A DNA stretch of 27,642 bases from a virus, in IMG/VR virus record IMGVR_UViG_3300022538_000565, positions 1 through 27,642 of that record, one strand, 5' to 3'. The notes under the pieces were generated by a model, which ran no database searches, was not told where the DNA came from, and saw only the letters and a list, made by a program, of their open reading frames with translations. Of this stretch, positions 1 through 27,642 are shown one piece after another; position 1 is the first letter of the stretch, and the number at the start of each line of letters is the position of its first letter. The position numbers were made by a program, and so were the translations under genes.

Positions 1-171
1 TCTCCCCCTCTTTACTGCCATCCTAAATTGCTTCTTTCTACTTTCCCACCTCCTAAAAGTCTCAAGTGAGATACCCAAGACCTTAGCCATCTTTCTTTCA
101 ATCATCCCTCCTCTCGCCAAGTCATATACAATAAAGACAAATTCATCTTTCCAAATCGTCTTACCACTCAT
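1..171 (-). CDS. Terminase small subunit-like HTH protein, N-terminus (partial)
   Basis: The minus strand is open for 57 codons from an ATG at 171-169 to the window edge, so the C-terminus is missing. A good Shine-Dalgarno sequence (AGAAAGGAG) sits 7-8 bases upstream of the start. Residues about 12-42 read as a homeodomain-like helix-turn-helix (ERKMAKVLGISLETFRRW), followed by a basic stretch (KKQFRMAVKRGR). This pattern, a W after the recognition helix and then a 'F..A.KRG' segment, is typical of phage terminase small subunits and related DNA-binding proteins. It is the only gene on this strand and diverges from the early genes, which fits a packaging/late module to the left. A transposase-type or regulatory HTH protein cannot be excluded. 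Confidence 0.6.
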   Translation of the reverse strand, partial: MSGKTIWKDEFVFIVYDLARGGMIERKMAKVLGISLETFRRWESRKKQFRMAVKRGR

Positions 172-298
172 ATAAAGACTCCTTTCTTCATCTACCTATA
201 AATATACTATTCTTTGCAGGAAGCAAAAGGGAAAAAATCACAAACCAGAAAATTATATAAACTTTATATAGTAAATATGTATATATTTTCAATAAATT

Positions 299-329
299 TT
301 AGGCTAAAATCGCTATTATTAGGCTAAAA
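299..329. repeat. 11-bp direct repeat pair, operator-like
   Basis: TTAGGCTAAAA occurs at 299-309 and again at 319-329, a 20-bp period close to two helical turns. The pair lies 44 bp upstream of the -35 box at 373, in the AT-rich divergent region. A shorter related string (TTAGGCTATAA) appears at 1462. Position and spacing suggest a binding site for a dimeric regulator, but no regulator can be assigned. Confidence 0.4.
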
Positions 330-372
330 ACACGGATTTGAAAAATATTTTCATTTTTTACTAATTATATAG

Positions 373-401
373 TTGACTATATACGATATACTATATATAA
401 T
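373..401 (+). promoter_or_regulatory. Sigma70-type early promoter
   Basis: The -35 hexamer TTGACT (373-378) and the -10 hexamer TATAAT (396-401) are separated by exactly 17 bp, one mismatch from full consensus. Transcription would start near 408 and run rightward through a leader of about 220 nt into the gene at 631. It is the best promoter in the window and probably serves host RNA polymerase for early transcription. Confidence 0.8.
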
Positions 402-407
402 ATACGC

Positions 408-554
408 AATAGAATAGAGTTAATTGAAAAGTAAATAATAAGGAGCTTGTTATAGCAAAGCTTGTAATCGAGGGTTGCAGACATCAGTTGCAGCAAACGG
501 GGTAGCCGTTAAACCGGAGTTGGAAACAACAGCTAATACAATAATCGAAAGGAT
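408..554 (+). other. Structured 5' leader of the early transcript
   Basis: This is the noncoding stretch between the promoter and the tRNA-like hairpin. Visible folds are AACGG-GGTAG-CCGTT (496-510) and GTTG-GAAA-CAAC (519-530, a GNRA tetraloop). The heptamer GTTGCAG occurs twice (474-480 and 487-493). CGGAG at 515-519 can pair with CTCCG at 557-561, competing with the acceptor stem of the tRNA-like hairpin, so two alternative folds are possible. No supported open reading frame is present. A leader RNA with regulatory structure is the simplest reading. Confidence 0.4.
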
Positions 555-595
555 GGCTCCGACAGGTGTATTGGGTTCGAGTCCCAAACGGAGCC
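555..595 (+). ncRNA. tRNA-like acceptor/T-arm minihelix
   Basis: A 7-bp stem, GGCTCCG (555-561) with CGGAGCC (589-595), encloses a perfect T-arm: TTGGG (571-575), 7-nt loop TTCGAGT (576-582), CCCAA (583-587). This is the top half of a tRNA. Only nine bases (562-570) replace the D and anticodon arms, there is no encoded CCA, and one extra base (588) separates T-arm and acceptor. It is therefore not a functional tRNA. It could be a tRNA mimic for RNase P or CCA-adding enzyme, a decayed phage tRNA, or a tRNA 3'-end identity block of the kind found in attachment sites. No integrase is seen in the window. Confidence 0.45.
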
Positions 596-616
596 TTATC
601 AATATTAACCCTAATT

Positions 617-630
617 GAAAGGATGGTAAA
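617..630 (+). promoter_or_regulatory. Representative extended ribosome-binding block GAAAGGATGGTAAA
   Basis: This block, or a close variant, precedes nearly every start codon from 631 to 11861, with the AAAGGA core about 8 nt before the ATG. AAGGA followed by a bulged U and GGU matches the anti-Shine-Dalgarno complement AAGGAGGU. The ATG inside GGATGG often opens a mini-frame, ATG GTA AAA TGA, whose stop overlaps the real ATGA start. Genes after 12950 mostly use a plainer AAAGGAGATT or AGGAG site instead. Confidence 0.75.
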
Positions 631-1122
631 ATGAAAGTAATAAATCACACTAATTATGATACTCGATTTTTACATTGGTTATTTATGCAATGTGAAAAGC
701 ACGAAGGTACGGGAAGTAAAGGTCGGGAGGTTGAAGTATTCAAAACAAAACATGAAACCGTTCACGGCAAGGCATGGTTACATTCTCGATTTATAAATAT
801 GTATTTACCAACAAATGCTAAAACCCATTCTGTTGCAGTAGTGTACATTCACGAGATTGGACACAACCTGGGATTGCATCATAAAGATATGACACACATA
901 GGAAATATTAAGACAGACTGGTTATTAGATACAGTAATTACCCTAAGACCAGTCAAGCCATTAAAACCAAAGCCTAACATCATAGAAGTCAGAGCAAAAC
1001 ATGCCCAAAAGAAACTTAACGAGCATTTGAAAAAACTAAAACGTGAAAAAAACCTTGTCAAAAAGTATCAAAGAAAAGTCAAATACTATGAAAAGAAAAT
1101 GGCTGCTTCACCTAAAATCTGA
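631..1122 (+). CDS. Small zincin-type metallopeptidase-like protein
   Basis: The protein has 163 residues and starts after a strong GAAAGGATGGTAAA site. Residues 74-84 give HEIGHNLGLHH, an exact HExxHxxGxxH zinc site as in metzincins, with a Met three residues later. The catalytic Glu75 is present. The region before the motif is much shorter than in secreted metzincins and has no signal peptide, so it probably acts in the cytoplasm. Residues about 105-163 are Lys-rich and helical (KHAQKKLNEHLKKLKREK), likely a nucleic-acid-binding or coiled-coil tail. It is the first gene after the early promoter, a typical place for host-takeover functions. Its substrate is unknown; the metal site is clear, the protease activity is inference. 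Confidence 0.65.
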   Translation: MKVINHTNYDTRFLHWLFMQCEKHEGTGSKGREVEVFKTKHETVHGKAWLHSRFINMYLPTNAKTHSVAVVYIHEIGHNLGLHHKDMTHIGNIKTDWLLDTVITLRPVKPLKPKPNIIEVRAKHAQKKLNEHLKKLKREKNLVKKYQRKVKYYEKKMAASPKI

Positions 1123-1168
1123 AAACCATCCGCCCTGTTCTCTGCGGAGAATGGGGTTGAGTGTTTTC
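1121..1168 (+). other. Intergenic hairpin
   Basis: GAAAAC (1121-1126) pairs with GTTTTC (1163-1168), and CCGC with GCGG forms a short inner stem. The outer arm overlaps the stop codon region of the preceding gene. The structure has no T-run immediately after it, so it may act as an RNA-stability or processing element rather than a terminator. Confidence 0.35.
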
Positions 1169-1202
1169 AAAATTTTATCAACTTATTTGAAAGGATGGAA
1201 AA

Positions 1203-1418
1203 ATGGAAAACAAGAAAGTAACAGAAGAAGAAAGAGACCTCCGAACATATTGTCCAAAATGTGATATGATGGCATTCCCTTGCGGAAGAGCTGCCAAGGA
1301 AGCAGAAAAACATGAGCGAACATACTGTATATTTTGCCATAGTGTAAACGAACTTTGGGAATTCTTTGAAGATGAGAGAAAGCCCATTAAAATCGAAACC
1401 CATATAGGAAGGCTGTGA
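1203..1418 (+). CDS. Zinc-ribbon small protein
   Basis: The frame encodes 71 residues and starts after TTGAAAGGATGGAAAA. Two CxxC knuckles, CPKC (17-20) and CIFC (42-45), are spaced 21 residues apart with a further Cys at 27, giving a treble-clef or zinc-ribbon-like site. The C-terminus is charged and helical (ELWEFFEDERKP). Such small zinc proteins are common in phage early regions and usually bind nucleic acid or a host protein. No specific function can be assigned. Confidence 0.65.
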   Translation: MENKKVTEEERDLRTYCPKCDMMAFPCGRAAKEAEKHERTYCIFCHSVNELWEFFEDERKPIKIETHIGRL

Positions 1419-1494
1419 GATTTATCCCTAACAGAACTCCATCAACCAAAAATGTCGATGTTAGGCTATAAATTGATTGAACGGTAAAGTCGAA

Positions 1495-1598
1495 ATAAGA
1501 GGTAAAATGACAGTAACTCGACTACAACTTGTTACTTTACAACTCAGAAAGGTTTGTCATAATTTTACCTCTTATCTATTCAGAATTGTAATCTGAAT
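1495..1598 (+). ncRNA. Long imperfect hairpin plus second hairpin, with an embedded 29-codon frame
   Basis: ATAAGAGGTAAAAT (1495-1508) pairs perfectly with ATTTTACCTCTTAT (1562-1575). The stem continues by GACA/TGTC after a 3-nt bulge and carries an inner AGTAAC/GTTACT stem (1512-1517/1531-1536). A separate 7-bp hairpin ATTCAGA/TCTGAAT follows (1578-1598). The 5' arm contains an AGAGG ribosome site and an ATG (1507) opening a 29-codon frame to 1596, so the fold would mask its own translation start. This stretch separates two genes that each have their own ribosome site. It may be a regulatory RNA, an RNase III-type processing site or a translationally repressed micro-ORF. Confidence 0.5.
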
Positions 1599-1640
1599 AC
1601 TGATGAGACAAACTAAAATTATTGATGAAAGGATGGTAAA

Positions 1641-1916
1641 ATGAAAAACTATAATAACGAATTTGAAGCTTTACTACGAGCGAGTGTTCTTTACCATTAT
1701 TACAAAGGCAGAGCACCAAGAATGATAAAAATATTTTGGATGAAGATACAGAATGTTAAAAATTCAAAAGAAATTCATTTTGTATGTGATTTGTTACAAG
1801 CCAAACTTGGAGGTAAAGCCGGTATCAAACATATCAAGCAAAGGCAATTAAATTGTTTAATTGAAAGGATGGAAAAAAATGAAAACGAAAGAACAAGCGT
1901 TTTGTGGCTTTCATAA
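1641..1916 (+). CDS. Hypothetical phage protein
   Basis: The frame encodes 91 residues and begins 2 bases after GAAAGGATGGTAA at 1626-1638. The sequence is helical and basic in the middle (RAPRMIKIFWMKIQ), has no transmembrane segment, and contains a single Cys. I recognise no family. The last 38 bases overlap the next gene, so the C-terminal ERMEKNENERTS is encoded by the neighbour's ribosome site and first codons. This overlap suggests translational coupling, or that the tail was acquired by loss of an earlier stop. Confidence 0.6.
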   Translation: MKNYNNEFEALLRASVLYHYYKGRAPRMIKIFWMKIQNVKNSKEIHFVCDLLQAKLGGKAGIKHIKQRQLNCLIERMEKNENERTSVLWLS

Positions 1917-2121
1917 TGACGTTGGCGATGCCATTACTGAAAATCTCTGCGATGGCAATATCAGCCGCAAAAACATCTACGAGGCCGACATTTGGACACT
2001 GAAAGAGATTGCTGATGCTGTTGAAAGAATACTTATTGCTACGGCAATTGATGATGCAGAGGATGCCGGACAATCAACTCAAGATGCTGAACGAAGGGCT
2101 AAAGCAGAATTTAACAAATAG
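1879..2121 (+). CDS. Hypothetical small acidic protein
   Basis: The ATG at 1879 is preferred because GAAAGGATGGAAAAAA lies directly before it; an in-frame TTG at 1861 would place the ribosome site inside the gene. The 80-residue product is acidic and Ala/Asp-rich (LIATAIDDAEDAGQ) and probably all-helical, ending in a basic AERRAKAEFNK. No family is recognised. It lies 23 bp before the MoxR-type ATPase gene, in the same run of early genes. Confidence 0.65.
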   Translation: MKTKEQAFCGFHNDVGDAITENLCDGNISRKNIYEADIWTLKEIADAVERILIATAIDDAEDAGQSTQDAERRAKAEFNK

Positions 2122-2144
2122 AATTTAATCGAAAGGATGGTAAA

Positions 2145-3131
2145 ATGAATGCAAAACAATTAAAAGAAGTATTGAGAAAAACAGTCAAAGCAGGACTGCC
2201 CGTGCTCGTTAAGGGAGCACCAGGAGTTGGCAAGAGCGACATTGTTGCTCAAGTAGCCAGAGAATTAAAAATGGATTTGATAATTTCTCATCCGGTGGTA
2301 AGCGACCCAACAGATTTCAAAGGCCTGCCAGGAATTGTAGATGGTGAAGCTGAGTTTCTGCCGTTCGGTGATTTAAGAAGACTTATTGATGCAAAAAAAC
2401 CAACAATTGCCTTTCTGGATGATTTAGGCCAAGCCCCCGCAGTAGTGCAAGCCGCAGCAATGCAATTGATTTTGGCTCGAAGAGTAAACGGCCACAAAAT
2501 CAGCAACAAGGTTATTTTCATTGCTGCCACAAATCGTCGCCAAGACAGAGCAGGTGTAACAGGAATACTCGAACCTGTAAAATCTCGATTCTCGACCATC
2601 ATTCAACTTGACCCAACAGCGGATGAATGGATTGAATGGGCATTTGAAAATGATATGCCTGCTGAACTTATTGGTTTTATCAACTTCAGACCAAATCTAC
2701 TTCACTCAGAAGAAGCAACAGCAGACATTGTCAATCATCCGTGTCCAAGAACAATAGCTTACTGCGGTTATCTCATCAAAGCTGGACTCGACGACATCGA
2801 AATATTGGCTGGAGCTGTAGGTGAAGGGTGTGCTATCGAATTGGTAGGCTTTATGGAAGTCTATAAAAGTCTGCCCAACATATCAGCAATACTCCTTGAC
2901 CCACAGAATGCAATCGTTCCAACCGAACCCGCTGCTCTTTATGCTGTTGTATCAGCATTAACTGAAAAAATAACAATGGACAATGCCAGCAGAATATTAA
3001 AGTATGGAAACCGTTTGCCTGCTGATTTTTCTGTATTATTGGTAAGGGATTCAATTCGTAAAGAACCCAAAATCCAAAACACCAAGGCATTCATCCGTTG
3101 GGCAACCCTTCACAAAGATGTTTTACTTTAA
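2145..3131 (+). CDS. MoxR-type AAA+ ATPase
   Basis: The 328-residue protein carries Walker A GAPGVGKS (24-31), Walker B IAFLDDL (88-94), sensor 1 AATN (127-130) and a likely arginine finger in VKSRF (145-149), an intact AAA_5/MoxR ATPase core. MoxR proteins are ATP-driven chaperones or remodelers that work with a partner containing a von Willebrand A domain. Such a partner is encoded downstream (3463-4695) with one small gene between. The start follows ATCGAAAGGATGGTAAA. The pair likely forms a complex on a phage or host protein, but the client is unknown. Confidence 0.88.
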   Translation: MNAKQLKEVLRKTVKAGLPVLVKGAPGVGKSDIVAQVARELKMDLIISHPVVSDPTDFKGLPGIVDGEAEFLPFGDLRRLIDAKKPTIAFLDDLGQAPAVVQAAAMQLILARRVNGHKISNKVIFIAATNRRQDRAGVTGILEPVKSRFSTIIQLDPTADEWIEWAFENDMPAELIGFINFRPNLLHSEEATADIVNHPCPRTIAYCGYLIKAGLDDIEILAGAVGEGCAIELVGFMEVYKSLPNISAILLDPQNAIVPTEPAALYAVVSALTEKITMDNASRILKYGNRLPADFSVLLVRDSIRKEPKIQNTKAFIRWATLHKDVLL

Positions 3132-3146
3132 GAAAGGATGATTAAA

Positions 3147-3317
3147 ATGAAAATGGAAGATAAATACACAAATAAACCTTGCTGGTTATGGAAGGATTCA
3201 GTATCAACAATAAACAGAGCAAGAGAAGACTGTGAACATTGTACTTCAGGAGAATGCCGTCGAAGAATTGCATTGGTTTTAATCTCAAACCGAAGTTTTT
3301 CAACATTCCCAAGATAA
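3147..3317 (+). CDS. Small Cys-rich protein, possibly truncated by an in-frame stop
   Basis: The frame opens at ATG 3147 after AGAAAGGATGATTAAA and encodes 56 residues ending FSTFPR. It contains PCWLW near residue 11 and a cluster, CEHCTSGEC (29-37), that could bind zinc. After the TAA at 3315-3317 the same frame stays open for 47 more codons to 3461, encoding a Gln/Lys-rich coiled-coil-like segment (LDKQQTKLDKQQNEIDEC). The original protein may have been about 104 residues, broken by a nonsense change, or read-through may occur. Its place between the MoxR ATPase and its VWA partner suggests an accessory role. No family is recognised. Confidence 0.55.
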   Translation: MKMEDKYTNKPCWLWKDSVSTINRAREDCEHCTSGECRRRIALVLISNRSFSTFPR

Positions 3318-3462
3318 CTTGATAAACAGCAAACCAAACTTGATAAACAGCAAAACGAAATTGACGAATGCCAAGAGAAAATTAAAACAGCAAGAAAATG
3401 GGCAAAAAAAAATCAAACTCCTATAATAACAGCCAAACAAAAAATCAGAAAGGATGGTTAAA

Positions 3463-4695
3463 ATGAATGCAGAACAGAAAATGCTCAAAGCAAGAACACT
3501 TCTGATTCTCGACCATCCATTCTTTGGATGCTTAGCTTTGAGATTAAAAATGTCAGAAACAAACGAACACCAAACTGCAATTACAGATGGAAAGAATCTA
3601 CTCTACAACCCTGCCTTCGTTGATAAACTTTCCAATCAAGAAACACTTGGATTCGTCGCCCACGAAGTTATGCACGCCGCATTAGGACATACTTGGCGTC
3701 AGGGAAATCGAAAAGCCAAAAAATGGAATATGGCAACGGACTACACAATCAATTCCAATCTACTGGAAGCCGGTTTCACATTACCTAACGGAGCCTTGAT
3801 TGACCACACCAATCTCTATGACAATATGTCTGCTGAGGAAATCTACAAAGCATTACCCGAATCTCAGCAAGAAAAGCAACAACAGCAACACAAACAGCCC
3901 TCACAGCAGAAAACCCAAGAGAACCAGCGACAGAAGCAGCAAAAGCAAACTAAGAAGCAGAAACAACAACAGAAACAACAACAAAAGAAAAAAGAGGAAA
4001 AGGAAATAAAAGATATTGACCCTGGACAATGTGGAGCAGTTGTTCCTGCAAAAGAAGAAACAACAACCAAAGCCAAAGCTGAATGGAAAGCTGCAATCAA
4101 TCAGGCCTTACAAATTTCAAGAGGCAAATTACCAGCATGTTTACAAAGGCAAATAACAGACATATTAGAAACCGTTGTACCCTGGCATATACTATTAAGA
4201 GACTTGGCAGAAAGGACAGCAAGGAACGATTACAGTTGGAGCAGACCGAATCCAAGGTATTTCTCAACAGGGGTAATTCTGCCTTCTCTAATCAGTGAAC
4301 AGCTTCCAGAGATTGCCATCGCAATCGACACCTCCTGCAGTATTAACAAAGAGCAGTTATCAACATTCGCTGCTGAAGCATCCGCAGTATTAGGAGCCTA
4401 TGATACAACAATAAGAGTTATTTACTGTGATGCTAAAATTCAGTCAGAGGAAATCTTTACAAGGATTGATTTACCATTGAAACTCAAATTGAAAGGTGGA
4501 GGTGGCACAAGATTTGCTCCAGTCTTTGAGCACATAGAGAGAAAAGGACATACTCCGTCTTGCCTGATTTACTTCACTGACCTCCGCGGAAGCTTCCCAA
4601 AAGAAGAACCAGAATATCCAACAATGTGGCTTGTACCCAAACCCAGAGATGAGCGTAAGAGAGAAGCACCGTTTGGACAAGTTGTAAATTTTTAA
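3463..4695 (+). CDS. MoxR partner: metallopeptidase-like plus VWA-like protein (DUF2201 type)
   Basis: The start at 3463 follows CAGAAAGGATGGTTAAA; an in-frame ATG at 3454 is part of that ribosome site. The 410-residue protein has an N-terminal zincin-like domain with HEVMHAALGH (67-76) and the conserved W..A.DYTIN segment (89-97). A Gln/Lys-rich low-complexity linker spans about 134-180. The C-terminal VWA-like domain has the MIDAS motif DTSCS (289-293), then GGGGTRF and an acidic loop. This architecture matches the putative metallopeptidase/VWA family commonly adjacent to MoxR ATPases. It probably acts with the ATPase at 2145 in ATP-driven remodeling or proteolysis. The linker length is unusual. 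Confidence 0.85.
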   Translation: MNAEQKMLKARTLLILDHPFFGCLALRLKMSETNEHQTAITDGKNLLYNPAFVDKLSNQETLGFVAHEVMHAALGHTWRQGNRKAKKWNMATDYTINSNLLEAGFTLPNGALIDHTNLYDNMSAEEIYKALPESQQEKQQQQHKQPSQQKTQENQRQKQQKQTKKQKQQQKQQQKKKEEKEIKDIDPGQCGAVVPAKEETTTKAKAEWKAAINQALQISRGKLPACLQRQITDILETVVPWHILLRDLAERTARNDYSWSRPNPRYFSTGVILPSLISEQLPEIAIAIDTSCSINKEQLSTFAAEASAVLGAYDTTIRVIYCDAKIQSEEIFTRIDLPLKLKLKGGGGTRFAPVFEHIERKGHTPSCLIYFTDLRGSFPKEEPEYPTMWLVPKPRDERKREAPFGQVVNF

Positions 4696-4717
4696 TTGAA
4701 ATTGAAAGGATGTAAAA

Positions 4718-4981
4718 ATGAAATCTAATAATAAAATGTCTTTTACAGAAGCTCTAAAAATTCTTAATATCGAAGATTATAGAGACCGTATATTTAATAG
4801 TAATTCTCATGGGGAACTCTTTCACCTACAGGATTACATAACAGTTGCCCAACTTGTTCAAAAGGAAGGAGACATCAATAAATTCCGTGAATGGTTTGTA
4901 GAATTAATAAAATGGGCAGAAGATAATTGGAAACGTCCAGAGTCAGTCTTTCAACATATTATAAAGTGCCTATATATGTAA
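4718..4981 (+). CDS. Hypothetical protein
   Basis: The frame encodes 87 residues after TTGAAAGGATGTAAAA. It is soluble, predicted helical, and rich in aromatic residues toward the C-terminus (FREWFVELIKWAEDNW). The N-terminal phrase MSFTEALKILNIEDYRDRIF resembles short helical phage proteins but I cannot name a family. It is followed by a noncoding hairpin at 5016 before the next gene. Confidence 0.6.
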   Translation: MKSNNKMSFTEALKILNIEDYRDRIFNSNSHGELFHLQDYITVAQLVQKEGDINKFREWFVELIKWAEDNWKRPESVFQHIIKCLYM

Positions 4982-5015
4982 AAAATAAAAACCTTTTTGA
5001 TTTGAGTTTACACTA

Positions 5016-5039
5016 CCGACCAGGATAGTAACTGGTCGG
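5016..5039 (+). other. Strong 8-bp GC-rich hairpin
   Basis: CCGACCAG (5016-5023) and CTGGTCGG (5032-5039) form a perfect stem with an 8-nt loop, the most GC-rich spot in the area. No T-run follows, so it does not look like an intrinsic terminator. It sits 37 nt upstream of the start at 5077 and may be a processing or protein-binding hairpin. Confidence 0.5.
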
Positions 5040-5076
5040 ACTTATGAATTCGAAAATATGTTTTAGAGGTACTGAA

Positions 5077-5241
5077 ATGATAGCAAAAATAACATTTGAA
5101 GATAAAGAAAAAGATGTTGAAATTGGCATAGAAAATGTTATGGCTGATAAACCAACACCAGCACAAAAAGCAGCAATGCAATTATTTACAAAGATTAAAA
5201 CATACATAAGAAGCGAAATTAAAACAAAAGATAAGAATTAG
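5077..5241 (+). CDS. Small hypothetical protein
   Basis: The ATG at 5077 is chosen because AGAGGT lies 7 bases upstream. An in-frame ATG at 5044 has no ribosome site and abuts the hairpin. The 54-residue product has a beta-rich N-terminus (MIAKITFEDKEKDVEIGIE) and a helical C-terminus (AQKAAMQLFTKIKTYIRSEI). No family is recognised. The last codons overlap the start of the repeat element at 5236. Confidence 0.5.
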   Translation: MIAKITFEDKEKDVEIGIENVMADKPTPAQKAAMQLFTKIKTYIRSEIKTKDKN

Positions 5242-5298
5242 TATAAATATACGTATTTGAGTAGAAAGCAGCTTAAATCAAGTGTCAGGCAGCTTAAA
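5236..5298 (+). repeat. Intergenic repeat element, copy A
   Basis: About 63 bp here match 14897-14959 at about 50 of 63 positions. The conserved blocks are AATTAGTATAAA, TACGTATTTG, AGCTTAAATCAAG and CAGG...CTTAAA. The core AAATA-TACG-TATTT can fold into a small hairpin, and CAGCTTAAA occurs twice in this copy. The element ends 30 bp before the gene at 5329. Conserved blocks with varied spacers suggest an RNA element or a protein-binding site rather than recent duplication. Confidence 0.6.
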
Positions 5299-5328
5299 AC
5301 GAATGCTAAGTGAAAGGATGATAACGAA

Positions 5329-6051
5329 ATGATAAGAATACCAGCTACGACAGAAAACATTATGTGCTGGAATGATATACCACTTGTCAGAATTGGTAAT
5401 ATTCTGAGACGGATGATATGGTTTAGTGGTAATTACTCACTTTATTCTGACGAATCTGATTATGAAAGATTTAGAGATGTTCCGGCAAACGCTCAACTTG
5501 AAATGCAATATAGGAAACAAACCATAATTATAAAATGCAATTGGGAGAAAAAAGAGGTATCATTTTATTTTAAACAAACTGATTCAGAAAGATTTGCAAT
5601 TGGAATTGAGAAACCTCACCATCCTAATTTTCAAATTTCAAGATGGGGAGTTCCTGTCCAAATCAAATATAAACACACGAGATTCTATTCTGTTGCAATC
5701 GATAAAATTGAAGATGCTATATATGATGCACAAGAGTTCATTGACAACGAAATAATAGAAAAAGAAAATGAGAAAAAACAAGAAGCTAAATTAAAAATAA
5801 TTAAGAAAAAACTCTGTAAAAATCTTGATGTGTCAATTACAAATGAGAAATATAATCAATCTATATTTGCTTATAGAGAAGACAATGACTACCACCTTAA
5901 TTTTCATTTATCAGATTTAGACAATGATAACACAGATGAATTGTTCGAAATAAATGAAATTGGCGGTGAATATACAGAGAATGAAATCAAAAAGATAATT
6001 GAAATTGTTGGAGGCAATCCAAGAGCAATCGCGGAAAGGCTGACAAATTAG
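5329..6051 (+). CDS. Hypothetical protein with central coiled-coil
   Basis: The 240-residue protein starts after GTGAAAGGATGATAACGAA. The N-terminal half is a beta-rich domain (about 1-125), followed by a charged helix (about 133-170, DNEIIEKENEKKQEAKLKII) and a second small acidic domain ending in IEIVGGNPRAIAERL. No catalytic motif or membrane segment is visible, and I recognise no family. It is the only gene directly preceded by repeat copy A, so that element may control it. Confidence 0.65.
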   Translation: MIRIPATTENIMCWNDIPLVRIGNILRRMIWFSGNYSLYSDESDYERFRDVPANAQLEMQYRKQTIIIKCNWEKKEVSFYFKQTDSERFAIGIEKPHHPNFQISRWGVPVQIKYKHTRFYSVAIDKIEDAIYDAQEFIDNEIIEKENEKKQEAKLKIIKKKLCKNLDVSITNEKYNQSIFAYREDNDYHLNFHLSDLDNDNTDELFEINEIGGEYTENEIKKIIEIVGGNPRAIAERLTN

Positions 6052-6065
6052 AAAGGTATAAAAAA

Positions 6066-6257
6066 ATGGAAACCAAAAAAATAAACTTCAGAGAAACTAT
6101 CAAAAAACTGATGATTCAAAAGAAAATCAGTATAGCAAAATTGGCTCGTGATGCCGATTTGAACTATGGAACAGTCTTTTTCTTTGTGCGAGGTAAAAGC
6201 GAAATGACATCAGCCAATTTGGAGAAACTGTTTGACATACTAAATAAAATCAATTAA
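6066..6257 (+). CDS. Cro/CI-type HTH regulator
   Basis: The 63-residue protein is essentially one helix-turn-helix domain of the HTH_3/HTH_26 kind: ETIKKLMIQKKISIAKLARDADL... with recognition helix around NYGTVFFFVRGK and a final helix TSANLEKLFDIL. There is no oligomerisation domain, so it resembles Cro more than CI. It starts after AGAAAGGTATAAAAA, a slightly divergent ribosome site. It is a candidate early/late transcription switch in the phage. Confidence 0.8.
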   Translation: METKKINFRETIKKLMIQKKISIAKLARDADLNYGTVFFFVRGKSEMTSANLEKLFDILNKIN

Positions 6258-6282
6258 CATTTCTGTTTGAAAGGATAGAAAA

Positions 6283-6555
6283 ATGAAACTTGACTTATTA
6301 ATTATTGATTTAATGGGAGGGGATATTGAAGTAACCTTTGTTCAGCCAGATTTATTTGATGAGTTTTTATGGATAGAAGAAACTCCTGAAGAACATATTA
6401 ATCGAGTATGTAATTTGCTAAATAGTATGCACGGAGAGGAAAATAAAGATACCCGTATTATTAAGACAATTTATTCTCAGACTTTTACTGATGGAGAAAT
6501 AGTAAACTTAAAGAACATAGATTTTGGACGAGTTATGAATTTGGAAGCACAATGA
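6283..6555 (+). CDS. Hypothetical acidic protein
   Basis: The frame encodes 90 residues after TTGAAAGGATAGAAAA. It is acidic, with a hydrophobic N-terminal strand (KLDLLIIDLMGGDIEVTFV) and the phrase EEHINRVCNLLNSMHGEE in the middle. There is one Cys, no signal peptide and no recognisable motif. Small acidic early phage proteins often mimic DNA or inhibit host enzymes, but nothing here proves that. Confidence 0.6.
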   Translation: MKLDLLIIDLMGGDIEVTFVQPDLFDEFLWIEETPEEHINRVCNLLNSMHGEENKDTRIIKTIYSQTFTDGEIVNLKNIDFGRVMNLEAQ

Positions 6556-6570
6556 TGAAAGGATGATAAA

Positions 6571-6759
6571 ATGAATCTGAAACGACGAACCAAACTGCGA
6601 AGAGGAATAGATATAATCGATGAGGTTATCCTTGACGAGCAGGATGCTTACAATAATATGCCCGAAGGAATACAGGATTCCGAAAAAGGTGAAAAGATGG
6701 AGGAAGGAATTGACAATCTAAATGAGGCAAGAGATATATTAGAAGAAATGTTGAACTGA
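6571..6759 (+). CDS. Hypothetical small helical protein
   Basis: The frame encodes 62 residues following ATGAAAGGATGATAAA. A basic N-terminus (MNLKRRTKLRRGIDII) is followed by an acidic helical remainder (DEQDAYNNMPEGIQDSEKGE). It could be a small regulatory or nucleic-acid-binding protein. No family is recognised. It is packed 15 bp after the previous stop and 17 bp before the methyltransferase gene. Confidence 0.6.
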   Translation: MNLKRRTKLRRGIDIIDEVILDEQDAYNNMPEGIQDSEKGEKMEEGIDNLNEARDILEEMLN

Positions 6760-6776
6760 AAGGATGGTAAAATAAA

Positions 6777-7625
6777 ATGTTAAAAAACCCGAAGCAATTA
6801 AAATACATTGCACCATTTAATATTCCTAATAGTAAATCAGGAGATATCGAAATTAAAAACAAATGGCATCCAGCTGATGAACCTATCATAGCCGTCTCAG
6901 TGCGTACAGCAATATTCACTGGACAAAAACCTTTAACAATCACATACAATAGGCCAATACCAATCACAACCCTAAGTGACAAAAAGGGCACATGGATGAT
7001 AACCACACCAGCCGAACAAGTACAGGCACATAATGCTTTAAGAAGATGTAAAGGACGAGTACTGGTAGGTGGTTTGGGCTTAGGTTATTTTGTAAAGAAA
7101 CTGCAAGAAAAGGACAATGTCACCAGCGTTGTAGTCGTTGAAATTTCACAGGATGTTATCAATCTTGTTTGGAAATACCACCAATTCGACCAAAGATTTC
7201 AAATCATATGCACAGATATCAAAAAATACTTGAAGAGATATACAAGTAACCGAAGATTTGATTGGGTCTATCTTGACATATGGCGTGGTGATGGTGAGGG
7301 ACAATTCATCAATACTGTTTTACCATTAAAAAGATTAGTCCACAAAACTGTTTGTAATAAAGTCAGTCACATATTATCGTGGCAAGAAGAGGTAATGCTT
7401 GGACAAATCCAAACTGGAATCCAAACTCACCTATTACTTGAACTCGACAAGATAAAATCCATGCCCAAAACAAAATTTGACAAAACATTCAAAGGCAAAT
7501 ATCTGATTACACGAAAGGTTTTCTGGAACCACCTTCGTCAATACAATCTTAATGTCAATGAAGCATTAAACCTACTCCCCACTTATATAAACTGGATACG
7601 AAATGGAATGAATGGAGAATTTTAA
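6777..7625 (+). CDS. Class I SAM-dependent methyltransferase-like protein
   Basis: The 282-residue protein shows a Rossmann SAM-binding loop, VLVGGLGLGYF (about 95-105), a following acidic strand end VVVVEIS (about 117-123), and FDWVYLDIWRGDGE (about 160-173) at the position of motif IV in spermidine-synthase-like methyltransferases. No DPPY-type DNA methyltransferase motif is present, so the acceptor is not obviously a DNA base. The start has an extended spacer (GGATGGTAAAATAAA). Candidates are a small-molecule, protein or RNA methyltransferase; the substrate is unknown. Confidence 0.7.
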   Translation: MLKNPKQLKYIAPFNIPNSKSGDIEIKNKWHPADEPIIAVSVRTAIFTGQKPLTITYNRPIPITTLSDKKGTWMITTPAEQVQAHNALRRCKGRVLVGGLGLGYFVKKLQEKDNVTSVVVVEISQDVINLVWKYHQFDQRFQIICTDIKKYLKRYTSNRRFDWVYLDIWRGDGEGQFINTVLPLKRLVHKTVCNKVSHILSWQEEVMLGQIQTGIQTHLLLELDKIKSMPKTKFDKTFKGKYLITRKVFWNHLRQYNLNVNEALNLLPTYINWIRNGMNGEF

Positions 7626-7644
7626 GAAAACGAAAGGATAACAG

Positions 7645-8001
7645 ATGAAACGAATAATAATAATAGGTTCAAGACGAAGAGACAGCCATAGAGATTTTAT
7701 TTGTACCAAGTGTGTTTTCCTAACTATCTACAAGAAAGGAGATATAATTGTAAGTGGTGGCTGCCCTAAAGGTGGAGATAGATTTGCTGAGATATTAGCT
7801 AATACATATAATATACCTAAGAGCATTTTCAAAGCCAATTGGAAATTAGGGAGACACGCTGGATTTTTAAGAAATACAAATATAGCCAAATATGGTGATG
7901 TATTAATTGCTTGTGTTGCAAAAGATAGAACAGGCGGTACAGAAGACACAATAAAAAAGTTTAAGAAATTTCACCCGAAAGGCAAAATACACTTATGTTG
8001 A
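7645..8001 (+). CDS. SLOG-domain protein (DUF2493/YspA-like)
   Basis: The 118-residue protein matches the SLOG (Rossmann-like, DprA/YspA-related) pattern: IIIIGSRRR at the N-terminus, the nucleotide-binding loop VSGGCPKGGDRFAE (36-49), then GRHAGFLRNTNIAKYGD (68-84) and a final TGGTEDTIKKF. SLOG domains bind nucleotides or NAD-derived ligands and occur both in DNA-handling proteins and in defence systems such as Thoeris. A stand-alone phage SLOG could bind or process a nucleotide signal. With NADAR and macrodomain genes in the same genome this is a suggestive but unproven link. Confidence 0.75.
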   Translation: MKRIIIIGSRRRDSHRDFICTKCVFLTIYKKGDIIVSGGCPKGGDRFAEILANTYNIPKSIFKANWKLGRHAGFLRNTNIAKYGDVLIACVAKDRTGGTEDTIKKFKKFHPKGKIHLC

Positions 8002-8020
8002 AATGAAAGGATGGTAAAAA

Positions 8021-8563
8021 ATGGAAACTACTCTGCGTAAGGATGTATTAAACGAAACATATGAAGATATGAAAAATCTCATCTTTACTATCACCTGGAA
8101 ATTCCAAGCGAGGAATGGAGGAGAAATTGATGACTTAATAGGACAAGCCAATCTACTGTTTATCCTTGCACTCGATGAATATGATGAAACAAGACAAGCC
8201 CAACTATCCACTTGGCTATGGATTTACATCAATAAAGGACTACGAAATTATACCAGAAAAGAGCGTAGACATACTCTTATCTCCATTGATGATGAGGATA
8301 GAAACATTAATCCCCAAATACTCAATTCATTCTCCATATTAGAATTACTGGATGAGTTGGAACAAGACACACTTCTCATAATACAACTCTTCTTTGAAAC
8401 CCCAAATGAAATCATCCAAGGCATCCTGGACGATGGCAAACAAATGAAGCACATGCGAGGCTATATGAGGAGACGATTGAGGAATCGGTTGAAACAAATG
8501 GGGTGGACTATACGCAGAATTACAGAAGCATTCGAGAGGATTAAAGAAGCAATTCAATATTAA
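8021..8563 (+). CDS. Sigma70 region 2-like transcription factor
   Basis: The 180-residue protein has DDLIGQANLLFILALDEYDE (37-56), the hallmark of sigma70 region 2.1-2.2, followed by STWLWIYINKGLRNYTRKER (63-82), corresponding to 2.3-2.4. The C-terminal part (100-180) is helical and basic (GYMRRRLRNRLKQMGWTIRR) and could be a degenerate region 4. No sigma 1.1 or region 3 is seen. It may be a phage sigma factor for middle or late promoters, or an ECF-derived protein. The start follows GAAAGGATGGTAAAAA. Confidence 0.75.
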   Translation: METTLRKDVLNETYEDMKNLIFTITWKFQARNGGEIDDLIGQANLLFILALDEYDETRQAQLSTWLWIYINKGLRNYTRKERRHTLISIDDEDRNINPQILNSFSILELLDELEQDTLLIIQLFFETPNEIIQGILDDGKQMKHMRGYMRRRLRNRLKQMGWTIRRITEAFERIKEAIQY

Positions 8564-8582
8564 GAAAGGAAGTGATATTAAA

Positions 8583-8822
8583 ATGGAAAGAGAACTTACA
8601 CAAATAGAGACATTGAGCTTGAGAGATTACATTGATAAAGAGATGACAAGATTACAGCAAGAATGTTTAGAACTTTTTGAGGATGCTACAAATAACCTGA
8701 CCGAAATAATGAGCCATACTGCCAAACTGGTAATACTTCAAGACATTGCATATCAGCTTGAATATGGATTTATTGTAAAAATAGGGAATACGAGTCTAAA
8801 GCACCATTTAACAAAACCTTAA
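8583..8822 (+). CDS. Hypothetical helical protein
   Basis: The frame encodes 79 residues starting after AGAAAGGAAGTGATATTAAA. It is predicted mostly helical and amphipathic (RDYIDKEMTRLQQECLELFE), with one Cys and no membrane helix. No family is recognised. It lies 19 bp after the sigma-like gene, probably in the same transcript, and could be a partner of that protein, although nothing in the sequence shows this. Confidence 0.6.
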   Translation: MERELTQIETLSLRDYIDKEMTRLQQECLELFEDATNNLTEIMSHTAKLVILQDIAYQLEYGFIVKIGNTSLKHHLTKP

Positions 8823-8838
8823 ATCGAAAGGATAGAAA

Positions 8839-9180
8839 ATGATTACAGTGAATTATGGTATCACCCTAAGACTTAAAGGAAAAGGAAAAAGAAGAGTATC
8901 TGAAAATCATCAAGGACTTCAACTTGACCTCAAAGAAAATCAAAGCAAGAAAATCAGAGAGGAGATAAGAAAAAGACATCCAGGTTGGATTGTCGAAGGA
9001 TTTGCTATTGTGGATAATTTACTATCAGCTTGTAAAGCTCAACACAAAGCAATTGATATCTTGTTTGCCTTACTTATAGGAAAGGACAAAAAATTCTTCC
9101 CTATTAAAAGTGGTCAACCCTGGGAAGCTCTTCAACAAGGCAATCGAGCCATCAAGGATGCAGAAGCAAAAAATGACTAA
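8839..9180 (+). CDS. Hypothetical protein upstream of the helicase
   Basis: The 113-residue protein begins after ATCGAAAGGATAGAAA. It has a beta-rich start (MITVNYGITLRLKGKGKRR), a basic helix (KENQSKKIREEIRKRHPGW), and a more hydrophobic C-terminal segment (NLLSACKAQHKAIDILFALL). The last 8 bases overlap the SNF2-like helicase gene, suggesting translational coupling and a shared process. No family is recognised. Confidence 0.6.
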   Translation: MITVNYGITLRLKGKGKRRVSENHQGLQLDLKENQSKKIREEIRKRHPGWIVEGFAIVDNLLSACKAQHKAIDILFALLIGKDKKFFPIKSGQPWEALQQGNRAIKDAEAKND

Positions 9181-10528
9181 ACCAGAAAAACGTGACTATC
9201 AAGATAAAGCCCTTAGGAAAATAGAGCACTTCAAGGGACGTGCTCTACTTGCCTACGAGATGCGAACGGGGAAAACCTTTATCGCCTTGCAATGGTTAAA
9301 GAATAATCCAAAGATAGAACCTGCTGTTGTAATCTGTCCTGAAATAGGAAAGCTGTACTGGGAAGAAAAAGCTCTAAGATATTTTGGAATAAGAAGCACA
9401 GTGTTGAATGGAGAAAATCCCCCCAAAAGGAAATTCATACACAAGAATCGACTTTACATACTCAATTGGAAAATACTTCAATATTGGGTTGAGTTTTTAC
9501 AAAGAGCAGGTGTGGTAGCTTCTATATTAGATGAAGTTCATTATATCAAGGAATCCAAAACCTTATGCTATAAAGCAACAAAAAAATTAGTAAGAAAATT
9601 ACCATATCTCCTTGCATTAGGAGGGACGCCACTTAAAAGCAGGCCAAAAGAACTCTTCAATATTCTAAATTTAATAAGACCTGATAAATATCCATCTATC
9701 GTAAAATATCGCTGGAGATACTGTAAACCAAAATACAGACCTTGGGGTTGGAATTATGATGGAGCAGACCATTTAGATGAACTTCATAGAAATATGAATA
9801 CCTGGTGCATGGTTCGGGAACTGAGGAAAGATGTAATGGGTGATTTACCCAAGAACAGACATATTGTACCCATTAATATATCAAGCAGAAGTGAATATGA
9901 TGAAGCTGAAAACAATTTCATTATATGGCTTCGCAGACGTTCTGCCACACGAGCACACAAAGCAAAGAAGGCAGAGCGATTGGTACAGATGGGATACCTG
10001 AGGAGACTTGCAGCATCATTAAAAATGCCAAGTGCCTTAAAATGGATAGACAGATGGTTGGAAAAGAAAGATGGACAGCTTGCCATTTTTGCCATACATA
10101 AAGACATTATCTCTCAGCTTCATACTCACTACAGAGGAATATGTGTTGTAGTTGATGGTACTATTAGAGGTAAAAAACGACATTTAGCCGTTAAGGCTTT
10201 TCAAAACAAGCAATATAGAATATTCATTGGACAATCACAAGCAGCTGGTACAGTCATTGAATTATCAAATGCAAAAGCTGCAATTGGGCTTGAGCTTGAT
10301 TGGACTCCAGGTGGAGTAACCCAATGGGAAGATAGAATATTTGACCCAAACTCAGACAAACCTATGCGTATATATTACCTTGTTGCAAAGAATACCATTG
10401 AACACCACCTTTGCGAAATACTGCAATCAAAGCAAAATATAATATCCAAGATATTAGACGGCAGTAAAAAGAAAAATCAATTAAATGTATTTGACTTATT
10501 AGAAAAAGCATTATTGAAAGGAAAATAA
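9173..10528 (+). CDS. SNF2-type superfamily 2 helicase
   Basis: From the ATG at 9173 the protein has 451 residues. It shows Walker A AYEMRTGKT (27-35), DEVH (120-123), motif III GGTP (150-153) and motifs V/VI around GTVIELSNA and TQWEDRIFDP, the SNF2/SMARCAL1-like translocase set. The start at 9173 is preferred to 9158 or 9110 because the upstream gene ends at 9180; 9158 remains possible. Such phage helicases are thought to act in DNA repair, replication restart or recombination. Near the C-terminus, residues 436-440 read QLNVF, a close match to the bacterial sliding-clamp binding consensus QLxLF. Confidence 0.88.
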   Translation: MTKPEKRDYQDKALRKIEHFKGRALLAYEMRTGKTFIALQWLKNNPKIEPAVVICPEIGKLYWEEKALRYFGIRSTVLNGENPPKRKFIHKNRLYILNWKILQYWVEFLQRAGVVASILDEVHYIKESKTLCYKATKKLVRKLPYLLALGGTPLKSRPKELFNILNLIRPDKYPSIVKYRWRYCKPKYRPWGWNYDGADHLDELHRNMNTWCMVRELRKDVMGDLPKNRHIVPINISSRSEYDEAENNFIIWLRRRSATRAHKAKKAERLVQMGYLRRLAASLKMPSALKWIDRWLEKKDGQLAIFAIHKDIISQLHTHYRGICVVVDGTIRGKKRHLAVKAFQNKQYRIFIGQSQAAGTVIELSNAKAAIGLELDWTPGGVTQWEDRIFDPNSDKPMRIYYLVAKNTIEHHLCEILQSKQNIISKILDGSKKKNQLNVFDLLEKALLKGK

Positions 10529-10529
10529 A

Positions 10530-10778
10530 ATGGAATATGGAAAATATATCATAGTATTAGAAAGAGGACATCTAATACCCATCCTCTTTGACTCTTTAAT
10601 TCCACACGATACGTTTCTTCGATGCTTCCCTAAAGCCAATATTTTATCTGCTGGATTTTTCCGAACAGATAGAATCAAAGGTGAGGAAATAATCACCTTT
10701 GGAAAAAGCATAAACTTAGACTTATCCCCAAACAATGGAGACAATATACTTATCAAAAAACTTCTACAAGGTCATTAA
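10530..10778 (+). CDS. Small phage protein of unknown function
   Basis: The 82-residue protein starts one base after the helicase stop, behind TTGAAAGGAAAATAAA located in the helicase C-terminus. It looks beta-rich (YGKYIIVLERGHLIPILFDS) with a conserved-looking ILSAGFFRTD segment that I associate with widespread small phage proteins lacking a known function. The tight spacing suggests translational coupling to the helicase. Confidence 0.65.
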   Translation: MEYGKYIIVLERGHLIPILFDSLIPHDTFLRCFPKANILSAGFFRTDRIKGEEIITFGKSINLDLSPNNGDNILIKKLLQGH

Positions 10779-10779
10779 A

Positions 10780-10932
10780 ATGAAAAAGAGAAAAAATAGC
10801 AATAAAACCACAACCATCTTCAACCTGCGAACAGACATCAAATGCCAATTCAAGGCTTGGTGTGCTGAACGTGGAAAGACTATGATTGAGGTACTCGAAA
10901 AAATGATTTTGGAAAAGATTAAGAAAGGATAG
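10780..10932 (+). CDS. Ribbon-helix-helix (CopG/Arc-like) protein
   Basis: The ATG at 10780 is chosen because AAGG lies 7 bases upstream and it falls directly after the previous stop; an in-frame ATG at 10735 lies inside that gene. The 51-residue product has a basic start, a beta strand TTTIFNLRTD, helix IKCQFKAWCAERG and helix MIEVLEKMILEK, an RHH DNA-binding fold. Such proteins dimerise and repress promoters. A toxin partner is not seen, so it is more likely a phage regulator than an antitoxin. Confidence 0.65.
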   Translation: MKKRKNSNKTTTIFNLRTDIKCQFKAWCAERGKTMIEVLEKMILEKIKKG

Positions 10933-10935
10933 AAA

Positions 10936-11229
10936 ATGATGCTAAGCAAAAGAAGAAAAAAGGAAACTGTTGAGAAAGTCAATGATGAGAATATACGACA
11001 TCAACTCCTCATAAATTTGGCCAAATTTATCTCCACCAAAGACATCCACAAATACAAATTGATGGAGAAAACCAAGACTGTATTAGTAACCAAAGGGCAT
11101 ATATTCAGAAAGAGGCTCATTTACTCTTGTCCAGAATGTGAAGAGGGTGTGGTCACTCCCTATTCCTTCTTTTGCCCAAACTGTGGAACAAAACTAAAAT
11201 GGTCAAAAGGGGCACCACACGGAGATTAA
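10936..11229 (+). CDS. Zinc-ribbon protein
   Basis: The 97-residue protein follows AAGAAAGGATAGAAA; a second ATG at 10939 could also be used. The N-terminal two-thirds are basic and helical, and the C-terminus holds a zinc ribbon with CPEC (65-68) and CPNC (80-83) spaced as in rubredoxin-like knuckles. It may be a transcription or replication accessory factor. No specific family is recognised. Confidence 0.65.
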   Translation: MMLSKRRKKETVEKVNDENIRHQLLINLAKFISTKDIHKYKLMEKTKTVLVTKGHIFRKRLIYSCPECEEGVVTPYSFFCPNCGTKLKWSKGAPHGD

Positions 11230-11232
11230 AAA

Positions 11233-11802
11233 ATGAAAAAAGATATTCAAATCTTATCCATAGATGGAAATAGCTTACTTAAACTATTCCCTGTTTTTAT
11301 GATTAGTGATAGCATAGATTGTCCCAAATATCACCATCAAGACTTCTGCATCAAAAAGAATTACTCCACAAAGGAACAGAAAATCATAAATTCAATTCCT
11401 AATGTAAGAAAAGCTCGCTTCCGTTTTTCTCCAATAATCTGCTCAGGAAGGCGTGGTGATGGAAGCAGGTACAGAGAAAGATGTAAATACTTTGGAGGAT
11501 ATGGAAACGAAAAACAAGATGTCTGGAACTATGATAATCCAGTAAAATCACTCTATTGCAACAAAGCAAAAACTGGAGCCATTGAAGTAAAGAAAAGTAC
11601 ATCAAATTGCAATAAGCGTCGTCTGCTTGTTAGGTCAGCTGTTACCCATAACCTAATCCAACATTTTGGTTCAGGATGTTTAGAACAAGTCTTAATTATT
11701 GAAGAGTGTTTAAAATGTCCTTACTCCAACAAGAAAATATTCAAATGTCTGTGGAAACCCAAATGCAATGAAGGCAATAAAGAACTCCTAACTATGATGT
11801 GA
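11233..11802 (+). CDS. Cys-rich hypothetical protein
   Basis: The frame encodes 189 residues with about eleven cysteines in several clusters (CPKYHHQDFC; CLKCPY; CLWKPKC), enough for two zinc sites or an iron-sulfur cluster. The middle is basic (ARFRFSPIICSGRRGDGSRY). There is no signal peptide, so disulfides are unlikely and metal binding is the better guess. No family is recognised. It starts 4 bp after the zinc-ribbon gene and probably shares its transcript; its ribosome site (GGAGATTAAAAA) overlaps that gene's end. Confidence 0.6.
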   Translation: MKKDIQILSIDGNSLLKLFPVFMISDSIDCPKYHHQDFCIKKNYSTKEQKIINSIPNVRKARFRFSPIICSGRRGDGSRYRERCKYFGGYGNEKQDVWNYDNPVKSLYCNKAKTGAIEVKKSTSNCNKRRLLVRSAVTHNLIQHFGSGCLEQVLIIEECLKCPYSNKKIFKCLWKPKCNEGNKELLTMM

Positions 11803-11860
11803 GGATGTTCATACGGGGATTGTGAAAGTTGTACAAAGAAAACCAAGAAAGGATAAGAAA

Positions 11861-12118
11861 ATGAAAGTATCTATAAGACAATTAAATGGTTGTCTATCAG
11901 CTATGCAAGTAGCAAGAGTGAACCCAGAAAGTCAAAAATCCTTAAGAGAACTCATTCAAACATTAATTGAATCAAAAAAAGATTATATTGAGATATCAGA
12001 AGACTATCCAGAGGAAATTAACTTTTTCAAAACAACTATTGAAATGTCCAAAATACATACAGATTTGGTAAAGGTTCAAAGACATAATGAAATTCCAAGA
12101 CATACTATCCCAACTTAA
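11861..12118 (+). CDS. Hypothetical protein overlapping primase
   Basis: The ATG at 11861 is preferred over an in-frame GTG at 11822 because AAGAAAGGATAAGAAA lies directly before it. The 85-residue product is helical and has MKVSIRQLNGCLSAMQ at its start. The last 32 bases overlap the primase gene in another frame. No family is recognised; the overlap suggests a role in the replication module. Confidence 0.55.
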   Translation: MKVSIRQLNGCLSAMQVARVNPESQKSLRELIQTLIESKKDYIEISEDYPEEINFFKTTIEMSKIHTDLVKVQRHNEIPRHTIPT

Positions 12119-12959
12119 TATTCCTACAGCACCAGAAGGACATCACCATTCACGTCCTGATTGGATAAATCTGGATTGTCCCTACTGCGGACGTGATAGC
12201 CAGAAATGGCATTTAGGATATTCAATAGAAAACAACTTTTTCAACTGTTGGAGGTGCGGAACACATCAACTTATCAATACCTTAATGGAAATAACACATC
12301 TACCATATTACCAAATCAAGAAACTGGTATCTGATTTAGAACCTTCATTCATCAAAAGAGAAAAGCCAACAGGCAAATTAATAATGCCAAGTGGTACTAA
12401 ACATTTATCCTCCGTTCACAAAAAATATCTACATAGCAGAGGATTCAATTGGAGAGAGATACAACGTATTTGGCAAATAAAAGGAATTGGCATAGCCCCC
12501 AGACTACAATGGCGTATATTTATTCCTATTATCTACCATTCACAAGTTGTCAGTTGGACAACACGCTCAATTTCTAAAAGGGAGAATGTAACCAGACATA
12601 TATCGGCCAGTGAGGAAGAGGAATCAATGCCTCATCACGAACTATTGTATGGTGAGGATTATGCACGACATGCAGTAATCGTAACTGAAGGGGTATTTGA
12701 TGTTTGGAGAATCGGAGTAGGTGCTGTTTGCACTTTCAGTACAGGATATTCACAAGAGCAAATAGAACGAATCGTAAAATATCCAATCAGAGCAATATGT
12801 TTCGACAACCAACCAGAGGCTCAGAAACGGGCAAGGAGATTGGTTGACGATTTATCCGTATTCCCAGGCGATACTTTCAATGTAGTATTGGATGCGAAGG
12901 ACGCTGCTGAGGAAAGTGGGGAAAATATAAAAAGATTAAGAAAGGAGATTTTAGAATGA
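12087..12959 (+). CDS. DnaG-type primase (CHC2 zinc finger plus TOPRIM)
   Basis: The 290-residue protein has an N-terminal zinc-binding domain with CPYC (31-34), H42 and CWRC (54-57), and a TOPRIM domain with VIVTEGVFDVW (197-207; Glu201) and ICFDNQPEAQKRAR (237-250; Asp240). It is shorter than cellular DnaG and lacks a DnaB-binding C-terminus, as in many phage primases. The second position of the usual DxD is Gln242 instead of Asp. It synthesises RNA primers on the lagging strand and probably works with the DnaB-like helicase at 16346. Its end overlaps the NADAR gene by 4 bp. Confidence 0.85.
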   Translation: MKFQDILSQLNIPTAPEGHHHSRPDWINLDCPYCGRDSQKWHLGYSIENNFFNCWRCGTHQLINTLMEITHLPYYQIKKLVSDLEPSFIKREKPTGKLIMPSGTKHLSSVHKKYLHSRGFNWREIQRIWQIKGIGIAPRLQWRIFIPIIYHSQVVSWTTRSISKRENVTRHISASEEEESMPHHELLYGEDYARHAVIVTEGVFDVWRIGVGAVCTFSTGYSQEQIERIVKYPIRAICFDNQPEAQKRARRLVDDLSVFPGDTFNVVLDAKDAAEESGENIKRLRKEILE

Positions 12960-13399
12960 ATATGATAAAAGCATTCGTAGACAAATATCGCTTCTTGAGT
13001 AATTTCTTTCCCAGTCCTATTATTTGGAATGGACAAAGATGGGAGACTGCAGAACATTTGTATCAAGCCATGAAAACGGTAAACAAAAATGATAGGGAAC
13101 TGATAAGATTAGCATCCACACCAGGCAAAACCAAAAAATTAGGACAACAAGTTGAACTCCGGTCAGACTGGGAAAATGCCAAACATCGAACAATGAAGGA
13201 AATACTTGAACTAAAATTCAAACAGAATCCTGAATTGGCTCAGAAACTTATCAACACCAAGGGTATGATTTTAGAAGAAGGAAACTTCTGGCATGACAAT
13301 TACTGGGGAATTTGCAGATGCAAAAGGTGCAAACATAAAACAAGGCAAAACCATCTCGGACTATTATTAATGGAATTGAGAAAGGAGATTTCAAAATGA
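12956..13399 (+). CDS. NADAR-domain (YbiA/RibX-like) ADP-ribose-related hydrolase
   Basis: The 147-residue protein spans the full NADAR (DUF1768) fold: FLSNFFPSPI (13-22), WETAEHLYQAMK (29-40), a central KKLG...R.DW segment (about 55-72) and the C-terminal FWHDNYWGICRCKRC, which includes extra Cys residues. NADAR enzymes remove ADP-ribose from guanine in nucleic acids or act on ADP-ribose metabolites, and can neutralise DarT-type toxins. A phage copy may reverse host-inflicted ADP-ribosylation. It starts at an ATGA overlap with primase after AAAGGAGATTTTAGA and overlaps the next gene the same way. Confidence 0.88.
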   Translation: MNMIKAFVDKYRFLSNFFPSPIIWNGQRWETAEHLYQAMKTVNKNDRELIRLASTPGKTKKLGQQVELRSDWENAKHRTMKEILELKFKQNPELAQKLINTKGMILEEGNFWHDNYWGICRCKRCKHKTRQNHLGLLLMELRKEISK

Positions 13400-13722
13400 A
13401 AAAAGTATTATTAATAACTTACTTACTACTAATTAGTGGATGTATGAATGGTATGTTCGAAACATCAGAAGAAATAGCTCTACGGCGAAGTAGACAAAAC
13501 TCACTTATCAACGGTAAAGTTTATATTGGTATGACACAGAGAGATTTTGCAAAAATATGGCCAGTACCATACAAACACCTTATTAAACGTTCAGCAAGTA
13601 GCATAGGTATCTCAGAGTGGTGGAGTTATGATTGGTATTGTTATCCAACTTACATGAGCATAGACTCTCAATATCATTTTAGTTTCGATAATTATATTCT
13701 GACATTCTGGACAGAATATTAA
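13396..13722 (+). CDS. BamE/SmpA-like lipoprotein
   Basis: The 108-residue protein has a short basic N-terminus, a hydrophobic stretch (VLLITYLLLI) and a lipobox LISG-C (Cys16), so it should be a lipoprotein of about 93 residues after processing. The mature part has INGKVYIGMTQRDFAKIWP and a later aromatic-rich segment with SFDNYILTFW, resembling the SmpA/OmlA (BamE) fold. Lipoproteins in phages can serve superinfection exclusion, receptor masking or spanin roles. It overlaps NADAR by 4 bp and is followed by two further lipoproteins nearby. Confidence 0.7.
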   Translation: MKKVLLITYLLLISGCMNGMFETSEEIALRRSRQNSLINGKVYIGMTQRDFAKIWPVPYKHLIKRSASSIGISEWWSYDWYCYPTYMSIDSQYHFSFDNYILTFWTEY

Positions 13723-13742
13723 CTTAAAAAGGAGATTTTAGA

Positions 13743-13916
13743 ATGAAACAAAACCTACATACTGAAATGAAAGCCTATGAGGCACAACGAATCCGCGATG
13801 CTTTAATAATGCATAGTTGGAACAAAATCGAGACAGCCAAATACCTAGGTATAGGTTTATCCAGCCTATACAGGAAAATCATTGAACTGGGAATTAGTAA
13901 GAGAAAGAAGAAATAA
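13743..13916 (+). CDS. Fis-type helix-turn-helix protein
   Basis: The 57-residue protein starts after AAAAAGGAGATTTTAGA. Residues 15-50 fit the HTH_8/Fis C-terminal fold: RIRDALIMHSWNKIETAKYLG, turn, IGLSSLYRKIIELGI, followed by a basic KRKKK tail. NtrC-type activators end with the same module, but no other domain is present. It is probably a stand-alone DNA-binding protein for transcription or replication control and lies directly upstream of the structured RNA at 13926. Confidence 0.75.
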   Translation: MKQNLHTEMKAYEAQRIRDALIMHSWNKIETAKYLGIGLSSLYRKIIELGISKRKKK

Positions 13917-13925
13917 CATTCATTA

Positions 13926-14057
13926 TGGGAGTGAAGTGCATATCTCTACCATCGCTGGCTTATCATTTCTTCGTCTCGCTTTCAGAGATGTCCTCACGCT
14001 GTTGTGCAAACCTCTTAGTTTGCAAATAGGCCAGCACGTAGAACTGCTTCACTCCCA
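13926..14057 (+). ncRNA. Structured noncoding RNA candidate
   Basis: A closing stem of 11 perfect pairs, TGGGAGTGAAG (13926-13936) with CTTCACTCCCA (14047-14057), encloses about 110 nt. Inside are an 8-bp stem ATATCTCT/AGAGATGT (13940-13947/13984-13991, one G-U) and a hairpin TGCAAAC-CTCTTA-GTTTGCA (14005-14024) with a supporting GCTG/CAGC pair (13998-14001/14032-14035). This is a multibranch RNA fold, not a terminator. A 66-codon frame across it lacks protein-like features and a ribosome site. It lies between a Fis-type gene and a membrane-protein gene and may be a regulatory RNA, riboswitch-like leader or decoy. Confidence 0.6.
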
Positions 14058-14078
14058 CCTATTTGAAAGGGTAATGAA

Positions 14079-14237
14079 ATGATTGGAATAACTATCTTTA
14101 TTCTCCTTATTGGACCTATTTTAATCTTCATGATTTTACTTTATTGTGCTCAAAAATGGGCATATAAATGCTGTTTAGAATTACGAAAATTAAACATCAC
14201 CATGAAAAACTTATTGGAAAAGAAAGATAAGGTGTAA
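14079..14237 (+). CDS. Small one-TM membrane protein
   Basis: The 52-residue protein begins after TTTGAAAGGGTAATGAA. Residues 2-24 are strongly hydrophobic (GITIFILLIGPILIFMILLY), giving one membrane helix, followed by a basic cytoplasmic-looking tail. It lies immediately before two lipoprotein genes. An inner-membrane spanin or holin-like role is possible but unsupported by any recognised motif; a membrane-anchored exclusion protein is an alternative. Confidence 0.6.
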   Translation: MIGITIFILLIGPILIFMILLYCAQKWAYKCCLELRKLNITMKNLLEKKDKV

Positions 14238-14238
14238 G

Positions 14239-14484
14239 ATGAAAAGAATAATATATGCAATTTGCTTAATACTAATTTGTGAATGCTCTACTTTTGAAGA
14301 TAAACGTATGATAATAAAACCAAAGCCAGAGATTGTATCTCCAGAAGTAAAGAGACATCTCGCTTACTTAAAATGGATGGTTTTGGCAACTCAAGTTGAG
14401 AAGCGTTATGACACAACAGGTTGGACGACCGAAGAAATTGCCACTGAATTATCTTTCCAAGCATACTTAATTGGAATAGATTAA
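14239..14484 (+). CDS. Small lipoprotein
   Basis: The 81-residue protein has a signal sequence KRIIYAICLILICEC with a lipobox-like LICE-C (Cys16; Glu at -1 is unusual). The mature part is charged and helical (EVKRHLAYLKWMVLATQVEK). It starts one base after the membrane-protein gene. The first 13 residues closely resemble those of the next gene (MKRIIYAICLILIC versus MKRVICIICLILIC), suggesting a duplicated signal region. The function is unknown. Confidence 0.6.
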   Translation: MKRIIYAICLILICECSTFEDKRMIIKPKPEIVSPEVKRHLAYLKWMVLATQVEKRYDTTGWTTEEIATELSFQAYLIGID

Positions 14485-14497
14485 AAAGGAGAATAAA

Positions 14498-14860
14498 ATG
14501 AAAAGAGTAATATGTATAATCTGTTTGATTTTAATTTGTGGGTGCTCAATCATACCACATCCTCGACCTTGGACTAAAAAAGAAAAGCTGGCTGCAACAT
14601 TTTTTATAGCTGCCCATACAGCAAATGCCTTCTCAACGGAAGCACACCAAAATCGACCAGACCTTTACTATGAAACCAATCCCATTATGGGAAGGCATCC
14701 ATCTGATACTGAGATAGTGGCTTACTTTTCAATTACAGGAATAGGTACATTATTAATTGCTCATCTATATCCAGAGTTGAGAGAATCTTTACTAATCGGT
14801 TATGGTAGTATCAACACCTATATGGCTATCAAAGATTATGAAATGATGAAAGACAAGTAA
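14498..14860 (+). CDS. Lipoprotein with C-terminal hydrophobic segments
   Basis: The 120-residue protein has the signal KRVICIICLILICGC with lipobox LICG-C (Cys16). The mature part includes AHTANAFSTEAHQNRPDLYY and ETNPIMGRHPSDTEIVAYF, a pattern I associate with unassigned phage lipoproteins, then hydrophobic stretches (FSITGIGTLLIAHLY). It starts after AAAAAGGAGAATAAA. It is the last gene before the 550-bp noncoding region. A role at the host envelope, such as exclusion, is an inference from localisation only. Confidence 0.65.
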   Translation: MKRVICIICLILICGCSIIPHPRPWTKKEKLAATFFIAAHTANAFSTEAHQNRPDLYYETNPIMGRHPSDTEIVAYFSITGIGTLLIAHLYPELRESLLIGYGSINTYMAIKDYEMMKDK

Positions 14861-14869
14861 AACCCCATA

Positions 14870-14897
14870 TTTCGATTCTAACAGGTGTTAATCGAAA
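14870..14897 (+). other. Hairpin after the lipoprotein operon
   Basis: TTTCGAT (14870-14876) pairs with ATCGAAA (14891-14897), and the inner TAAC/GTTA stem closes an AGGT loop, with two bases bulged. No T-run follows, so it is not a clear intrinsic terminator. It abuts the second copy of the intergenic repeat. Confidence 0.5.
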
Positions 14898-14959
14898 ATT
14901 AGTATAAAACTACGTATTTGCTGGTAAAGTAGCTTAAATCAAGCGACAGGTGCCTTAAA
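14897..14959 (+). repeat. Intergenic repeat element, copy B
   Basis: This is the partner of 5236-5298, with about 50 of 63 bases shared. Conserved here are AATTAGTATAAA, TACGTATTTG, AGCTTAAATCAAG, CAGG and CTTAAA. Unlike copy A it is not directly followed by a gene; the next possible start is at 15069 and the next good one at 15418. Confidence 0.6.
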
Positions 14960-15068
14960 CGGTGTGTTAGAGGACTATCTTAACCGTGAAATGAACTAAA
15001 ATAAAATTTCTCGTAAGTTACAGCAGCTTATCACAATAATATAAGAGTAGTTTAATTAGGAAAATACA

Positions 15069-15170
15069 ATGAGACGATTGCTTAATTGCTCCAAAGACCT
15101 TAAAGTTTTATTTGTTAACGTACCCAAGTCTTTTCGCTGGGTAGTTTGGTTAGTCAGCAAATTAAAATAG
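15069..15170 (+). CDS. Possible 33-residue cationic peptide
   Basis: An ATG 8 bases after an AGGA site (15058) opens a 33-codon frame in otherwise noncoding DNA. The product is cationic and amphipathic (MRRLLNCSKDLKVLFVNVPK...RWVVWLVSKLK), a composition seen in small membrane-active peptides. The frame overlaps an ACCCA/TGGGT stem, so the coding status is doubtful. No family is recognised. Confidence 0.3.
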   Translation: MRRLLNCSKDLKVLFVNVPKSFRWVVWLVSKLK

Positions 15171-15184
15171 GTTTCACGAGGTGG

Positions 15185-15245
15185 ATGGGACGGTACAGCA
15201 TTACCTTTGCTAAATTGTCCTTTGAGAAGAAAATAGCCGTCCCAT
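15185..15245 (+). other. 9-bp closing-stem RNA hairpin
   Basis: ATGGGACGG (15185-15193) and CCGTCCCAT (15237-15245) form a perfect 9-bp stem around 43 nt that contain an AGCA/TGCT hairpin. There is no T-run. It lies just before the terminator/pseudoknot at 15276 and suggests a longer folded transcript through this region. Confidence 0.5.
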
Positions 15246-15275
15246 TCATTCTGTCATAATAAAATGTTGAATTTT

Positions 15276-15375
15276 GAACCAGTAAACACAATTGCAATAA
15301 AATTAAATTGTTACCATCCTAAGACCACCTGCTACGAACTTACTGGTTCATAAATAGCAGGTGGTCTTGCTTTTT
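15276..15375 (+). terminator. Strong hairpin terminator with loop-to-upstream pairing
   Basis: AAGACCACCTGCTA (15321-15334) and TAGCAGGTGGTCTT (15355-15368) pair over 14 bp, followed by GCTTTTT, an intrinsic terminator. Its 20-nt loop contains TTACTGGTTC (15340-15349), which is exactly complementary to GAACCAGTAA at 15276-15285, 35 nt upstream of the stem; between them ACAATT/AATTGT (15288-15311) forms another stem. The loop pairing would make a pseudoknot or an alternative fold. This layout resembles a regulated terminator. Confidence 0.65.
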
Positions 15376-15417
15376 ATAGTGAAGTGAAAGGATTCGTATC
15401 TTTGAAAGGATTCATAC

Positions 15418-15558
15418 ATGCCTAAAAAGAAACATCAGATAGTCAAAGTCAAAAGGAAAAAACAACTTATTACATTTTCTGATATAAAACATAATCCCGA
15501 TACAAAGAAAAAATTATCACATCGTCAAAGACTCTTAAAAAGCAGATTCAAAAGTTGA
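15418..15558 (+). CDS. Small basic hypothetical protein
   Basis: The frame encodes 46 residues after TTTGAAAGGATTCATAC, a variant of the usual ribosome block; a second GAAAGGATTC occurs just upstream at 15385. The product is strongly basic (MPKKKHQIVKVKRKK...HRQRLLKSRFKS) and could bind nucleic acid. No family is recognised. It is isolated between noncoding segments. Confidence 0.5.
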   Translation: MPKKKHQIVKVKRKKQLITFSDIKHNPDTKKKLSHRQRLLKSRFKS

Positions 15559-15625
15559 AAGGACCTAAACATACAAAAACAAATCGAAATAAGTTAAAAA
15601 TACAAAATCCTGACATAGCCAACTT

Positions 15626-15672
15626 CTCTCTATCTACGACTACTACCTACGTAGTAGGTAGGTAGTAGAGAG
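15626..15672. repeat. Inverted repeat (CTAC/GTAG-rich palindrome)
   Basis: CTACTACCTAC (15640-15650) pairs with GTAGGTAGTAG (15658-15668), and CTCTCTA (15626-15632) with TAGAGAG (15666-15672); several registers are possible because of the repeated CTAC/GTAG units. The central CTACGTAG is itself palindromic. It lies 42 bp before the MT-A70 gene and could be an operator, a hairpin that blocks readthrough, or part of an origin. The rest of 15559-15713 holds no supported gene. Confidence 0.5.
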
Positions 15673-15713
15673 AAAGGCAGTTTGAAAAGATATTAAATAT
15701 TAAAAGTCCAAAA

Positions 15714-16349
15714 ATGAAAAAAGTGAATAAAAAGTCCAAAATAAGAAGAATTGATATAATAAAGAAATTGCCAAACAAAAAATACAACATTATTTATGCT
15801 GACCCACCTTGGGATTTTAGAGACATGAAAGGAACTTCATTTGGGATAGGAAAACAATATCCTACTCTCAAAGATAAAGAACTTGCAGCATTACCAATTA
15901 AGAACATAACTACCAAAGACTGCATTTTGTTTATGTGGACAACGCACGCTCATATAGAATCAGCCATAAAAATTGCCAAATGTTGGGGATTCAAATATAT
16001 TACTATCGGATTTGAGTGGTTTAAATCCCTTAAGATGGACAAACCTGTATGTATGATAGGTCACTGGACAACAGGTGGGGCTATCGAGCTTTGTTTGTTA
16101 TTTAAGAAAGGTCATCCAAAGAGAATCTGCAAAACAGTACCAAGATTGGTATTCCAACGGCGTACAGAACACAGTCATAAGCCAGAGGAAGTTAGAAAAA
16201 GGATAATTCAGCTTATGGGCGATTTACCACGTATAGAATTATTTGCAAGAGAACATATACAAGGTTGGGATGTTTGGGGAAATGAGGCTCCCGATGAGAT
16301 AACTGGATTTGTTTATAAAAAACATATGAATCGACCAACATTATTATGA
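15714..16349 (+). CDS. MT-A70-type adenine methyltransferase
   Basis: The 211-residue protein contains ADPPWDF (29-35), the catalytic DPPW of the MT-A70 family, and GHWTTGGAIELCLLF plus EHSHKPEEVRKRI further on, as in phage DNA N6-adenine methyltransferases of this type. It probably modifies phage DNA to resist restriction; RNA methylation is possible in the wider family. Residues 207-211 at the extreme C-terminus are RPTLL, similar to the RPTLF end of the radical SAM protein. The start has no clear Shine-Dalgarno sequence. Its stop overlaps the DnaB-like gene by ATGA. Confidence 0.85.
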   Translation: MKKVNKKSKIRRIDIIKKLPNKKYNIIYADPPWDFRDMKGTSFGIGKQYPTLKDKELAALPIKNITTKDCILFMWTTHAHIESAIKIAKCWGFKYITIGFEWFKSLKMDKPVCMIGHWTTGGAIELCLLFKKGHPKRICKTVPRLVFQRRTEHSHKPEEVRKRIIQLMGDLPRIELFAREHIQGWDVWGNEAPDEITGFVYKKHMNRPTLL

Positions 16350-17743
16350 GAATAAATAAGAAAAACAGTGACCAGGAAAGACGGATACTTATTGGGATGA
16401 TTGTTGACCCAATTGTACTTGGTCGGATTGCCTCCAAATGGCAACACCGAATGTTCAAATCCAAATGGGCAAATATAGTAGCTAAATGGTGCCTGAGTTA
16501 TTATAAAAGATATGATAAAGCACCAATGAAACATATTGAAGGTTTGTTTGAAACCTGGTCTGCCAAGACCAAAGATAAAAGTACAATAAATTTAGTAGAT
16601 AAATTCTTGAGTTCATTAAACGAAGAATACGAGGAATTGGGAGAGGAAAGCAATAGTGATTATATAATCGATATTGCTGGTTCTTATTTTAATCAAGTAA
16701 GGATTGAAAGGTTGATTGAATCAGTTGAATCCGATATTACCGAAGGTAGGACAAATGAAGCTCACGGTCGCCTGATTGGATACAATAAAGTTGACATGGG
16801 GGTGGGCGAAGGAATTGATATACTACAAAATGAGGAGGCTATTAGGGAGGCATTTGCGGATAAAGGAGAATCGCTAATTGAATTTCCAGGCGCACTTGGA
16901 CAGTTTTTCAAAGGTGCATTAGAACGTGAAGGCTTTGTTGCCTTTATGGGTAAGAAGGCAGTAGGTAAATCATTTTGGTTGCAAGAAATGGCTTACCAGG
17001 GAATGCTACAACGGAGGAAAGTGGCATTCTTTGAGATTGGTGATATGGGTCAAAACCAGACGATGAGACGATTAATGTCTCGTGTTACCAGACATCCCCG
17101 CAAGGCTTGTGTAATAGAATATCCAACAAAACTTAAGAGGAACAAAAGGAGAAGGAAAATAATTAGAGATTGGGATGAAAAAGAATTCAAGAGAAATTTA
17201 AGTTGGAGGAGAGCAAGAAAGGCTTGCAAGAAATTGATGGAAAAAAGAATAAAAAGCAAGGATTCATATTTCAAACTCTCCTGCCATTTTAATTCAACTC
17301 TTAGTGTCAACGGAATCCAAAGTATTTTACAAGATTGGGAGAGGGAAGAAGGATGGATTCCAGATATGATAGTGATTGATTACGCCGATATCTTGAATAT
17401 GGAGTATCCTGGAATGGAAGGCCGTGATACAATAGACAAGACATGGAAGCAATTACGGGCATTATCTCAAAGACAACATTGTTTGTTAATGACAGCCACC
17501 CAATCTGATGCAGCATCTTATGATAGAGAGACAATGAAAATGAAAAATTTTACGGATGACAGACGTAAGATTGATTCTGTTACCGGAATGATAGGAATAA
17601 ACCAAACGCTGGATGAAAAGAGGAAAGGATTGATGCGGTTGAATTGGATATCACTGCGGGATGATGGATTCTTTGCCTTGGATGTCGTTTATGTCTACGG
17701 ATGCTTGGCTGTGGCAAATCCAGCTGTTAAATCTTGCTTTTAG
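16346..17743 (+). CDS. DnaB-like replicative helicase
   Basis: The 465-residue protein has an N-terminal helical domain and a RecA-like core with Walker A GKKAVGKS (201-208), Walker B MIVIDYADIL and an ATQSD segment, as in DnaB/gp4-type helicases (DnaB_C family). The Walker A is atypical; the usual pattern is GxPGxGKT/S. A basic insertion (KLKRNKRRRKIIRDWDEKEF) interrupts the core between Walker A and B. It unwinds DNA at the fork and should partner with the primase at 12087. The start overlaps the MT-A70 stop. Confidence 0.82.
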   Translation: MRINKKNSDQERRILIGMIVDPIVLGRIASKWQHRMFKSKWANIVAKWCLSYYKRYDKAPMKHIEGLFETWSAKTKDKSTINLVDKFLSSLNEEYEELGEESNSDYIIDIAGSYFNQVRIERLIESVESDITEGRTNEAHGRLIGYNKVDMGVGEGIDILQNEEAIREAFADKGESLIEFPGALGQFFKGALEREGFVAFMGKKAVGKSFWLQEMAYQGMLQRRKVAFFEIGDMGQNQTMRRLMSRVTRHPRKACVIEYPTKLKRNKRRRKIIRDWDEKEFKRNLSWRRARKACKKLMEKRIKSKDSYFKLSCHFNSTLSVNGIQSILQDWEREEGWIPDMIVIDYADILNMEYPGMEGRDTIDKTWKQLRALSQRQHCLLMTATQSDAASYDRETMKMKNFTDDRRKIDSVTGMIGINQTLDEKRKGLMRLNWISLRDDGFFALDVVYVYGCLAVANPAVKSCF

Positions 17744-17753
17744 GAGAATGAAA

Positions 17754-18236
17754 ATGATTAAATTTATTAGTGGTAATATGTTTGACATTCCTGTTGATAT
17801 ACGTATAAATACAGTAAATTGCGTGGGTGTGATGGGAATTGGTGTTGCATTGGCTTTCAAAAGGCGTTTTCCTGAAATGTTCAAATCTTATAGGATATTA
17901 TGTAAAAATAAAATTGTGCAACCCGGTGAGCCGTATTGCTATCTTTATAAAAAGCTCACTATAATAAATTTCCCAACTAAAGACCATTGGCGTAATCCAT
18001 CAGAGTATGAATATATTGAATCGGGATTAGAATGGCTTGCAAAATATCTAAAAGACCGTGGAGCTGTAAAAGTTACTTTACCAGCATTAGGTTGTGGGCA
18101 CGGAGGATTAGATTGGAATAAAGTGAAGTCATTGATAAGAAAACATCTTAGTAGACTTGAGGCTATTATCTATGTTTTTGAGCCATCCAGTTCAAGAAAT
18201 ATGAAAAATATTCACAAAAATCCAAAAAAGATGTAG
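17754..18236 (+). CDS. Macrodomain ADP-ribose hydrolase (DarG/TARG1-like)
   Basis: The ATG at 17754 follows TAGGAGAATGAAA; upstream in-frame starts lie inside the helicase gene. The 160-residue protein is a single macrodomain: ISGNMFDIPVDIRINTVNCV (5-24), GVMGIGVALAFKRRFPEMF (25-43) and LPALGCGHGGLDW, closest in pattern to DarG and TARG1, which remove ADP-ribose from DNA or proteins. The C-terminal DarT-binding region of DarG is absent. It likely reverses ADP-ribosylation of phage DNA by a host DarT toxin. Confidence 0.85.
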   Translation: MIKFISGNMFDIPVDIRINTVNCVGVMGIGVALAFKRRFPEMFKSYRILCKNKIVQPGEPYCYLYKKLTIINFPTKDHWRNPSEYEYIESGLEWLAKYLKDRGAVKVTLPALGCGHGGLDWNKVKSLIRKHLSRLEAIIYVFEPSSSRNMKNIHKNPKKM

Positions 18237-18319
18237 AAGTTACACCAACTTATTCTAATAATAAGAGTAAAGAATGAAATTTGATAACAAGAATCAAAGA
18301 AAAGAAAAGATAACAAAAA

Positions 18320-18682
18320 ATGAAAGATGAAAAACTACAAATGGGTGATGTTGAAACTGAAGCAGTATGTTATTCAGATGGGACAGTAGCACATCGATTA
18401 CGAAAAGATGGGAAACCTGAATTTACTCTTGATGAATTGAAAGAAATTGTCCATCGTCAAAATGTCTACACAGAATTAAAAAATGTTTTAGATAATGTTG
18501 CTGTTCATACATTACATTTGCTTTGGATTCTCGATAGTGAAAAGTATTCGGAATTAAAGGAATATTTTGATGCTGACCCACGAGGACTTACTCAACACAT
18601 TGGTGAAATTCAAAAACATCTTGCTGAGGCTGGTTGTGCAATAGCTCAAACTGGAAAAATGCCAAAGGATGATAAAAAATGA
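18320..18682 (+). CDS. Hypothetical acidic protein
   Basis: The frame encodes 120 residues. No strong ribosome site precedes it (only AAGAAAAGATAAC), so the start is uncertain. The product is acidic and helical, with TLDELKEIVHRQNVYTELKN in the middle and a Lys-rich end that encodes the ribosome site of the next gene. No family is recognised. A short 18-codon frame (18274) precedes it and is not called. Confidence 0.55.
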   Translation: MKDEKLQMGDVETEAVCYSDGTVAHRLRKDGKPEFTLDELKEIVHRQNVYTELKNVLDNVAVHTLHLLWILDSEKYSELKEYFDADPRGLTQHIGEIQKHLAEAGCAIAQTGKMPKDDKK

Positions 18683-18927
18683 AAAAAATTACTGTCAGAG
18701 GATTGATTAAAATGTTAGATAAATGTAAAGACAAAGATGAGGTTACTTGTATAACTAAATCTGTAAATGAAAAAATAAATGAAGGTAAAACAGAATTTGA
18801 CGAAGATTTGGGTGCGGAGATTGATGAGCTTGATATAGATAATTATAAATATAAGATTGTCGGAGTTTCCCAATTTGAGGGAGTCAGTGGAATAGGTGTA
18901 CAAATTATATTTGACGGGGAAGGATGA
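18679..18927 (+). CDS. Small acidic hypothetical protein
   Basis: The 82-residue protein starts at ATGA overlapping the previous stop, after AAAGGATGATAAAAA. It opens MKKITVRGLIKMLDKCKDKDEV and ends with a beta-rich VSGIGVQIIFD. The layout (short helix, 'D..V', hydrophobic end) resembles the next small gene, and both belong to the type of small phage protein with a KKxxELIKxL start. No function is known. Confidence 0.6.
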   Translation: MKKITVRGLIKMLDKCKDKDEVTCITKSVNEKINEGKTEFDEDLGAEIDELDIDNYKYKIVGVSQFEGVSGIGVQIIFDGEG

Positions 18928-18931
18928 TAGA

Positions 18932-19078
18932 ATGAAAAAATCAGAGTTAATAAAAAAACTTAATGCTATGGAAGGTGACCCCGATATATTTATTACAACA
19001 GATGGATGTTTGATACCACCCACAAGATTTGAGGAAGACAAGGAATTGAATGAATTATACATTATAGCAGAAGATTGA
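18932..19078 (+). CDS. Small acidic hypothetical protein (paralog-like)
   Basis: The 48-residue protein starts after GGAAGGATGATAGA. Its KKSELIKKLNAMEGDPDIFI and final ELNELYIIAED are reminiscent of the preceding protein, suggesting an old duplication. The in-frame ATG at 18896 is rejected because it lies in the upstream gene. No function is known. Confidence 0.6.
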   Translation: MKKSELIKKLNAMEGDPDIFITTDGCLIPPTRFEEDKELNELYIIAED

Positions 19079-19098
19079 TAATAATAAGGAGATTGAGA

Positions 19099-19248
19099 AT
19101 GAATCAAATTAGAACAATACAAGAATTTGTTGAGGATATGGTTTCTGATGGTAGAAACTTAAATCAAATCCTCATTGTAGCGATGTGCTGCCGTTGGAAA
19201 AACTTCAAACAGGAAATCGAAAAAGAGTATCGTAGATTAAAAAAGTAA
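19099..19248 (+). CDS. Small hypothetical protein
   Basis: The frame encodes 49 residues after AAGGAGATTGAGA. It is helical with a basic end (NFKQEIEKEYRRLKK) and contains adjacent cysteines (AMCCRW). Good ribosome site and tight spacing support it. No family is recognised. Confidence 0.6.
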   Translation: MNQIRTIQEFVEDMVSDGRNLNQILIVAMCCRWKNFKQEIEKEYRRLKK

Positions 19249-19289
19249 AAACAGAAACAGAAACATTAACATTGGAAAGGAAAATGAAG

Positions 19290-19940
19290 ATGAGTAAAAA
19301 GAAGAAGAAAAAAGGTAAAAAGTTCACAGGGGAAGTAACAAAGACACGGGCTATAAAGATATTTGAAGCATTGAGTTTCAAAACGGCTGGCACGTGGAAT
19401 GTAATCCGATTGCAAAAGAAAATCCAAGACCTGCCTAACCTTATTGAAGGTACCAAATTCACTTCCAAAATGCAAAGAAGAGTGGATATAATTGTAAGGG
19501 CATTGGGGAGAGGAGTGAAAATCACAGTGGTCGATGTAGAAGATGCCACTGCTGATGCCAAACGTAAGCAGGAAATAGAGGATGCTGCAAAACGTGAGGC
19601 AAAGCGAAAATCTGAAAAGAAAACTAAGGACAAAAGTAAGGCAAAAGCTAAGGCTAAGAAAACTGCTAAGAAAAATGCAACAAAAAAGCAGGCAAAGAAA
19701 GCAGTTGTTGCAAAAGAGAAAAAGCCAGGTTTGATGTTGTCGATGTATGAATTCATACAGGCACATCAGCCAATTTCGGCAAGGAAGATTTTATCTATGT
19801 TGAAGCAGAGATTTCCTAATAAGAATCCAGAGAGTATGGAGAGGTGCATCCCCAGATATCCAAAATGTCTGGCTGATTCTCACGGTATTACCGACATTGG
19901 GCAAGATGATAAAGAGTGTTATATCATCACCAAAAAGTAA
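19290..19940 (+). CDS. Histone-H1-like Lys/Ala-rich DNA-binding protein
   Basis: The ATG at 19290 is preferred over 19284 because AAAGG ends 9 bases before it. After a Lys run (SKKKKKKGKKF) come a folded N-terminal domain (about 12-90, ending GVKITVVDVED), a long Lys/Ala linker (AKAKAKKTAKKNATKK) like histone H1 or bacterial Hc1 tails, and a C-terminal winged-helix-like domain (GLMLSMYEFIQAHQPISARK). About 216 residues. It probably compacts or bridges DNA, perhaps phage DNA during replication. Two folded ends joined by an H1-like linker are unusual. Confidence 0.65.
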   Translation: MSKKKKKKGKKFTGEVTKTRAIKIFEALSFKTAGTWNVIRLQKKIQDLPNLIEGTKFTSKMQRRVDIIVRALGRGVKITVVDVEDATADAKRKQEIEDAAKREAKRKSEKKTKDKSKAKAKAKKTAKKNATKKQAKKAVVAKEKKPGLMLSMYEFIQAHQPISARKILSMLKQRFPNKNPESMERCIPRYPKCLADSHGITDIGQDDKECYIITKK

Positions 19941-19951
19941 AATCTTGTTTT

Positions 19952-19988
19952 ATAGGGAGTTTTAGATACTGAAAATCTGGCTCCCTAT
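19952..19988 (+). other. Intergenic hairpin
   Basis: ATAGGGAG (19952-19959) pairs with CTCCCTAT (19981-19988), with AGAT/ATCT inside. It is followed by TTTGG, so it is only a weak terminator candidate. It sits just before the radical SAM gene, whose start lacks a clear ribosome site. Confidence 0.5.
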
Positions 19989-19999
19989 TTGGCATTATA

Positions 20000-20956
20000 A
20001 TGAAAATATTATTGGTTGATATTGATAGTATAATTCCGAATGTGGCTTTACAAAAACTTCAATTTTATTATGAACAAAAAGGAAATAAAGTCATTCAAAT
20101 AAAAGATAGTTCACTTTTACCACTTTTTATAGACAGCTATGATAAAATTTATGTATCTTGCATTTTTACTTATAATAAGCATTTCTGTAAAAAATGGAAA
20201 GGTCTTGCAGAGATTGGAGGTAGTGGTTATAATGTATCAAAGAAATTGCCAATGAAAATAGAAAAAGTCAAACCAAGAAAAAATATAGGCTTTACTACAA
20301 GAGGATGTATAAGAAATTGCTCTTGGTGCATTGTACAACAAAAGGAAGGCAAATGTCGGGTGATTGGTGATATATATGATATTTGGGATGGAAAAGCAAA
20401 AATTATCACACTCTTGGATAATAATATACTTGGATTACCAAGACAATTTTTCAAGATTAGCAAACAAATTAAAAAAGAAAAGCTCAAAGTGGATTTTAAT
20501 TCAGGGTTTGACCATCGGCTTTTAACAGAAAAAATTTGGAAAGAGATAATAAGTCTTTCTCATTGGGCAGATTGGGGGGGTTCAGTAGAAGGTTCATCAT
20601 CAAAAATTAGATTCGCTTTCGATGACATTCTATATAAAAAATCAGTAAAGAGAGCATTAAGAATAATGCAGAAAAATGGATTGAAAGATTGGCAAACAAG
20701 ATGGTATGTTTACGTAGGAATAAAAGATACTACAGAAACTGTTTTGGAAAGGATAAACATTCTGCGTAATGCTGGACAGTTGGTGTTTTTGATGAGAGAT
20801 AGGGATAAGAAAGTACAAGATAATTTGGAGTTTATGAAGATATATATTTGGACTTCTCATATAGCCTTGTTTTCCAAAGAAACTTATGAATCCTCTGCAA
20901 CGAAATCTTATTTTTCTAAACAAGAAATTTATGGTAATAGACCAACTTTATTTTGA
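20000..20956 (+). CDS. Radical SAM protein
   Basis: The 318-residue protein has an N-terminal Rossmann-like segment (KILLVDIDSIIP) typical of B12-binding-type radical SAM proteins and the [4Fe-4S] motif RGCIRNCSWC (Cys103, Cys107, Cys110). The rest fits a partial TIM-barrel. Such enzymes carry out radical chemistry on nucleic acids, cofactors or proteins; the phage substrate is unknown. The last residues (314-318) are RPTLF, almost the same as the MT-A70 end. No ribosome site is visible before the ATG, and a hairpin precedes it. Confidence 0.82.
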   Translation: MKILLVDIDSIIPNVALQKLQFYYEQKGNKVIQIKDSSLLPLFIDSYDKIYVSCIFTYNKHFCKKWKGLAEIGGSGYNVSKKLPMKIEKVKPRKNIGFTTRGCIRNCSWCIVQQKEGKCRVIGDIYDIWDGKAKIITLLDNNILGLPRQFFKISKQIKKEKLKVDFNSGFDHRLLTEKIWKEIISLSHWADWGGSVEGSSSKIRFAFDDILYKKSVKRALRIMQKNGLKDWQTRWYVYVGIKDTTETVLERINILRNAGQLVFLMRDRDKKVQDNLEFMKIYIWTSHIALFSKETYESSATKSYFSKQEIYGNRPTLF

Positions 20957-20978
20957 AACAAATAAGGAGAAATAAAAA

Positions 20979-22013
20979 ATGAGAATCAACCGTGAAGAAT
21001 TATTAAGACAATTAGAAGCAACATTACCAGGCTTATCAACCAGAGAAATTATAGAGCAATCATCCTGCTTTATTTTCAAAGACAAAGCAATTCGTACATA
21101 CAATGATGAAATAGCCTGTACCCAAAAGTCTATCTTGGATATTGAAGGGGCAGTACAAGCTATACCACTTATTTCTATCCTTCGCAAATTACAAGAAGAT
21201 GAATTGGAAATAAATGTCAATGACAGACATATCCAGCTTCTCATCAAAGGCAAACACAAACGGTCAGGTATTCGGATGGAACAAGACATTACACTTCCTA
21301 TTGAAACAGTTGAAAGGCCAAAGAAATGGAAAAAATTACCATCCAATTTTGCTGATGCAGTTTCAATTGTTCAACCTTGTGCTGGTAGTAATGAGGCCCA
21401 GTTTGTTATGACTTGCATACATATTTGTCCTAAATGGATGGAAGCCTGTGATAATCACCAAATGACTCGATTCAGAATAAAGACTGACATATCCGAACCT
21501 GTATTGATAAGAAAAGAATCATTAAAGCATATTGTATCACTGGATATGACAAAATTTAGTGAGACAAAACATTGGATTCACTTTGGAAATTCCACAGGTT
21601 TAATTCTTAGCTGTCGCCATTTCGTAGAGGATTATCCTATGGAAGATATAACAAAAGTTTTGAAAGGATTTGAAGGCAAACCCTTAACTTTGCCAAAAGG
21701 TTTGAAGGAAGCTATTGAGAAAGCGGAAATATTTTCATCTGAAAATGTTGAAGGTAGTGATATTATTATTGACCTTAAACCAACCAAATTCAAAATTACA
21801 GGCAAAGGAGCTTCAGGCTGGTTTACCGAAATCAAGAAATCAAAATATAGAGGTGAACCTTTACAATTTACTATACCAGCAAAATTATTGATAGAATTGG
21901 TAAGGCAGTATAGCAAATGTGAAGTATCATCTACTCGTTTGAAAGTTACTGGTGAGAAATTTGTCTATATAACTGTTCTGGGGATAATAGAGGAAGCTGA
22001 GGAAGAAGATTGA
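20979..22013 (+). CDS. DNA polymerase III beta-type sliding clamp
   Basis: The 344-residue protein starts after ATAAGGAGAAATAAAAA. Its pattern matches a bacterial-type beta clamp: an N-terminal CFIFKDKAIRTYNDEIACT, later repeated clamp-fold units, and the C-terminal FTIPAKLLIELVRQYSKCEV...KVTGEKFVYITVLG. The length (about 366 in cellular DnaN) is close. It would tether the split polymerase at 25018 and other proteins carrying clamp-binding peptides. Residue identity to cellular clamps seems low, so this rests on pattern rather than strong motif. Confidence 0.7.
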   Translation: MRINREELLRQLEATLPGLSTREIIEQSSCFIFKDKAIRTYNDEIACTQKSILDIEGAVQAIPLISILRKLQEDELEINVNDRHIQLLIKGKHKRSGIRMEQDITLPIETVERPKKWKKLPSNFADAVSIVQPCAGSNEAQFVMTCIHICPKWMEACDNHQMTRFRIKTDISEPVLIRKESLKHIVSLDMTKFSETKHWIHFGNSTGLILSCRHFVEDYPMEDITKVLKGFEGKPLTLPKGLKEAIEKAEIFSSENVEGSDIIIDLKPTKFKITGKGASGWFTEIKKSKYRGEPLQFTIPAKLLIELVRQYSKCEVSSTRLKVTGEKFVYITVLGIIEEAEEED

Positions 22014-22237
22014 TTCTACCAATAAACGAAATAATAGGGATAATTGCAACAATCTTTGCTGTAATAGGTGTTATAACAAATAACAGACGTCTTAGAATAT
22101 GTTTTCTATTATGGTTGTTATCAAACGCACTTTCTGGAATTATTCACGTTCACGCTGGAATTTGGAGCCTTTTAATTAGAGATATTATTTTCTTTGTTTT
22201 GGCAATAGAAGGTTGGTTCAAATGGGGACATAAATGA
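22010..22237 (+). CDS. Small multi-TM membrane protein (possible PnuC-like half)
   Basis: The 75-residue protein starts at a TTG that overlaps the clamp stop (ATTGA), with GAGGAAGA upstream; no in-frame ATG is available. It has about three hydrophobic segments (IIGIIATIFAVIGVI; ICFLLWLLSNALSG; LLIRDIIFFVLAIEGWF). The short IEGWFKWG end resembles the W..W pattern of PnuC nicotinamide riboside transporters, but the protein is far too short for a full one. The link to NAD metabolism is only a hint. Confidence 0.5.
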   Translation: MILPINEIIGIIATIFAVIGVITNNRRLRICFLLWLLSNALSGIIHVHAGIWSLLIRDIIFFVLAIEGWFKWGHK

Positions 22238-22317
22238 AATTGCCAATAAATAAAATCGTCTGCGGAGATTGCTTAGAATTTATGAAAGACTGGCCTGATA
22301 ATTGTATAGATTTGGTA
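22234..22317 (+). repeat. Direct repeat L1 (methyltransferase 5' end)
   Basis: The first 84 bp of this methyltransferase gene match 26406-26489 at 74 of 84 positions, without gaps. With L2 (22891-23058) it forms direct repeats about 4.2 kb apart, flanking the UDG-exonuclease, HNH and polymerase genes. Recombination between them could delete that block or swap methyltransferase cores. Confidence 0.8.
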
Positions 22318-23073
22318 GTTACAAGTCCACCTTATGGGGATTTACGAGATTATCGAGGTTTTGTTTTTAATTCTGAAAAAATAGCAAGGGAGTTATTTAG
22401 AATTATTGCAAATGGTGGTGTGGTTGTATGGGTAGTCGGTGATAAAGTTGAGAAAGGTTCTGAAAGCGGAATTAGTTTTCAACAAGCATTGTATTTCAAG
22501 TCGGTTGGTTTTTGTCTTTATGATACGATGATATATCAGAAAGATGGTGCACCATATCCAAGTCAAAGACGTTATATGCAGGAATTTGAATATATGTTTA
22601 TTTTTTCAAAAAATGTACCTAAAACGTTTAATCCTTTGAAAGTAAGAAGCATATGGTATGGTGTTAAAAAGGGTTCGACATATCGACAAAAGGAAGGGGG
22701 AACAAAAAGAAAATCTATAAATATAAACGAATACAAAATAATTGGGAATATTTGGAAAATACCTTGTGGATATATGAAAGGAAGTAAAGATATTATAACC
22801 TTTGAACATCCAGCAAGCTTTCCAGATAAACTTGCTATTGACCATATTGTGAGTTGGAGTAACAAAAATGATATTGTTCTCGACCCAATGTGTGGTTCGG
22901 GAACAACTTGTGTAGCTGCCAAAATGTTAGTTCGTAAATATATTGGCATAGATATATCTAAAAAATACTGTGAGATTTCAAGAAAAAGATTGAAAGGTGT
23001 GAGACCAAGTTTATTTGAAAAGCCAAAGAAGAAGAAAATAAGAGCTTCATTTGGATTGATAAAAAAGAAATGA
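22234..23073 (+). CDS. Beta-class DNA methyltransferase (SPPY type)
   Basis: The 279-residue protein has motif IV TSPPYG (30-35) near the N-terminus and motif I DPMCGSGTT (217-225) near the C-terminus, the beta-class order; SPPY is typical of N4-cytosine methylation but N6-adenine is possible. The middle (residues about 60-200) would hold the target-recognition region. The N- and C-terminal ends are nearly the same as those of the methyltransferase at 26406. Residues 257-261 are RPSLF. It likely protects phage DNA. The start overlaps the previous stop by ATGA. Confidence 0.85.
   Translation: MKLPINKIVCGDCLEFMKDWPDNCIDLVVTSPPYGDLRDYRGFVFNSEKIARELFRIIANGGVVVWVVGDKVEKGSESGISFQQALYFKSVGFCLYDTMIYQKDGAPYPSQRRYMQEFEYMFIFSKNVPKTFNPLKVRSIWYGVKKGSTYRQKEGGTKRKSININEYKIIGNIWKIPCGYMKGSKDIITFEHPASFPDKLAIDHIVSWSNKNDIVLDPMCGSGTTCVAAKMLVRKYIGIDISKKYCEISRKRLKGVRPSLFEKPKKKKIRASFGLIKKK
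22891..23058 (+). repeat. Direct repeat L2 (methyltransferase 3' end)
   Basis: This stretch, from the GSGTT motif to SFGL, matches 26903-27071 closely, including the run encoding RKRLKGVRPSLFEKPKK, with a small indel in the AAG tract. The intervening gene cores do not match. Confidence 0.75.
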
Positions 23074-24296
23074 CTAAAGGATTTTTCACATCTTCGAGAA
23101 TACAAAGCAAACAGAAGATTGGGCAAATAGCTCACTGTGGTCTGTGTGGTTTATATAAGCATTGTAAATCACCAAAAATGCCTCCGACTGGTGAAGGGCA
23201 AATGAAAATATTGATGGTTGCAGAAGCACCAGGAAAATGGGAGGATAAAAAGAACACACAATTAATAGGCAGGATTGGACAAGACTTTAGGAAAAAACAT
23301 TTGAAGCCATTAGGTATTGATTTGGATTTGGATTGTATCAAGACCAATGCCATCATCTGCCGTCCTCTGAATAACAAAAAACCTGACGATAATATGATAG
23401 AGGCCTGCCGTCCTAATCTAATGAAAACCATAAAAGAATGTGACCCCAATGTAATTGTACTTTTAGGCGAAGTTGCCTGTAAATCTTTGTTACCAATATT
23501 ATGGAAAAAGGATATAGGTGCAATTAGTCGGTGGGCAGGTTTTTGCATTCCCTGTACTAATCCAAACGCTTGGATAATCCCAACCTTTCATCCATCATAT
23601 ATAAGTCGAAGAGGAAAGGATAAGATTTTAGATAGGATTTATAAAAAACATTTGAAACTTGCAATTAGAAAATCAAAAAACAAACCTTGGACAGAAATTC
23701 CTGATTACAAAAAACAGATTGAAATTATTACCAGACCATCTCAAGCAGCAAAAATAATTAGAGAATTTACAAAAAAGGGTGGAGCAATAGCCGTTGACTT
23801 TGAATGTAATTGTCTAAAACCAGAAGGAGAAGGAACCGAAATTGTAAGTTGTGCTCTTTGTTGGAGAGGCAAGAGAACGATTTCATATCCCTGGGAAGGT
23901 TCTGCTATCGAAGCTACCGATGAATTACTCAAATCTCCGATGCCTAAGATAGCCAGCAATCTAAATATGGAGAATAGATGGTCACAAGCAAAATTGGGAC
24001 ATCGAATTAGGAATTGGTTATTAGATACTATGTTGGCGGCACACTTTTTGGATAACCGTCCAGGTATTACAGGTATTAAATTTCAATCATTTGTTAATTT
24101 AGGAATGCCCTGCTATAATGAACATATAGAACCATTCTTAAAATCAACAAAAAAGAATAGATTCAATCGGATACAAGATTTGGATTTGGAAAGCCTATTA
24201 GAATATGGGGGTTTTGATTCCTACTCCGAATATTGGGTGGGAATGAAACAGATGAAATTAATAAGGGAAAGAGATGTTTTAGATATTAAAAATTGA
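23070..24296 (+). CDS. UDG-like domain fused to DNA polymerase A-type 3'-5' exonuclease
   Basis: The 408-residue protein starts at an ATGA overlap. The N-terminal domain is a family-4-like uracil-DNA glycosylase: CGLCGLYKHC (23-32), EAPGKW (52-57), VIVLLGEVACKSLL and FHPSYI. The C-terminal domain is the proofreading exonuclease of family A polymerases: AVDFECN (DxE), ASNLNMENRW and YGGFDSYSEYW. It ends exactly where the polymerase domain would begin in an unsplit enzyme, and that domain is encoded separately at 25018. A UDG-like N-terminal domain is also known in some phage polymerases. Confidence 0.8.
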   Translation: MTKGFFTSSRIQSKQKIGQIAHCGLCGLYKHCKSPKMPPTGEGQMKILMVAEAPGKWEDKKNTQLIGRIGQDFRKKHLKPLGIDLDLDCIKTNAIICRPLNNKKPDDNMIEACRPNLMKTIKECDPNVIVLLGEVACKSLLPILWKKDIGAISRWAGFCIPCTNPNAWIIPTFHPSYISRRGKDKILDRIYKKHLKLAIRKSKNKPWTEIPDYKKQIEIITRPSQAAKIIREFTKKGGAIAVDFECNCLKPEGEGTEIVSCALCWRGKRTISYPWEGSAIEATDELLKSPMPKIASNLNMENRWSQAKLGHRIRNWLLDTMLAAHFLDNRPGITGIKFQSFVNLGMPCYNEHIEPFLKSTKKNRFNRIQDLDLESLLEYGGFDSYSEYWVGMKQMKLIRERDVLDIKN

Positions 24297-24313
24297 AGCT
24301 AATAGGAGAAATA

Positions 24314-24514
24314 ATGTTTTGTATGCGATGTCAAAATGATTTATCACAATGTACTTGTCCAGATATGAATGAGAGATTAGAAGCCGCAGCAGCAACAGGA
24401 TATTTTGCTTATAAAAAATGTACTAAATGTGGCAAGCATTACGATTTATGTAAATGCGAAAATCCTCAATGGGCAATACAAGATGGAAACTTAAAGAGAA
24501 AGCAAGAAAATTAA
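24314..24514 (+). CDS. Small zinc-finger-like protein
   Basis: The ATG at 24314 is chosen because AATAGGAGAAATA precedes it. The 66-residue protein has CMRCQNDLSQCTC at the N-terminus and CTKCGKHYDLCKC later, two CxxC..CxC clusters with the same spacing, so a duplicated zinc site. It is the first of three small genes in the gap between the exonuclease and polymerase genes. No family is recognised. Confidence 0.6.
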   Translation: MFCMRCQNDLSQCTCPDMNERLEAAAATGYFAYKKCTKCGKHYDLCKCENPQWAIQDGNLKRKQEN

Positions 24515-24732
24515 GAGAAGCTGCCATAGCCAAAGCCAAAGAAAGAGGGAAAGAGATGTTAGATACTAAGACTGTAGAAGAACGTATAGAGAATGCAAGA
24601 ACAACTCTAAGGCATTTATCCAAGAAGAAAGAAGAAAGAATTACGATATCCAGAAAATTAGTAATGGGATATTGTAATGATTCAATAATGCTTTATGAAG
24701 TGATACTTGTATTGTTAAAAGGGAAAAAATGA
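24469..24732 (+). CDS. Hypothetical helical protein (start uncertain)
   Basis: The frame is open from 24454; likely starts are ATG 24454, 24469 or 24556 (the last has AGAGGGAAAGAG upstream). From 24469 it encodes 87 residues, mainly basic helical (KLKEKARKLREAAIAKAKER). It overlaps the previous gene by 46 bp if the early starts are used, which favours 24556 or a shifted boundary. No family is recognised. Confidence 0.45.
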   Translation: MGNTRWKLKEKARKLREAAIAKAKERGKEMLDTKTVEERIENARTTLRHLSKKKEERITISRKLVMGYCNDSIMLYEVILVLLKGKK

Positions 24733-25046
24733 AAATTCTTAAAGTACAAGGTGTTGATGTTCTCCTTGATGATTGGAATTGGCTTCGTCTATGCAGGTAT
24801 AAATGGAGAATTAAAAATAATGGCAAAGACCATAAAAGCATTGCTCGAACTTATCAAAAGAAGGGTATTCATTACACAGTTTATATGGCCAGGGAAATAA
24901 TGAACACTCCTGAGAATATGGAATGCCATCATAAGAACGGAAATACTTTTAATAACCAAACTGAAAATCTCGAAAATCTTAGCAAGCAAGAACATATGAA
25001 AAAAGATAGGGAAAGAATTGAGACCAATAATCAACCAGGCTTATAG
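24729..25046 (+). CDS. HNH homing-type endonuclease
   Basis: The 105-residue protein starts at ATGA overlap after TAAAAGGGAAAA. It has a small N-terminal domain (KILKVQGVDVLLDDWNWLRL) and the HNH catalytic core with ECHHKNGNTFNNQTENLENL (70-89; His72/His73, Asn75, and the final Asn). Free-standing HNH nucleases often sit in or next to polymerase genes. Its end overlaps the polymerase gene by 29 bp. It probably entered between the exonuclease and polymerase halves, but whether it cleaves the unsplit gene is unknown. Confidence 0.8.
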   Translation: MKILKVQGVDVLLDDWNWLRLCRYKWRIKNNGKDHKSIARTYQKKGIHYTVYMAREIMNTPENMECHHKNGNTFNNQTENLENLSKQEHMKKDRERIETNNQPGL

Positions 25047-26403
25047 ATTATTACACAATGGGTGTATTGCTCTATCCCAGGTCGAAGCAAACGGGATAAG
25101 AATGGATGTTGATTATTTGAAAGAATCCATCCGTAGCACAGGCCTTCAAATCAAAAAACTATCAAGCAAACTTAAAGACCATAAGATATATAAAACTTGG
25201 AGAAGAGAATATGGTTCCAGAACTAATTTAGGAAGTAGGGAACAATTAGGAAAAATACTTTTCGATATAATGAAATATCCTTGCTCATTTCCTCCTACTG
25301 AAACCGGAAGACCAAAGGCAGATGAAGCGGCTTTGAATTCAACAGGTTTGAAATTTGTTGAACGTTATCTAAAAATGGAAAAATTAAAGAAAGCCAGAAG
25401 TACCTATTTGCAAGGCTTCCTACGGGAGACAACAGATGGTTTTCTCCATCCAAACTTCCCTCTTCATTTAGTTCAAACCTATCGTGGAAGCAGCAGCAGT
25501 CCAAACTTCACAAATATAATCAAAAAGAATCCTGAACTTGCAAAATTAATTAGGAGGGCTTTTATAGCTCGTAAAAATCACCAAATTATTGAAACCGATT
25601 TCAAAGGAATAGAAGTTTGCTGTGGTACCTGTTATCATAAAGACCCACAGATGATTAAATATATAAAAAACCCTTCAAAGGATATGCACCGTGATGCAGC
25701 CTGTGATTGTTATATGATAAAAAAGAATCAGGTCTCGTGGGATGCACGAGACACTGGAAAAAATATGTTTATATTCCCCCAGTTTTATGGCGATTGGCAT
25801 AAACATTGTGCCAAAAGTATGTGGAATGCTATTATTGAGAGAAATATAAGAACAACGGATGGATTGAATCTTATCAAACATCTTGAGCGAAAAGGTATTA
25901 CGAGATTAGGTAACTGTGACCCAGATGAAGAACCAGAGGAAGGAACTTTTGAAAGACATATCCAAAAAGTAGAATACATTTTTTGGAATAAAAAATTCAA
26001 AGTTTATAATCAATGGAAGAAGGATTGGTGGGAACAATACCTCGAATTGGGTTGGTTCAAAACATTAACTGGATTTGTAATTGAGGGAGATTTGAATAGG
26101 AAGCAAGTAATAAATTATCCGGTACAAGGTTCAGCCTTCCATTGGTTATTATGGTCACTGATACGAATTCAAAAGATAATGACAAAACACAAAATGAAAT
26201 CTCTTATTGTAGGACAGATTCACGATAGTATAATTGGGGATATTCACAAAAAGGAGAGAAAAGACTATTTAGAAATTGTCAAACAAGTTATTTATGAGGA
26301 TATTAGGAAGCATTGGAAGTGGATTATCGTTCCGCTAACCGTTGAAGTCGGAGTTGCTCCGGTGGGTAGCAGTTGGTATGATACAAAGGAAATTGAAGTA
26401 TAA
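25018..26403 (+). CDS. Family A DNA polymerase, polymerase domain (split gene)
   Basis: The 461-residue protein starts at TTG 25018 with AGGGAAAGAA just upstream; upstream frame is closed by a stop at 24997. Motif A is IETDFKGIEV (191-200, Asp194), motif B has R244, K248 and Y257-G, and motif C is GQIHDSIIG (399-407, Asp403). The canonical QIE and HDE are KGIE and HDS, so finger and metal-site residues vary. There is no exonuclease domain here; it is on the separate protein at 23070. Together they would form one functional polymerase. Confidence 0.85.
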   Translation: MRPIINQAYRLLHNGCIALSQVEANGIRMDVDYLKESIRSTGLQIKKLSSKLKDHKIYKTWRREYGSRTNLGSREQLGKILFDIMKYPCSFPPTETGRPKADEAALNSTGLKFVERYLKMEKLKKARSTYLQGFLRETTDGFLHPNFPLHLVQTYRGSSSSPNFTNIIKKNPELAKLIRRAFIARKNHQIIETDFKGIEVCCGTCYHKDPQMIKYIKNPSKDMHRDAACDCYMIKKNQVSWDARDTGKNMFIFPQFYGDWHKHCAKSMWNAIIERNIRTTDGLNLIKHLERKGITRLGNCDPDEEPEEGTFERHIQKVEYIFWNKKFKVYNQWKKDWWEQYLELGWFKTLTGFVIEGDLNRKQVINYPVQGSAFHWLLWSLIRIQKIMTKHKMKSLIVGQIHDSIIGDIHKKERKDYLEIVKQVIYEDIRKHWKWIIVPLTVEVGVAPVGSSWYDTKEIEV

Positions 26404-26405
26404 GA

Positions 26406-26489
26406 ATGAAACTGCCAGTAAATAAAATCATCTGCGGAGATTGCTTAAAGGTTATGAAGGACTGGCCTGATAACTGTGTGGATTTGGTA
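26406..26489 (+). repeat. Direct repeat R1 (methyltransferase 5' end)
   Basis: Partner of 22234-22317, with 74 of 84 bases matching. See the two-copy analysis under repeat L1. Confidence 0.8.
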
Positions 26490-27116
26490 CTGACTGATCC
26501 ACCTTATGGCGTTGATATGGATTATGATATTTATAAGGATACAGAACAAAACTGGTTTGATATGTTTGTGGATGTTGTGCCCAAAATGAATCGAATAGGG
26601 CGTATGACTATATTGCCATCTTGCCAAATTAACCGTCTGAATTGGATATATAGAACATTGCCTCCAGATTGGCTTATTTGTTGGTACAAAGGTAGTACGG
26701 GATGCTCGAGCTATATTGGGTTCAATGATTGGGAGCCTCTTCTCGTTTACGGCAGAACTAAAAATCAATTATATATGCATGATTTTTTTCAATGCCCACC
26801 AACAGATTTTAGTAATGGACATCCTTGTCCTAAACCTATTGGTTGGGCATTATGGTTAATTGAGCGAGCATCTAACCCTAATGATATTATCATTGACCCT
26901 TTCTGCGGCTCAGGCACTACTTGTGTAGCCGCCAAGATATTAGACCGTAGATATATTGGCATAGACATATCCGAGAAATACTGTGAGATAGCAAGAAAAA
27001 GATTGAAAGGTGTTAGACCAAGTTTGTTTGAAAAACCAAAGAAGAAAATAAAGAGAGCTTCATTTGGATTGTCAATTAAGAAGTGTAAAAGGAGACTGAA
27101 GTATGATTCTAAATAG
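26406..27116 (+). CDS. Beta-class DNA methyltransferase (DPPY type)
   Basis: The 236-residue protein has motif IV TDPPYG (30-35; typical of N6-adenine) and a C-terminal motif I DPFCGSGTT, the same order as the 22234 enzyme. Its first 28 residues and last 60 match that enzyme closely, but the middle is different and shorter. Residues 204-208 are RPSLF. The C-terminus extends past the shared part with KKCKRRLKYDSK. It likely has a different specificity and adds to phage DNA protection. Confidence 0.85.
   Translation: MKLPVNKIICGDCLKVMKDWPDNCVDLVLTDPPYGVDMDYDIYKDTEQNWFDMFVDVVPKMNRIGRMTILPSCQINRLNWIYRTLPPDWLICWYKGSTGCSSYIGFNDWEPLLVYGRTKNQLYMHDFFQCPPTDFSNGHPCPKPIGWALWLIERASNPNDIIIDPFCGSGTTCVAAKILDRRYIGIDISEKYCEIARKRLKGVRPSLFEKPKKKIKRASFGLSIKKCKRRLKYDSK
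26903..27071 (+). repeat. Direct repeat R2 (methyltransferase 3' end)
   Basis: Partner of 22891-23058. The match runs from the GSGTT motif to SFGL, with a small indel in the AAG tract. Confidence 0.75.
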
Positions 27117-27474
27117 TGAGGAAAAGAAAAATCTTGTTGATAGTCTGTCTTGGATGATTGAGGATATGAAATATAAACACAACGAGACACACCAGAATCA
27201 GGAATATGGCAGTCAAGGCGGATATAGCCCCGAGTTGATGAGAGCTATGACTTTGCTGGATACTATAAAGAAAACGCAGACAGTAGAAACAACCGGATGT
27301 CATAGAAGGTCAGTAGAACTGAATTGTCGAGAATTTGAATGTGAATCAAATAGAAATGGCCCCTGTGGTTTATCAAGACTCACTTTTGAAAGTATAGGTT
27401 CTCTTATTGTTGGTCATTTGAAATGTGTGCAAGCGAAGGCAAAAGAGAAAAAGGGAAAACAAAATGCCATTTAG
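27103..27474 (+). CDS. Hypothetical Cys-containing protein
   Basis: The frame encodes 123 residues after AAAAGGAGACTGAAGT and overlaps the methyltransferase by 14 bp. It has a helical start (KKNLVDSLSWMIEDMKYKHN) and a Cys cluster (GCHRRSVELNCREFECES, GPCGL, LKC) that could bind metal. The end is basic (AKAKEKKGKQ). No family is recognised. Confidence 0.6.
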   Translation: MILNSEEKKNLVDSLSWMIEDMKYKHNETHQNQEYGSQGGYSPELMRAMTLLDTIKKTQTVETTGCHRRSVELNCREFECESNRNGPCGLSRLTFESIGSLIVGHLKCVQAKAKEKKGKQNAI

Positions 27475-27642
27475 TTTAGTTGAACCTGTAATTGATTTTA
27501 GTGTAAGATTACTTTGTTATAGAGCATATCCTGGACACAAACGGGGATGTCCAAATTACGATAGAAGAAATTCCTGCCCACCCAAATGTCTTAAAATACA
27601 TCAAGTTATAAATCTTGAGAAACCAATATATATTATTTGGAA
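27464..27642 (+). CDS. Cys-rich phage protein, N-terminus (partial)
   Basis: The frame is open from ATG 27464 to the window edge (59 complete codons). It contains YPGHKRGCPNYDRRNSCPPK, a Cys/Pro pattern I associate with a widespread phage protein family of unknown function, probably metal-binding. It overlaps the previous gene by 11 bp, after AAGGGAAAACAAA. The C-terminus is missing. Confidence 0.6.
   Translation, partial: MPFSLVEPVIDFSVRLLCYRAYPGHKRGCPNYDRRNSCPPKCLKIHQVINLEKPIYIIW

Follow-up and report, generated by a model that had tools for sequence, protein, structure and literature searches.

In phages that encode their own DnaN-type sliding clamp, unrelated DNA enzymes carry short terminal peptides that appear to form a real tag system, probably one for docking on this clamp. 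We analyzed a 27,642-base phage fragment from IMG/VR (record IMGVR_UViG_3300022538_000565), hereafter called the window, in which gene calls together with Pfam and PHROG scans identified a SNF2 helicase, a primase, an MT-A70 protein, a DnaB-like helicase, a radical SAM protein, a sliding clamp, two N4/N6 DNA methyltransferases, a protein combining UDG and a 3'-5' exonuclease, and PolA. All the features located below lie on the plus strand. We consider it likely that the peptides are terminal docking tags for the phage's own beta-type clamp, presumably for its peptide cleft, and that the clamp works as a moving tool belt. This reading is based on the combination of a short terminal peptide with an unconserved linker, its occurrence on unrelated DNA enzymes, its presence in the company of the clamp, and its absence without it. 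The pairing of a conserved terminal motif with a linker that is not conserved is found in the radical SAM, UDG/exonuclease, and DpdA families.

The first-pass annotation of the window had proposed five peptides as a shared docking tag, and all five were confirmed, in frame and at the same positions. RPTLF forms the last five residues of the radical SAM protein (phrog_9298, 318 aa, 20000..20956; tag at 20939..20953) and RPTLL the last five of MT-A70 (16332..16346). RPSLF occurs twice, at residues 257-261 of 279 in methyltransferase 1 (PF01555, 22234..23073; tag at 23002..23016) and at residues 204-208 of 236 in methyltransferase 2 (PF01555, 26406..27116; tag at 27015..27029). QLNVF occupies residues 457-461 of 472 in the SNF2 helicase (10478..10492). 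The RP[ST]L[FL] peptides of the window are not explained by chance. In 5,000 shuffles of the C-terminal 30 residues, made for each of the 42 ORFs on the plus strand, the mean number of proteins ending in RP[ST]L[FL] was 0.0000, against two observed, which are not homologous; within the last 45 residues there are four such peptides for 0.003 expected. A looser pattern that includes QLNVF gives a less striking excess (6 vs 1.7 expected, P about 0.005). The two methyltransferases are homologous to each other, and their tails hold two different elements, RPSLF and SFGL. The latter, absent from the first-pass annotation, is conserved in both (23047..23058 and 27060..27071).

The proposed binding partner is a protein of 344 aa encoded at 20979..22013. 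It had initially been described as a divergent clamp, and the AF2 model, Foldseek, and profile comparisons agree that it is a real one: by model and profile, it is a DnaN-type clamp with the three-domain beta-clamp fold and shared sequence-profile homology. It matches phrog_947 in the PHROG scan (E=5e-23). The AF2 model built with 44 homologs, which replaced an earlier model from 9 sequences (pLDDT 52), has a pLDDT of 91.4 and a pTM of 0.82, and its best matches in the PDB by Foldseek are all bacterial DnaN clamps, aligned over the full length with TM scores of 0.78-0.84. The clamp profile also matches the beta clamps of the PDB (E=1.8e-6), and global hhalign gives a probability of 99.7. Relatives have the gene of a clamp loader further downstream, in a region outside the window. 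No relatives were found among the genome contigs scanned with the window clamp.

The association of tag and clamp is seen in the radical SAM family. The relatives found on clamp contigs are 54-77% identical in the catalytic domain, which is followed by some 30 residues that do not align and then by the tail. These tails are RPTLF (twice), RPNLF, KPNLF, KLGLF(KGK), NRKKLF, RPDYLF(R), and RKGFF, with one RKDYLLPD, and tails of the LF/FF type are present in 8 of the 9 distinct clamp contigs. The tag is found in none of 24 homologs lacking a clear phage clamp, a set made of 18 contigs, several of which are fragments, and six complete annotated phage records, one of which (PV4-TP1) has a very weak clamp-like match. 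The association is significant (Fisher P about 5e-7, computed with 25 negatives where the recount gives 24), but it is confounded by ancestry, since the proteins with a tag are likewise the ones most closely related to one another. Within this family, RPTLF and KGFF interchange (L191). A similar interchange of RPSLF and KGFGL seemed to occur in a family of small proteins (L111, L283, and L269), but L269 proved not to be a significant pairwise homolog, which leaves the radical SAM family as the basis for an interchange of tags.

A second type of tag, [KR]GF[FGW], is found on further proteins of the clamp phages. The UDG/exonuclease protein, the proofreading part of a split PolA (23070..24296), starts with MTKGFF, an element that the first-pass annotation did not mention (KGFF at 23076..23087). 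GFF or a close variant precedes the first CxxC in 74 of the 77 homologs on clamp contigs. Among cultured clamp phages, the protein starts with MGFF in Mardecavirus MAR10 and SSP002, and with VSFF in Edwardsiella ZHS. Nothing similar was found at the N-terminus of the UDG/exonuclease of ten clamp-less phages (0/10), of which the herelleviruses weigh less because they are distant (herellevirus polymerases). In the polymerase part of PolA in the window (25018..26403), no tag was found at the termini. The other carriers have the tag at the C-terminus. They include 5'-3' exonucleases (flap nucleases) ending in GGFGL (L109), KGFGLT (L111), PRGFF (L118), RKGFW (L133), REGFF (L276), and NGFGI (L283). 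Not all flap nucleases are tagged, the tag being present in about 6 out of some 20. The C-terminal carriers further include DpdA-like transglycosylases (with KGFGLI, KGFF, or KGFGL, among others), methyltransferases (SFGL in the window, EGFGI and EGFGLI elsewhere), and small proteins of no known function. The carriers of [KR]GF[FGW], i.e., FEN, DpdA-like proteins, methyltransferases, radical SAM proteins, and small proteins, are unrelated. We know of no recognized clamp peptide of the form KGFGL.

We settled on the pattern [KR]GF[FGWLY], within the last 10 residues, from the first loci and used 42 further clamp loci to test it. In these held-out loci, it is present in 10 of 670 genes, whereas shuffling gives a mean of 0.61 (maximum of 4 in 1,000) and the frequency in protein interiors an expectation of 0.37. 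When carriers are counted by family and not by gene, there are only about four (Poisson P about 0.004). Clamp-less loci have the pattern in 1 of 1,768 genes. None of the 768 genes in other, mostly structural-gene, regions of clamp contigs has it, which is a matter of specificity, not of confirmation. A broad pattern, [QRK][LPM]x[LIMV]F within the C-terminal 25 residues, showed a mild enrichment at best on clamp contigs (16 vs 4.8 shuffled) and occurred also on non-clamp contigs (19 vs 9.6). The general QLxLF pattern was therefore dropped as evidence.

Similar tags are found in a second clade, the Queuovirinae-type phages, where the phrog_947 clamp adjoins DpdA. We read 80 DpdA loci, and all of the 78 that include the stop codon have an LF or LY pair at the stop or just before it. 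The tails are mostly QELF, QQLF, QDLF, RELF, or PELF, on variable linkers, and a clamp is present in all of the 45 contigs checked. Two other phages are in line with this, as DpdA ends in EQRLF in Rhizobium phage RHEph05 and in QNRLF in Streptococcus phage MS1, both of which have the clamp. Megan and Saguaro, the only clamp-less DpdA genomes that we read, have neither clamp nor tag (0/2). The polymerase of the Queuovirinae-type phages also carries a putative tag, with an N-terminus of the type GFFW, GLFW, or GMFW in 59 of 64 cases, the misses including search-window artefacts. The published beta-clamp-binding consensus is Q-phi-x-[L/M]-[F/L], revised from QL[S/D]LF (PMC13254535), and QELF has its Q, at a spacing shorter than in the consensus. 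The initial suggestion that RP replaces QL holds in the subclade of the window; it does not extend to the wider clade, where most tags are of the type [KR]GF[FGW], nor to the Queuovirinae-type DpdA, whose QELF contains the Q. The refuting condition named in the first-pass annotation, that homologs from phages without a clamp keep the tail, turned out in favor of the idea: in the three families compared (UDG/exonuclease, radical SAM, and DpdA), the clamp-less homologs do not keep it, a comparison that is partly confounded with ancestry and in which some of the clamp-less records are fragments or distant.

The motif varies by clade, with RPxLF and [KR]GF[FGW] in the clade of the window, and QELF and GFFW/GLFW in the Queuovirinae-type phages, and these differences may run alongside differences at the C-terminal strand of the clamp. 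In the window clamp, this strand is Y330-I-T-V-L334 (21966..21980). By position, it is the likely counterpart of the VVMPM strand of the peptide cleft in E. coli beta, an equivalence drawn from a sequence alignment and from hhalign in global mode against E. coli beta and the Queuovirinae-type clamps, the alignment being uncertain at that end. The sequence YITVL has diverged from the bacterial pattern. According to hhalign, Queuovirinae-type clamps mostly end with the bacterial-like GMR[LGM], and those of the window clade with YVTxLG. The pairing of tag type with clamp strand spans two clades only and is no more than suggestive.

The positions of the tags, their conservation despite variable linkers, their presence on non-homologous enzymes, their occurrence together with a clamp gene, and the fold of the clamp are observed, whereas binding of the tags, the cleft as its site, recruitment to the replication fork, and an action of the radical SAM enzyme on DNA are inferred. 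We propose that the phage clamp loader, whose gene is seen in relatives, would load the clamp, which would recruit the proofreading subunit, by its N-terminal KGFF, and the flap nuclease, by its C-terminal KGFF or KGFGL, for synthesis. The clamp would also recruit enzymes that modify DNA, i.e., DpdA, the N4/N6 methyltransferases, and probably the radical SAM enzyme, such that new phage DNA may be modified while it is being made. A more ambitious version of this proposal, towards which we lean with some reserve, is that a dedicated tag code routes the hypermodification enzymes (DpdA, methyltransferases, and radical SAM) onto the phage clamp, making modification co-replicative, and that this code diverged from the host QL[S/D]LF along with the clamp, to give the phage a private tool belt.

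In the main rival to clamp docking, the tags would bind a different replisome component that travels with the clamp, be it the clamp loader, an SSB-like protein, the helicase, or PolA. The genes of the clamp loader, SSB-like protein, and helicase do co-occur with that of the clamp, and co-occurrence alone cannot separate these partners. However, the polymerase, flap nuclease, UDG, and methyltransferase are the usual client set of a sliding clamp. Polymerases, FEN, UDG, and methyltransferases are well-established clients of clamps elsewhere, and this match between client lists supports docking on the clamp over docking on another replisome component. Moreover, the tails of DpdA are similar to the consensus for the beta clamp, and the tags are basic or aromatic, unlike SSB tails. 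We thus regard a different replisome partner as improbable.

It is very unlikely that each enzyme retains its tail for stability, as a structural end of its own fold. This might apply to the SNF2 helicase, whose canonical-looking QLNVF lies within a conserved FDxLxxxLL segment: the peptide is conserved family-wide together with these flanks, and may for this reason belong to the fold, so that it is not counted here as evidence for a tag. However, variable linkers part the tag from the domain in radical SAM, DpdA, FEN, and UDG/exonuclease proteins, the tags occur on unrelated folds, and clamp-less homologs end without them. Less likely still is docking on the beta clamp of the host instead of that of the phage. 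At least one clamp-less phage, Dulem virus 39, does have canonical-looking peptides (QLDIF and QMNIF) on its methyltransferases, but the tags studied here follow the phage clamp gene, and [KR]GF[FGW], the form that prevails among them, deviates from the consensus of bacteria. Chance resemblance combined with common ancestry, which could be invoked given the small counts in the window and the homology of the two methyltransferases, is hardly credible in view of the held-out replication, the several non-homologous families, and the two phage clades.

Docking on the phage's own clamp would have parallels in other systems. The clients of PCNA in archaea and eukaryotes (FEN1, UNG2, DNMT1, and polymerases) bind their clamp by a terminal peptide, the PIP box. 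The client logic is the same as for the tags (flap nuclease, UDG, polymerase, and DNA methyltransferase), but the clamp belongs to another family and the phage tags lack QxxhxxFF, so that the likeness is one of function, not of membership. The gp45 clamp of T4 is bound by tails of gp43, gp55, and gp33, its clients being the polymerase and transcription factors. Both systems have a phage-encoded clamp and terminal hydrophobic peptides on its partners, whereas clamp family and motif differ. A further parallel is the bacterial beta clamp, whose binding motif is, like the tags, short and often terminal, has a hydrophobic LF pair at its end, is found on polymerases and repair enzymes, and has as partner, as proposed for the tags, a ring of DnaN fold. 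However, the tags of the window clade RPTLF, RPSLF, and KGFF have no Q, only QLNVF being close to the consensus, and the clients differ in that they include DpdA, a radical SAM enzyme, and phage methyltransferases. The DpdA family with QELF-like tails is the one described for the 7-deazaguanine DNA modification of Queuovirinae (Nat Commun 2019, PMC6884629), in a study whose main text mentions neither a clamp nor a C-terminal motif. Our limited literature search brought up no paper describing clamp tags for DpdA, phage methyltransferases, or a radical SAM enzyme. Clamp-binding peptides are well known; the variants of the motif, and their presence on these three kinds of enzymes, seem to be new.

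The substrate of DpdA and of DNA methyltransferases is finished DNA, whose bases they have to reach ahead of restriction enzymes. If the proposal is true, a clamp tag would put them directly behind the polymerase and couple modification to the advance of the replication fork. The tag could also serve as a predictor, as uncharacterized proteins from contigs of clamp phages would be likely replisome clients if they end in KGFF, KGFGL, or RPSLF. The radical SAM enzyme would become a candidate DNA-acting enzyme.

The initial idea of a shared docking tag is thus upheld as regards the terminal position of the peptides, their association with the phage clamp, and their occurrence on non-homologous enzymes; it is weakened by the SNF2 peptide, which may be structural, and by the RPTLL of MT-A70, a single case that is not replicated. 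RPTLL ends a C-terminal extension (16290-16346) that is absent in most homologs, and the peptide itself is absent from about 80 MT-A70 homologs, including the orthologs on three clamp contigs (L005, L007, and L008). As a separate observation, the MT-A70 proteins of L041 and L043 have an unrelated extension, which ends in QMSLIK.

Copies of the proposed clamp-docking peptides and of the methyltransferase tail elements are also found on further proteins. A 207-aa protein lacking a Pfam match (20252-20875 of contig L275) starts with MSKGFFQEQ, an N-terminal copy of the tag. The nearest relative, L011, encodes a 1,098-aa protein with an N6_N4 MTase domain (1150-4446) that contains TPNLF and has RESFGLI as its C-terminal end. 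Both tail elements, which in the window methyltransferases are RPSLF followed by SFGL, are combined on this single protein.

Other homologs and phages have different terminal peptides. The MT-A70 homologs of L041 (942-1520) and L043 (2161-2739), two contigs too short to show a clamp, have an additional tail with the end QMSLIK, which resembles the clamp peptide of MutS. The DNA helicase of Pseudomonas phage BL5 (L307, 1494-3269) ends in DNDIPF, in resemblance to the acidic tail of SSB. Finally, Dulem virus 39 (L102), a phage without a phrog_947 clamp, has two canonical-looking peptides, one (QLDIF) at the N-terminal end of a cytosine MTase and the other (QMNIF) close to the end of another MTase-like protein, and both may dock onto the host clamp.

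In two of the clamp phages, inteins interrupt the UDG part of the UDG/exonuclease (L011, 12555-14351, with Intein_splicing; L124, 6239-8596, with Intein_splicing and LAGLIDADG). In the window, a gene for an HNH homing-type endonuclease (24729-25046) separates the two halves of the split polymerase, the UDG/exonuclease and PolA. Elsewhere in the window, a NADAR-domain protein (12956-13399) adjoins the primase, and a paired module (2145-4695) consists of a MoxR-like AAA ATPase and, after it, a DUF2201 metallopeptidase/VWA protein.

Follow-up and report, generated by a model that had tools for sequence, protein, structure and literature searches.

Common ends and different cores in a pair of apparently modular orphan methyltransferases of an uncultivated phage

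How do two methyltransferase genes of one phage come to match closely at both ends and hardly at all in between? The question is raised by a 27.6 kb uncultivated virus record (27,642 nucleotides; "the window" hereafter means this whole stretch of analysed DNA), which carries two N6/N4 methyltransferase-family genes, M1 and M2, in direct orientation (Table 1). Both score above the PF01555 gathering score of 26.7 bits (143.5 bits for M1 and 96.7 bits for M2), and in both the motifs run from motif IV (S/DPPY) through the target recognition region to motif I (DPxCGSGT). This is the order of the beta-class enzymes. The structure nearest to an AlphaFold model of M1 is a DNA cytosine-N4 methyltransferase, followed by CcrM and MboIIA. 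Judged by precedent in the N-methyltransferase family, SPPY points to m4C and DPPY to m6A; m4C is probably the product of M1, and m6A probably that of M2.

The explanation favoured here, to which a probability of roughly 0.8 is given, is that M1 and M2 are modular orphan methyltransferases in which resident ends have recombined with different cores, the tail being kept as a putative clamp tether. The resident ends would consist of the N-terminal motif IV arm, the C-terminal AdoMet-pocket arm and a lineage-specific tail, and the cores would carry the target-recognition part together with motifs V-VIII.

Table 1. Positions in the window of M1, M2, their segments and the other genes discussed
Feature	Position	Strand	Description	Evidence
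M1	22234..23073	+	Beta-class N6/N4 DNA methyltransferase, 279 aa, motif IV SPPY	PF01555 E 1e-41, phrog_67
M1 N-end	22234..22337	+	Motif IV arm, common to M2	89/104 identical; pS 0.34
M1 core	22336..22881	+	Motifs V-VIII and target recognition; core family 0	Nearest cores L151, L103, L038
M1 C-end	22867..23073	+	Motif I arm and tail A (RLKGVRPSLFEKPKKKKIRASFGLIKKK)	170/206 identical to M2
M2	26406..27116	+	Beta-class N6/N4 DNA methyltransferase, 236 aa, motif IV DPPY	PF01555 E 3e-27, phrog_67
M2 N-end	26406..26509	+	Common to M1	BLASTN alignment
M2 core	26508..26894	+	Core family 2	109/129 aa (84%) identical to L004 core
M2 C-end	26880..27085	+	Motif I arm and tail A (RLKGVRPSLFEKPKKKIKRASFGL)	Alignment to M1
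PnuC-like	22010..22237	+	Small membrane protein, directly upstream of M1	PF04973
UDG-exonuclease	23070..24296	+	UDG and 3'-5' exonuclease protein, part of polymerase block	PF03167, PF01612
Polymerase	25018..26403	+	Family A polymerase domain, separate gene	PF00476
Sliding clamp	20979..22013	+	DnaN-like, proposed partner of tail A	phrog_947; TIGR00663 weak
MT-A70	15714..16349	+	Methyltransferase ending ...NRPTLL, slot upstream of helicase	PF05063
Radical-SAM-like	20000..20956	+	Protein ending ...NRPTLF, motif kept in relatives	PF04055 weak
Helicase	9110..10528	+	SNF2-type, QLNVF near C-end (RLSIF in relatives)	PF00176

As the initial annotation had it, M1 and M2 are direct repeats around the UDG-exonuclease, HNH and family A polymerase genes; their spacing is 4172/4013 bp. 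The polymerase itself is split (23070-26403) into a UDG and exonuclease gene followed by a polymerase-domain gene, and relatives keep both the split and the order. The HNH endonuclease ORF (24729-25046) overlaps the start of the polymerase gene; homing by this gene was considered and rejected, the HNH gene adjoining neither methyltransferase in the window. The PnuC-like gene (22010-22237) has a parallel in L032, where pnuC likewise lies beside a methyltransferase, and it occurs in one phage together with NADAR (12956-13399) and Macro-domain (17661-18236) genes, a combination that suggests NAD or ADP-ribose metabolism and possibly a counter-defence role. Elsewhere in the window, a gene for a DUF2201 putative metallopeptidase/VWA protein (3454-4695) adjoins an AAA ATPase gene (2145-3131).

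The similarity that gave rise to the question is sharply partitioned. BLASTN aligns a start block with 89/104 identical positions (86%, E 4e-31) and an end block with 170/206 (83%, E 3e-58), within which the previously noted count of 74/84 for the first 84 bp holds good and the last 168 bp of M1 match at 143/168. The middles differ in sequence and motif IV as well as in length (182 aa in M1, 129 aa in M2), differences that had also been noted, and the cores can be aligned only with large gaps, at 32/116 residues (28%). Expressed as nucleotide identity for N-end, core, C-end and tail, the series is 85, 41, 83 and 83%. The longest exact run common to both genes is 22 nt, the repeat stops inside M2, which continues for about 10 further codons, and the flanks beyond the two ORFs have no match between the copies. 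Duplication during assembly was ruled out, since the flanks differ and synonymous divergence stands at 0.43.

Some likeness of the ends is to be expected, motif IV lying close to the beginning of beta-class methyltransferases and motif I close to their end, and part of it is due to purifying selection on ends that hold the catalytic motifs. M1 and M2 might thus be ordinary beta-class paralogs, their ends kept by selection while the target-recognition middle diverged fast. All beta-class enzymes have the same motif order, amino acid identity between the ends of unrelated members of the family averages 42-51%, and the N-end consensus is found elsewhere on many cores, with synonymous sites near saturation. 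The M1-M2 ends, at 83-85% nucleotide identity, nevertheless lie far above the family baseline. When other members of both core families were cross-compared, N-ends averaged 52% (374 pairs), C-ends 53% (374 pairs) and tails 44% (105 pairs), and the 85, 83 and 83% of M1-M2 were reached by 0, 1 and 0 pairs, respectively. Synonymous sites of the M1-M2 N-ends differ by 34%, as against 57-90% in all other pairs tested, most N-end pairs outside M1-M2 being near saturation; the C-ends differ by 48%, and the ends overall have a pS of 0.43. The similarity of the M1-M2 ends exceeds both chance and ordinary enzyme conservation.

Cores and tails also have different partners. The M2 core is 84% identical (109/129 aa) to that of L004, a phage contig with almost nothing else in common with the window, and the L004 tail is unrelated: L004 ends RLEAVDTGVPVKEQKQGQQPLF, and M2 ends RLKGVRPSLFEKPKKK...SFGL, like M1. 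From N-end to tail, M2 and L004 are 81, 82, 78 and 43% identical at the nucleotide level, and M1 and L038 are 81, 59, 66 and 32% identical. The nearest relatives of the M1 core (L151, L103 and L038) reach 53-57%, and all three bear other tails. Paralogs diverging in the ordinary way would not be expected to have a non-catalytic tail in common at 83% nucleotide identity while orthologs of their cores bear unrelated ones; with uniformly diverged paralogs looked for in relatives and not found, we consider ordinary paralogy very improbable.

The conflict between cores and ends was judged by a triplet test and by core/tail tables, the segments being short. In M2, residues 35-163 favour L004 over M1 by 140:17, and residues 203 onward favour M1 over L004 by 32:3 (permutation P < 0.0005), with the best break at residue 196. 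In M1, the N-end favours M2 by 25:5 over L151 and by 30:8 over L103, the core favours L151 and L103 over M2, and the stretch past motif I leans to M2, giving breaks on either side of the core. These results support different histories for the cores and the ends of M1 and M2. In the wider methyltransferase set, two tail types are each present on core families 0, 2 and 3; counts of common ends with different cores are biased upwards because the sets were fetched partly with end-derived patterns, so the frequencies are not unbiased, and the existence of each combination stands.

The same mosaics could arise in another manner, namely by entry of whole methyltransferase genes whose C-end, and sometimes N-end, is then overwritten by the resident copy through gene conversion, the core staying where it is. 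M2 fits this sequence of events closely, matching L004 in N-end, core and C arm and parting from it only in the tail, beyond the best break; the synonymous divergence of the M1-M2 N-ends, the lowest found (pS 0.34), and the gain and loss of whole genes at clean junctions described below are likewise in keeping with it. It accounts less readily for M1, where the core is bounded by breaks on both sides, and it is in effect the same modularity viewed from the other side. The data fit either incoming cores joining resident ends or incoming genes with ends overwritten by resident copies; for M2, replacement of the tail accounts for the data no less well than replacement of the core and is slightly simpler. 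Taken for the pair as a whole, tail grafting with gene conversion is a substantial but minority possibility. Regardless of the route, the outcome would be a set of enzymes that are alike at the ends and probably differ in target, which could serve against host restriction of various kinds.

The tail common to M1 and M2 is here called tail A (RLKGVRPxLFE...SFGL). When 2.9 million viral contigs were scanned for the exact pattern RL[KR]GVRPx[LI]FE, only four were recovered, all from this phage group and all having replication genes in common with the window group, two of them being 99.8% identical. Tail A sits on five different cores, those of M1, M2, L010, L014 and L017, and in L079 a methyltransferase of 1098 aa ends in a looser form of it, so that tail-A genes number only five or six, all on metagenomic contigs. 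The L079 gene (L079:1150-4446) lies upstream of a helicase gene and has an intein-like insert in its core.

Relatives show that these genes come and go. In L010, the nearest relative (clamp 89% and helicase 85% identical), the clamp-methyltransferase-UDG order is kept, and the methyltransferase in the slot that separates clamp from UDG-exonuclease combines M1-like ends with a third core, 23% identical to that of M1. After residue 97, the L010 UDG-exonuclease gene (L010:8871-10667) is interrupted in frame by an insert of about 340 aa whose ends are intein-like. The tail-A gene of L014 and L017 is placed elsewhere, behind the clamp-loader gene. L014 and L061 are 99.4% identical over 4301 bp, and the methyltransferase gene is absent from L061 at exactly that place; L056 (96.8%) also lacks it, and many relatives have empty slots. 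In L077:1533-3823 and L166:95-2424, the occupant of the clamp/UDG-exonuclease slot is a helicase-like gene, with a different methyltransferase as its partner. Methyltransferases of the M1/M2 type thus occur in at least four slots, and their gain or loss involves whole genes with clean junctions.

The placement of M1 and M2 around the polymerase block, to which the initial annotation had attached meaning, seems incidental in light of these slots and of whole-gene gain and loss; the flanking positions probably represent no more than two insertion slots out of four or more. Nor did the relatives compared include one with a hybrid methyltransferase or a deleted polymerase block, the rearrangements that direct repeats had been thought to risk. 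Such deletions should be rare and non-viable, as exact identity today is at most 22 nt and the polymerase would be lost as a consequence. A related possibility is that one methyltransferase was duplicated across the polymerase block and one core was later replaced. The direct orientation agrees with this, as does a pS for the M1-M2 ends slightly below the 0.50-0.61 of flanking genes compared between the window and L010; tail-A genes in other slots of other relatives and the lack of duplicated flanks outside the ORFs argue the other way, and duplication is rather unlikely. With regard to cultured phage, a DNA-level search of an annotated phage collection gave short, weak matches only and protein searches only relatives below 60%, so that this collection contains no close cultured relative of the window. 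Bacterial genomes scanned for the polymerase gave no match.

Why a tail should be kept on changing cores may be explained by the sliding clamp. The product of the clamp gene of the window has a predicted DnaN-like fold (AlphaFold pLDDT 85; Foldseek to DnaN 6man, E 2e-22), residues 260-279 of M1 are predicted to be disordered, and tail A holds RPSLF, which resembles a sliding-clamp-binding motif. RPSLF departs from the canonical Q-phi-x-[L/M]-[F/L] in lacking the first-position Gln; a natural clamp ligand without Gln exists, the AMSLF of delta (PMC11139829). Four window ORFs (M1, M2, MT-A70 and radical SAM) have RPx[LI][FL] within their final 45 residues, against 0.08 expected from shuffles, and a broader pattern, picked post hoc and counted over orthologs that are not independent, occurs in 15/276 C-ends across the phage group against 2.8 expected. 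Other tail types of the methyltransferase family have Q..[LM]F in 18/88 cases against 0.5 in shuffles. Canonical tails in the wider family include QLALF and QMALF, and a structure among the matches listed, 4k3p, shows QLALF in complex with the E. coli clamp. No clamp relative was seen near Q-type tails in the surrounding stretches, which are partial.

A clamp-docking role for tail A is plausible from these motifs. More tentatively, and as something less likely than not, it may be proposed that this phage group grafts a clamp-docking RPxLF-type tail onto any methyltransferase core it acquires and gives its MT-A70, radical-SAM and helicase proteins that docking code as well, making specificities plug-in modules of the replisome, and that in other phages a canonical Q-x-x-L-F tail takes this part, perhaps with the host clamp as its target. 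If the tail does dock on the clamp, self-marking of DNA would be linked to the replication fork, and uncultured phages could be searched for clamp partners by a simple sequence rule.

Core exchange between conserved ends, as the initial annotation had proposed, is well supported by the mosaic triplet signals, by one tail on five cores, by a different core in the corresponding slot of L010 and by presence or absence of whole genes. The part of the proposal that made the ends DNA recombination handles is less secure: breakpoints in conserved catalytic segments favour it, exact identity of no more than 22 nt today does not, and protein-level selection on the ends weighs against a pure handle reading. 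Under core exchange, the M2 core would derive from a lineage common with the L004 gene and the M1 core from a widespread SPPY family, each brought in by homologous recombination through the conserved arms. Specificity would be exchanged with the core, and a new core would change the methylated base and target, allowing evasion of varied host restriction systems; the tail would be retained because it would hold the enzymes at the sliding clamp that the phage itself encodes, where they could methylate new DNA as it is replicated. Natural sequences here point to phage orphan methyltransferases evolving as interchangeable cores between fixed ends, potentially a one-step route to new methylation marks, with presence and absence of such a gene documented between 99.4% identical phages.

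Several known systems invite comparison. As in Type I HsdS shuffling, recognition parts appear to be recombined between duplicated genes; unlike HsdS, M1 and M2 are direct rather than inverted copies, and each is a complete methyltransferase. Integrase-driven inversion was ruled out, the copies being direct and a PF00589 profile search finding no phage integrase in the window. Bacillus phage C5 methyltransferases of the SPR type are multispecific, with serial target recognition domains in one protein; they too are phage orphan enzymes with modular target recognition, whereas M1 and M2 are N-methyltransferases with one core each. General modular mosaicism within phage proteins has been described as fragment shuffling (PMC10684548), in a main text that makes no mention of methyltransferases. 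Beta-clamp-binding proteins with QLxLF (PMC11139829, PMC9690074) likewise place a short hydrophobic motif in a disordered C-tail, with Gln-Leu where tail A has Arg-Pro. An incomplete literature search found no paper on core exchange, or on a clamp motif, in small phage orphan methyltransferases.

The closest parallel is Type III modA of Neisseria and Haemophilus, in which conserved 5' and 3' regions (DPPY and the AdoMet motif) flank an exchanged variable recognition centre (PMC3311624). No Res subunit gene lies beside M1 or M2, whose neighbours are pnuC, UDG-exo, HNH, polA and a hypothetical gene; the SNF2/ResIII-like helicase gene at 9110 is 12 kb away and is kept in relatives without a methyltransferase in slots 1-2. 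Phase variation by repeats was also ruled out, tandem arrays near M1 and M2 being short (2-3 copies). M1 and M2 further differ from Mod in being much smaller, phage-encoded, present in several slots per genome and provided with a lineage-specific C-tail, and in that the exchanged piece would be everything that lies between motifs IV and I. The two genes thus stand outside the Type III Mod system and resemble it at the level of gene evolution, as conserved ends around a variable recognition core exchanged by recombination.
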